This document shows positions 1 through 64,000 of a DNA stretch of 64,000 bases, one piece after another. A program made the translations under genes and the position numbers. The notes under the pieces were generated by a model, which ran no database searches, was not told the DNA's origin, and saw only the letters and a list, made by a program, of their open reading frames with translations. The first letter of the stretch is position 1, and every line of letters starts with the position of its first letter. Origin of the DNA: Chrysaora quinquecirrha (lineage: Eukaryota; Cnidaria; Scyphozoa; Semaeostomeae; Pelagiidae); NCBI GenBank assembly GCA_014526335.1, contig JACTAT010000282.1, positions 248,001 through 312,000 on the forward strand. The letters are read 5' to 3'.

Positions 1-1989
1 TTACACGAGTCACAGTTCTGCTCAGAAAGTTAACAACCTTGGACAAAATATATCCGGACTGTTTGTGATTGATGTTAACATTCCACTTTGCCCCCTCCCC
101 CACCAATCAATGTTGTTGTAATGTAATATTTCAGGGAAAATGCCTCTGGTTCCATCAAGCTGCAAATTCAAAATCAATAACAACATTGATCTAAGGGGAA
201 GAGGGGGGTTGAGATCCATCAGAACTCCGTAATTTATGTCCAAGATTGTAGATCAACAATAACAACAATTAGCTAAACTGAGACTCCTATCCTTACAATG
301 TTCAAAAGCGACCAGTTTTAGATCAAACTCCTCCTCCAAATTTGAATGTTTTGATTGAAATAGCATTCACAATTTCGTTTTGCTGCACATTGATTGGTTA
401 GATTTTATTCTATCGTTCAATCTGACGAAAAATTGAATCGCAATAAAAGTGAGGGGACATTAATAATCCAGTGAAAATGCAGCAAATCAAGTGCTGCAAT
501 CCGATTGGCTACGCCAATTTTTTGGCGGAGCGGAGAGTGGCCGCTTTTTGCATGCAAGGCCATATGTCCCAGTTTGAGAACAGTTAGTGACAAGAAAAAC
601 AACTAAAGATGGTAGCTGCAATAACTGGGACTCGTGGAATGAGTCTACTCGGGCACTTAATGTCTCTACTTTTGCAAATAAAAATAGGTTAACCCGGCAA
701 CAAACAGCAATTTTTTTTGAGAATGGTATGACAAGTCTGTTTATGAACAGGAATCCAAAAAAAATGAAGCAGGAGAATCTAGTCTGAAATCTCTTGACAT
801 CCCTGAATATTTTGATGGAAAGCCAAAAAACCCTAGTAAAACTGGAGAGATTTGAGAAATCTTGTATACTTTTTGCCCAGTGATACCATCAAGGCAGGAA
901 TGAAATTGACCAAATTCTGGTCACCTACCAGCCAACGAAATTTTGTTATGAAATAACAACAAAACTGAAATGAGGCAGGCTAACAGCGATGCTGTAGAGC
1001 GACAACAAATGATTAGAAATGTGAGGGCAAGTCCTGAACTGGGCTTATCCGCTGCCAGTGCCTTTCCTGAACCAAGCTTCAGGCATAGGAGGTTGACTGG
1101 TAATGAAGCTGAGGTGCCCAACACTGACTGTCGGGTGTTGAACATTAGTGGTTGTGTTGCTGACATTCCTGCCTACAACCTTTCACTGCTTTCAAAAAAG
1201 GTGTTGAATCGCAAGAGACCTAGAATTGTAGTGAGACGGAGAAGAATCAATGCTTTTAACAGCCAGCATAGTTCGCAACAGGTACAGGTTGAATTTCCAA
1301 TAGCTGCAGCTTCAACAGCAGTTGCAGTGTCTCCTCATAAGGATCAATTTCTGAAGACGATGACGGTCACGAAGAAGGTGTGCATAGAATGTAGTAAATT
1401 CCTCTATTTAGTAGTTTCATTATAAATAAGCAATTTAAATGTGATATCTGTTGCTGAGTTTGTGTCTGCACAGCTTTTAATGGTCTTACAACAATATCTG
1501 CTTGCTTGAATTTTGTTTGGAGTTAAGGCAAGCAATGGGTTTTCTCTCCAGCCTTAATGTTACAGATCTACAGTATATTCCATCCAATATAAATGTCACT
1601 TTATTGGAGGAAGGAACAATTTTGTATTGTGAGTATATAGAATTGTTTAGGCCTACATGATGACAAACCCTAGGCTTGATTTTTCGACAAGCTTTACACT
1701 GCAGTAGATAGGATTCAAACCTGGGCAGCATGATCAGAGAGCCAAAGATGTTTCCACTGAGCAGTGGAGCTCATTGACAATCACCAAATAACTCTCCAAG
1801 TCACACACCCTCAGGCTGTACCCTCTTTATTTAGACTCAAAGTCTATTGTTGAATTGTCGAATTGTTTACATAAAGGTAGATTAGATCATTAAAATGACC
1901 AGACAAAGGGCACCTCAACTTAGCTAAGACTTGTACATTTATTCATCAAATTTTTTGATCCAATAATTTAATTTGTTTCATTTTTGCAG
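1..1989. other. No confident gene; possible upstream exon material
   Basis: No domain is recognised. A plus-strand open frame lies at 970-1425. Near 1345-1377 a different frame becomes acidic (S-E-D-D-D-G-H-E-E) and ends at a possible donor at 1378 (GTGTGC) in phase 1, which is the phase needed by the exon that starts at 1990. A stop sits just upstream in that frame, so either a frameshift or an unseen exon boundary lies near 1340. An open frame at 587-787 could also be exonic but shows nothing recognisable. Confidence 0.3.
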
Positions 1990-4070
1990 TTGCTGCAGTG
2001 AGTGATCACAGTGAGAGTGATGGAGAGTCTGTGAGTCAGCAATTGCAAATTGCAGATATAGAGGTATGTGGATCATTAACTGTAATAACAATAGTTTTGG
2101 CCATTGAACTTGACCAATAAGAGAGCCTGAATTTTCTAGCAGCCTTGTCCTAACAGTCACCTTGAAAGTTGAGTTTAACATAAGAGGTAAAAGTAGTCAG
2201 AGTTTCAATTGGGAAGTTGACAAGTATACCTTGACGCTTAGTAAAAGGCAATGAAAAATTTGTTTTGTGAGAAAGCAGCTCATTTAACCTTGAAATATTT
2301 TACATTTCTAGCTAGACTGTGGGGTACTGGAAAGCTACGTGTTTATTACTTTCATTGCGCAATCCTTTGTTATCCTGGATGGAAACATTGAGTTTCTGTT
2401 GCAAGATTTTGACTTTAATAGAAAGAAACTGAAGGTAACTTTAAAATTTAATGACACTATAAGATTCACCGTGGTTGAGCAGCCCAAAATGTGTTAAAAG
2501 AAAGTAATGTTTGATTATTTTCTTCTAGTTTCCTAGTTGCTTAGGACATAAGTATTTGGTTCTTCTCTGCTAAATTGTTTTCATATTTTAGTATCTGCAT
2601 ACATGTCTTCAATGCAGATTTCAGAATGTCATGGTCATTTTGGATATTTATCCATCCTGGATATTTCTCCAAGTACCTACTTCTTAATGAAAGGCTTGTA
2701 GCAAGTAGATCAAGATCTATCATACTGTGATTTACTTTCATAATGTACAGTAGACTTTAATTGTGTGTCTATTTCAACATCCAGCCATTTTCTAGGTTAA
2801 AAAATTTTCTTTTGTGAGAAGAAGACCAGTTTCTTTTGTCAGTGGCATCAGTTGGGTATATTGCTGCACTTGTGATAGGACACGTCATTCATATGTAAAT
2901 GGACTCCTTCATACTCTTGGCCAAATTTTAGAGGGTATGTTTTTTAAAGATTGTGAAAGTAGTTTGCGTTATAATTAAATGTATAGCCAGGAGCTTAAAT
3001 ATTGCCTATAGATAACAAATGAAAGATGGTCAGTGGAGAATTGAATCTGGCAATGTTTTTTCTTGTGGCTCACTTAACCATCTACTGCAGTCACTACTAT
3101 CAATTTGAATACTGCAACCTTGAGCCATGAACTAACCCATGTTTCTATTGTAAGTGGTTATAGTGAAGGAAATATGTCTATTACAGCGAGTACCCGCAAA
3201 TAAGAAACCACTTTTTAAATTGAGGCCTCAGAAAGTTTCTTATCTAAAGAGACCTTTTCATGATCAGGGTCAAGGTTTCTTATACATAGGTACCATCAAG
3301 TCAAGGTATATGACAGTACCGTACATGCATGTGTATTGAACATTATTGGTAGTAGTGTACAATACATACTGTAAAGTACAATGTTCTGATATCAATAGAA
3401 TGCTTTATGCATTGAAGATCAACACTCCATTAAAATGCACAGGAAATACCTTTGGGGTTCTGAAAATGTTAAACTTAATGCAGTCGGATTCAATCAAACA
3501 GAAATGTTCTGGAAATGTCAAAATGTTTTTAAAATTATTCCAGTAGAACCAAACAGAAATTTAATTCATCAAACAAATGTCTGAGAACTCATGTTCATGC
3601 CGACCAGTTCAGAATTGTCAGTGTTCTATTCCTCCAGGTTAAACTAGTATTGCAAATGAGTACCAGCAAAAGTTTATTTCTATGTGTAGTGCAATAATTT
3701 AAAGGTGTCATCGCACTCTGCAAGTATTTAGCATTTTCAGTTACATTTCCTCATTTCTGTTATGTTTGCGTTTTGAAGAATATCTTTCAAGCATTTCCTC
3801 AGTTTGCTCACATATGAACGGGTTCCAATAAATTTGATGTCCAATGGGACTTCTACACCCATGTTTGTGCCATTATTGTATCTTTTACAACCACTTCAAC
3901 GATTGCTTCACCACCATCAGAAAGAAATTTATGAATAATTTTTGAAATTTTCCAATGGTATATGGCCAACTAATTCCTCATTTTTTGTCTGGATCATGAT
4001 AGCAAAGCAAATGGATCATGTTCATTTTGTGGCTCTATGTCACAAAGCGGCTCTTGCCCAAGTGTCAATG
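1990..4070 (+). CDS. Partial spliced gene with Cys/His-rich exon (four exons)
   Basis: The protein is not recognised. Four exons fit splice motifs and reading phase: 1990-2063 (donor GTATGT), 2312-2434 (acceptor TTTCTAG, donor GTAACT), 2796-2934 (acceptor TTTTCTAG, donor GTATGT) and 4003-4070 (donor GTATGT). Phases run 1 to 0, 0 to 0, 0 to 1 and 1 to 0 without a stop. The first exon is acidic and Ser-rich. The third encodes W-V-Y-C-C-T-C-D-R, and the fourth has a C-H pair within a histidine-containing stretch. This resembles a SWIM-type (C-x-C...C-x-H) zinc site, but that is a guess from spacing. An alternative acceptor at 4007 would give a different C-x2-C reading. Neither the start nor the end was found. 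Transposon origin cannot be excluded. Confidence 0.45.
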
Positions 4071-4299
4071 GTATGTTAATATAAGCATGATAACCACAAA
4101 GACTTATTTCTGCATAAAAGTGATGCTCCATCATGAATTTCCTGCTAGAATGCTTTGTTTTTTAATCCCTGATGCACTTCACGTTCAGTTCAGTTGCCTC
4201 TTTGAAATTATTGATCACTTTAGGCCTGATCAAAGACTGTTGTTGTGTTGTTCAATCAACACGAAAACGAGATTGAAGCATGACCTTTGTTGACCCTCA

Positions 4300-4550
4300 G
4301 GCCTAGCCAGTCTACCTCAGGCCCTCAAGAAGTGAAAACATGGTGTGGTGAGTCTTTCTCAGCCTCAAAGAGAAGGATAATGATAACAAAATGGGTAGGA
4401 GCTGCATGGGAAGAAATGAGAAGCTCGACTGCAGGATGCAGGGCCAAGTTGTGTTGGGTCGCCTCCAGCCTACGCAGCAAGCTATTGTCATTTGTAACAG
4501 AAAGCATTTGTTTGTGGACAATAGATTTTGAGAAAAAGAATAGAAAATGA
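4300..4550 (+). CDS. Unidentified ORF, possible 3' part of the upstream spliced gene or a transposon tail
   Basis: An open frame of about 80 codons follows a TCTACCTCAG acceptor-like sequence near 4310. It is rich in Trp, Lys and Arg (W-C-G-E-S-F then K-W-V-G-A-A-W). The composition and Trp spacing look like a real protein rather than a chance frame, but I cannot name a family. It lies 230 bp downstream of the last exon of the gene above and could be its terminal exon, although I found no phase-consistent join. Confidence 0.3.
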
Positions 4551-4934
4551 AATGTTAATCACCTGTCCTTCGCAAATGTTGTAGGCTCTTCGTAATGTCG
4601 GACAGTGTGAACTTCATTTTGAGAATAGGGAGAAGAACGGGGACAAGAATGGCACCCGAACCGACTCGATGAAAGGGGAAGTATCCGCGATCAACAGAAG
4701 GACTATATTTCAAAGTTTTGCACATAAACTGTGGTCACCAATGATGATGTGCTTGCTGATTCAAACTGAAAAGCTGGAGACACTGGATTTTCGGGTCCTT
4801 TTTCAGAATCGGTGATGTTGAATTGTTTTCTGTCGACATTGTTTTGGGAAAATTGCTGTAGAAAGAGAGTATGAATATGATAACTCTTAACGGCCAGAGG
4901 GTTGGTGGCTGGGTTTTATTTGCGGACAGTCTGT

Positions 4935-7796
4935 ACTCTAATTCACAATTAGGGCAATGCCGCTGTCCATCTAGTCCTGCTCATAAAAAAACTCTTTTTC
5001 CTTTGCTTGCTTTGCAGTCCTTACACATTCTAGGCTTTCGCCGAATGAGGCTCTTTGATGCTTTTGATCAAAGCTCTTGTCTTTTCAATGCAAGTTGCAT
5101 TTTTTCACCAGGGTTTCTTACTGCTACCAACTGCCGCAACTCCATATTGACAGCAGCATGCAAACTCTCTCCCTCTTCTTCAGACAGTAGACCAGTTGTT
5201 TTAAATTCTTCAAAATATCTTGGAACACTAAAAACAAACTCGTGAATCTTGCAAGTAATGTTTTTTTCAGGAAAGTACAAAGGAAAAAGTGCACCAAACT
5301 TGTAGCAAGCATCCTTCACTACAGTAACTTCTTCGTCTTTTAATATTCTTTGCTTCATAAACAGCAGTGGCTGAATCATATTAAACAGGCTGAATAATTC
5401 TACAAATTTGGTGTGCATATCTGTTTTATCTGAAACCACACTGCAAACAGTCTCATGATTCTTTAAAACCAACTTGCAGTGATTTCCTACAAATACGTTG
5501 CCATGCTAGGCTTGCCTTATAACCTTTATCTCGTCCAATTTGTTGTTGAGAATTCTCTCTCTTGGCCCCATAATACTTTCATTCCTTGCTTTCAATTCAT
5601 CGCAAACAAGGCTATCATTCGTCCAATTCTGTTTTCAATTTCAACAACATCCAACCCAAGCTCCTCCAACTCATGGCATTTTTCTAATAAGGCAAGACTT
5701 GTTTCTTCCTACTCTTGAGTTATTTTATCTTTTTGTTCCTTGTTATCTGTGCTACTGTGTCTCTCCTCTTCATCAAGCTGCTGACAAAACTTTAACAAAC
5801 TATTGTACAGCAATAAAGTTATTCCAAGCATAATATGCAAAACTGGAGGAACAACATTTACAAGATCTTGAACTGGTATTAGCATCTGGTCTCAGACATT
5901 ATAATGATGCTTGCCATTTTCCCTGAGATTATTATTGTTCCTGTCATCACACAGGTTTTCATTGTAGCTGGTGACATAATGATCCACTGTGCATAGCTCA
6001 ATAGCACAATTATCTGGTGTATGTGGCTTTCCATCATGACTTCTTCAATGGTCCACAGCAACCAAATCAGTACTGCTTGGATAAGTTGATGCTGAGCCTT
6101 AATGGCCAAGACAGTCGTCCAGAAAATGGTAGTCACCCCCTAAGAAGAGCCGAACTGAGCGACCTCCAAGAGTAAAGTTGGGATCTTGGATAGTGGAGAT
6201 TGGTTTTCGGAAAACATCAAAAACTTTCCACATATTTTCAACTGTATCTGCAGCTTCAAACATACAGAAAATATGTACATTGTCCACAGACCCTGATGTT
6301 ATAGAATTGACTATCTCAACATGAAATTTCATATGTCCTCCTCCTTTGTCCCCACTTAACAGCAACCAAATCTCATTGTTGAAGAAATCTTTTTTCTCTT
6401 TCAGCTGGCATCTCATCTAAAATAGTTTGAATAAACTCTATCAAGTTTGTTACACGGATGTAAGGTAGCATTGATGTATTTTCCGATGTTGCTGTTCTCT
6501 TCAAAGCCATCAACCCACTCTCAACAGAGGAGGCAGTAACATGCTGTGTCAAGGTGGCTTCCGCAGCTCTCACTTTTCTCTCTGATGGCCAAAATTTGCA
6601 CCAAGCTTGTCTAAACAACAGCGCAAATCTCTTACTTTGTTCATAGGCGGCGGGCTAATCCTTTTATGTTGATAGCATCTTTCACCGAAATTTTCTCTTG
6701 AGAAAAAATGCCTGCCTTTTCTGCTGTAGCTCTAAACAAAGCTGGATTCTGGCGCATTATCTCAGTAACCAGAAGTTGCTTCTGGGTCTCATCATCATCA
6801 CTGCCACCGGATGCAATGTTTAAAATATCCATTGCATATCTGGCTCGATCTTTCAAAGTCTGAGAGGAAACTTCTGAATTTGATTTTTAGAAGCAATCCT
6901 CAAATAGTCATCTGTCTTTCCACTTGTTACTTGAACTGCCTCCCCATACCCATAATATCTTCAGCCAACAAAAGTTTCTCTTTTCTCTCCACTCTTCACA
7001 AGCAGAATGTCCTTTTTTATATCTTTAATCTCAGTTAAGGTGGATTTATCATTTGTCTTCCCAACATTGTGTTTCGGTGTTGATGAAGCTGACGGCAAGC
7101 TAGGATCTTTCTTTTTTGAAATTGAACTTTTGATTCCTGCAGACCGCTTTTTGTACCTGTTTAACTGCTGTTCTGTTTCTGTTTTGCTTTCGAGGAGATC
7201 ATCTTTAGTTTTCTCTACTTCAACAAGCTCATCTGCTAACTCATCTATCATGTCACTGCTTTGTTCCTCTATTTCCTTGATTGTGCTTTCAAAAGAATCC
7301 TTTAAATTATGCTCTTTGATCTCAGCTTGTATTCTGCTTTCTTCAATCTTACATCCTAGTTGATCTTTTTCGTAGGACAACTTCCTAGCCATAGCTTTCA
7401 CTTCTCTATTCTCTAACTTTAAAGTTCTGTTTTCTGCATTAAGTTTTGCCCTCTTTGCCTTGGGAGTAGTATCTGGATTGTATACTGGTGGAGGTTTAAG
7501 GTTGAAAGCTTCACCAAGAATTTTTTCAATTTCATCTTTACTTTTTCTTTTTTTCATCAAATTTGCTTCAAGGGACTTGACTCTCTTGCGAAGGGTGCTC
7601 TCATTTGCAAGTTCATACTCGGATGGAACTAAACGTGTAATGATTTCATGAACTTCGGAAAACGTGAATCTTTAATCAAGTGAAAAATTGTTCCGTTTTT
7701 AAATGAAATCAAGTTATTTAATCGTTGAATAGTTGAGAAGTCACTTAAACAATCCTCAGATAAGTTAACTTCTTCAAAATAGTTGTTTTCCATCAT
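4935..7796 (-). pseudogene. Decayed transposase-like protein with N-terminal coiled coil
   Basis: One long minus-strand gene split by frameshifts and stops. The start is the ATG at 7796, followed by a short helical region, a frameshift near 7640, and a 200-residue Lys/Glu-rich coiled coil (6961-7560). Successive frames then carry S-G-D-K-G-G-G-H (about 6350), a G-D-Y-H-F-L block (about 6130) and V-P-P-V-L-H-I-M-L-G (about 5830). A 134-residue C-terminal segment (5068-5472) contains L-F-P-L-Y-F-P and G-E-S-L-H-A-A. After an in-frame TGA a tail with C-K-D-C and C-P-N-C continues to about 4935. I recognise this domain order from repetitive proteins of cnidarian genomes, and the acidic blocks suggest a DDE-like transposase; the superfamily is not assigned. 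At least five breaks make it non-functional. Confidence 0.6.
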
Positions 7797-7799
7797 GGG

Positions 7800-9835
7800 T
7801 TGTCCATCCGTGCGTGTGATGATAATCCGATATGCGTGAAGAAAATTAAACCAAAATGGCGCAAGAAAAAATCAGGAACTCCTTCCACTAAAACTGTTCT
7901 GCCAACGATATTGCTAACAAAACTACTAAAGAAATGCTATAAAACTATTAAAGATAGCCTAAATATTTATAAACTCACAATGCAAGTAAAATCTAATCGA
8001 CAAATCAGTCGAATTCGAGTCATCTTGGCAACTTAGCATAAAATATGCACCCTCTCCTCGATGAAGCCTCGTTTTCAAGGATAATTATGCAAAAAACAGG
8101 GTCTCAAAAGACCCAGTCGTTTAGATGGCAGAGTAAAATGAAGGAGAAGGCCTAAACGGTGAAAAGTAAATTTTGCGTGCGAAATTTTGAAAATAACAAA
8201 TATTTAAACAGATTTTTAGTGTAAAGGTGATCGAGGCAAGGCTTTTTAGAATAATAAATAGTTTATTTGACAGGAATTGACTTTACAGCCTCGGAGATAT
8301 CGTTAAATGAAAAGTTTCAAATTTGTCGAAAATTGTTCCAACATTGTGTTGTTTACGCAAAATGCGGAGATTTGATTATGAGGTCCGCACTGCGCTGAAA
8401 AAGCTGTGTTGTGTCAAAAGAAATATTCTTACAAACTGTGTCTAATTATCTTGGAAATGTTATGACAGCTTTTTAAAATGTGTGCATAATGTACAAATTT
8501 TGCTTTCTAGTTTGTATAAGAACAAAGAAGAAGAGTAGTACAACTTTGATTGAAAATAATGCAGTGGAACAGTTAGCAAGCCTTTTGTGCCATTCTGTAC
8601 AAAGATGCACTACAAGCCAATAGCGAAGAGAATGGTTTCAATGAAAGATTGGACTTGAAATATTATATAACTTTATGCATCATGAGATTTTTAGGTTGAG
8701 AGAAGTTTGTCTATCTCTTTGCATTGCAGCTCAAAGCTCATACCTGGTTTGGTGCCACAGGGAAGACTGGGGGATAGAAACTTGAACTTTATTTCCATTT
8801 AGGGTCAATTTTCTTATTTGTACTGGCAGATAGAAGTTGGCCAGAATTCAAACCCAAAATAGGGCCAGCATCACTGTCTTCATGTTGACAAATGCCAGAG
8901 CATGACCATAAAAGAGCCAGAGCACTAACATCCTCCAAATGGAATCTTTTCAATCCCCACAGTATCACCACAGTATAAAAGAGCTAGCACAATAACACCT
9001 TTCATTCAAATGGGATGGTTTTATCTTTGCAAGAAAGCAATCCCAAGTATCAACCGGTTATTAAAAGGGCTACAGCTCTAACACCTTTCAAATGGAATCC
9101 TTTCATCTTAGCAAGAAAGCAATCCCACAGGACAAAAGAATCACTGTGCGTGTGGTGAGAGGAACATCATAGATGGCTGCCATTGAAATCAAAACTTTTT
9201 TGAGCCGAAAGAAAATTGAAATTTTAACAAACTTATAGGCTTCAAAACGCTTAGCAAAATCTTTAAACACTGTCCGGCCAGAAACAGGATGCATTAAAAA
9301 AAAGCGCATCTCTAGGTGGTCCAGGGAAAAAGCCTTTCTTGTTCAATTGAACAAGGGCCCATAACAATGGGGCATCTCATTTGCATAATAAGCATTCTTT
9401 GCAAGAAAGCAATCCCAAGTATCAACCCGTTATAAAAAAGGCTACAGCACTAACACTATTCAAATGGAATCCTTTCATCTTAGCAAGAAAGCAATCCCCA
9501 CAGTATCAAGTTTGCAAGAAAAAGATGTAGAAGTTTTGATAAGAAGACTATGGTGGCAGAGGACTGCCATCGCAAGTTTTATTTTTTTTTAATTTTCATT
9601 TATTTTCTGTGTGTGATGGCGTGTGTGGAATCATGCCTATTATGGGATATTGAAGATGGCGAAGAAATGAAAGAACCTCAAGAAGATGATGGAAACGAAA
9701 AGAGACATCAACAAAAGGAAAGAAAAGCTGAAGAATGTTGTTAGGGCAGATGAGCTTACTGTACAACTACTCTCAACCAATGTTTCAGGAAAAGCTAAAA
9801 AATACTGCAAGATAGGGCCTCGTGAATTTGTCCCA
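7800..9835. repeat. Non-coding stretch with a direct repeat pair
   Basis: No gene is supported. A block of about 95 bp containing the run CTTTCATCTTAGCAAGAAAG occurs at about 9030-9126 and again at about 9400-9500 in direct orientation, roughly 88-90% identical by eye. A looser third version lies at about 8925-8975. The rest is AT-rich without recognisable signals. Confidence 0.5.
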
Positions 9836-9837
9836 TA

Positions 9838-10153
9838 CAGGGATTTTGTCCACATGTAGCAGTATCATAGGATTGAACTTGAACCTTATTATAAGCGAGC
9901 TTGAAGGGACTAATAAAGTCTAGAAATTCTTTCAACACAGGAGGTTCACCAGACGAATCATAGAAATGCAATCGACCATCATCAGCAATATAGACAGCTA
10001 CTCAGTGGGTTCCTTTACCAGTAAAATTATCTTAATTGAAAATAAATGAACAAGGTAGAGAATGAATGTCTATGTTTTTGATTTCATCTTTCCCGAATAC
10101 GCCCTGGAAATGAGGTAGCTTTTCACGTTTTGCGAGTAAGTTATTAATCGTTA
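9838..10153 (-). pseudogene. Polinton-type adenain-like cysteine protease (PRO) relic
   Basis: From the ATG at 10153 one frame reads through about 105 codons with two internal stops (TAA near 10037, TGA near 10017). In order it carries a G-T-H followed by V-A-V-Y (His motif), F-Y-D-S-S-G (acidic motif) and Q-S-Y-D-T-A-T-C-G-Q (Cys motif). This His-Asp-Cys order and spacing are those of the adenovirus-type maturation protease (peptidase family C5) encoded by Maverick/Polinton elements, which cleaves virion precursors. The residue after the His is replaced by a stop codon. The element would need this protease to process capsid and core precursors; see the basic protein at 38893. Identification is from motif recall. 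Confidence 0.62.
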
Positions 10154-10339
10154 TATCATCCATAATTACCAATCTCGAATGACGTTTTTATGACTATCAA
10201 TTTGAATGACCCTATCAAATTCACCCAAAATTACAATATTCATCAAACTGTCAACAGCGCTTGCAAAAATTTATACTTATTCTAAGATTACCCTCTCTTT
10301 TAAGCAAATATTGCTCAGTTGCACAGTTTCCTTTAGGTG

Positions 10340-10640
10340 TCAAATCACACCCATAGATTGCCGATCCTTGTTTGAATCTATCATAACAATTAGGCTAGGT
10401 GAATTATTCAAGCTGGTCACCAAGCGACTGTAGGGATCAAAGTAATCATCATCATAATAATTCAATCCTAGAGGTGGGGTAATTTCTTGTCCGCATGTCT
10501 TCACCCCAGTCTTCATTTCCCTTATACCTACCAGGAAAACGCTGTTGAAACTGAATTCTGTTGTTATTTCTTCTTATCTGATTTATTAAAATCAGTTTTT
10601 CAGCCTCCTTATATGAATATTCCTGAGTCTATTGTGCCAT
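10340..10640 (-). pseudogene. Polinton-associated hypothetical protein, broken
   Basis: From the ATG at 10640 the frame has an early TAG, then continues with a basic stretch and F-P-G-R-Y...E-D-W-G-E-D-M. It shifts frame near 10480 into an Asp/Tyr-rich segment (Y-Y-D-D-D-Y-F-D-P-Y) and ends at TGA 10340. The F-P-G-x-Y...W-x-E-D-M block recurs in the ORF at 35323-35514, so it is a conserved family in the two Polinton-like regions. The function is unknown. It lies directly upstream of the protease relic on the same strand, and a Penelope-type tail abuts its start. Confidence 0.45.
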
Positions 10641-10669
10641 CAATTTCTTTTCTATAATTAAAAACAAGA

Positions 10670-11340
10670 AATAAGTTGTTTGAAAGATTAGCTTGAAAGT
10701 GTCCGATGAAAGCGTTCAAGTGGATTAAATTTGGTTAATGATGTGTTTACTTTCATAGTTCATCAAAAAGATAGAATAATGAAACAGAAACTTAACGGGG
10801 TCTTGATGGGCAGCATTATCTGCCTACCAAGGGTCTCCCAGTCTGAGAGGGGTGGTGTTAATTAGACCATAAAAATGACAAACATTGTTTAATCTTATTA
10901 GTTTTAAGAAAAAAATGAATTTTTATAAAATTATTGAATTGACTGAGTGGTCCAAGCGGACTGAATGGTCTAAGTGTTCGTGTGGTCTGGATTATGTTAA
11001 TATAAAACTCAGACTGAGCAAGGTCTATGATAAAACAGACTAGGTCAGTCTCATAATTGTAGGATTGTTTAGCCACCTTGAATGTAGTTTCACATACCAT
11101 CAGAAGTGAAGGCCGCAACCCTTTCCTCCAGCACATTTAAGCCATAAGCCATGTTGTGCTTGAAATTTGAAGAATGTTACTATTTAATATTTGTATGAAA
11201 ATAGATCAAACAGTAAAATTAAAATGGAGTCAACATTTAATTCATACTTACTAGTTTCTTTGATTTCTTAAATCTAGAAAAAATGAAAAAAATATTAATT
11301 AGAAATTAATTTAAAAAGAATTGAAAATGAGGTAGGAAAG
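10670..11340 (-). repeat. Interspersed repeat shared with 35630-36370 (Penelope-like 3' tail plus flank)
   Basis: About 650 bp align, with indels, to 35630-36370 in the same orientation. The first 200 bp (AGTTGTTTGAAAGATT ... AACGGGGTCTTGATGGGCAG) also match 20645-20830, where they continue into the end of the Penelope-like ORF. This part is therefore best read as that element's 3' terminal region on the minus strand. Confidence 0.6.
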
Positions 11341-11514
11341 GAGAATTGAGTCAAGAGCGGGAAATTTAAATTGAAGTGGGAAATTCAAATTAATTTATGA
11401 AACAATTCTACATTTGCTAGTGAAACAATTAATTAAAGAATAGTACTTACCGCTTTTATTCTCAGCTTGAACTAATTAAATTCATTTGTTTGGAGGAGAA
11501 TTTATCCCTGGTGT

Positions 11515-11860
11515 AAGGAGAATCTCTGGGAATCCTCTTCACGTGTGGTGCGGCTTCTGAAATCTGTGCTGTGAATCTGACGCTGAGGAGGAGTCTTGAG
11601 TAATTAAACTCTTGTAAATCTTTAGTAATTAATTATCTCCCGTAGGGGAATCTCCGGGAATCCTCTTCACGTGCGGTGCGGCTTCTGAGGTCTGCGCTGC
11701 TAATCTGACGCTGAGGAAGAGTCTTTAGTGATTAAACTCTTGTAAATCTTTAGTAATTAATTATCTCACGTAGGGGAATGTTCGGGAATCCTCTTCACGT
11801 GCGGTGCGGCTTCTGAGGTCTGCGCTGCGAATACACCGTTAGGGGGAGTCTTTGGTAAAT
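11515..11860. repeat. Tandem repeat, 128-bp period, about 2.7 copies
   Basis: The block GGGAATCCTCTTCACGTG recurs with aatcctcttc starting at 11531, 11659 and 11787, exactly 128 bp apart. Each unit contains a CACGTG E-box-like core (CACGTGTGG in the first, CACGTGCGG in the others) and the run GGTGCGGCTTCTGA. The array lies downstream of the minus-strand RING gene. Confidence 0.9.
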
Positions 11861-12039
11861 AAACATTTTCAAGTAGCATGAACTTTTTTGAACATCTTCA
11901 ATTAAGACTAACATTTTTATAAACATTGGTTATATATAAATGGTTGAAAACTAGATGGACGATAACTCCTATCGTTATTCGTCCAGGAAATTACTCTCTA
12001 CTCTGCCTATCATTTCTTTAAATTCCATCATACAAATTA

Positions 12040-12825
12040 AAAAGTCAACGTTCTCATTACTATCATTTGCAAACCTCATAATTCTTGTGAACATAAAAGG
12101 ATTGATCCCTTCAGCTAGCGTATTATAAGGTTGTTGAACGAATGCATCGTAGCTCTCTTCAGAAATATCATCATCATTCAGGCTATCTTCACTATTATAA
12201 TCAGTGATAAGTCCCTAGCCATCAGTACCACTGGTACCGACATAGGCGTCGTCGGCAGTGTTGAATGCTCTGTCTGTTATCTCTTGAAGCGCTGTTTGGA
12301 CCATTACATCACACACCATTGTAGGTCATCTAACGCAGATTCTGAAGGTTGTAATATTATAGGTTCTGAAGATTGTGTTGATGCTTGAGCATCAATCGAA
12401 TAGTAAAGAGAATATTTATATGAGAAGATCTTTCCAGTCTTATAAGTGTATTTAAATGAGTATAAATTATGCTTTTACAAATTACCTCTAGTATATCAGC
12501 ATTGTATGGTGTGAGTCTGCATAATGGGCATGAATTCATTCTCAAACACCATCTGAAATAAAAAATAAAGAAATAAATACTTGAAATAATGAGTACAAGC
12601 GAATGTTTGAAATAATTATTATAGGCCTAAGTGAATGCTTGAAACAACATACTGGTTTATGCATCTCAGATGAAAAACTTGCTCACACTGCCGGCATCTC
12701 GAGTCGTAAGTACCATCCAACTCAGTTGTTAGACAAATGGAGCAGTTGTTCTGAAATACTGCCTGTCCTGGTTGCAGCTTGATAATTGGCTGCAAGCTGA
12801 CAATTGCTCTTCTTGCTCCAATCAT
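12040..12825 (-). pseudogene. RING-like (C4HC3-type) protein, Polinton copy A
   Basis: Three exons parallel the copy at 37096. Exon 1 (12653-12825) encodes C-S-I-C, C-R-Q-C and H-L-R-C; exon 2 (12486-12552, acceptor TTTCAG, donor GTAATT) encodes N-S-C-P-L-C-R. The metal ligands read C-x2-C, C-x2-C, H-x2-C, C-x2-C, which fits a RING-CH or PHD-like zinc finger, typically a ubiquitin-ligase module. The exon 3 acceptor is damaged: copy B has TTAG where this copy reads TTCG. The acidic tail (E-D-S-L-N-D-D...S-E-E-S-Y-D-A-F) is partly retained. An upstream ATG at 12900 adds 25 hydrophobic residues; 12825 is used because both copies are conserved from there. A perfect heat-shock element lies about 110 bp upstream. 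Confidence 0.6.
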
Positions 12826-12933
12826 CTTTTCTCTAAGACACATAACTAAACACACAACAGACTTAAGTAGGCTGAAGCAAAATAAAAACAACAAACTCAA
12901 CGGTTTTGAGAGTTTCTGAAAAGCCTCGAAAAG

Positions 12934-12956
12934 TTCTAGAAACTTCTAGAAAGTTC
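12934..12956. promoter_or_regulatory. Perfect five-unit heat-shock element
   Basis: The sequence reads TTC-TA-GAA-AC-TTC-TA-GAA-AG-TTC: five alternating TTC/GAA units with exact 2-bp spacers, matching the HSF trimer consensus. It lies just upstream of the minus-strand RING gene and about 40 bp from a CCAAT motif. The second Polinton copy has only a degenerate version near 36970-36995. Confidence 0.75.
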
Positions 12957-13060
12957 TAACCAATCAGATTTTAGAATTATCAGTGGCTTTCACTGTTTTC
13001 TGGAGACTTTCCCGTAAGTCTTTGAAAAGTTCTAGACCGTCGCACTATAGCGCGAGCTAA

Positions 13061-13115
13061 TGACGTCATTGATGAAGTCATTGGTAGTCGGACGCCCATG
13101 GTAGTCGGACGCCCA
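13061..13115. promoter_or_regulatory. CRE-like palindrome and 17-bp tandem repeat upstream of RING copy A
   Basis: TGACGTCA, the full cAMP-response-element palindrome, is at 13061-13068. It is followed by two head-to-tail copies of GGTAGTCGGACGCCCA(T/A). A partial heat-shock motif (GAAaagTTCtaGA) lies at about 13024-13035. Position suggests promoter elements of the minus-strand gene. Confidence 0.4.
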
Positions 13116-13865
13116 ATTTGCAACCTACTAACATGACTTAAAAGGGCTTTTAGTGAGCTAAGCTCTTCTTCCGAAACTGGCTTTAGCCTGGTCAGGTGAG
13201 TGTGAAGAATTTCCAAAAAGGTCCTCTCTGTTTGAGAATCATGTTTACAAACAAAAAAAATTCGTTATACAGCAGAAGCTATGCGATAGAATATATCATT
13301 ATCAATGCTAAAGGACTACAATAAAACCAGCTCTTTATATAAATCTAAAAACAATTACAAAATTACACAAGGGATTACTAGTAAAAGGTTCCATGAAATG
13401 ATAATAAAATTGAACAAAGGGCTCTAAAATACTAGAAAGTACAATAAAAGAATAACAAGTTGAGAGTGAAAACAAAGGCCTAAATCCTAAAACCGTAAAA
13501 TGAGTAACCAGTGACTACGCAGGTGAAAAACTATGTGATGACATCAAGTAGTATCCAACATCAAGTAGTATTTCTTAACTTTTGGTATAGTAGAAGTACT
13601 TTGCAGAGCTTCCAAACTTAGACAGGTTTACTCCCTGCATTTGAAATGCGAGCGGTAACTTGTTATTTCGTCTTCTAAGGACTACAAATACATATGGGCA
13701 TTTAGCGCAACAACACCTTGGATAATTTTAACACAGAAATTCCGCAAAGCAATAAAAAAAGTTATATACTTAGAAGTTATGTCTCTATCATCAAGGCATG
13801 CAAACTGGAATGTGGACTTCTCTCTGGTGAACATCTGACACAGCAACTGAGCATCTCCTGGACCA

Positions 13866-15234
13866 GTGTCTTCATCAGATTTGAGAACCTTGCTTACGAA
13901 TCCAAGGATCTCTGATTATACAACGTATGCCATTTTTTGCGTGGATAAAAACTTGATTAGTCCAGAGGACTTAAATGTTCCAACTCGAGCAGCTCCCCAG
14001 GAAAAGCATCTTTTTAGTGGAACGAGTTTTTCTAAACCTGAAAATGATGGGACAAACAGCTGCGTTTTTCTGTCGTTGAAGATTGCCGAAGCATTGCTGC
14101 TAGTGACTGATCGAGATTTCGTGGAGCGGAAAGCAGAAGTTGAAAAAATAATCACAAAATTTCCAAAGAAGTTCAATTCAGTGAGGGATATTACAATATT
14201 CTGCTGAAGATGCCTACAAATTGCTGTTTGAGCAAAGACTGATTTCCCAATGTCAACTTGAAACATTAAGTGGTACTGATGCTGTCTTCTCTGAACATGG
14301 AAAGTCGGATCTTCTGAAATCCCTTAAAACAGATGGAAATACATTAATCATAATCGTCCCAGATTATACTTTTGTAGCTTCCAACATGAAAGGAAGGATT
14401 GGTATTATTGACACCCATGTCATTTCTGAGAAGATTGGAGGGAACGGAAATGGTATTATCAACGTATTTCGTTCATCAAATGATGCATGCAGATGGGTTT
14501 GGAAACAGCTTATGAAAGCAGAGTCAGAAAAGAACCCCAGTCTATTGTTAAAATTGAGCTAGCAGAAAAAGAGGCAGGTGAACCAAGTGCCATAATCCAG
14601 TCCTGCATCATCCTGGATTCAAAATCGACATTGAATTCCGCTCCAGAACGATCAAGCATCCATGAATACGAAATCGGTCAGGAAACATCTCGTGACTACG
14701 AATGGATTAACTGTAGCGCAGAAATTCAAGAATCTTCGAATCAAATTTTCGAAATAGCTTGGTATTGCGTTGCACTCTGCACTTCAAAGAAAATTGCAGG
14801 ACCTTTCTTAAGTCGCTTGGTATAACAGGAGAAAGGAATCAGGCACCATTGCTTGATATAGTTTTCGGACAAGAAGGCCTTGTCAAAACAGAAGACAGAA
14901 AAGAATTGAAATCAAGGTTGAAGTTTTCAGAATGTGTTATCAAAGACATGGAAAGAGAGCTGGTACCTGTGGAAGCTGAAATAAGAAAATTTTTTTTGAC
15001 TTTTTGAAGGAATAGAGAAAGACTGTGCTACGAAGAGAGGTAGGAATGCCACAAGATGAGAACAATGTTCCACATCGCATTTACACGAACCAGTCAGAAA
15101 CGTCGAAATCTGTTCTTTCGGCAAAGAAAGCTTCTTTAGGCTACTCGAAGAAGAGTGACATGTCAAAGGGTCAGTTCATCAGAAAAGTTTGGGAAACATG
15201 TGTGAGGGAGCAGAAGAGAGATGGCTTTATATGA
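13866..15234 (+). pseudogene. Papain-fold cysteine-peptidase-like protein, frameshifted
   Basis: Five overlapping frames (13866-14207, 14221-14562, 14487-14825, 14759-15007, 15025-15234) read as one protein of about 450 residues broken by single-base shifts and stops. The N-terminal part has G-T-N-S-C-V-F-L-S-L (candidate Cys nucleophile). The middle has I-I-D-T-H (candidate Asp and His) followed by a Gly-rich turn and W-V-W-K. The C-terminal part is charged and probably helical. The Cys...D-x-H arrangement resembles peptidase C76 / UL36-like deubiquitinases, and similar ORFs occur in transposons. The family call is tentative. It lies between RING and PolB fragments on the plus strand, so it may be Polinton cargo or a separate insertion. 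Confidence 0.45.
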
Positions 15235-16070
15235 ATAGAAACAGAACATCATAATTTGTTTGATGATTTAGATCCCTAACCATTATTTCATTCACCTATT
15301 TTGTATAAACATGGTAGAAATTTGCTGTTCTATCAATTTAAACTCTGAACTTTATCTCGTAAAAGGCAATCTGTTACAATGCTCAACGTTAAGAAAAACA
15401 ACTTAATTTTGGTTGTAACCCAGAATTCACATAAGCGTGATAACCCCACAGTTTCTAGCTCCAGAGTTTCAATACTATAAAGAATAATCACACAATTTTC
15501 ACTTTAGAAAACTGAAATCATATTTTCGTAGCTAAATACCCTATTTAAAACAATTTCAGAAGTAGTTCCGTGAGTTCCGCGTTTTGGTTTTTCGCCCTAT
15601 ACAGTGGGGACGAAATGCTGAACTCGACTTCGCGGAACTTGCAATTTCAACCAAAAAAACACTTTGTATAGCATTTATGATTGGGAAAACTGCTATTTCA
15701 TTTCTTTGCAATTAAAATTATCGCATAATTTTCATTATAAAAAAGCCGAAATCATGTTTGAAGGTGCTGTTAGTATCAAGGCCTAGCCATGAGTTAGGCC
15801 CATTTTTCTAATGTCAATGATTATTGCATTTTGAGTAAGAGAATGCTACGAAAGAAAAATTAAAGTGGAATAAAACAGTAAAGAATCCTAGTAAAATGTT
15901 TTTCGTAGCTAAATACCATATTTAAAGCAATTTCAGAAGTAGTTCCGCGAGTTCCGCGTTTTGGTTTTTCGCCCTATACCGTGGGGAAAAAGGCGGAACT
16001 CGATTTTGCAGAAAATAGATTCTGCGGGTTCCGCGGATTCTGCAGGTTCCGCGTTTTGGAACCGGCCAGT
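15235..16070 (+). repeat. Non-coding stretch with a 115-bp direct repeat
   Basis: No gene. The block TTTTCGTAGCTAAATACC...GTTCCGCGTTTTGG occurs at about 15525-15640 and again at about 15898-16010, around 90% identical, roughly 375 bp apart. The preceding TTTTCACTTTAGAAAACTGA / TTTTCATTATAAAAAAGCCGA is also shared, so this looks like a diverged tandem duplication with an insertion. A further GTTCCGCG-rich stretch (16018-16056) leads up to the PolB fragment. Confidence 0.6.
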
Positions 16071-16074
16071 GAAG

Positions 16075-16885
16075 ATGTTTGATTATGAAGCAAAACGTCG
16101 CAAAAAGTATATACAGCTACCCGATTATATCAAAAAGAAGCAAGCCATCATCAATGTACAGAGCAGAGACAATAAATGCTTCATCTGGGCAATTCTATCT
16201 GCTATATATCCTGCTGATAGTAAGGCGGCTAAAAGAGTTACAAAGTATCAACCGTACATGAATGAACTCAACTGTGGAGGATTGACACATCCAGTGAAGA
16301 TAATTGATACATTCGAATTAAACAACAACATTTCAATCAAAATCTATTTGGATGAAGACAATGGGATTGTACCAGTAAGAGTAACTGAAGCTGTACGTGA
16401 AAAGCATATGCATTTGCAATTGAGGATCAATGGGGATAATGAGAGTCACTATTGCTGGATAAAGAGCTTGAGTCGTCTTTTAGCCGGTCGTGATGGTCAT
16501 AAACATCTTGCACAACGTTTTTACTGTCATGAACAGACTGGATGAACTGAATGGTGAAATCCGAGCCGTGTTCAAGAAAACCATGCCAATGATTAGATTA
16601 ACACCTGGAGAAAACGCAAGATGTGATTTGGCTACACACTGAGATTGCTGCAAACAGTCATTTCAAGGTAACAATAGAAAACAAGTCAAAGATCATTGTC
16701 ACATTACAGTAAAACACAGAGGTCTGGCTTGCAAGTATTGCAACTTCAGTCATCTGGATATGGTAGCAAACCGTCACACAATCCCGATCGTCTTCCACAA
16801 TCTGAAAGGGTGCGACATGCATCAAATCCTGAAGAATTTGAAAGGCAGAAATATAAAGATCATTGCCAATTCTTCTCTCCTTTTA
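16075..16885 (+). pseudogene. Polinton DNA polymerase B, N-terminal fragment
   Basis: From the ATG at 16075 about 155 codons encode a basic start, Y-I-Q-L-P-D-Y-I, D-N-K-C-F-I-W-A-I-L-S-A and H-Y-C-W-I-K-S-L-S-R-L-L, the order seen at the N-terminus of protein-primed PolB of Maverick/Polinton elements. After a stop near 16545 other frames continue with D-H-C-H-I-T, H-R-G-L-A-C-K-Y-C-N and I-V-F-H-N-L-K-G, the zinc-binding region and first exonuclease motif. Similarity ends near 16885. The palm and thumb domains are missing, so no polymerase activity is possible. Confidence 0.72.
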
Positions 16886-17105
16886 GCAGATCACCATCTG
16901 CCTTCTTCTTATATTCAATCAGATACATAGCTTGGTGAGGTTGTATGCTATCAGAAGTCTTGTATTCAAAGTATTTCAACATTCAGCCATTTGGTAGAGT
17001 GTGATTCATTTGATCTTTAAAGCCGAGGAAATGAGCCAAAGGTCTTGAAAATTTTATGAGAAGTGCACTGGTATCAATAATTCTTTATCAAGGTACATTT
17101 TTTCA

Positions 17106-17357
17106 TTATAAAAGACATATATACTTCCAAAATATTAATTTTCCATCTTCATCTGTGACTGTCACATACTCATTTGCTATTGAAAACCAATATTGATCTT
17201 GCAGTGATTTTTCTCCTCTATCCGGCAATGCCATTTCGCATTTTCTCATATTGTTTAATTGAAATACATGAGATAAATCAACTGTGAAATCTACTAAGTT
17301 CATTCTAACAGTAGCAAATCCCAAAGGAAGAATCAAGTCAAATTCTTCATCAATCAT
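17106..17357 (-). CDS. Small hypothetical protein overlapping the integrase stop codon
   Basis: 83 codons from the ATG at 17357 to a stop at 17106. The start overlaps the integrase stop as ATGA. The protein is mixed alpha/beta in composition with no signal peptide and no recognised family. A short minus-strand frame further downstream (about 16890-17000, with I-Q-P-H-Q-A-M-Y) may be another element gene or its continuation. The overlap suggests co-transcription with the integrase; the function is unknown. Confidence 0.35.
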   Translation of the reverse strand: MIDEEFDLILPLGFATVRMNLVDFTVDLSHVFQLNNMRKCEMALPDRGEKSLQDQYWFSIANEYVTVTDEDGKLIFWKYICLL

Positions 17358-18391
17358 ATTGTCTCCAATTGGCTTTCAGCTACCCACTCATCAAATTGTG
17401 GAGGATGGCCTCGCCATATGATTAAGTAGAAGTTTTTGCTTCTTTTTTCTTAGTTTTCAACACTAACTAGACAACAAATGTTTTTGGAAGATACCCACAT
17501 TGTATCTCTTCTTTTTAAAAACGATCAATTATCTTTTCACCTTGCAGATCTTCGATTTCATACATTACTGGATATCTTTCTTTAAAGACTTTACTGATCT
17601 TGAATATTTCTTCAGTGTAATTTTGCAAGTAGCCTTTCTTAAACATTCTCTTTTTCAAACTTAATCTCAAATAATCTCTATTTTTGAAAAGCTTTTTATT
17701 TTTTCTGGTTTCTTTTTTAATCAGTCTTTTTAGAACAGTGTTAGAATTGTCTTGGTTCACTTCAGAAGTTCTCATACCAATAGATCTGTGGTATGTTTTA
17801 TTGTATGGATTGACAAAATCTTGTAAATATAAATTTACCTCAACGTATTTTCAGCTGGAAAGTATCTATACATTTGTTCTTTTAATGGTCTGTTAAATCG
17901 TTCAACAATTGCTGCCTTTACTTCATTATTTGCAGTGTAAAACCCAATATCGTTTTTCTTCAACAAAGCTTGAAATTCTTTGTTTATAAACTCGCTGCCT
18001 TTCCCAGATCGTACCTTTTTAGGATTTCATTCTGATAAGATTTCTTTAAACACATTGACAATTTCTTTTGCAGTTTCTCTTTTGAGAGGTTTTACCCAGG
18101 CATCAATACAGCATAAGAGGAATGTGATGTTGTCGTTTTTTTTTTCAAATACGTCATATCAACAAGATCACATTCCCATAAATAATCAATGTTGTTGGTT
18201 AGTATCTGCTCCTGTTTAAAGCTCTTCCTACTTGGTTTGTGCAGTGAATAGGCAAGACTAGTTTTACTCCACTCTTCAACATCTTTCCTTTTCAAATAAG
18301 GAATCCCTTTTTTGAATCCCCTATACACTTTATCCCAACTCCCTAGAGAACCCGGAATAGAAGGATCAGAATATAACTTTTCTAATTTCAT
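17354..18391 (-). pseudogene. Polinton integrase (rve family) with C-terminal chromodomain, inactivated
   Basis: From the ATG at 18391: an N-terminal block with S-D-P-S-I-P-G-S-L-G, then W-E-C-D-L-V-D-M holding the first catalytic Asp. A frameshift follows at the 10-T run near 18131-18140. The second catalytic position reads R-S-G-K-G-S-E-F (about 17993-18011), where retrovirus-like integrases carry D-K/N-G, so this Asp is replaced by Gly. An in-frame TGA lies at 18027-18029. The Glu motif K-A-A-I-V-E-R-F-N-R is intact. Then come the SH3-like segment K-K-G-Y-L-Q-N-Y-T-E-E-I-F and a chromodomain-like end, Y-L-I-I-W-R-G-H-P-P-Q-F-D-E-W-V. The protein would insert the element's ends into host DNA, with the chromodomain probably guiding targeting. 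This copy is dead. Confidence 0.75.
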
Positions 18392-19239
18392 AATAAATCA
18401 ATTAACAATTCTAACAATTTAGCATTTGTTACACTTTTTCTTTGACGCTTTCTTTTCTTACACTTTCTTCCTTTATTTATGATATTTTTATCTGTTCCAC
18501 TGTCACTTCTATAAATACATCCAAGCAATAGTTTGTCACTACTCTTTAGTTTCATGTTGATCCAACAAGATTCTTGAAAGTCTGCTTTTAGGGTAGCGTC
18601 ATTCACTTTAAGTGATCTATGAATATAAATTATTATACCTCTTCTTGTACTATTTTCCACATTAATGTGGTGAATGTCATATTCAAATCTGTCAAGTATA
18701 AAATCTTCCTTCTTGACTAGCCTTCCGTACATTGGTTTAGCTTCTTTGATACATAAAATATGTGGTTTTGTCAATTGTTATTAGTGCCTTCAATTCATTT
18801 AGCTTGTTGGTTAAAATGCCAGCATTGGTATAAAGGCATCTTATGTACACTATTTACACTCTTCTCCTGACTTACTGTGGTGTTACCACTATTTTCTTCA
18901 CTCTCTTCAGATATCTGTCACACGGTGGACCCCTGACCTTTCACATGTGAGGGACCTGCTCACCCTCCTCCTTCTGTTTCTTCTTAGCCTCATTTAGGAG
19001 CTTTTTGAATTCGTCCCTTTGTTGTTCTGTCTGGTCATGGTCCGCAGAGACCTCCTTAAATTACCTTCACTTCTTTCCTTAAGTTTATTCATTCGCTTAA
19101 GTAGGTTTTTCTTCGGGACTGCTGAATTACACTCAATCAAAAGTGACCTGTGTTTTCCGTCTCCCTTCTTTCCTAGTTGTCTGCAAGATTGTATGTGTGC
19201 TGCATCAATTTTGACACCGCAAATGATGGCTATTTCCAT
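18388..19239 (-). pseudogene. LINE fragment: ORF1-like end and APE-type endonuclease N-terminal part
   Basis: The 18388-18774 frame has K-P-H-I-L-C-I-K-E-A-K-P (catalytic Glu motif), R-R-G-I-I-I-Y-I-H and L-L-L-G-C-I-Y-R-S, the start of an apurinic-type endonuclease domain of a non-LTR retrotransposon. It then collapses into low-complexity Lys/Arg. Upstream on the same strand (18994-19239) a frame resembles the C-terminal part of a LINE nucleic-acid-binding ORF1. No reverse transcriptase follows. The fragment sits between the integrase and the basic-protein genes, so it probably interrupted the Polinton-like element. Confidence 0.55.
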
Positions 19240-19352
19240 GAATGATTCTATATCTATATGATTCTATATATTTTACGCTTTTTTCTCACACCTTTTCCCC
19301 CATCAGCTAATTTTTTAAACCAGCCTCAACCACACACCTAAACCAGTTGCAG

Positions 19353-19607
19353 CTATGGCAATCCTTTTAATGCAAATATCTTTACGGCTTGTTTGCTAAT
19401 ATTTCTTTTCACTGCCCTTCCTCCTTGCTTAATTATTTGTCTAACTGCTGCTCCTGCTAATGTGTATTCAATCTTTGATGGATTTTCTAATGCTGTCTTC
19501 CTTTTATAACCACCTCTCATCAACTCTGTTGCTTCCTGGCCACCATCATTTTTTAACCTATCATCAATAATCATTGAGGCGAGAATAGTTCCTGCTAGTA
19601 ATGCCAT
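19353..19607 (-). pseudogene. Basic core-like protein, Polinton copy A (truncated)
   Basis: 84 residues starting M-A-L-L-A-G-T-I-L-A-S, homologous to the first part of the 38893-39288 protein, including E-L-M-R-G-G-Y-K-R-K. It ends early at G-L-P and lacks the basic Gly-rich C-terminus. A conserved hydrophobic N-terminus followed by a strongly basic body suits a small virion core or minor capsid precursor. It overlaps the next upstream gene slightly, as in copy B. Confidence 0.5.
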
Positions 19608-19620
19608 TATTTGAAATCAG

Positions 19621-19870
19621 ATTTTTTTTAGCATATGCCAGTTTATTCCATTTTTTCTTTGGTACCACAGCAGCTTGCCAGACTTCTCTAGGGATAAATT
19701 GAAAATTTTTGTCTTTTTTCCACCCCTTTTTCCTAATTCTTGGTTTCAATTTGCGTTGTAAGCCTGGTTATGGTCTAATTCCAATAGCTTTGATGATCAA
19801 ATTTTGAAGGTTTGAAAAAAACCTTTACCTCTTATTCTCTTTGTATGCTGTTTCTTTCTACCCCGCCTCT
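19621..19870 (-). pseudogene. Small very basic protein, Polinton copy A
   Basis: The copy-A counterpart of 38616-38846. An Arg/Lys-rich start (G-R-K-K-Q-H-T-K-R-I-R-G-K-G) is broken by stops, then K-P-R-I-R-K-K-G-W-K-K-D-K and F-I-P-R-E-V-W are conserved. The function is unknown; nucleic-acid binding is plausible from charge. It lies between the Fic-like gene and the core-like protein in both copies. Confidence 0.45.
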
Positions 19871-19885
19871 TACTTTTACCCAGCT

Positions 19886-20639
19886 TTATTTATCAGGTAG
19901 ATGTACTAAATTTATAGGAAATTCAAGACAAAGATTTATGATCAATTCATGTAGGTATTCTTGTAAACTCTCATCCGATTTTCTTAAAGCTTTAATATAC
20001 TTTTCTTTATCTTTCCATATTACCCATTTATTAGTTAGAAAACAATTAAAGAGTTTTGCTAATCTTCCATTGCCATCCGGAAAAGGATGTATTTGTAAAC
20101 ACTTTGGCAGAAATTCATGAGGTTGAATATTTCTATCATCCAAGAGTTTAACTAGTTCTTTCTCAAAAGTATTCTTTGTTGAAACATGTTATTCGCTGTT
20201 TTTGTACAAATTCTCCATAGTTTTCGTATATGATAAAGGAATGTCCTTTTTTTATTATACTAATTGTTAATCTGTTCGTATACTCTCTAATAGTTTTCCA
20301 ATAGATATAGGCATCTTGCAAATCACCAACTTCATTTTCTGTTTCAATAATTGAATTAGCAATTTAACTATTTCTTTTTAATTAAATGTAGTAATTTAAG
20401 ACAACATGTCAATATAACATAAAACAATCAGAGTCAATTAACAGTTTTTTGTCCCAATCTCCTAATACTTTATCATTGATTTCTGTAATAAACTCTTAAA
20501 TGAGGGAAATTGCTTCAGCTCTATTCTTGTTCATTATAAAATCTTCCACGAGTTTATTCACTTGTATCATTTTCTTAAATATCCTTTGCATCTTCCATTT
20601 TATTGGATAATGAATTAGGATTTCTTCAATCATTTCCAT
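19886..20639 (-). pseudogene. Fic-domain protein, Polinton copy A
   Basis: The frame starting at ATG 20639 contains several stops, but similarity to copy B continues through the region corresponding to E-V-G-D-L-Q-D-A-Y-I-Y and S-F-I-I-Y-E-N-Y-G-E-F. It ends in a clear Fic motif, H-P-F-P-D-G-N-G-R (about 20066-20092). Fic proteins transfer AMP or another nucleotide phosphate to target hydroxyls, with the His as catalytic base and the G-N-G-R loop binding the nucleotide phosphates. The final Arg of the canonical H-x-F-x-D/E-G-N-G-R-x-x-R is not present (L-A-K-L). Breaks near 20500, 20380 and 20160 make this copy non-functional. Confidence 0.6.
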
Positions 20640-20644
20640 TTCTG

Positions 20645-22150
20645 AAATTAAACTAAGAAGTCAGTTGTTTGAAAGATGTGCTACTTTTGGTTGAAAGTGT
20701 CCGAGGAATGTGTTTGAGTGGTTTAAGTTTGGTTAATGGTGTGTTTATTTCCTAGTTCATCAAAAAGATCTTAATGGGGCCAAGGGTCTCCCGTGTCCAA
20801 GAATTTCTCATACATGGAAAAGTCTTCAACCACCATAAGGAGGTCAAACGAGTTGGCTCCTTTATTAACAACCGAGAAATCATCAAGAGAGGCAGGATGG
20901 CCAGTTTGGTTAATATGGTCATAATTGGCTGAGGGAGTAACTTTTATGGTTTCTCCACGTTTGTTGATTCCCAAATTTTCTCTACATCGTGTGGACAGAT
21001 GGCATGAAGTTTTCCCGTAGTATGAGGCATTGCAGCCAGGGCATTTAAATTTATAAACGACGTTTGAGGACATTCGGGGAGGAATTTTGTCTTTGAAGGG
21101 GAAAAAAGAGGATATGCGCTTGGGGGAAGTAAAAATAACATTAAGTTTGATTTGAGGATAGCATTGTTTGATAAAACGGGTTAATTGCGTTTTAATTTTT
21201 AAGCTATAGATCCAAGAAAAGGAAGGCAGAAAATGAGCTTAGTTTTTCCTTCGTCATTGAGACGAGGGGAGGGTTTATTTTGAAATTTATGATTAAGAAG
21301 CTTACGAATGATGCTGTTGATGAGATAAGAAGGATAGCAATTAAGCAGAAGAATATGTTTGATGCGAGTAATTTCAGCATGAAAATTATGATAGGAAGAA
21401 GAAATATGAAATGCACGGTAGATAAGAACTTTCACGAGGTTTATTTTGTATATATCAGGAGACAAAGTAGCAAAATTAGTGTAGAGGCCAGTGAAGGTCT
21501 TTTTACGAAATAAATTAGTGGAAAAACTCTGGTTGTCATTACGAGATATTAGGACATCAAGAAATAATAAAGCGTTGTTGGACTCAAGTTCCATAGTAAA
21601 AGAAATATTCCTGTGTTGGTTGTTAATGTATTGAAGAAACTTATCTGCATAGACAAAATGTATCTTCAATGTATCTACGATACATGACAGGTTAAAATTC
21701 AGAAGGGCAATTATCAAGGTACTGTTTTTAAAGGGAACTCATGAATATATTAGCAAAGGAGGGGCCAAGGGGCGAACCCATGGCTACACCATCGATTTGA
21801 TCGTAGAGGCTATTATTGAAAATGAAATGATTGTCTTTAGCGGCAAGAGTTAGAAGATTACGAAACTGAGAGCGATTAAAAGTGTAATCGTTGTGCCTGA
21901 TATTTTCTGAAACAGAGAAAAATTGTTCTATGCGAAGGTCAATAGTTTCATCCAAAGGAATATCGGTGAAGAGGCTAGAAACATCGAAGCTGGCCATGAA
22001 AAGTTATTTATTAGATGCAAAATCAGTAATTTCAGACGCAAATGAGAAAAAGTTCTTGACAGAAAATTCATTGATAGTGAGGGGGTTAAGTATGGGAACA
22101 GGAAATTTGCTTAATTTGTAGTTGTAAGTGCCAAGAGCTGAGAGGATAGG
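20645..22150 (-). mobile_element. Penelope-like retroelement (RT plus GIY-YIG endonuclease), defective
   Basis: On the minus strand, 22140-21728 encodes the RT fingers and palm, with motif A F-D-V-S-S-L-F-T-D-I-P-L and motif B D-G-V-A-M-G-S-P-L-G-P-S-F-A-N. After stops, motif C reads Y-I-E-D instead of the usual Y-V-D-D, so the first catalytic Asp is lost. 21717-21199 encodes the thumb and linker, and 21073-20771 a GIY-YIG nuclease start (V-V-Y-K-F-K-C-P-G-C...Y-Y-G-K-T). The element ends in a tail (20645-20830) shared with two other loci. The domain order RT then GIY-YIG defines Penelope-like elements. At least three frame breaks are present. Confidence 0.8.
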
Positions 22151-22307
22151 ACGTGTAGGACTTGTTTCTCTCTTTCTATTAGTCTTTATTGACCTTTGTC
22201 CTTTATCATTCCTCTTGCTTTACTTTGTTATTTTGCGTATATTATACCCATATCATTATCTATTGTTGTAATTATTATAAAATCGCAAATTATTATTTCT
22301 TAATTTC

Positions 22308-22363
22308 ACTAGCTGATGATGGACCTGTGATAGGTTCGAAAAGTACATACAAAATGGACTAGT
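22308..22363 (+). ncRNA. Hammerhead-ribozyme-like motif (imperfect)
   Basis: CTGATGA at 22313-22319 is followed by stem II (GGACC 22321-22325 pairing with GGTTC 22333-22337, 7-nt loop) and GAAA at 22338. Flanking ACTAG (22308-22312) pairs with CTAGT (22359-22363) as stem I. The NUH cleavage triplet expected before stem I reads GGA and stem III is weak, so cleavage is doubtful. Penelope-like elements are known to carry hammerheads, but this motif is on the strand opposite to the adjacent element; an inverted partial copy could explain that. Confidence 0.4.
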
Positions 22364-22490
22364 CATTATTTATTTATATTATCTAATGTTTATGTCAAAT
22401 TATCTGGTTCTGTTGAACTAACCGTTTATGTCAGCTTGAAATAAAAATCAAATGGAAATGTCAATTATCGTCTATGTCTTCATACTCAAA

Positions 22491-23495
22491 GATTCACCTT
22501 TTACTCTTGAAAGGAGATGCTTAGCTTAGAATATACCACTGAAAAACTTGTATAGTTACTGCTGATATCACCTAAACTAGGACTTCGTTGAACAGATCGC
22601 ATATTCTGCGATTATTCACCTTGAAAGGAGATGCTTAGCTTAGAATATACCACTGAAAGTCTTGTATAGTAACTGCTGATATCACCTAAACTAGGACTTT
22701 GTTGAACAGATCGCATATTCTGCGATTATTCAACAAGATTCACCTTTTACCCTTGAAAGGAGATGCTTAGCTTAGAATATACCACTGAAAGTCTTGTATA
22801 GTTACTGCTGATATCAGCTAAACTAGGACTTCGTTGAACAGATCGCATATTCTGCGATTATTCAACAAGATTCACCTTTTACTCTTGAAAGGAGATGCTT
22901 AGCTTAGAATATACCAATGAAAGTCTTGTAGCCTTATGACAGATATCATCTAAACAAGGACTTCGTTGAAGAGAGTGCATATTCTGCGATTATTCAACAA
23001 GATTCACCCTCTACTCTTGAAAGGAGATGATTAGCTTAGGATATACCACTGAAAGTCTTGTATAGTTACTGCTGATATCACCTAAACTAGGACTTCGTTG
23101 AACAGATCGCATACTCTGCGATAATTCAAGAAGATTCACCTTTTACTCTTGAAAGGAGATGCTTAGCTTAGAATATACCATTGAAAGTCTTGTATAGTTA
23201 CTGCTGATTCGTTTAACAGATCGCATATTCTGCGATTATTCAACAAGATTCACCTTTTACTCTTGAAAGGAGATGCTTAGCTTAGAATATACCAATGAAA
23301 GTCTTGTATAGTTACTGCTGATATCACCTAAACTAGGACTTCGTTGAACAGATCGCATATTCTGCGATTATTCAACAAGATTCACCTTCTATCCTTGAAA
23401 GGTGATGGTTTGCTTAGAATATACCAATGAAAGTATTGTATAGTTACTGCTGATATCACCTAAACTAGGACTTCATTGAACAGATTGCATATTCT
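22491..23495. repeat. 132-bp satellite, about 8 units
   Basis: The unit begins GATTCACCTTTTACTCTTGA and ends with GCGATTATTCAACAA. Unit starts are at 22491, about 22616 (short), 22737, 22869, 23001, 23133, 23247 and 23379; most spacings are exactly 132 bp, with two deleted units. Each contains the hairpin-forming ATCGCA-TATTC-TGCGAT. It starts about 130 bp beyond the hammerhead-like motif. No ORF runs through it. Confidence 0.92.
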
Positions 23496-26160
23496 TAGCC
23501 TGCGTGCAGCCTCAAACTCTTCTCCGAGAAAGAGTAGAGTCTGGGCAACAATGAACGAAAGCTTGTACTGGCCTCTTTTTCAAATAAAGTGTGGCGGTAA
23601 ATCTTTTGTTTGCCTATTGTTTAACAACCAATCAACGCTCTTTGGCAGAAAACTGCCAGAGAAACATGATTGGTCGATTGCTTATTTCATTGTTTTAATA
23701 TAGTTGCGCCGCGTTGACACGGCTGGTTTGCGTCGCGCGCACCCTTTTGCTAAAACAAAATGGCGAATGTGTGCTTGGTTGCTGCACGATCTGCACGAAA
23801 ATATTTGTTGGAGTAAAGGATGGTTTATCGGTGATCTACCTTACGAAAAGCACTATTGTGATCAACTGAAGCCATGCCAAGAATAGAAACAAGCCCGACA
23901 TGGATTTTCTAATGCAAGTTGTCTATTTCTAGGCATGTAGACTAGATAGTAGCCTACTTAGGTTTATCTGAAGAGGGTGCACCCAGTGTGCCTGTGCACA
24001 ACAAAGAACAAAAAAATACAGATAGTAAGATTTAACTTGACTTGTCTTGTCTGGTAGATTACATGCATTTAACTGAATCAGTACAAATAATAATACCTCC
24101 CGGAGTAAATTTTCAGTGTTATAAAGTAACAGCTGTGATGTTTGAAGGATTTTCTAGGCACAAATTTGTGAAAGTTTACCTATGGCGTTTTTATTTTCTT
24201 TCAATTTAAGTCTTTCTTCAGAAAATAGAATCATTTGCTCAACCATTTAAACGCTTTTGATATCATTTTAGGGCAGCAAAAGCCCAAATATTTTTGCCAT
24301 CCTTCCCCAAATCTTTCTTTTGGTCAATGTTCACAACCTGAAAACATGAAGTGTGGATAATGATGACATCTATAGTTTTTGGTAGATTATTTTTCAGTGT
24401 GGTTTTAGAGATAACAACACCAATTTAACCTTTAAAGGTTTGGTGGACATTTTGCAAGCTATCCTTAGCTTTGCACCTTCTTTATCTGTGCATTGGTTTA
24501 GTTTCATGGTTCAATTAAATGTACATTCAGTATTTAGTCATGAAAATTAAAACTTAAACTGGTGGCAACTGTAACAGCTTGCTGGTTGATTAAGATGGAC
24601 ACAGCGCTGGTATAAACTAAAAAGCAGAAAAATGTCTGTCATATCAAATCTATGAGAAGACCCATAGCCTACAATATTGCCTACAATACCCATAGCCCAC
24701 AATATTGACAAATTGTTTTCAAGTTTGATCAATTATCAAAAGTTAGAAATTACCAAAACACCAAAAAAAATAATTGTAATACACTGCCAAAATTCATGGC
24801 AATTTTACCAAAAAAACTATAAACCAAGGATAAAAATCAAGCAGTTAATTGGAGAATAACTGTGACTGAGATGGATGCATATTTTGAAACTTATGAATAC
24901 TGTAAGTCCAGTACCAAGAAAAGTCCAAACTCAACATTTCAAGCCTTTCCTTGATCAAGCAAGAATTCTTACTGACGATAATTTGAGAGTTATGCAAAAG
25001 AAAAGCTATTTATAAACAACAAACTTATAAATAAAAACAGTACAGTAAAAAGCTCTGCATCTATCTATGCATCTAGGATATATCAATCAACCTATTTGTC
25101 TGTAGCACTTTTCCTAGAGAGATCAAAGGAAAATAAAATATCCAAGATAGCTAACAAAATATAGATATATGAAGATACTCCTCCAAGTCAAGTGAAAAAG
25201 TTATAAACACCAAATACCAGAAGATGCTGTCCAGATGATATTTTGTCAGGTCTTTTAGCCTGTGTTTAAAGTATTCTCAAGAAAAAAGTTCAACTAATTT
25301 AATTGCTCTTTAGTTTAGATTGAAAGTTTTTGTTGAAGAATTGACAGTAGAAGCAGCACTGTTCACAGAAGCAGTCACATTTATATGAATGGTCAGCATC
25401 TACGAGTTATCGGGCCTACGCAAGAGTTTAGGCCCCAGCAACAGACGGGAAAGAACTTTTCACTTTCTGCTTTTCAGAAAGATTTTCTTGGTCAGACGTC
25501 TTATAAATGTCCAATACAGCAAAGTGTAAATACAAAACATCATTTTGTTTTGAAATTCATCGCAAAGAACTTCTTCGCAGCTTAAAAGTTCACAAAACAC
25601 AAAACAGCTTAAAAGTTCAAACGAACTTGCCCAAAGCCCTCTAGATAGTCACGCTATTACTGTAAGAAATGTAAACTATTAATTCATTTGACTCAATTCA
25701 GGTTGCTAGTTTTCAAAGACATTTCTACTATTTCTTCCTACAAACCACCTTATAATCATTAATCATATGAAATCTCGAAGCTTCTTATGAAAGTATGAAA
25801 CTTTGAATTTGTTTAATAATTAGGCCTTTTTTGTGTCACTTGTTAGCGTCTATTCTCAATCACTAAGCATACCTACTGATATTTACTTCTCTGGCCATTT
25901 TGGCTACCCTCTAGTAAATTTTTTTTGGGTAAATATTTTATATACCTGCAAAGAGCAAATGGCCCTTTGCGGAATTTGATTTAAACAACAGGACAGGACT
26001 TTGATTTGAAGCTGCAGGAAAACACGTTTTTTCTAACTTTCCGCTTGGTATTCTAGTATTAAAATAAATGTTAACCGTTTTTTAAAATATCTAAGAATGC
26101 GAGTGAAAATGAGCTTCAGTTTACAAATTAAGAATAACTTCAAGTTGAAGTTCAAAAATG
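23496..26160. other. No gene recognised
   Basis: Open frames of 60-75 codons at 23476-23886 are short and have no recognised domains. The stretch is otherwise AT-rich and shows no splice-consistent exon series or repeat that I can support. Confidence 0.4.
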
Positions 26161-26179
26161 TAAGACTGATACTTAGACC

Positions 26180-26440
26180 AAGACTAGCACAGACTAAGAC
26201 TAATACTGACATGGCGTTGATTTACTAAGACTAAGATTAACATTAACATTAACATTAAGATTAAGAGTAAGATTAACATTAAAATTAAGATTCAGATTCT
26301 GATTAAGATTAATATTTAGATTAAGATTAAGGTTAACATTCCAATTCAGGTAGAAGTTAACATTAAGATTTCATTTAAGCTAATTACTAAGATAAAGACT
26401 ACACTAACATTAAGATTAAAGATCAAGATTTAGATTAGCA
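26180..26440 (+). repeat. Degenerate hexanucleotide repeat (TTAACA / TTAAGA)
   Basis: Runs of ATTAACATTAACATTAAG and variants fill about 260 bp with a loose 6-bp period. The unit differs from TTAGGG at two positions or more, so this is simple-sequence DNA rather than a clear interstitial telomere tract. Confidence 0.7.
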
Positions 26441-26814
26441 GTAACTATAACCACCTCAATGAACAGTGCCTTTTAAGTGGAAGTTGTTATTGGCGGAGTT
26501 CATTTGAGGCAGTGGTCCTCATGAGGCGGTGGTCTTACACGGGCAAGGGCTAGTCTTATATACTAAAGCAGGAGTAGTCATGGAGACCGATTTTGTGTGA
26601 GTTCAACCTCCTAGGGTCTTCAAGATCCAGTGCTCACTCTTGCACCTTCCCTGCCGCCCATGGGGTAGTTTTGCTATGGCACCTTGATTTTCCCGTTTCG
26701 GCTATCGTTTCTGGGGTAATTGGGGCTAACCCTTCTTTGATCTGGGCAGTCTGGTGCCACAGAAAACAAAAGAATGAGGTGTTTGCTGCGGGATTAATCC
26801 GTTTTTCTTCACAC

Positions 26815-26960
26815 CTCGACACTTTGATTAGCACGGCGTGTTTGTCCAACTGTTTGGGAACAACGAGGTCAGGGGATTGATTCCCCTCAAGAGAGTATGG
26901 TTGATTTTTATTTTTCTTTATTTCTTCGATTTTATTGACAAAAATAATCTGTACAAAGGA
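26815..26960 (+). repeat. Possible tRNA-derived SINE
   Basis: TAGCACGGCGTG (weak A box) precedes AGGGGATTGATTCCCCT by about 45 bp; the latter folds as a perfect 5-bp T-arm with a 7-nt loop and resembles a B box. An AT-rich tail follows. Only one copy is seen in the window, so the call is weak. Confidence 0.25.
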
Positions 26961-26974
26961 AAGGCAAGTCAAGA

Positions 26975-28790
26975 AGACTATAATCGTTTGTTTCCTATAA
27001 TTTTCTTCCCCAAAAGAACACTAAAAATCATTCCATTTCGTATATGTGTCGCCCCAATTTATTTCTTCCAGTAAAATCAAATTGACAGAATAAGGCATTC
27101 CAAATTAATGGGAATCCCGTGATTGGAGCAAGATTTCTACAGTATTCTTTTCTTAAAGTCAGCCGAACACCTTGAATGTATGGCAGACTAAAGTCTAAAG
27201 TTTATTTTGAAGATTACTGCCAAGTTATACTTTGATAATTACTTTCAAGTTATTATATAAGATTTTTGTTCTGTAACTTATCCATGACATTTCATTTATA
27301 TTAACAATTTCCAATGGCACGAATGTCGCTGAAAAAAAACACTTTGAGTTTGAGTATTTCCATTTTCCACAAGGAAGTAGACAGCACGGGAGGTTGACAA
27401 GTTGTTTTCATCACCTGGTACTGCTCACAAAACATGGATCTACGACTCCAGCATTGACGAATAGGACTGAGGAATTGGAAAAAGATCATACCCAACAGTA
27501 TCAGCAGCAACAATTTGTGGACTATGGAGTAGGTCCGAGCAACTGAACTCTATAAGAACTGAGGACGAAAACCAAAAACATGCTGCACACAGCAACTTAG
27601 GGTTCTTGCATTCTGCAACCAAAAGAACAAGCGATCTGTACCATGTCAAAAGGGCTGAGCAACCCTGTTGGGGTACTTAATAAAAATTGGGTACCGGTAC
27701 CGCCCATATAGGTTGCTTTTCAGCCTGAAATTCTCCAAAATCCCATAAAATGGGGTGGGCAATTTAAGAAAACTCAAACATTTTACCTCATTTCGGTCAG
27801 ATCAATGTTAAAATCGCATCACAGATGTTCGCAGTGCAATTTAAAGCTATAATAAAATGAGACCTACAAACTTATTTCTCTCATCCCCTGTTTTTCTTCT
27901 TATTATTCAGGGTTTCTTTTTGCTTGTGTCTACATTATATGTGGGTACGTTCGAAAAATCTGTTCTACATCCTCCTTCATCAATATGTCATGTACCTCCT
28001 AGGAAGAGCTTCTCAACTGAAGTACAACTTGGGACGAGGGTCTAGGAACTTGAAGGACTAAAGATTACATTCCCTTGCATACAAGAGCATCAAAAAGACT
28101 AATCGATTGGTCACACTAGCGACTATTTCGCAATCCACGCCTATGATGCGAAGGTTTCCTTGCACACGAAGCACAGAAAACACCAACCGACGAATAGCTA
28201 GTCAAGATAATGTCGTTTACACTAAGGTTTTCCGCAATCCACTATGGAAGGACTTGAAACTTGCTGCAAAATAAGGAATAAGGTTTTCTTGCATACTAAG
28301 CACTCAAAACACCAAGCGACCCATACTTACTGTCATTGGGACGAAAGTTTACGTACTTTGCAATCCACATCTGAAGTCAGTCAGGCATTAATGGACCAAG
28401 GGTACAGCCACTGTACTAAAGAACAACCGAGGATGGGGACTTAGAAACCAGCTGCAAATTATGGTCAAAGCATTTCTTTCCATTTCTAAGGGGCAACCTC
28501 TACACGGATACGTTTTAACAAAGTTCCGTTTTCAAAACATTTCACAAGGAAAAAATTTTGTTCTATGTCGCAGATTTACCGGTGCCATGTTACCTCATTG
28601 TCACTAATCTCCCTTCTATACAAAGGTCTCTTTAAAAGTAGTATTGTTATGGTCACTAACAGTGCCTTTACCTGCCATGGAGCTTTCTTCTATGCTAAGA
28701 CACCACACTGAAACAGTTTTGCCTCATACTTTTCTAGCAGTGATTGTGTCTTACTATAACTATAATACAATACTCTATACACTTTACAGT
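26975..28790. other. No gene recognised
   Basis: Short frames only. At 28100-28440 a loosely repeated phrase (GCGAAGGTTTCCTTGCACAC and variants with AAACACCAA) occurs two or three times, too diverged to define a unit. Confidence 0.4.
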
Positions 28791-28805
28791 TTTGTACCTA
28801 TTAGA

Positions 28806-30540
28806 TAATATCATAAGCAAATCTAAATAAATGAGTCTTTAAAGAAGATTTAAAATTATCAATATTGTCAATAGCTTCAATTTCGATTGGAAGACTGTTC
28901 CAAAGACTAGCCGCGGCTTGGGGAACAAGTTCTAGCACTCAATATTTTGTTCTTGAAACGAGGAATCTTTAACAGCAGCGCATTACTCGATCTAAGATTT
29001 CTACCAGGCTTATACTTCTCCACCATATCCCCTAAATACACAGGTGCCTTTCCTATCAAACGTTTGAAAGTAAGCAGCACAATTTTAAACCAGATGCGTT
29101 GCTTGACTGGCAGCCAGTGCAGATCAATTAAGGCTGTGTGCATATGATCAAATTTGGGTATCAGCAACACAACATGAGCAGCTGCATTTTGGACACGCCG
29201 CAGTCTGTCAATAAGATGCTGTGGCATACCGTACAACAGAGAGTTACAGTAGTCCAAGTGGCTAGTAATAAATGTGTGGACAACAGTTTGAATTGCCTGG
29301 TTGCTGAGAAACTTTCGTATACGTTTTAACTTGTACAATTGGTAAAATGCTATACTGCATAGTTTTGTAATGTGTTTATCCACATTCAATTTTTTTTCCA
29401 AATAAACACCAAGGTTTTTAACTGTGCTAACAGAAGCAATAGATTCATCAGCTATTTGTATACCTTCAACAGAGACTTTAGACAGTTGCTGTCTGCTTCC
29501 CACTAACATTACCTCGGTCTTTGAATCATTGATCATGAGATGGATAGCCAACATCCATTTCCTAACATGAGAAACACCCGTCTCCATGGCCTTGATAGAC
29601 TCTCTCTCAGAAACAGGCTCTGGTTTGAACGATATATATAGCTGGTGATCGTCCGCATAGCCATGCACATTTGGAAGGTGTTGACTAATGAAATCACATA
29701 AAGAGCTGATGTAGATACCAAACAATACAGGTCCTAGATAGCTTCCCTGAGGGACACCACAGTTCACCTGCACCTCCTCTGAAATAGTATTTTTCACAAT
29801 AACCCCTTGTTTTCTTCCATCTATGTATGACCTAAACCAATTAAGGACTGTGCCATTAATTCCGAAATCATGCTCCATTTTTTTTAAAAGCATTTCACGA
29901 TTCACAGTATCAAATGCAGCGCTAAGATCTAGCATCACAAGTAATGTCACATGCTGATTATCCATAGCTGCAAACATATCTGACTAAACCTTTATCAAAG
30001 TTGTGTCTGTACTATGAAATCTTCTATATGCAGAAGCCTTTTTTGACTCACTGTGGTAATTCAACCAGTCTACAACTGCTTTTTCGGTTAGCTTTGAAAC
30101 ATATGATAAGTTGTTAACAGGCCTGAAATTCTTGAAGAGTAAATCAAGTCCAGGCTTCTTCAACAAGGGCCTTATTAATGCACATTCTCAGGCATCTGGA
30201 AAAATACCACTGGCAAATGAAACATTTATCATGTTTGTAATCACAGGGATAAGAACATCTATGCATTTCTTGACTAGCCATGTCGTAGCTGGATCGAGGT
30301 GACAATGTTTACATGCTGATTTGATGATAAAGTTTCTTACATCTTCCTCTGAAAGAACATCAAATTCACTGAAGGAAACATAAGATTAATTTTGCAGTGT
30401 CATTCCATTTGCTTGTATAACCTCACTCTCATATCAGCAATATTTTCCTGTATTTTTTCAACCTTTTTGATGAAAAAGGTACCAAAGTCATTTGCTAGCA
30501 AGTTGAATTGCCTGAGCTGGTTTTCACTCCAGGTAATGTC
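28806..30540 (-). pseudogene. LINE ORF2 reverse transcriptase, 5'-truncated
   Basis: The minus-strand frame 29977-28907 gives 356 residues: L-D-L-S-A-A-F-D-T-V-N (motif A), G-V-P-Q-G-S-Y-L-G-P-V-L-F (motif B), Y-A-D-D-H-Q-L-Y (motif C) and the C-terminal thumb with L-H-W-L-P-V-K-Q-R-I. Upstream, after a stop near 29983, 30166-29984 carries N-F-R-P-V-N-N-L-S-Y-V-S-K-L-T-E-K. The linker before RT continues to about 30540 with several stops. After a frameshift near 28910 the C-terminal tail (S-L-W-N-S-L-P...L-F-R-F-A-Y) ends near 28810. The Y-A-D-D-x-Q-L-Y motif fits CR1/L2/Rex1-type non-LTR elements. The catalytic residues are intact, but the gene is broken and lacks its endonuclease. Confidence 0.82.
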
Positions 30541-30542
30541 TG

Positions 30543-31455
30543 TGCAGTACAGTGGATGCTGTGCAGTACAGTGGAGGTTGTTCAGTACAGTGGGGGATAA
30601 CATTGAGTACAGTGGAGGCCGTTCAGTACAGTGGAGGGATAACATTGAGTACAGTGGAGGTTGTGCAGTACAGTGGAGGGATAACATCAGTACAGTGGAG
30701 GGATAACATGATGCATGTTGGGGATAACATCAGTACCGTGAGGCTGTTCAGTACTGTGGAGGGATAACATCAGTACAGTGGAGGGATAACATGATGCGTG
30801 TGGGGGGATAACATTGAGTACAGTGGAGGCTGTTCAGTACAGCGGAGGGATAACATCAGTACAGTGGAGGCTGTTCAGTACAGCGGAGGGATAACATTAG
30901 TACAGTGGAGGCTGTCCAGTACAGCGGAGGGATAACATTAGTACAGTGGAGGCTGTTCAGTACTGTGGAGGGATAACATCAGTACAGTTGTGGGATAACA
31001 TGATGCATGTGGGGGGATAACATCAGTACAGTGGAGGCTGTTCAGTACAGTGGAGGCTGTTCAGTACAGTGGAGGGATAACATCAGTACAGTGGAGGGAT
31101 AACATGATGCGTGTGGGGGGATAACATTGAGTACAGTGGAGGCTGTTCAGTACAGCGGAGGGATAACATCAGTACAGTGGAGGCTGTTCAGTACAGCGGA
31201 GGGATAACATTAGTACAGTGGAGGCTGTTCAGTGCTGTGGAGGGATAACATCAGTACAGTTGAGGGATAACATGATGCATGTGGGGGGATAACATCAGTA
31301 CAGTGGAGGGATAACATGATGTGTGTGGGGGATAGCATTGAGTACAGTCGGGGCCGTTCAGCACAGTGGAGGGATAACATCAGTACAGTGGAGGCTGTTC
31401 AGTTCTGTGGAGGGGTAGCAAGTACAGTGGAGGCTGTTCAGTACAGTGGGGGGGG
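30543..31455. repeat. GTACAGTGGAGG / GGGATAACATCA minisatellite
   Basis: About 910 bp built from two words, CAGTACAGTGGAGG(CTGTT) and GGATAACAT(CA/TGA), in changing order. A higher-order unit with GATGCATGTGGGGGGATAACAT recurs around 30700, 30790, 31000, 31105 and 31275. It starts exactly where recognisable LINE coding sequence ends. Confidence 0.92.
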
Positions 31456-31625
31456 GGATAACATCAGTGAAGGTTATAGCGCCATAGTACTGCTTTCAGC
31501 AAGCTATTTTGTCGAGCATTATGGTATTCCGGGAGTCTAACTAAAATTATCATCATTTGTGGGGAAAAAATTTTATAAAGCTGAAACTTTGCACAGAGTC
31601 TCCCTAGGGTATGTAGATTATGGAA

Positions 31626-32755
31626 AAAAATTCCCATGATTCCAAGTGGGAGAACCCTCTTTTCCAGCCCTTTTTGTAATTGCACATGCGCGAAAAAGCG
31701 GAAATAAAAGTTTCTTCAAATATAGACATATTATATATCATTTTTTTGGAAATTTCACGCTGAAAATCTTTTTATATGCTGTAAAAAGCTAAAAAAGAAG
31801 TGATAATGAGTTGTTTGACACATAATGTTTTAATAATTGCCTCTGGTTAACTTTTTATATAGATAGGGAATATTCTCCAACAAACTGGTGGATAGGGTAA
31901 CCGGGGATTTTTTACTTGTTTCTACTTCTTGATGGCAGTACCTTTAAATTTTCAAGGGTGTCCAAATTAATTTCCCAGTTGTCACGTGATCGATGACGTA
32001 AATGGTGACGGTCAGAAAAAATGAAAAGCGTCAAACTTGAAAACCAATGGCACCAATCGAAAAAGAATGAAAAACTGAACAAAATATACAAAGAAACCTA
32101 TATCCTAAAACCAAAATGTTAAAAGATATGATGTGTGAAAGCTATTGATGAAGTCATCAAAAGTGAAACTTGAAAAGTAAGAAAAACATTTTTTTCTTCA
32201 TTTTAACCTCTACGCCGTAACTGGCTGAAACAAGGAGGTCCTTTGTTTCCCACACAATCAACCCAAGGTCCGTTGCCAAGGGAGAGTTACGGACGGAAAT
32301 CGTCAACGTTTAACGACCGATTTTTGGGTGCATTCCTGTGGCCTCAAGAGATGGCTGCAATACTGTACAACCCTTGTTTTCCTTTGTTCCCGGTCCGATA
32401 TCACAACAAAAGCGCTGGTATTTGCAACCCCAGGAGTGAGGTGGAAGCAGCCTGCCCTCGAAGCTGTCTTGATGACATGCCTACAACTGGGGTGCTCGAC
32501 ACCGTGACGGACTGCACACAATGCAGTACGGCCCAACCTGAGGAGCTAACATCACCAGTTGACCTGCGTGCCAAAACCAAATATTAGTTTATAAGACTAG
32601 CTCCGCTGCTCGCCCTACACGGGAGGTAGTCATCGCCAGCTCCTGCGGAAAGCTTAGTCTCAGGTCGTACAGGTGACTTTGACTTGTACTTAGAAGCTCA
32701 GAGAATGATGATTGACCTTTGCTTTGCATTTGATCATATCAACTATGCGCGCTAC
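31626..32755 (+). repeat. Large inverted repeat, left arm
   Basis: The reverse complement matches 33890-35033 at roughly 90%, with indels. The outer end carries CCCATGATTCCAAGTGGGAG; the inner end carries CTCAGAGAATGATGATTGAC. A 114-codon frame (32243-32587) is mirrored in the other arm (34317-34003) at about 88% residue identity, but I do not recognise it and it may be non-coding. Confidence 0.9.
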
Positions 32756-32977
32756 CTAACGTACCAGCATGTTTACTCGGGACAGATGCAGCAAGTAAGC
32801 CACCCTGTTATTGAAGATTTACGCGGCAGAAGCTTTGGAGGAAGTTTGTGCGGATCAAATTTTCACCCATTCATGGGGATTAAGTCACTGAGGTTTTCAA
32901 CGGCGAAACAAAGAGACATGTGGGACCTTACAGGTCGGGTTACAGCACCAATACCGATGCAGTCAACAACTAGGTGA
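32684..32977 (+). CDS. Gene fragment of an unnamed repetitive family
   Basis: An open frame of 98 codons with Y-L-E-A-Q-R-M-M-I-D-L-C-F-A-F and N-Y-A-R-Y-L-T-Y-Q-H-V-Y. I associate this block with repetitive uncharacterised cnidarian proteins, function unknown. Its first 25 codons are also present, inverted, at 33885-33960, so the fragment straddles the inner end of the inverted repeat. Confidence 0.35.
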   Translation: MYLEAQRMMIDLCFAFDHINYARYLTYQHVYSGQMQQVSHPVIEDLRGRSFGGSLCGSNFHPFMGIKSLRFSTAKQRDMWDLTGRVTAPIPMQSTTR

Positions 32978-33031
32978 CCAAAACCCATATCCATGCCAAA
33001 ATCAAAAGACAGGGAATGTAAAGCGATTGAA

Positions 33032-33807
33032 CATGTGAACAGGGCCGTCGCTAGGACTCAATGACTAGGGGGGGCTGTAGCTTGACATTTTGCCAACAAA
33101 ATGGGCTTGTCTTTTAGAGATGGGTGTGGCTTGGCTGTTGCTCTTTCCTTGGCGAAGTTCTTTATGTTTCCAATGCTTTGAACACCACCGTCAGCACTGG
33201 AATATTATGCTTGAATCATAGGACATCATATAGAAATGGGGGACACACATGCTCCCCTGGAAAAATTTTGAAATTTTGAGCTCTAAAATGCCTTGAAACA
33301 CAACCTTTTCAGCTATTGAACAACAACATTGTAATCATTTGCCAGTTTGATTCTGGTATACACTGTATAATTTGAGACTAGTTTGATAATGCACTCTAGA
33401 GCGCTTCACAGTTTGAAATAGGACTAAACCTCTTAATTTTAGACATAGGCAGTCTTTGCGCTTGTATCTGTTATGGCTGGCCAACTGGCATATACAGATA
33501 CGATTAGCTGGTAAGGAAACGCTTTCTCTCGGCATTTGCTTGCAGTTACCAACCGCCTAACTGTTATTCATACCTAACCTGTTGGCAGGTGTGGAAAGTG
33601 GATGCTAGTATTTGTCGGCAAGCTATGTGCTGAATGCTGTCCCGACATTTGCCAACACGTTTATTTTGTTCTTTTGATTTGCAACATTTCTCGCCCTTAG
33701 TTACCATTGCCCAAAATTCCGTTCTTCTCAAATTTGCCGACAGACGATTTGCCTGGGGGGGGTGTCACACCCCTCACACCCCCCATAGCGACGGCCCTGC
33801 ATGTGAA
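33032..33807. mobile_element. hAT-type miniature element (760 bp) with 8-bp target-site duplication
   Basis: The element runs from 33040 to 33799. Its ends, CAGGGCCGTCGCTA and TAGCGACGGCCCTG, are perfect 14-bp inverted repeats, followed inward by G-runs (left) and C-runs (right). It is flanked by identical 8-bp repeats, CATGTGAA at 33032-33039 and 33800-33807. CAGGG-type ends with 8-bp duplications are typical of hAT elements. No transposase is encoded. It inserted in the loop of the large inverted repeat. Confidence 0.9.
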
Positions 33808-33889
33808 TCGTGCAGCTTCTTTGCCCCTGGAGTTGTCTCCTTGTGGACACATGACGTTGATAATTGTATTTGCTCATTCAACCTTTAGC

Positions 33890-35033
33890 CCGCATAGTTG
33901 ATATGATCGAATGCAAAGCAAAGGTCAATCATCATTCTCTGAGCTTCGAAGTGCAAATCGAAGGCACGCGCGTAGCACAAGCAGCCGAGCTAGTCTTATA
34001 AACTAATATTTGGTTTTGGCACGCGGGTCAACTCGTGACGGTAGCTCCTCAGGTTGGGCCGTACCGCATTGTGTGCAGTCCGTCATGGTGTCGAGCACCC
34101 CAGTTGTAGGCGTGTCATTAAGACAGCTTCGAGGGCTGGCTGCTTCCACCTCACTCCTGGGGTTGCAAATACCAGCGCTTTTGTCGTGATATCGGACCGG
34201 GAACAAACAAAAACAAGGGTTGTACAGTATTGCAGCCATCTCCTGGGGCCACAGGAATGCACCCAAAAATCTGTCGTTAAACGTTGACAATTTCAGTCCG
34301 TAACTCTCCCTTGGCAACGGACCTTGGGTTGATTCAGGGGAAACAAAGAACCTCCTTGTTTCAGCCGGTCACGGCGTAGCTTATGCAATCGCTGGAGAAT
34401 TTCGATTTAGCTGCTGCGTCAATAGATGAAATAAGAGCTACTTTTCGATGTAAAAATGACAAAAAAATTTTTTTCTTACTTTTCAAGTTTCACTTTTGAT
34501 GATGTCATCGATAGCTTTCACACATCATATCTTTTAACATTCTGGTTTTAGGATATAGGTTTCTTTGTATATTTTGTTCAGTTTTTCATTCTCTTTCGAT
34601 TGGCGCCCATGGTTTTCAAGTTTGACGACTTTCATTTTTTTCTGACCGTCACCATTTACGTCATCGATCACGTAACAACTGGGGTGAAATTATTTGGACA
34701 CCCTGGAAAATTTAAATGTACTACCATCAGGAAGTAGAAACAAGTGAACAATCCCTGGTTACCCTCTCTGCAAGTTTGTTGGAGAAAATTCCCTGTCTAT
34801 ATAAAAAGTTAACCAGAGGCAATTATTAAAACATTTTGTGTCAAACAACTCGTTACCACTTCATTTTTAGCCTTTTACAACATACAAAAAGTTGTTCAGC
34901 GTGAAATTTCCGAAAAAATGATATATAATATGTCTATATTTGAAGAAACTTTTATTTCCGCTTTTTTGCGCATGTGCAATTACAAAAAGGGCCTGGAAAG
35001 GAAGGTTCTCCCACTTGGAATCATGGGGAATTT
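33890..35033 (-). repeat. Large inverted repeat, right arm
   Basis: Mirror of 31626-32755. Homology stops abruptly at about 35033, after ATCATGGGGAATTTTT. An RNA read through both arms would fold into a hairpin of about 1.1 kb with a loop of about 1.1 kb, including the hAT element. Confidence 0.9.
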
Positions 35034-35195
35034 TTGGAATGGTGTGGCAGTGATATCAAACATTTGCAGACGTATTGGTATGCCATCGTTTAATATAGAA
35101 CAATTTGAAGTGCCGAAAGCCGCATCGTACAACCCATTAGATGAGTTGAAAGAACATTATAAATTTTTGGAAGAAACTGTGTTAATTGAATGTTA
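35034..35195 (+). CDS. Short unidentified ORF end
   Basis: The last 53 codons of an open frame just outside the inverted repeat (G-V-A-V-I-S-N-I-C-R-R-I-G-M-P...Y-N-P-L-D-E-L), ending with TAG at 35193-35195. The composition looks coding. It may be a Polinton-like remnant cut by the inverted-repeat insertion. No family is recognised. Confidence 0.3.
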
Positions 35196-35322
35196 GTTGA
35201 AGTTTCATGAATGCAGAGAAATAACTGTTTTTCTCACAATAAATAAATAAATAAATTTTAAATATATACATATAAACATATAAAAACAATAATATTAACA
35301 TAACAACAACAAACAACGTTCT

Positions 35323-35621
35323 TCAAAGTTTCGTTCTGCTAATAAAGTTTTTACCATCTATCATTCGCTGCTCCTTTTCAATCCTCTTCATCATATTATC
35401 ATCATACCTCCTAAGCCACTCTCTGCCATCCTTCACCTCCTGCTCCCATTTGATAATTTTATTCATGTCTTCGTCCCATTCTTCTTTACGGTCGTACATC
35501 CCCGGAAAGAACATTGGAATCGTATTTTATTTATGTTCATTCTTATTCTGTTGATTATGACATGTTTTAATAAAATTACTTTTATTGGCTCATACGCGAC
35601 CAGTTCTTTAACCATATCCAT
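35323..35621 (-). pseudogene. Polinton-associated hypothetical protein, second copy
   Basis: From the ATG at 35621 the frame starts M-D-M-V-K-E-L-V-A-Y-E-P-I-K, similar to the start of the Fic-like gene of copy A. It shifts frame near 35530 into F-F-P-G-M-Y-D-R-K-E-E-W-D-E-D-M, the family block also seen at 10470-10520, and ends in a highly charged helical tail (stop near 35323). The function is unknown. The Penelope-type tail abuts its start, as at the other two loci. Confidence 0.45.
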
Positions 35622-35629
35622 TTCTGAAA

Positions 35630-36370
35630 TTAGTTGTTTGAAAGATTCATTACTTTTTATTGAAAGTGTCTGATGAAAGCGTTTGAGCAGTTTAAATTTT
35701 TTACTTTCCTAGTCCATTAAAAAGATCAAATAATAAAACTTAACGGGGTCTTGATGGGCAGCATTGTCTGCCTACTAAGGATCTTCCATGTCTAAGATTT
35801 TCTCATACATGGAAAAGTCTTCAGCCACCTGTTCTGAAGCTCATCAGGCGGCTGTTATAACGAGCGGTCTATACTGCTACATGGCCTCTCATAACATTGA
35901 CCAGAGCATTCGTCATTAGCCTTTCGAGTCTGAGAGGGGTGGTGTTAATTAGACGATAAAAATGATGAATATTAATTTATCTTATTAGTTTTAAGAAAAT
36001 TGAATTTTTGAAAAATTCTTTAGTGGTCCGAGCGGCCTGAGTGGTCAAAGTGTCCGTGTGGTCTGGATTATGTTAATATAAAACTCGGACTGAGCAAGGT
36101 CTATGATAAAACACAGACCGGGTGAGGTTTATGATAAAACACACAGTGGGTGAAGTCTTGATCAACAGTATGATAAACACTATTTAACCTTATTTACTGA
36201 TGTTGTTAACATTGTATATCTTACAGCAGGAGATTTGAATGAATATGAGGGAAACATTTAATTCATACTTACTAGTTTCTTTGACTTTCTAAATCTAGAA
36301 AAAATGAAGAAATATAATTTATTAATTTGAAAAGAATTGAACCTGGAGTGGGATAGGAGAATTGAAAGGG
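35630..36370 (-). repeat. Interspersed repeat shared with 10670-11340 and 20645-20830
   Basis: See 10670. This copy has an extra segment of about 90 bp near 35840-35930 and retains the end of the GIY-YIG frame (V-A-E-D-F-S-M-Y-E-K at about 35800-35830), which identifies the first part as a Penelope-like 3' end on the minus strand. Confidence 0.6.
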
Positions 36371-36405
36371 AGTGGGATAGGAGAATTGAGCCAAGAGCGG
36401 GAAAG

Positions 36406-36770
36406 GCCCGGTCAGGTCTCGAAGCTTCATAAGTTTCACGGCTTTTAGAATAAGTTATAACCAAACAAATAAAAATGAAACATCCTTAAATAAACAAGAA
36501 ATAGTTATTATAAGTTAAAATAATAAGAAAACTACATTTCTATGAAAAAAGTAAGAATTGAAACGAAGAATTAGAGTGAAGGATTCTAGGCCCGGTCAGG
36601 TCTCAAAGCTTCATAAGTTTCACGGATTTAAGAATAAGTTATAGCCAAAACAAATAAAAATGAAACATCTTTAAATAAACAAGAAATAGTTATTATAAGT
36701 TTAAATATTAAGAAAACTGTATTTCTAACACTTTTCCAAGAAAAAGTATAGAAAAGCTAAAGGTACTTAC
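36406..36770. repeat. Tandem duplication, 184-bp unit, two copies
   Basis: GCCCGGTCAGGTCTC(G/A)AAGCTT begins at 36406 and 36590, exactly 184 bp apart. The units match through AATAGTTATTATAAGTT, about 95% identical at their start. It lies upstream of RING copy B. Confidence 0.85.
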
Positions 36771-37095
36771 CAAAATTCCAAGAAATTTTCCAAGTGTTTA
36801 CATTTGCTGACGTGACGCCAATTTTAATTTTTCCCGCGATAAAATCCTCATCAGGTGACGTGTTATTATCGAATGACTTTCTGAAGAAGACTAGATCTGA
36901 TTGGTTGGCTGGTTATGTTTCAAACTTACAGTGATTTGATTGGTTAAAACTCTTGTGTCCAAGGTTTCTTCGAAGGCTTCTAAACTTCTTTTCTTTTCTT
37001 TTCTTCGAAACTCACAAAACTGTTGAGTTTGTTGTTTTTATTTTGCTTCAGCCTACTTCAACCTGTTGTGTTTAGTTGCAAGTCTCGAAGAAAAG

Positions 37096-37910
37096 ATGAT
37101 TGGAGCAAGAAGAGCAATTGTCAGCTTGCAGGCAATGATCAGACTGCAACCAGGAGAGTCAGTATTTCAGAGCAACTGCTCCATTTGCCTAACATCAGAG
37201 TTGGATGATGCTTACTACTTGAGATGCCAGCGGCGTGAGCAAGTTTTTCATCTGGGATGTATAAACCAGTAAGTTGTTTCAAGCTTTCACTTACACCCAT
37301 AATAATTATTATTTCAAACACTCGTCTATACTAATTATTTCAAGTATTTATTTATTTCTTTTTCATTTAAGATGGCGTCTAAGAATGAATTCATGTCCTC
37401 TATGTAGACTCACACCATACCATGCTGTTATACTAGAGGTAATTTGTAAAATAATAATTTATACTCATTTAAATCCACTTATAAGACTGGAACATTTTCT
37501 CATATAAATATTATCTTTATTGTTAGATTGTTGCTGCTCAAGCACCAACACAATCTTCAGAACCTGTAATATTGCAACCTTCAGAATCTGCATTTACAAT
37601 GGTGCGTGATGTAATGGTGCAAACAGCGCTTCAAGAGATAACAGACAGAGCATTCAACACTGCATAAGATGTCGATGTAGGTACTAGTAGTACTGATGGT
37701 TATGGACATATCGCTGATTATAATAGTGAAGATAGTCTGAATGATGATAATGATGATATTTCTGAAGAGAGCTATGATGCATTTGTTGAACAATCTTATA
37801 ATACGCTAGAAGAAGAGGGCAATCCATTTATGTTGACAAGAATAATAAGGTTTGCAATCACATTCATAATGAGAACTATGAATAGTAATAATGAGAACGT
37901 TGACTTTTGA
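37096..37910 (+). CDS. RING-like protein, Polinton copy B
   Basis: Three exons with consistent phase: 37096-37268 (donor GTAAGT), 37372-37438 (acceptor TTTAAG, donor GTAATT) and 37527 onward (acceptor TTGTTAG). The zinc ligands are C-S-I-C in exon 1, H-L-G-C, and C-P-L-C in exon 2. The second pair reads C-Q-R-R where copy A has C-R-Q-C, so one ligand is lost. Exon 3 has a TAA at 37665; copy A has no stop there, and the frame continues into an acidic tail (D-S-L-N-D-D-N-D-D...S-E-E-S-Y) to 37910. The family is probably a ubiquitin-ligase-like module encoded by the element. CCAAT-type boxes and a degenerate heat-shock motif lie upstream. Confidence 0.6.
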
Positions 37911-38114
37911 ATTTGTATGTTGGAATTTAAAGAAATGATAGACAGAGTGGCGAGTAATTTCCCAGGACAAATAATGCTAAGAGTTACTCAATCTTCTGGA
38001 CGCTAACAGTTTACATCATTCAAAAAATAAATCAGTTATAAAACCCTTAGTGATTGACTCTGTTTGTTTCATCTTATATATTGTTTCGTATTAATTGTTG
38101 TTGAAATGCTAAAT

Positions 38115-38607
38115 TAAATTATTGAGACGGAAAATGAAGTTAGTGATTTACATAATGCCTCTATTTATTTAAAAACTATTTGAGAATATACCAACACATT
38201 AACAATAAGTATAATAAAAGAAGCGCAATCCTTTATCATATACGAAAACTATGGTGAATTTGCGCAAAAACAGCGAATAACATGTTTCAATGAAGAATAC
38301 TTTGAATATTGTAAACCTGAAGATATTGAAAAAGAACTAGCTAAACTCTTGGATGATAGAAATATTCAACCTCACAAATTTCTGCAAAAATTTTTACAAA
38401 TACATCCTTTTCCTGATGGTAATGGTAGACTGGTGAAACTCTTCTATTGGTTCCTGACTAACAAATGCATAATATGGGAAGATCAAAAAAAGTATATTAA
38501 GGCTTTAAGAAAATCTACTAAGAATTTACAAGAATACCTAATCCAATTAGAATTCAATCATAGATTTTCGTCTCAAATCTCTTATAAATATAATGCATGC
38601 ACCTAGT
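38115..38607 (+). pseudogene. Fic-domain protein, Polinton copy B
   Basis: Similarity to copy A begins at I-I-E-T-E-N-E-V-S-D-L. One TGA near 38172 replaces a codon that is Arg in copy A. The following 145 codons are open: S-F-I-I-Y-E-N-Y-G-E-F, a helical block, L-Q-I-H-P-F-P-D-G-N-G-R-L-V-K-L-F (38400-38445), then W-F-L-T-N-K and a Lys-rich C-terminal helix. The Fic motif is complete except for its last Arg. The gene follows RING on the same strand and precedes two basic-protein genes. Known Fic proteins AMPylate host or self targets; the target here is unknown. No inhibitory-helix motif (S/T-x-x-x-E/D-G-N) was seen. Confidence 0.62.
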
Positions 38608-38615
38608 AATTAAAG

Positions 38616-38846
38616 ATGAGTTAGCGTAAGAGACAGGGTAGAAAGAAACAGCGTATAAAAAGAATTAGAGGTAAAGGTCTTTTTAAAAACCTTCATAATT
38701 GTATCGTCAAAACAGGGATTGGTATTACACCATTACCAGGCTTGCAACGCGAATTGAAACCAAGAATTAGGAAAAAGGGGTGGAAAAAAGATAAACCTTT
38801 ACAATTTATCCCTAGAGAAGTCTGGAGAGCTGTTTGGGTACCATAG
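38616..38846 (+). CDS. Small very basic protein, Polinton copy B
   Basis: ATG at 38616, an early TAG two codons later, then an open frame of about 73 codons to TAG 38844-38846. The N-terminus is almost all Arg/Lys (R-K-R-Q-G-R-K-K-Q-R-I-K-R). Next comes G-I-T-P-L-P-G-L-Q and then R-K-K-G-W-K-K-D-K and F-I-P-R-E-V-W, the latter two conserved in copy A. Charge and size suit a DNA-packaging or nuclear-targeting peptide. The early stop suggests decay or a downstream start. No named family. Confidence 0.45.
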
Positions 38847-38892
38847 AAAGCGCTGGATAAATTCGCATATGCTAAAAATCCGATTTCAAATA

Positions 38893-39288
38893 ATGGCATC
38901 CCTTGCAGGAACTATTATTGCTTCAATGTTTATTGATGATATGTTAAAAAATAATGGTGGACAGGAAGCAACCGAGTTGATGAGAGGTGGCTATAAAAGG
39001 AAGACAGCATTAGAAAATTCTAGAAAGATGGGGTCAGCATTAGCGCGAGCAGCAGTTAGACAAGCAATTAAGCAAGGAGGAAGAGCAGTGACAAGAAATA
39101 TTAGCAAACAAGCCGTAAAGAAATTCGCATTAAAAGGAGCAAAAGCAGCTGCAAAAGGCGGTGCCATAGCTGCAACTGGTTTAGGTGTTGAGACTGGTTT
39201 AAGAAAATTAGCTGGTGGTGGTGTGAGAAGAAAGCATAGAAAGGGACTTTATGGTGGTAGGAAAACTTTATGGTGTTCCTCTACGTGA
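38893..39288 (+). CDS. Basic core/minor-capsid-like precursor, Polinton copy B
   Basis: 131 residues from the ATG at 38893, intact. It begins with a hydrophobic Ala/Ile segment (A-G-T-I-I-A-S-M-F), then E-L-M-R-G-G-Y-K-R-K, an Ala/Lys/Arg-rich middle (A-V-R-Q-A-I-K-Q-G-G-R-A-V), A-K-A-A-A-K-G-G-A and a Gly/Arg-rich end. Three sites fit the adenovirus-protease consensus (M/I/L)-x-G-G: M-R-G-G-Y, L-A-G-G-G and L-Y-G-G-R. Together with the adenain-like PRO relic at 9838 this points to a virion core or minor capsid precursor, inferred by analogy with adenovirus pVII/pX/pVI. An upstream in-frame ATG at 38869 is less likely because copy A starts at the equivalent of 38893. Confidence 0.55.
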   Translation: MASLAGTIIASMFIDDMLKNNGGQEATELMRGGYKRKTALENSRKMGSALARAAVRQAIKQGGRAVTRNISKQAVKKFALKGAKAAAKGGAIAATGLGVETGLRKLAGGGVRRKHRKGLYGGRKTLWCSST

Positions 39289-39551
39289 TTTAAGGCGACA
39301 TCTTTGCACTGTACATGGCATGTCAAGAAGCTTTCACGCATCATTTCAAACACTTCAAACAATGTGATAATTTCAAACATTTACTAAGAATTGTTCTGTT
39401 TTGCTTGCTTTCAATGCATTGGCAAAGATTTGATGAATTGGCAAGATAAATTTGTGGGTATTCATGCCCTATAATATGGAAGTTTCTAATTGCTTTATTG
39501 TACTGTTAAACATATGAGATCATGAATAATGTTTTTCAAATTCAATTTTAG

Positions 39552-40472
39552 CAATTACCAAAAAATAGAGGACATTTGCATTGCTACACAGGATGCTGAG
39601 ATGGAAAGCTTTCCTCTCTGTTCTCCTGAGGAAAAGCCATATGTCCCAAAACCAGACATTGGAGAATATGATTTTGAAGGCAAGCTCATATCTATCATAA
39701 TGGCACTAAACATTGCTTCACATAATGACTTAAGATGAAGTTGTCTCTGAATCTCCACATTAACAAGCTTTATTTTCCTCTTTTTTGAGAACTTAGACAT
39801 TTGCCCAATAACAGAACCATTGCCAAATGATCCATACCTTTCCTTAATAGATGAAGAGAAATTTAAGTGTGTTGTATTTTCTACAAATCACTGCCATAAC
39901 ACATCATCCCCATTAGAACCTTCAAAGAGTCTTGCCATGCATACTGTGAGGATTATAATCGAAACTGATTGCATGCTTTCCTTGCTGGTATTTGCCAGTA
40001 GCTACAATTACTGATATGTTTTTGGTATACAATATATTTTCTAAAACCTTCTTTTCCTATAGTTTGGTTCATACGTAACTTGCTGAATGAAGTAAGTACC
40101 AAATTTTCTGAAGTGTCAACTGAACTGGAATATCTGAAGAAAAGAATATTCACCATTGAAATAGAGCCATCAACTGAGTACCTCATGTCTTCTGGTGAGG
40201 CCTTTTATGACAAAGAAGAGAGCCATTTCACAGTGGTAAACAGGGTCATGCTATTCAAAAAGTTTAATTCAAGAGCAGAAGAATGTTATTTTATGAAGTG
40301 GCTAGCCAGCTGTAAGGAAAACATGCCTTTGTTTCGCATGGGCATGTTCGGTTTCAAATGTCCCATCTGCAAGTCATTACACAGTACCAAACTGTTGACT
40401 TCTCAATATTTCACACCTATGACAGAAGAAAAAGAAGAGATTGAAAATGATGATGTTGAAATAAACATGTAA
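39552..40472 (+). CDS. Unidentified plus-strand exons
   Basis: Three open segments have acceptor-like starts: 39552 (AATTTTAG), 39797 (AACTTAG; donor GTGAGG at 39946) and 40063 (TTCCTATAG), the last ending in TAA after about 135 codons at 40472. The third is predicted helical and contains F-K-C-P-I-C-K and an acidic tail. Composition and the lack of stops support coding, but the phase between the second and third segments does not agree and no donor was found for the first, so the model is incomplete. No family is recognised. The frame at 40477-40707 is probably chance or UTR. Confidence 0.35.
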
Positions 40473-40988
40473 ATAAATGATAAAATTGTTACTTGGAATC
40501 AACTCTGCAAATAATTTGTTGTTTGTATCTTATACTTTGAGTAATCCAATCACCAAGAAAAAAAGTGTTGTATATTCAGTAAAAATCTTGGAAATAGAAG
40601 TTTATTTATCTAGTACGATTTTCAAGGTCTCTTATGAAGATGGCGAGAAGTGCGCTTTCATTATTTACAATTGGCAATACTGTAGGCTAAAGGCCTTGCC
40701 TTTATGAACAATGAAATTAAGTTATCATTCATACCTCATTTTCAAACACAATATTGGTTTGTTTCGTTGTAAAAATCGAAAAGCCATCAGACAAAACTTG
40801 AACTTCCATTGAAAAATTACATATTTCAAAGGCTAATAAAACTCAGTAAGCTGAGATGCCTGCTTGATGGGTACAGACAGCAGAGACAACAACGGAATAG
40901 AGAGGAAAGGAAAGACAAGAAGTACTCAATTCACTCAATACGAGTCAACCATACTAGGATCCAGTCTCCCCCTATTCAAACGCTTACG

Positions 40989-43900
40989 TTATTGCTTGGA
41001 GAGGGGGTTGTTTGGCATGAATGTCTGTGGTTTTTTGGACATTTCTAGCGCAGCTTTACTGCTCTTATTACGCCAACATGCTTCTAGGAAATCGTAAGAC
41101 CGGAATTCCATGTGCCCCTCAAAGAAATTGTCTTCTCCTTCTTTATTCGTCAGACGTGTTTTAACTTAGGTGAGAAAGACAGCAACATAAGTAACCACAC
41201 AGAAAACTAAGTTTCAAAATATATCGCCAGAACAAAACAAGTTACAATCTGTTAGTTGCATAGTTTCTATTTAAGTACAAATACAAAGAGCAAATATGAA
41301 ATGGATTTATTGTCTATGAAAGAGTAACACGTTTCTCTAAAAATTAAACTTCTCCAAATATTTATACAGCGATAAGAGCAAGATGATAGGAAAATTACAG
41401 GTAAGAAACACAATCAACAGCAGTAAGATCAAGAAATTGTAACGAACAAGAAAAATCACAATGTAGAAAGAAACGAACCATCCAAAGTGCTTGCTTTATC
41501 TCTCTTATCTGCAAGATGTTAACTAATGTTCATTAAAGAAAGATAACTAATAAGTGATGCTACAACAACTAATAAGTGAATTCAAACTATAACTAATAAG
41601 TTATAGCAATGCAGTAAGAAAACGAACCTTGTAAAGTGCTTAATTTAGTTGTCTTATCTGCAATATGAAACAGTTCATTGAAGTAATTAAGATGAAGAAA
41701 TTGTAATGAACAAGTAGATTTGCAATGCAGTAAGAAACGAACCTTGCAAAGAACTTGATTTCGATGTCTTATCTGCAATATGAAACGGTTCATTAAAGTA
41801 AGATAAGATGAAGCAATTATGATGAACAAGGAGAATCGGAATGCAATAAGAAACGAACCTTGCAAAGTGCTCGATTTCCATGCCTTATCTGCAATATGAA
41901 ACGTATCATTTTAAATTAAGGTAAGATGAAGAAATAATCATGAACAAGGAGAATCGCAATACAGTAAGAGATGAACCTTGCAAAGAACATGATTTTGATG
42001 CCTTATCTGCAATATGAGACCGTTCATTACAGTAAGATAAGATGAAGAAATTATGATGAACAAAGAGAATCGCAATGCAGTAAGAAACGAATATTCAGAA
42101 GAGCCTGATTTTGATGCCTTATCTGCAATATGAGATGGTTCATTAAAGTAAGATAAGATGAAGAAATTATAATGAGCAAGTAGAATTGCAATGCAGTAAG
42201 AAACGAACCTTGCAAAGAACATGATTTCGATGCCTTATCTGCAATATGAGACCGTTTATTACAGTAAGATAAGATGAAGAAACTATGATGATGAAAGAGA
42301 ATCGCAATGCAGTAAGAAACGAACCTTGCAAAAAGTGCTTGATTTTGATGCCTTATCTGCAATATGAAACGGTTCATTAAGGAAAGATCAGATGAAGAAA
42401 TTATGATGAACAAGTAGAATCGCAATGCAGTAAGAAACGAATATTCAAAAGAGCTTGATTTACGTTTCTTATCTGCAATATGAAACGTTTCATTAAAGTA
42501 ACATGAGATGAAGAAAGTATGATGAACAAGGAGAATCACAATGCAGTAAGAAACGAACCTGGCAAAGAATTTGATTTCAATGTCTTATCTGCAATATGAA
42601 ATAGTTTATTAAAGTAACATAAGATGAAGAAATTATGACGAACAAGGAGATTAGCAATACAGTAAGAAACGAACCTTCAATAGAGCTTAATTTTGATGTC
42701 TTATCTGCAATATGAAATTGTTTATTAAAGTAACATAAGATGAAGAAATGTTGATTAACTTAGACGATAGAAATGCTGTAAGAAAATGAGCTTTCTTGAA
42801 GAACAGTTGTTCCGTGCAAATCATCTGCAATATGACAAATGGAGGTAATAGTGCTCAGTAGGGCATAAGAAATATGGGTCTAGAAAATTACTTAAACGAT
42901 TGCCATAGCAGAAACGGAGTCGGAGACTAACCTTGCTCAACATTTGTTTCCATAATATCATCTGCAATATGAAAAGAAGAAGGAATAGTGCTCAATAGGG
43001 CATATGAAATATCAGTCTAGAGTATCACTTATTAAACCATTGCCATTGCAGAAATTGAGTTGGAAACTAACCTTGCTCAACATTTGTTTCCATTATATCA
43101 TCTGCAATATGAAAAAAAGAAGTAATAGTGCTCAATAGGGCATAAGAAATATCAGTCTAGAGTATCACTTATTAAACCATTGCCATTGCAGAAATTGAGT
43201 TGGAAACTAACCTTGCTCAACATTTGTTTCCAAAATATCATCTGCAATATGAAAAAGGAAGTAATAGTGCTCAATAGTGCATAAGAAATATCAGTCAAGA
43301 AAATTACTTAAACGATTGCCATTGCAGAAATTGAGTTGCAAACTAACCTTGCTCAACATTTGTTTCCATAATATCATCTGCAATACGAAAAAAGGAAGTA
43401 ATATTGCTCAATAGGGCATACAAAATATGAATGTAGAAAATTAGTTAATCATTGATCGCAATTGCAGAAACTGAGTTGGAAACTAACCTTGCTCAACATT
43501 TCTCTCCATAATATCATCTAAAATATGATAAGAAGTAATAATAGTCAGTGTTATTAGCAAGTAAAAATTGATTGCCATTGCAAAATGACGTAAGAAATGA
43601 AGTACCTAATTAGTTACTCGTAATAACTATTATACTCACTTGTTTCAGAGGACATGATCTGGAATGAATCTAGAATGACCAACAGTCCTTGAATTACTCT
43701 TACGATATGATACTGAAGAGGCTAAGTGAAAACTGTATTCAAATCTTTGTTCTTTAGAGAAATGTAGTCTTGAATCAATTAAGACATAGGCAAATAATGG
43801 CACACTGTTATGCTTAGAGGCTGAAAAGAAGAATAATAATGAATAAATGTAGCAAGGCTTCAATTAATAACTTGATATATTTCCCTTACTTGGTGCACAT

Positions 43901-45814
43901 TCACCCTCTTCAATATTTCTTTCATAGTTAGCTGAAAGGCAAGAGAATAAATAACAAACAAAAAAAGGTATGCGGGACAGCCTCATGAGACAGTTTAAAT
44001 CAGTAAACACCAACCTTGAAGTACCCTTTTGAAGAGCTGTAACGTTACAGCTCCTTCATCTGCAATACCACTCCCATTCTCAAAGAATAACTGAGCAGCA
44101 CCTTCAGTGGCAAAGTGACGGACAGTGTATCCTCTATCATGCTTCTTTCCATAAATAATTATGACTTCGTTTTTGTGCTTCTTATGTAGTCCGTTAGCCT
44201 AAACAGATAATTAGAACTATACTTTATAAAATCACAGTATAACTAGCAAATTATACAAACGAAAGCTTGCTGCCCATTATCAAGAGGAGAAAAATGAATA
44301 ATGGGGACCTTTCAGAATCGCAGATCAGACCATGCTGCGTGTCTTAGTTGACTGCAGTGAATTACCAAGGAATAATGTAAGAGTTTGACTGACGAATCCC
44401 GTTTATTGTTTACGATTTCGAAATCACCCATTTTTGATCATCATTTTTCAAATTTCAAAAAGGAAATGGTCTTTATCTGAAAATATTAAACCAAAGGTTG
44501 TAACAGCCATCTGCATTCTGCCTCTTTAAAGATGATTTCTTTCCTTTAAATTTCAGGAGAAGAAGAGATAATTCACAGCTTTCTTACAAAAAACATTTCT
44601 GTTTTCTGACCTGCACTCATATCTAAAGATGCCAAAGGAGACCTAAAGTACGCGTACTGATTTATATTCAAGACTTTGCTCAACATATGTCTTAAGTAAT
44701 TTGAATGAAATAACGGAAAGTAAGGGCTGTTGATGAATAAAATGTTTTAAACATTTATTTTTAAGTTTATGCTTACCCTGCTATGAATCATCAAGCGCTG
44801 ATCATGCTCGCTGGTTTTCTCTTGGGGCCTTTGAGGTTAAGCTTTTCCTTTTGTGGAAAAACTAAACCACAAAAACAGATCTTTTTTGAAGGGAAAACTT
44901 TTCTGTTACACTGACTGCATGTCTGAAAGAAGAAATTATCCTCAAAAGCATACAAATGAGAGCCAAAGAAAATAGCAAGTTAAAATTTCTATCCTATCCC
45001 ACAATACAAAAATAATAATAAAACGGTACTTTGGGCCCTCAGTAACTTATCCAACTTTACTGTACACATTGTTTAGTGTGAGAGAGCCCAGAATGGGTTT
45101 AATGAAAACTATAGCATACTCTGCTTTTGGTGAAAAATACACCCATAGAAAACAAGGAGGGTTTCAATGTAAAAAGGGCAAAAGAATACTGTAGCCTTGG
45201 GTAAATTATGTGGTTTCACATCACACTCTCCCATTTCCTGGGCCTAAGGTGGTACCCAATTGCTTGGGATTTTGCTGGAGCAGTGAGCACTTCCTGGACC
45301 GATGCCCTTCCTGATGTCCAGCAATGGCTTGTCCAGGGCTTGAACCTGGGACCTCGTATGTGAGAGCCAAAGCACGGGTAGTCCAAGGAGCCACAGGTAG
45401 AAAACACAACATGCTGGTTAAGATCACAAAGATGTTGAATTGGAATTTGATTCCCACCATCATTTCTAAACTAGGAGAGAATTATATAGAGGAATCACAG
45501 AGGTTTAACAGAGAGTTAACAAAACTGTCTCTATCATTTGGCAAATCCAGCACCAAAGGTTTGAAACAATGTGATACAGGATTTTATACAGGAGATCCAT
45601 TTGACAGAGAGAAAAAGAAAAAATATAACCTGTAATTTATTTACACAAAGGAATTTTCAAGCTATTCTTAACTTAATCATTAGATACATTATAGACTGAA
45701 GGCAAAATAATATGTTTTGGTAACGAGAAACATAAAAACAAACTCACTCACTTTCATGATAACTTTTTTCGCTTGCTTGTAAGCAATAAAAACTGTCTTT
45801 TCAAGTGATTTCAA
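40989..45814 (-). CDS. Micro-exon gene with about 18 tandem 30-nt exons
   Basis: Minus-strand exons, 5' to 3': 45814-45752 (63 nt), 44922-44777 (146 nt), 44198-44015 (184 nt), 43931-43890 (42 nt), 43820-43704 (117 nt), 43669-43640 (30 nt), 17 micro-exons from 43517 to 41479, then 41164-40989 ending in TAA. From 44198 on, every junction is phase 1 and all splice sites except those noted in the repeat entry are GT-AG. The 5' part has C-S-Q-C...C-F-C-G, a zinc-ribbon-like motif, then V-I-I-I-Y-G-K-K and a Phe-rich block. The micro-exons give 10-residue repeats such as D-D-I-M-E-T-N-V-E-Q and D-K-T-S-K-S-S-S-L-Q. The last exon encodes about 58 residues. The 146-nt exon needs one more base to keep frame (sequence error or mutation). 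The first exon of the gene was not found. Function unknown. Confidence 0.65.
41479..43517 (-). repeat. Exon-intron tandem array: 116-bp and 140-bp units
   Basis: Each unit, read on the minus strand, has acceptor CATATTGCAG, a 30-nt exon, then donor GTTCGT (family 1) or GTTAGT (family 2). Family 1 exons start (plus coordinate) at 41479, 41628, 41743, 41859, 41977, 42093, 42209, 42325, 42443, 42559 and 42675, mostly 116 bp apart. Family 2 exons are at 42932, 43072, 43212, 43348 and 43488, about 140 bp apart. A 33-nt hybrid exon (42792-42824) with a GC donor sits between them. Exceptions: 42325 is 32 nt (longer A run), and 42093 and 42443 have AT in place of the donor GT. Confidence 0.85.
45216..45410 (-). 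repeat. tRNA-derived SINE
   Basis: On the minus strand TGGCTCCTTGGACTACC (A-box-like, about 45378-45394) is followed by CCAGGTTCAAGCCCTGG (45333-45349), which folds as a perfect T-arm (5-bp stem, 7-nt loop) and holds a B box, GGTTCAAGCC. No anticodon or acceptor stem is present, so it is not a tRNA gene. It lies between the 63-nt and 146-nt exons of the micro-exon gene, that is, inside an intron. Confidence 0.55.
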
Positions 45815-47066
45815 CTAAAGATAACAGGATATAACAAAAAGATCAAAGAAGAAATATTAAAAAACTGAACTTCAACAATATGCATAAAAATTTATACATT
45901 CAGGCCTAACCATGGCTTACATTTCCAGTGCAGGTAAATAAAAATATACAGCAGATTGAATATTTCTAAATTGACCATGATAACATCATCTTGTTGAATT
46001 TACTATGTATGATGAGGTTTTTGACACAGATTATGGAAAATTTCTGCACATCTCATATTGCTTATCCCGATAAAGAAAAACTTACATCAACATATGCAAA
46101 TTTTCAACAACTTCACTCAATAGCAAAAAATTGAAAAAAGGAAAGAGTGAACAAAAAGACCATTTCCCAAAGCAATGTGGATCTTTTAAAAGCATTGGAA
46201 TCATATTTTTCAACAAGCCATATTTTGTTATTAGAGGATTTCTAGCTGCTAATAACCACAGCAGTTCCAGAAAAAGTCAATTAATTTGCCACTAAGCCAC
46301 TGATTAGTGATGATTAGTGTTGGTTAGAGACCAAGGACAACTCTGGAGTAGTCAAATAGAGCCAGGGGCCTTATAAGGGTCGTTTTAGAGTCTTCTCCTC
46401 TCCTGCTTCTGTGCAGACCTACTCTAGTAAACTATTACATGTCTACACTACAGGGTCCCAGGCACCTAATCAAGGCAATAGTGTCAGAACAATTGGGCAG
46501 TGGGCCAATGGGGGTAATTGCCTCTCTTTTCAGACACATTAAATTACAGAAAAATTTTTTTCTGCTATTATATGCCCTTGATTTGCTAAGTAGGTAAACC
46601 AGGGCAATTTAGGAAAATATTCTACTTGTTAAATTTTTAACTGATACGCTACCATAAAACCAAGGTAGTTTCAAGCTATACCCCCCTTCCAAAAAGTTTG
46701 GAAACAGTCAATCATATTGTGGCCAACAGTGACCAAGGGCCTAAGTGCAAAATATTTTCATGCAGCGTTGATCCAAGATTTTGCTCAGTTTTGGAAGGAA
46801 AATATTTGTCATTGCATTCTCCATAATTATAAATCAAAAGGACAAACCATTTTTATGTCATGATGATTAAATACAATAAAATTTAGAAGCTAGCCTTCAA
46901 AACCAAGGCAGAGATTTTTAGCTGATTACTGTTTTGATATTTAACAAAGTGAAGGGTTTCTTTTCTCATCAATGGGACACTTTGATGTTATGTGAAGCCC
47001 AGTTGTTAAAGCATGACTTTTTTTATTATAATTATTATTATACAAATTTTTACAGTCAAATACTGA

Positions 47067-47850
47067 TTGATGGTAGAGTCATCTCATCCGCCAAGTAGTG
47101 AACATCACATCTCTTCCACTGTATTGATTTTAAGTGTAATGTCTCTAATAATGCTTCGAAATCCAATAAGCTGTTCGAATCTGTTTTGCATTGTTGTGTA
47201 TCCAGGTACAAGAGGTTCATCTGGGACTAATCCGAGAAATTTATCCAGATTTCGCTTGAACATGTCAATGCTCTGCCCAGCCATATCTCGTAGATTTCTG
47301 GGTAGACAGTTAAACAGTCGTGCTCCCTGCAAAACTAAGCTTGATTCACGTAAATTTTGAATCCTTTGGGTGGCATCACGTTTCAAAGCTGGGATGATGC
47401 AGATGCGCCCATTCCGTAGAGTTAGCACCAGCAACACCAATGTGCGGTACTAGATTTTCAAGCATTTCATAGCGTTCAGGTCGTCTTTGCAAAGAGGATA
47501 TGCTGAATTTTTTCAACCGCTCCCAGTAATCAAGTTCATATGCTCCTGATATTTTCCAGAGAAAGTTTTTTTGTAATAGTTCAAGATTCACAATATCCTG
47601 TTTCTTTGTGGGACTCCATAACTGTGAACAATATTCAAGCTGGGGTAGTACCACAGATTTCCACAGTGTAATCATCAACTGTGGCTCTCGTGACTTAAAA
47701 GTTCTTGATATTGTGGATATTGTTTTCTTTGCTGTATCTACAAAATTTTGATGTGTTCAGTAAAAGATGCATCTGCACTCATTGTCACTCCCAAGTCACG
47801 CACATTTCTAATAAATATTTTGCTAAAATTCAGTTTTCAGAACTTATAGG
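47067..47850 (-). pseudogene. LINE ORF2 C-terminal fragment (unit 1)
   Basis: Minus-strand frames 47678-47376 and 47440-47105 encode the post-RT region of a non-LTR element: S-V-V-L-P-Q-L-E-Y-C-S-Q-L-W-S-P, then R-N-G-R-I-C-I-I-P and F-N-C-L-P-R-N-L-R-D, ending near 47105. A missing T near 47750 (TTTTG versus TTTTTG in unit 2) breaks the N-terminal side and another indel separates the C-terminal frames. RT catalytic motifs are absent. Confidence 0.7.
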
Positions 47851-49711
47851 AAGATTACAGCTATGGAAACATTTTTCAGGTAAACAACAAAGAGTCTTTT
47901 GTCACAAACAGTAATTTTGGAGGTAAGCAAATAAACAAGGGCAAGATAAAAAAATCCAATCACATTTTGTAAAACTAGTTTTAAATGCAGACAAAATTTT
48001 GGATTCCAGTTATTTTATAAGGAAGCAGAGTGACATTTTCAGAAGCACACTCTTCTGACATGTGAAAAATTCACTCACCTGTTAAATGTTCCCAAAACTA
48101 ATTTGTGAAAACTGACACATTTCAAGAAAATTACATTTGAAAGCAAAACTAAAACAACTGTGCTTCAAATTAGAGCAAAACTTCCTATCTTTGAGAAATA
48201 ACCCTACACATCTGGTCCAAATTTCATATCAGTTGTCCTCCTCTTGTCCTAAAAATTTTTCCCTTTGTCTTTGAAAACATGAGGCTCAGTATTTATGTTT
48301 GTTTTCTATCATAACATGAAAATAATCCTAACATTAATATAATGACTCAACATTGACTTTGGAAATGAAAATACTTTGGATTAGGCCCTTGGTCACTATT
48401 GGCCACCATTTTTAAGCTACTACAATTTAATTTACAAACTCTTTAACTTTCTCCAAAATAAATTTGGTAGGAGCCATAATGTAGCGACATACTCTTTGGA
48501 TGTGGGTGCCTATTCGAGGAAATACAGTAATAATAAGACCGTTTCGAGGAGCAGCCTTCACAGACTACGAAGATTTTGCAAAATTTCAAGGTAGAGTTTT
48601 TCATACTTGATTCGAAAGCAGCTGAAATTTAGTCTAGGTGCAAAACTTTACTATCTTAGTGTTTCTTTCATTGGTTTTATGAGCGTTCAAAGTTTGAGAT
48701 TTCATAACTTATAGGGCTCAAACAAGTCAGGATGAGATCAGGCAGAAAGTTTCAACCCAAGTTATTTTTCCAGTCAAATCCTTTATAGAATAGGGAACTT
48801 TAACGGCTCATAAAATGAATATTCACAAGCACTAGGACAATGACACTTTGCACCTAGACAGTTTTTGATGCTTTATATGATCCAGTGTGCATTCCATGTA
48901 GCCTATGCGGAGATCTCCAGCTTGGAGTGTGAAACTTAACTGGCATACTTGCCTGGATCTTTCAGAAAAACAATAATCTAGACTATTACTTCAATTATAA
49001 AACAACAGATGTATTGTTTCTTTCTGTATGAAGTCCGATTTGGTCGGCATATTCTCCTGCATGCATGGCAGTAACACGGAATGCACCCTGATAGGCTATT
49101 GACTTTGAGAAATCAAATAAATGTCAATCCTGGATGCCTCTCATCGAAGAGGTCTAGCCAAGGGTACCCTTTCTCGTAAACAATAGTCTAGCCAACAGTA
49201 CCATTTTGAATATGCCAGAAGAATCCATTACCAAAATTTAGCCAAGACAAGAACAGCCTTGTGCTCTTGTTAATGGTGGAAGCTTGCTCCCTCAAACCAC
49301 GCACTGTGAAGTTAGATTCACTATATACTGTAAGTCCCTCCGCTTCGCCTTGATTGCCCATTCAATCATCGCCAAGATAGGTTTTTTATTGCAAACAAAA
49401 GTTAATATAATGGGATGTTTTCGAGCAACAACAGCAACCACATATCTATATTGACGATTGAAGACAAGATGTTCTTGGTAGAAAAAAAACAAAAATTATT
49501 GTAGGGTACATCATTCATGATATTAATATTATTGGGTCTCCGGTGTCCAGAATACATTGTTCTGAAATGCTGCTCATTAGTTGGGCTGAGCATTATTGTG
49601 TATACTTTCTAACATTTTTGATATAATAATTTTAATCATAGTGCAGAGAATAAAAATTGGGAAAAGTTCTCAAAACCATGGGTAATAAATGCCTTAACTT
49701 TTATTTTTCAG

Positions 49712-51290
49712 GTATCCGTGAACATCGGCGTGCACCAGGACTTGGACTCGAAATGGCTAAGACTATTCAACTCTTTATTTATTGTAATGAACGAAAATAA
49801 GGAGGTAGTCACGTGGCAATTTACAAAAAGAGAGAAGTTTAGTTTTGTATAAGACTTACTGATAAACTTGAAACACAGGCTTCTAAGCTCTTTCCCGAAA
49901 CTTGAATTTTTTGTGATAGACAATTGTTGCAAGTGGGAAAAAAAGATCAAAGAGCTTTTTGGACAGGACGTAAAAGTAAAATTAGATTTGCTTCATGCTC
50001 TCCAAAGGCTTACAACAACTTTGGATAAGTCAAGTCCATATCAGAATAGAATGTGCCATAATTTGAAATTGATATTTCGGCAGGAAGGAGACAGTGGTTC
50101 ATTGCATACAAAGCCAACCCCGTCCGCAGCTGTTTTACAGAAAAGACTTGAAACTGTTATAGACAGCTGGTGTTCCATTGAAACACTGCTAGATGGGAAG
50201 TTTGTGATGAATGATAATTTTAGAAAGGCCATAGAGAATTTGTTCCTTCGTATAAAAAAGGGATGCTTGTCTGACATTCCGCCAGGTTTAGCAAGAGGCA
50301 TGAACGAAAATTTGCTCAAAAATTTAAACAAAGTATTTAAAAGTTTGAAAATGGGACCTGAACTTGCTATTAACCTTCTAACAGTCTTCTTCTATATTTT
50401 GAACTGCAAGCGAATTTGTAGCGATGGAAGGTGTCTGTTAGAAGCATTTTTTCCTTGTATTTGAATCTCATAAATCACCAAAATCTAAAGAAAAATTTGG
50501 AATTGGTAATTCGAAAGAACAAGCTGCTACAGCCAAGCCTTTTGCTCTAAGAAATCAACTTCTCCATGAATCTGCAAACTCTAGGCAAATTCTTTTCAGA
50601 AAATTATTTCTATTCAACAAGCTAAATGGTATGTCCTGGCTGGAGAAAATTCCACATGAAATGTTTTTTGCAGAAAAGGTTGTAGTGAAACTATTACAGA
50701 TGAGAAATATTTTTAGAAGTGAATCCGCAGTGGAGCAAATTGAAACTTTAAAATTGGGCTGCAAAAATTTTGGCTTCATTCCAATTTCAAGCCTTGCTCT
50801 TGCACAAGAGGATGAAAACAAAGTACTAACTGTTTCTATTATCACAATCACAAATTTCATTCAACAAAAAGAAGCATTTCCAGGAGTTACTGCACACTTG
50901 AAAGCTTTTGTTTTCTCAGGGAATCTGAACAAGGACTGTACGATCTTGAAAGAACTTATAAAAAAAGAAATCAAAACGGAGCACAATCTTTGTTGCAACA
51001 ACAAACTTTCTGACAAGGAACACATGCAAAGATATTCCATTCTAAAATCAAACGATAATTATATAATGAAACCCGAGTTTGCTGACCTCATAATACAAAT
51101 TATTTCTAATGTCATTTGCCCCGCAATTGTTCTATTCACCTCGATTCCCAACAAACCCATTCTGCCAATTATACCAGAAAAGGAAATGTGCACAACCTAT
51201 TGTCTGTTTATGGCCACCAATTTCGCAGCTTTTTTCCCAGCTTTGTTGGTACGGGAAGCTTCGAAATTTTGATGAAAAATTTTTTGTTTT
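49712..51290 (+). pseudogene. DDE-transposase-like protein (unit 1)
   Basis: An exon-like start at 49712 (acceptor TTTTTCAG) gives L-R-L-F-N-S-L-F-I-V-M-N-E and V-V-T-W-Q-F, then an in-frame TAA at 49850-49852. The frame resumes with F-F-V-I-D-N-C-C-K-W (a likely catalytic Asp block), V-K-L-D-L-L-H-A-L-Q-R and G-C-L-S-D-I-P-P-G. The conserved N-E-x-L-H reads N-E-N-L-L here. A frameshift in the T-run near 50448 leads to a second frame (about 50461-51272), a helical C-terminal part with C-T-T-Y-C-L-F. I recall this block order from cnidarian and sponge repetitive proteins; the transposase superfamily is not assigned. Non-functional. Confidence 0.55.
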
Positions 51291-52335
51291 AGTTCCAAGA
51301 CAAAGCCATTCTGTTCCTGCCCGTGCCACTCTTGAAAACAAAGGATACTTAGCTTGATAGTCTCTAGTAGATTTTTTCTTTGTGTCCTCAACACATTCTA
51401 TATTTAATTTAGAAGTATTTGTATGTTTTTTAAAATATGTAGTTAATGTAGTTAACTAGCCTTGCAACTTTTGTGTTGAAATGAAATTATGTCTATCTAT
51501 CATTACTTAAGAGCATAGCAAAACACAAGATCGCTTCTGCATCAAAACCTGTTCAAAGGCATGTCAGGAGACTTCTTCAAATGGAATCAGAGTACAAGAA
51601 AACGCATTTTCACTGCATGAAATTAAAATTCTTTGTTGCAAAATAGAAAGAACATTGAAAAATGTTGAAAGTTTCTATAGTCGTAAAAAAACAAGTAATA
51701 ATGTTAGTTAAATTCATTTGTTAGATTATTAAGTAACTGATATACCACAATGTTTTACCGATAAACCACCATTGGCAAGGCCAAATTTAGGCCTGTCAAC
51801 TTAAGCACATAATGAAAAGTAAGTAAGCAATCAAATAGTGATTAACAAAAAGAAGCTTGCTGTGACAACCACCAATGATCTGAGAGCAAATAGAATGAGA
51901 GTTCCTTGACTCGATTTGTCAGTCTCTGAGAAATTACTACAACAGCAAATGAAAAACCCTGAAGATAAATTCAAGCAAGGAAAATGGAAGGCTGCAAAGA
52001 ATAAGAACTTAATTGGCTGTACTAAATCATGTCAGCATTATTGTTGAACATTCTGTCCTCAAACAATCATGCTTTGTCGGTGTTCCATAGTGCTATAGGC
52101 AAGTTGAGTTATTTTCAAGTTAAACAGCTAAATCACTTGTTATTTAGATTTGTATTCTAAACATTGAATCAGAAAGGATGCAAATCATGTCATAATTATT
52201 TTTGAACATTCTTTTCTCTAACAATCATGCCTTGTTGGTGTTCCAAGGTGATATAACCAAGTTGAGTTACTTTTCAGTTAAAAAGCTAAATTACTTGTTA
52301 TTTAGATTTGTATTCTAAACAGAGAATCAGAAACG

Positions 52336-52584
52336 ATGCAAGAGAAAACAAGTGAATTAAAAATTGTAAGAGAAAAGAAGTTGAATGCAACTGACACAGT
52401 TGCCGTAAAAAGATTCAGAAAGCAGGTCCCACTGAATTCCACCATGGATATTGCAAGACCACCATCAAGTGATGGTGAGGAAGAAAGCTTGAGGAACAGA
52501 AAAAAAGATGGCTGCCTTTTGGTTTGGATCAAGAAAACGAAGAGGAAATCTGTATGCCTCCATAAGATAGGAAATCAACAATAA
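52336..52584 (+). CDS. Small charged ORF (unit 1), frameshifted relative to unit 2
   Basis: Lys/Glu-rich, 82 codons, starting M-Q-E-K-T-S-E-L-K-I-V-R. Compared with unit 2 one A is missing near 52489, so the C-terminal half is read in another frame. The opposite strand is also open (52716-52465), and I cannot say which, if either, is used. No family recognised. Confidence 0.25.
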   Translation: MQEKTSELKIVREKKLNATDTVAVKRFRKQVPLNSTMDIARPPSSDGEEESLRNRKKDGCLLVWIKKTKRKSVCLHKIGNQQ

Positions 52585-53814
52585 TTTGACAATGTCTCGA
52601 AGTTTGGATGATGATTCAAGTGAACATGTATCAGGGTAAGAATGCAGAGCCTGGCTAACTGTTCCAAGATATGGAACTTGGCCTTGCGATACAATGTGAA
52701 CTTTGTTACTTGACATGGTAGAGTATGAATTCTAAATAGAATCTATACTGCACTTTGCATGTAAAAAGATTGCTTTTAAAACTGAATATTGAGGAATTAC
52801 ATGGACACAGGTTTTGAAGGTCATTATGTGTACATTTATTGTCAATGACAATCTGCTTCTCACCCAAAGTGAAAAACATATATAAAAGGAGTAATGATAA
52901 AAAAAAAGAAAGAAGAAGAAGGAAAAAAGATTTTCAGATTCTTCTAGTATCTCCCATCCATTACATAACCCTCCTTAAATAGTATCTATTAGTTCAATGA
53001 TATTGAACTCTGAACATCTATAATTGGAAATTTATCTTTAACCTTGTACATCTGCTTTGCTTGGCAAGTTAAATCGAATCTCTGGCCAAAAAAAGAACAT
53101 CGGGCTCACCTTTTATATTTTGTCTTTCAGATGAAGTTTGCCTAATTGTTTTTCCAATTTTAAAATTTGCTTCTTCCTATTGTATGTCAAACTAAGTAGG
53201 CTAACAGAATGCATTCAATACACAAAAGGTTTATTTGTCTTCACTGGTTGCAACTGTGCTCAAATCTGTATTATTACAGTATTGAGACAAAAAGACAGAC
53301 TACATTCTCTATTGTTATTTCTGTTTTGTTAAGTAGGTTTGTGAAGTCAGCTTTGCTAATGCAGCAGCGCCTTGCTTATAAGAACAGCTGCTGAGTTTGA
53401 TGCCTCGATAGAATGACTTGATAAATGAGAGAATAACCACAAAATCATGTGTGTTTGTTGTTTGAGGCCAGGATGGAGCGAATCTGTTTAGATAGCAAGT
53501 GTATTTTGGGATATATTGCTATCACAGAAAACTTGTTGTATTTTACTTCTTTCGGTGTGTTTTTTGCTTATCCCCTTGGTAAGCCAATCACAAAACAGAC
53601 GTTTGCTTTGAGAAATCATTCATTGCGTCTTCAAGACCCTTCACATTCGAGGACACTTCCTCTCTCACGAATCTCAATGTCAAAACAATGTAGCCTGCTT
53701 TGGCAATGGCAGTTGCATCTTTTAAAGTTTTACAGTTAAAAAGACGCCCAAAGAAGCGCATTGCAAAGTGCTGCTTACTTCCTTGTGACTCATCCCCCCT
53801 CTAACTACTGCTGC

Positions 53815-54695
53815 ATAGATCCATACAACAGGGAAGCATGAGACATGATACAAATAGAAAGAAAATCGCTAGTGGCCAGGCATTTAAAACCTCTGTTTTC
53901 AAGAAAGAACAACAAATTGGGCTAATCAACTATTCTGCACTATTCTTATAGATCCATACAAACGGGAAGCATGAAACATGATAAAAAATAGAAAGAAAAT
54001 CGTTGGTAGCTAGCCTTTAAGGACCTCTGTTTACAAGAAATAGCAAAAGATTGCGCTCATGAATTATCTTTTGCTACTCTTATACATTCATTCAACAGGG
54101 AAGAATGACACATGATACAAATAGAAAGAAAATTGCTACAGCATGACACATGTGACAGAGCAAGGAGAAGGCAATAATGGACCCTGTCACCATTGAAGAA
54201 GAAGTCAGCTTGGTTCTCCATAGTTGTGGCAGCTTCCAAAGTAAGTAGGTGCAACACATTGTACTTTGTAAAACATGACCATCTGACTATAGTACATAGG
54301 TATGTGTATAGCATTGACATTTTCACTGAAGAAGAATATGTCAATAGCGTTAGTTTGTTGACAAGCACCAATAGGTGGGAGCCACTTTAAAGGATAAGGC
54401 AAAACACTGACCAGGAGACTACAAGTCTTCACCGGTAAAGAGGTTATGTGTAATGGATCTTTGGATAACTGGAATAGTTGAATGTCTGGAGCAAGTGAAT
54501 GAATAGGCAATGTGACATGTGTAGAGGAGAAGCGGACCCATGAACATGGAAATAGGACAGGCCATGAGCATGGAACTACATAATGAAATGCTACTGCGAT
54601 GATGAACTTGTGCAATATTCTGCGCTACTCTTATCCATACAACAGGGAAGCATGACACATGATACAAATAGAAAGAAAATCGCTAGTACCTGGTC
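53815..54695. repeat. Short dispersed repeat, four copies (unit 1)
   Basis: The phrase CATACAACAGGGAAGCATGA followed by CATGATACAAATAGAAAGAA and AATCGCTAG occurs near 53818, 53948, 54088 and 54636, 55-60 bp each, in direct orientation with small changes. The regions between copies hold no recognised gene. Confidence 0.8.
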
Positions 54696-55667
54696 ATGGC
54701 GTGAGTGTTGTTTCAAATTTATTCTGTTAACAGATAATAACAACTTTTATTTAAGCAGAGTCAAGGTTTGCTCCAGAACATGGACCATTGAGTTTTGAAT
54801 ATACATTATAAGTTTATGTTTATATAATTCTCTCATGTGTAGGTGCTTCTTTGTATGTTGAAAGAATGTACAAGAAAAGTCAATTAATTTGCCACTAAGC
54901 CACTGATTAGTGATGATTAGTGTTGGTTAGAGACCAAGGACAACTCTGGAGTAGTCAAATAGAGCCAGGGGCCTTATAAGGGTCGTTTTAGAGTCTTCTC
55001 CTCTCCTGCTTCTGTGCAGACCTACTCTAGTAAACTATTACATGTCTACACTACAGGGTCCCAGGCACCTAATCAAGGCAATAGTGTCAGAACAATTGGG
55101 CAGTGGGCCAATGGGGGTAATTGCCTCTCTTTTCAGACACATTAAATTACAGAAAAATTTTTTTCTGCTATTATATGCCCTTGATTTGCTAAGTAGGTAA
55201 ACCAGGGCAATTTAGGAAAATATTCTACTTGTTAAATTTTTAACTGATACGCTACCATAAAACCAAGGTAGTTTCAATCTATACCCCCTTCCAAAAGTTT
55301 GGAAACAGTCAATCATATTGTGGCCAACAGTGACCAAGGGCCTAAGTGCAAAATATTTTCATGCAGCGTTGATCCAAGATTTTGCTCAGTTTTGGAAGGA
55401 AAATATTTGTCATTGCATTCTCCATAATTATAAATCAAAAGGACAAACCATTTTTATGTCATGATGATTAAATACAATAAAATTTAGAAGCTAGCCTTCA
55501 AAACCAAGGCAGAGATTTTTAGCTGATTACTGTTTTGATATTTAACAAAGTGAAGGGTTTCTTTTCTCATCAATGGGACACTTTGATGTTATGTGAAGCC
55601 CAGTTGTTAAAGCATGACTTTTTTTATTATAATTATTATTATACAAATTTTTACAGTCAAATACTGA

Positions 55668-56430
55668 TTGATGGTAGAGTCATCTCATCCGCCAAGTAGT
55701 GAACATCACATCTCTTCCACTGTATTGATTTTAAGTGTAATGTCTCTAATAATGCTTCGGAAATCCAATAAGCTGTTCGAATCTGTTTTGCGCATTGTTG
55801 TGTATCCAGGTACAAGAGGTTCATCTGGGACTAATCCGAGAAATTTATCCAGATTTCGCTTGAACATGTCAATGCTCTGCCCAGCCATATCTCGTAGATT
55901 TCTGGGTAGACAGTTAAACAGTCGTGCTCCCTGCAAAACTAAGCTTGATTCACGTAAATTTTGAATCCTTTGGGTGGCATCACGTTTCAAAGCTGGGATG
56001 ATGCAGATGCGCCCATTCCGTAGAGTTAGCACCAGCAACACCAATGTGCGGTACTAGATTTTCAAGCATTTCATAGCGTTCAGGTCGTCTTTGCAAAGAG
56101 GATATGCTGAATTTTTTCAACCGCTCCCAGTAATCAAGTTCATATGCTCCTGATATTTTCCAGAGAAAGTTTTTTTGTAATAGTTCAAGATTCACAATAT
56201 CCTGTTTCTTTGTGGGACTCCATAACTGTGAACAATATTCAAGCTGGGGTAGTACCACAGATTTCCACAGTGTAATCATCAACTGTGGCTCTCGTGACTT
56301 AAAAGTTCTTGATATTGTGGATATTGTTTTCTTTGCTGTATCTACAAAATTTTTGATGTGTTCAGTAAAAGATGCATCTGCACTCATTGTCACTCCCAAG
56401 TCACGCACATTTCTAATAAATATTTTGCTA
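55668..56430 (-). pseudogene. LINE ORF2 C-terminal fragment (unit 2)
   Basis: As in unit 1 but with a longer open frame (56408-55980, 142 codons), which adds R-D-L-G-V-T-M-S-A-D-A-S-F-T-E-H, the usual block after the RT core. The tail frame 56044-55706 follows. Two small indels relative to unit 1 lie in 55755-55800. Confidence 0.7.
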
Positions 56431-58317
56431 AAATTCAGTTTTCAGAACTTATAGGAAGATTACAGCTATGGAAACATTTTTCAGGTAAACAACAAAGAGT
56501 CTTTTGTCACAAACAGTAATTTTGGAGGTAAGCAAATAAACAAGGGCAAGATAAAAAAATCCAATCACATTTTGTAAAACTAGTTTTAAATGCAGACAAA
56601 ATTTTGGATTCCAGTTATTTTATAAGGAAGCAGAGTGACATTTTCAGAAGCACACTCTTCTGACATGTGAAAAATTCACTCACCTGTTAAATGTTCCCAA
56701 AACTAATTTGTGAAAACTGACACATTTCAAGAAAAATTACATTTGAAAGCAAAACTAAAACAACTGTGCTTCAAATTAGAGCAAAACTTCCTATCTTTGA
56801 GAAATAACCCTACACATCTGGTCCAAATTTCATATCAGTTGTCCTCCTCTTGTCCTAAAAATTTTTCCCTTTGTCTTTGAAAACATGAGGCTCAGTATTT
56901 ATGTTTGTTTTCTATCATAACATGAAAATAATCCTAACATTAATATAATGACTCAACATTGACTTTGGAAATGAAAATACTTTGGATTAGGCCCTTGGTC
57001 ACTATTGGCCACCATTTTTAAGCTACTACAATTTAATTTACAAACTCTTTAACTTTCTCCAAAATAAATTTGGTAGGAGCCATAATGTAGCGACATACTC
57101 TTTGGATGTGGGTGCCTATTCGAGGAAATACAGTAATAATAAGACCGTTTCGAGGAGCAGCCTTCACAGACTACGAAGATTTTGCAAAATTTCAAGGTAG
57201 AGTTTTTCATACTTGATTCGAAAGCAGCTGAAATTTAGTCTAGGTGCAAAACTTTACTATCTTAGTGTTTCTTTCATTGGTTTTATGAGCGTTCAAAGTT
57301 TGAGATTTCATAACTTATAGGGCTCAAACAAGTCAGGATGAGATCAGGCAGAAAGTTTCAACCCAAGTTATTTTTCCAGTCAAATCCTTTATAGAATAGG
57401 GAACTTTAACGGCTCATAAAATGAATATTCACAAGCACTAGGACAATGACACTTTGCACCTAGACAGTTTTGATGCTTTATATGATCCAGTGTGCATTCC
57501 ATGTAGCCTATGCGGAGATCTCCAGCTTGGAGTGTGAAACTTAACTGGCATACTTGCCTGGATCTTTCAGAAAAACAATAATCTAGACTATTACTTCAAT
57601 TATAAAACAACAGATGTATTGTTTCTTTCTGTATGAAGTCCGATTTGGTCGGCATATTCTCCTGCATGCATGGCAGTAACACGGAATGCACCCTGATAGG
57701 CTATTGACTTTGAGAAATCAAATAAATGTCAATCCTGGATGCCTCTCATCGAAGAGGTCTAGCCAAGGGTACCCTTTCTCGTAAACAATAGTCTAGCCAA
57801 CAGTACCATTTTGAATATGCCAGAAGAATCCATTACCAAAATTTAGCCAAGACAAGAACAGCCTTGTGCTCTTGTTAATGGTGGAAGCTTGCTCCCTCAA
57901 ACCACGCACTGTGAAGTTAGATTCACTATATACTGTAAGTCCCTCCGCTTCGCCTTGATTGCCCATTCAATCATCGCCAAGATAGGTTTTTTATTGCAAA
58001 CAAAAGTTAATATAATGGGATGTTTTTCGAGCAACAACAGCAACCACATATCTATATTGACGATTGAAGACAAGATGTTCTTGGTAGAAAAAAAACAAAA
58101 ATTATTGTAGGGTACATCATTCATGATATTAATATTATTGGGTCTCCGGTGTCCAGAATACATTGTTCTGAAATGCTGCTCATTAGTTGGGCTGAGCATT
58201 ATTGTGTATACTTTCTAACATTTTTGATATAATAATTTTAATCATAGTGCAGAGAATAAAAATTGGGAAAAGTTCTCAAAACCATGGGTAATAAATGCCT
58301 TAACTTTTATTTTTCAG

Positions 58318-59890
58318 GTATCTGTGAACATCGGCGTGCACCAGGACTTGGACTCGAAATGGCTAAGACTATTCAACTCTTTATTTATTGTAATGAACGA
58401 AAATAAGGAGGTAGTCACGTGGCAATTTACAAAAAGAGAGAAGTTTAGTTTTGTATAAGACTTACTGATAAACTTGAAACACAGGCTTCAAAGCTCTTTC
58501 CCGAAACTGGAATTTTTTGTGATAGACAATTGTTGCAAGTGGGAAAAAAAGATCAAAGAGCTTGTTGGACAGGACGTAAAAGTAAAATTAGATTTAATTC
58601 ATGCTCTCCAAAGGCTTACAACAACTTTGGATAAGTCAAGTCCATATCAGAATAGAATGTGCCATAATTTAAAATCGATATTTCGGCAGGAAGGAGACAG
58701 TGGTCCATTGCATACAAAGCCAACCCCGTCCGCAGCTGTTTTACAGAAAAGACTTGAAACTGTTATAGACAGCTGGTGTTCCATTGAAACACTGCTAGAT
58801 GGGAAGTTTGTGATGAATGATAATTTTAGAAAGGCCATAGAGAATCTGTTCCTTCGTATAAAAAAGGGATGCTTGTCTGACATTCCGCCAGGTTTTGCAA
58901 CAGGCATGAACGAAAATTTGCACAAAAATTTAAACAAAGTATTTAAAGGTTTGAAAATGGGACCTGAACTTGCTATTAACCTTCTAACAGTCTTCTTCTA
59001 TATTTTGAACTGCAAGCGAATTTGTAGCGATGGAAGTTGTCTGTTAGAAGCATTTTTCCCTTGTATTTGAATATCATAACTCACCAAAATCTAAAGAAAA
59101 ATTTGGAATTGGTAATTCGAAAGAACAAGCTGCTACAGCCAAGCCTTTTGCTCTAAGAAATCAACTTCTCCATGAATCTGCAAACTCTAGGCAAATTCTT
59201 TTCAGAAAATTATTTCTATTCAACAAGCTAACTGGTATGTCCTGGCTGGAGAAAATTCCACATGAAATGTTTTTTGCAGAAAAGGTTGTAGTGAAACAAT
59301 TACAGATGAGAAATATTTTTGGAAGTGAATCCGCAGTGGAGCAAATTGAAACTTTAAAAATTGGGCTGCAAAAATTTTGGCTTCATTCCAATTTCAAGTC
59401 TTGCTCTTGCACAAGAGGATGAAAACAAAGTACTAACTGTTTCTATTATCACAATCACAAATTTCATTCAACAAAAAGAAGCCTTTCCAGGAGTTACTGC
59501 ACACTTGAAAGCTTTTGTTTTCTCAGGGAATCTGAACAAAGACTGTACGATCTTGAAAGAACTTATAAAAAAAGAAATCGAAACGGAGCACAATCTTTGT
59601 TGCAACATCGAACTTTCTGACAAGGAACACATGCACAGATATTCCATTCTAAAATCAAATGATAATTATATAATGAAACCCGAGTTTGCTGACCTCATAA
59701 TACAAATTATTTCTAATGTCATTTGCCCCCCAATTGTTCTATTCACATTGATTCCCAACAAACCCATTCTGCCAATTATACCAGAAAAGGAAATGTGCAC
59801 AACCTATTGTCTGTTTATGGCCATCAATTTTGCAGCTTTTTTCCCAGCTTTGTTGGTACGGGAAGCTTCGAAATTTTGATGTAAAATTTT
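58318..59890 (+). pseudogene. DDE-transposase-like protein (unit 2)
   Basis: Counterpart of 49712-51290. The same in-frame TAA is present (58456-58458), so that break predates the duplication. This copy keeps N-E-N-L-H-K-N-L, with the His that unit 1 has lost. The C-terminal frame is broken near 59358 by one extra A. Fifteen substitutions separate the 597-nt first frames, ten of them changing the residue, which fits absence of purifying selection. Confidence 0.55.
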
Positions 59891-60951
59891 AAAACAAGAA
59901 TTGTTTTAGTTCCAAGACAAAGCCATCCTGTTCCTGCCCGTGCCACTCTTGAAAACAAAGGATACTTAGCTTGATAGTCTCTAGTAGATTTTTTCTTTGT
60001 GTCCTCAACACATTCTATATTTAATTTAGTAGTATTTGTATGTTTTTGAAAATATGTAGTTAATGTAGTTAACTAGCCTTGCAACTTTTGTGTTGAAATG
60101 AATTTATGTCTATCTATCATTACTTAATAGCATAGCAAAACACAAGATCGCTTCTGCACCAAAACCTGTTCAAAGGCATGTCAGGAGACTTCTTCAAATG
60201 GAATCAGAGTACAAGAAAACGCATTTTCACTGCATGAAATTAAAATTCTTTGTTGCAAAATAGAAAGAACATTGAAAAATGTTGAAAGTTTCTATAGTCG
60301 TTAAAAAACAAGTAATAATGTTAGTTAAATTCATTTGTTAGATTATTAAGTAACTGATATACCACAATGTTTTACCGATAAACCACCATTGGCAAGGCCA
60401 AATTTAGGCCTGTCAACTTAAGCACATAATAAAAAGTAAGTAAGCAATCAAATAGTGATTAACAAAAGGAGGCTTGCTGTGACAACCACCAATGATCTGA
60501 GAGCAAATAGAATGAGAGTTCCTTGACTCGATTTGTCAGTCCCTGAGAAATTACTACAACAGCAAATGAAAAACCCTGAAGATAAATTCAAGCAAGGAAA
60601 ATGGAAGGCTGCAAAGAATAAGAACTTAATTGGCTGTACGAAATCATGTCAGCATTATTGTTGAACATTCTGTCCTCAAACAATCATGCTTTGTCGGTGT
60701 TCCATAGTGCTATAGGAAGTTGAGTTATTTTCAAGTTAAACAGCTAAATCACTTGTTATTTAGATTTGTATTCTAAACATTGAATCAGAAAGGATGCAAA
60801 TCATGTCATAATTATTTTTGAACATTCTTTTCTCTAACAATCATGCCTTGTTGATGCTCCAAGGTGATATAACCAAGTTGAGTTACTTTTCAGTTAAAAA
60901 GCTAAATTACTTGTTATTTAGATTTGTATTCTAAACAGAGAATCAGAAACG

Positions 60952-61182
60952 ATGCAAAAGAAAACAAGTGAATTAAAAATTGTAAGAGAAAAGAAGTTGA
61001 ATGCAACTGACACAGTTGCCGTAAAAAGATTCAGAAAGCAGGTCCCACTGAATTCCACCATGGATATTGCAAGACCACCATCAAGTGATGGCAAGGAAGA
61101 AAAGCTTGAGGAACAGAAAAAAAGATGGCTGCCGTTTGGTTTGGATCAAGAAAACGAAGAGGAAATCTGTATGCCTCCATAA
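60952..61182 (+). CDS. Small charged ORF (unit 2)
   Basis: 76 codons, Lys/Glu-rich, ending W-L-P-F-G-L-D-Q-E-N-E-E-E-I-C-M-P-P before TAA at 61180-61182. It is more coherent than the unit 1 version and might be the ancestral frame. No family recognised; the antisense strand is also open. Confidence 0.3.
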   Translation: MQKKTSELKIVREKKLNATDTVAVKRFRKQVPLNSTMDIARPPSSDGKEEKLEEQKKRWLPFGLDQENEEEICMPP

Positions 61183-62434
61183 GATAGGAAATCAACAATA
61201 ATTTGACAATGTCTTGAAGTTTGGATAATGATTCAAGTGAACATGTATCAGGGTAAGAATGCAGAGCCTGGCTAACTGTTCCAAGATATCGAACTTGGCC
61301 TTGCGATACAATGCGAACTTTGTAACTTGACATGGTAGAGTATGAATTCTAAATAGAATCTATACTGCACTTTGCATGTAAAAAGATTGCTTTTAAAACT
61401 GAATATTGAGGAATTACATGGACACAGGTTTTGAAGGTCATTATTTGTACATTTTTTGTCAATGACAATCTGCTTCTCACCAAAAGTGAAAAACATATAT
61501 AAAAGGAGTAATGATAAAAAAAAAAACAAAGAAGAAGAAGGAAAAAGATTTTCAGATTCTTCTAGTATCTCCCATCCATTACATAACCCTCCTTAAATAG
61601 TATCTATTAGTTCAATGATATTGAACTCTGAACATCTATAATTGGAAATTTATCTTTAACCTTGTACATCTGCTTTGCTTGGCAAGTTAAATCGAATCTC
61701 TGGCCAAAAAAAGAACATCGGGCTCACCTTTTATATTTTGTCTTTCAGATGAAGTTTGCCTAATTGTTTTTCCAATTTTAAAATTTGCTTCTTCCTATTG
61801 TATGTCAAACTAAGTAGGCTAACAGAATGCATTCAATACACAAAAGGTTTATTTGTCTTCACTGGTTGCAACTGTGCTCAAATCTGTATTATTACAGTAT
61901 TGAGACAAAAAGACAGACTACATTCTCTATTGTTATTTCTGTTTTGTTAAGTAGGTTTGTGAAGTCAGCTTTGCTAATGCAGCAGCGCCTTGCTTATAAG
62001 AACAGCTGCTGAGTTTGATGCCTCGATAGAATGACTTGATAAATGAGAGAATAACCACAAAAATCATGTGTGTTTGTTGTTTGAGGCCAGGATGGAGCGA
62101 ATCTGTTTAGATAGCAAGTGTATTTTGGGATATATTGCTATCACAGAAAACTTGTTGTATTTTACTTCTTTCGGTGTGTTTTTTGCTTATCCCCTTGGTA
62201 AGCCAATCACAAAACAGACGTTTGCTTTGAGAAATCATTCATTGCGTCTTCAAGACCCTTCACATTCGAGGACACTTCCTCTCTCACGAATCTCAATGTC
62301 AAAACAATGTAGCCTGCTTTGGCAATGGCAGTTGCATCTTTTAAAGTTTTACAGTTAAAAAGACGCCCAAAGAAGCGCATTGCAAAGTGCTGCTTACTTC
62401 CTTGTGACTCATCCCCTCTAACTACTGCTGCATA

Positions 62435-63310
62435 GATCCATACAACAGGGAAGCATGAGACATGATACAAATAGAAAGAAAATCGCTAGTGGCCAGGCAT
62501 TTAAAACCTCTGTTTTCAAGAAAGAACAACAAATTGGGCTAATCAACTATTCTGCACTATTCTTATAGATCCATACAAACGGGAAGCATGAAACATGATA
62601 AAAATAGAAAGAAAATCGTTGGTAGCTAGCCTTTAAGGACCTCTGTTTACAAGAAATAGCAAAAGATTGCGCTCATGAATTATCTTTTGCTACTCTTATA
62701 CATTCATTCAACAGGGAAGAATGACACATGATACAAATAGAAAGAAAATTGCTACAGCATGACACATGTGACAGAGCAAGGAGAAGGCAATAATGGACCC
62801 TGTCACCATTGAAGAAGAAGTCAGCTTGGTTCTCCATAGTTGTGGCAGCTTCCAAAGTAAGTAGGTGCAACACATTGTACTTTGTAAAACATGACCATCT
62901 GACTATAGTACATAGGTATGTGTATAGCATTGACATTTTCACTGAAGAAGAATATGTCAATAGCGTTAGTTTGTTGACAAGCACCAATAGGTGGGAGCCA
63001 CTTTAAAGGATAAGGCAAAACACTGACCAGGAGACTACAAGTCTTCACCGGTAAAGAGGTTATGTGTAATGGATCTTTGGATAACTGGAATAGTTGAATG
63101 TCTGGAGCAAGTGAATGAATAGGCAATGTGACATGTGTAGAGGAGAAGCGGACCCATGAACATGGAAATAGGACAGGCCATGAGCATGGAACTACATAAT
63201 GAAATGCTACTGCGATGATGAACTTGTGCAATATTCTGCGCTACTCTTATCCATACAACAGGGAAGCATGACACATGATACAAATAGAAAGAAAATCGCT
63301 AGTACCTGGT
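62435..63310. repeat. Short dispersed repeat, four copies (unit 2)
   Basis: Same four copies as at 53815-54695, nearly identical. Confidence 0.8.
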
Positions 63311-63495
63311 CATGGCGTGAGTGTTGTTTCAAATTTATTCTGTTAACAGATAATAACAACTTTTATTTAAGCAGAGTCAAGGTTTGCTCCAGAACATGGA
63401 CCATTGAGTTTTGAATATACATTATAAGTTTATGTTTATATAATTCTCTCATGTGTAGGTGCTTCTTTGTATGTTGAAAGAATGTACAAGAAAAG

Positions 63496-64000
63496 CATTT
63501 TGCAACAGATGTAACAAAGTAAACTTCAAATAATGTTAGAAAGGTGACACTATTACCACGAATACATGTATATACATAGGTATTTATGTATTTATCTATT
63601 GGGAAGGGGGCCAAGATTACTTTTTTCAGTGCTAGAGCGGGGACCAAAATTTTTACATGAATCTGAGAGGGGGACGAAAATTCCATCAAACATTTGAGAA
63701 TGCCTTTCACCCCCTCCCCTGGTATAATTAAACTTTTAAAATCAACCACAAAATAGAAACAAAAAAAGTTACATTCTTGAAAAAGTTCAGGTAACACATA
63801 CTGAAAAAGTCACGCTCTTCTGTCTGCAAATTTTAACTCAGCAACCCCCCTAAAATTTTCTGCTGCTCCGTTCCTGATGTTCCTTGTAGTGAATTTTATT
63901 TAGCATGTGATTAATGTTTTGGTAGTAGGTTAAAGGCCCTCATGGCCTAATATCTTTTTTATAAAAAACAATACGATCTATAACAAAATACATATCAGTT
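63496..64000. other. No gene recognised
   Basis: Unique sequence after the duplication. A minus-strand frame (63797-63363) overlaps the duplication end and shows no domain. Confidence 0.4.

Follow-up and report, generated by a model that had tools for sequence, protein, structure and literature searches.

Introduction

The closest described systems are the micro-exon genes (MEGs) of schistosomes and tapeworms, in which runs of short symmetric exons permit skipping in frame (PMC4350168, PMC10526429, PMC7653826). The excerpts cited here delimit this class in several ways. A length rule asks for at least seven exons, at least half of them micro (shorter than 70 nt and a multiple of three), with a run of at least four (PMC7653826), while in a second account short symmetric exons of 6-36 bp make up about 80% of the coding region (PMC5825161). 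A signal peptide is given as a constant feature of the encoded proteins (PMC4350168, PMC10526429), and according to the text cited the genes are apparently confined to flatworms (PMC4350168). Their short exons are described as difficult for gene finders (PMC7653826), and genes of this kind may therefore escape notice.

Three further systems share part of this organization. Schistosome VAL-6, a member of the known VAL family, consists partly of very small symmetrical exons and is thought to be composite (PMC4350168, as excerpted). The title of Davis et al. 1988, cited in PMC10526429, speaks of 81-base exons of Schistosoma mansoni that are tandemly repeated in developmentally regulated transcripts. 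In the brown algal ROCO genes, as far as the cited text describes them, each exon encodes one leucine-rich repeat (LRR), the exons are equal in length and phase, and the array is alternatively spliced (PMC11378527).

Here we analyze a minus-strand tandem array of micro-exon-like units in a window of 64,000 nucleotides, the whole stretch of Chrysaora quinquecirrha DNA under study. Judged from the sequence, the array probably belongs to a protein-coding gene in which one exon-plus-intron unit was tandemly duplicated and whose exons are spliced individually; we give this reading a probability of roughly 55%.

Anatomy and evolution of the array

The array runs from 43517 to 41479 and comprises 17 units (TRF periods 140 and 116) that fall into two related families, A (n = 6) and B (n = 11), listed with the remaining features of the model in Table 1. 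The initial annotation had described about 18 micro-exons; the array is present, but it holds 17 units of two families with different peptides, 13 of them usable, in addition to one doubtful exon. Nor does every unit have the acceptor, 30-nt exon and donor ascribed to it. The acceptor AG is found in all 17, the exon is 30 nt long in 16 (the odd one, 42356-42325, measures 32 nt) and a GT donor follows in 14, the units ending at 42795, 42443 and 42093 reading AA, AT and AT instead. The three units lacking GT, together with the GT-bearing exon of 32 nt, leave 13 of the 17 usable in frame. Phase 1, the proposed reading frame, is free of stops in every unit, while phase 0 meets stops in four of the 17 exons and phase 2 in all of them.

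Table 1 Features of the predicted gene, in order of transcription. Codon scores are rough, as their base is 2251 codons from the long open reading frames (ORFs) of the window, many of them of mobile elements.
Feature	Positions	Strand	Codon score (bits)	Remarks
Tentative first coding exon, 63 nt	45752..45814	-		open frame; acceptor and donor by eye; without homologue
Zinc-ribbon-like exon TCSQCNRKVFPSKKICFCG	44777..44922	-	-3.0	one stop
184-nt exon	44015..44198	-	+5.4	phase 0 in, 1 out; one of three frames open
42-nt exon	43890..43931	-	+2.5	phase 1-1; GT/AG sites; two of three frames open
117-nt exon	43704..43820	-	-4.0	phase 1-1; one of three frames open
Doubtful 30-nt exon (HSFQIMSSET)	43640..43669	-		34 nt past the 117-nt exon
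Family A, six units	42795..43517	-		starts spaced 136-140 nt; consensus peptide DDIMETNVEQ
Family A exon starts	43517, 43377, 43241, 43101, 42961, 42824	-		42824 unit without GT donor
Family B, eleven units	41479..42704	-		starts spaced 115-118 nt, 149 before the last; consensus peptide DKASKSSSLQ
Family B exon starts 1-6	42704, 42588, 42472, 42356, 42238, 42122	-		42472 and 42122 without GT; 42356 of 32 nt
Family B exon starts 7-11	42006, 41888, 41772, 41657, 41508	-		
176-nt terminal exon	40989..41164	-	+5.2	phase 1 in, TAA end; one of three frames open
AATAAA, possible polyadenylation signal	40601..40606	-		hexamer commonplace in A+T-rich DNA

The introns within the array are 106-110 nt long in family A, 90 nt after the last A unit, 85-88 nt in family B and 119 nt before the last exon. 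The intact A donors match the consensus at eight of nine positions, and all five GT-bearing A units read CAAG/GTTAG; the B donors, mostly AAG/GTTCGT, match at six or seven. The usable exons are all symmetric, with 30 nt and phase 1-1, so that the frame would survive the skipping of any combination of them. The predicted anatomy supports the earlier proposal that repeats may be skipped singly in frame, with 13 of the 17 units usable. The weaker donors of family B would make its units the likelier to vary. An unspliced ORF at 42054-42584 (177 codons) was considered as the main product and rejected: it runs through the introns, and its frame drifts between copies because the length of most B units is not a multiple of three.

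Inner units resemble one another most closely, with 82-96% identity in family A and 79-91% in the B core, and the last two B units are only 58-75% identical to that core. The border unit at 42824 is overall closest to family B (62-69%), yet its acceptor and exon start are A-like. Greater similarity among inner than among edge units is what unequal exchange would give.

Comparison of exon and intron columns shows no clear selection on the array exons. In the strict test, confined to units with clearly homologous introns (four of six A and nine of eleven B), family A varies at 4 (or 2) of its 30 exon columns and at 23 of its 106 intron columns (p = 0.44 or 0.07); for family B, where the exons are the more variable, the corresponding counts are 18 of 30 and 32 of 85 (p = 0.053). 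A looser rate test returned p = 0.001 for five A units (slower exons), 0.027 for six, 0.045 for eleven B units and 0.030 for ten. We prefer the strict test, since the looser one took in doubtfully homologous sequence upstream of the first unit.

Flanking exons and the gene model

Both junctions that had been proposed at the ends of the array, 43640 to 43517 and 41479 to 41164, are GT/AG boundaries in the sequence. The flanking exons had been taken to be in phase 1 throughout; those of 42, 117 and 176 nt can be entered in this phase, but for the 184-nt exon the entry phase is 0 and only the exit phase is 1. Further upstream, the tentative first exon has an ATG (45757-45755) shortly before the donor GTGAGTG. 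The zinc-ribbon-like exon that follows has an in-frame TGA (44793-44791) upstream of its own donor. Its joined peptide does not qualify as a UPF0547 zinc ribbon, as the match to PF10571 (12.3 bits, E 0.19) stays below the curated cut-off of 29 bits; that to PF03563 (19.1 bits) also stays below its cut-off of 25.

The eighteenth 30-nt exon of the initial annotation (43669-43640) is doubtful, as it requires an intron of 34 nt, and animal introns are usually longer than that. If the 117-nt exon is instead read unspliced through this gap, a TGA is reached at 43647-43645; splicing of the 117-nt exon directly to 43517 bypasses that stop. The intron after the doubtful exon has a short stretch in common with the A introns, a score matched by 5 of 300 shuffles in one of ten comparisons. 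The 34-nt intron, the TGA met on its retention and the stop ahead of the zinc-ribbon-like donor make the 5' part uncertain; an exon may be wrongly assigned, the assembly may be in error, or the gene may have decayed.

The likeliest rival is that the gene ends upstream or is decaying: the protein would stop at the TGA at 43647-43645, and the array would be what is left of exons that were once spliced, lying today within an intron or downstream of the gene. The short gap and the stop on read-through fit this account, as do the four defective units, the stop in the zinc-ribbon-like exon and the lack of significant exon constraint. We nevertheless consider it unlikely, because sites, length and frame are intact in 13 of the 17 units, including the first five A donors, an open 176-nt exon in matching phase lies downstream of the array, and direct splicing of the 117-nt exon to 43517 escapes the stop. 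Several observations count against our own model: 4 of 17 units are defective, the 117-nt exon scores -4.0 bits and reaches a TGA if read unspliced, the zinc-ribbon-like exon carries a stop ahead of its donor, the strict test shows no clear exon constraint, the searches described below found no homologue, and another array of the window scores as well as family B.

Chance expectation

Shuffles that keep the dinucleotide content were searched for AG..GT exons of 9-60 nt whose length is divisible by three, whose phase 1 is open and whose splice-site scores at least equal the unit's own. None of 3000 shuffles of one A unit contained such an equally good in-frame micro-exon, against about 46 of 3000 (1.5%) for one B unit; the reverse strands of these two units gave no comparable exon. 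Taken singly, each of five A units gave 0 of 1000, whereas seven of the eight usable B units gave 16, 11, 8, 116, 10, 17 and 43 per 1000 (0.8-11.6%). With the thresholds fixed at 12 for the acceptor and 7 for the donor, 15 AG..GT candidates occur in the array, of which nine pass, all of 30 nt; the density in the remaining window is 0.26 per kb on the plus strand and 0.23 on the minus strand. Plus-strand exons were also considered within the array, and none was found at the thresholds applied.

Five other tandem arrays of the window were compared at loose thresholds. The window's array at 30540-31453, a complex array of CAGTACAGTGGAGG-type units with periods of 19-41 nt and multiples, is without micro-exon-like matches, and four of the five have no passing match. 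The fifth, 22506-23495 on the minus strand, has four (27, 27, 27 and 33 nt), and four of its units gave 2, 9, 64 and 4 per 1000 shuffles. This array has periods of 114 and 132 and at least seven copies of a 27-nt AG..GT stretch, open in phase 1, that encodes a peptide like xKHLLSRVK; by eye, its unit also contains an inverted repeat. It could be a second micro-exon array or else serve as a control that shows what chance produces. Since it scores equally well, the splice sites of family B alone are little proof. Family A lies well outside the shuffle expectation, and among the arrays of the window open flanking exons were fitted only for that at 43517-41479.

Another rival is that the array is a non-coding minisatellite with splice-like sites arising by chance. 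In its favor, the units at 22506-23495 test as well as those of family B, and neither family shows clear exon constraint. Against this stand the five A units with 0 of 1000 shuffles each, the open flanking exons in phase, and the introns, which differ between the families (106-110 nt in A, mostly 85-88 nt in B) while the exons are 30 nt in 16 of 17 units; on balance such an origin seems improbable. We regard it as very improbable that the array acts mainly at the RNA level, with retained introns adding stops and lowering expression and the peptide mattering little, since the in-frame TAG that CAAG/GTTAG places directly after the exon on retention in five A units has no counterpart in most B units, which meet no immediate stop, and exon skipping creates none.

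Database and literature searches

The search of the joined spliced product that had been suggested found no homologue among about 5.8 billion proteins, and neither did that of the 184-nt exon. No homologues were found in viral contigs or prokaryote contigs, and the acceptor core gave single matches only in viral contigs. Against Pfam the joined product reached no family above cut-off; in a scan of 20 ORFs and peptides of the window, the sole matches to do so were a Fic domain and a reverse transcriptase. One match among solved structures (E 0.51) was taken as chance, and the Rfam and tRNA scans of the window returned no match. Single-sequence structure prediction was uninformative for the peptides of the 184-nt exon (mean pLDDT 49.4) and the 176-nt exon (mean pLDDT 68.1), each with pTM 0.24.

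The protein collection does include animal sequence, as 3973 of its entries are related to the window's reverse transcriptase at E <= 1e-30; among the best 120 of these 3973, the only one named by organism is from a sea anemone (48% identity). To our knowledge, most entries of the collection are without splice-aware gene models, so the absence of homologues is weak evidence. In the literature, as represented by titles and abstract openings, no such gene was found. Our best reading is of a lineage-specific animal gene whose protein would carry a row of acidic and then a row of basic 10-residue repeats.

Comparison with described systems

The proposed likeness to schistosome micro-exon genes extends to their logic and to the length rule, but not to the share of coding sequence. 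From the 184-nt to the 176-nt exon, the doubtful one included, the predicted model has 18 exons, 15 of them micro and 14 in one run, which agrees with the rule as excerpted from PMC7653826. Micro-exons make up 462 of the 939 nt of predicted coding length (49%, the 42-nt exon counted), below the share of about 80% stated in the cited part of PMC5825161. MEG products are secreted or membrane-anchored; no signal peptide was identified here, where the putative start, at a tentative N-terminus, precedes the zinc-ribbon-like stretch. The introns within the array measure 85-119 nt, compared with about 0.1 to 5 kb in the MEGs of PMC10526429 as excerpted, and its exons, unlike those of MEGs, are close copies of a single unit. 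By analogy, the gene would work like a micro-exon gene; with a coding share of 49% rather than about 80%, and with no signal peptide identified at the tentative N-terminus, it is not classed as one.

The other systems differ in their own ways. The exons of Davis et al. 1988 have 81 bases against 30 here, a comparison that goes by the title, and VAL-6 has a family, whereas the product predicted here has none in Pfam. The brown algal exons are of 72 bp and phase 2, encode folded leucine-rich repeats and are not from an animal (PMC11378527, in the part cited); they are an independent analogue in which each exon carries one repeat and the array is spliced.

Discussion

Under the preferred reading of a spliced gene, the pre-mRNA would be processed exon by exon into a protein with an N-terminal part, up to five acidic A repeats, up to eight basic, serine-rich B repeats and a tail of 58 residues. 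The predicted A block has 20 acidic residues and one basic residue in 50, the B block 17 basic and 11 acidic residues in 80. Over evolutionary time the number of repeats may shift through unequal exchange between units. The role is the weakest step of this proposal: the repeats may form a flexible spacer, and splicing and copy number would set its length, its charge and how many modification sites it has. The motif [ST]xx[DE], which we take to be the casein kinase 2 pattern, occurs in 12 of the 13 predicted repeats; as the pattern is common and the repeats are copies of one another, these sites are a lead only.

A further suggestion, which we offer tentatively and regard as possible though doubtful, is that the array serves as a dial set by splicing, in a gene that does not belong to the known secreted micro-exon families, with the acidic and basic blocks set separately. 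Each 30-nt unit included would then lengthen the protein by ten residues and bring with it a charge-biased repeat and a potential phosphorylation site. Under this view, the window could hold another, independent example in the 27-nt array at 22.5-23.5 kb.

If the gene is spliced as predicted, the logic of micro-exon arrays is not limited to secreted proteins of flatworms and can come from plain tandem duplication of one exon-intron unit. Two sub-arrays would allow repeat number and charge to vary independently, and near-identical competing splice sites in a row would offer a natural test of how the spliceosome chooses exons.

Genomic neighborhood

Immediately upstream of the gene begins an 8.6-kb tandem duplication (46272-54879 and 54875-63495, 98.9% identical); the sequence may have been duplicated recently, or the assembly may have placed two haplotypes one after the other. 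On the plus strand, 38184-38606 is a Fic-domain ORF (PF02661, 41.4 bits, cut-off 24), and this stretch recurs inverted at 19271-20368 with about 80% identity, giving it the look of a mobile element. The reverse transcriptase ORF at 28910-29983 on the minus strand (PF00078, 75 bits) is read as of the non-LTR type; in the protein collection, one relative is 79% identical to it and another, partial one is 98% identical.
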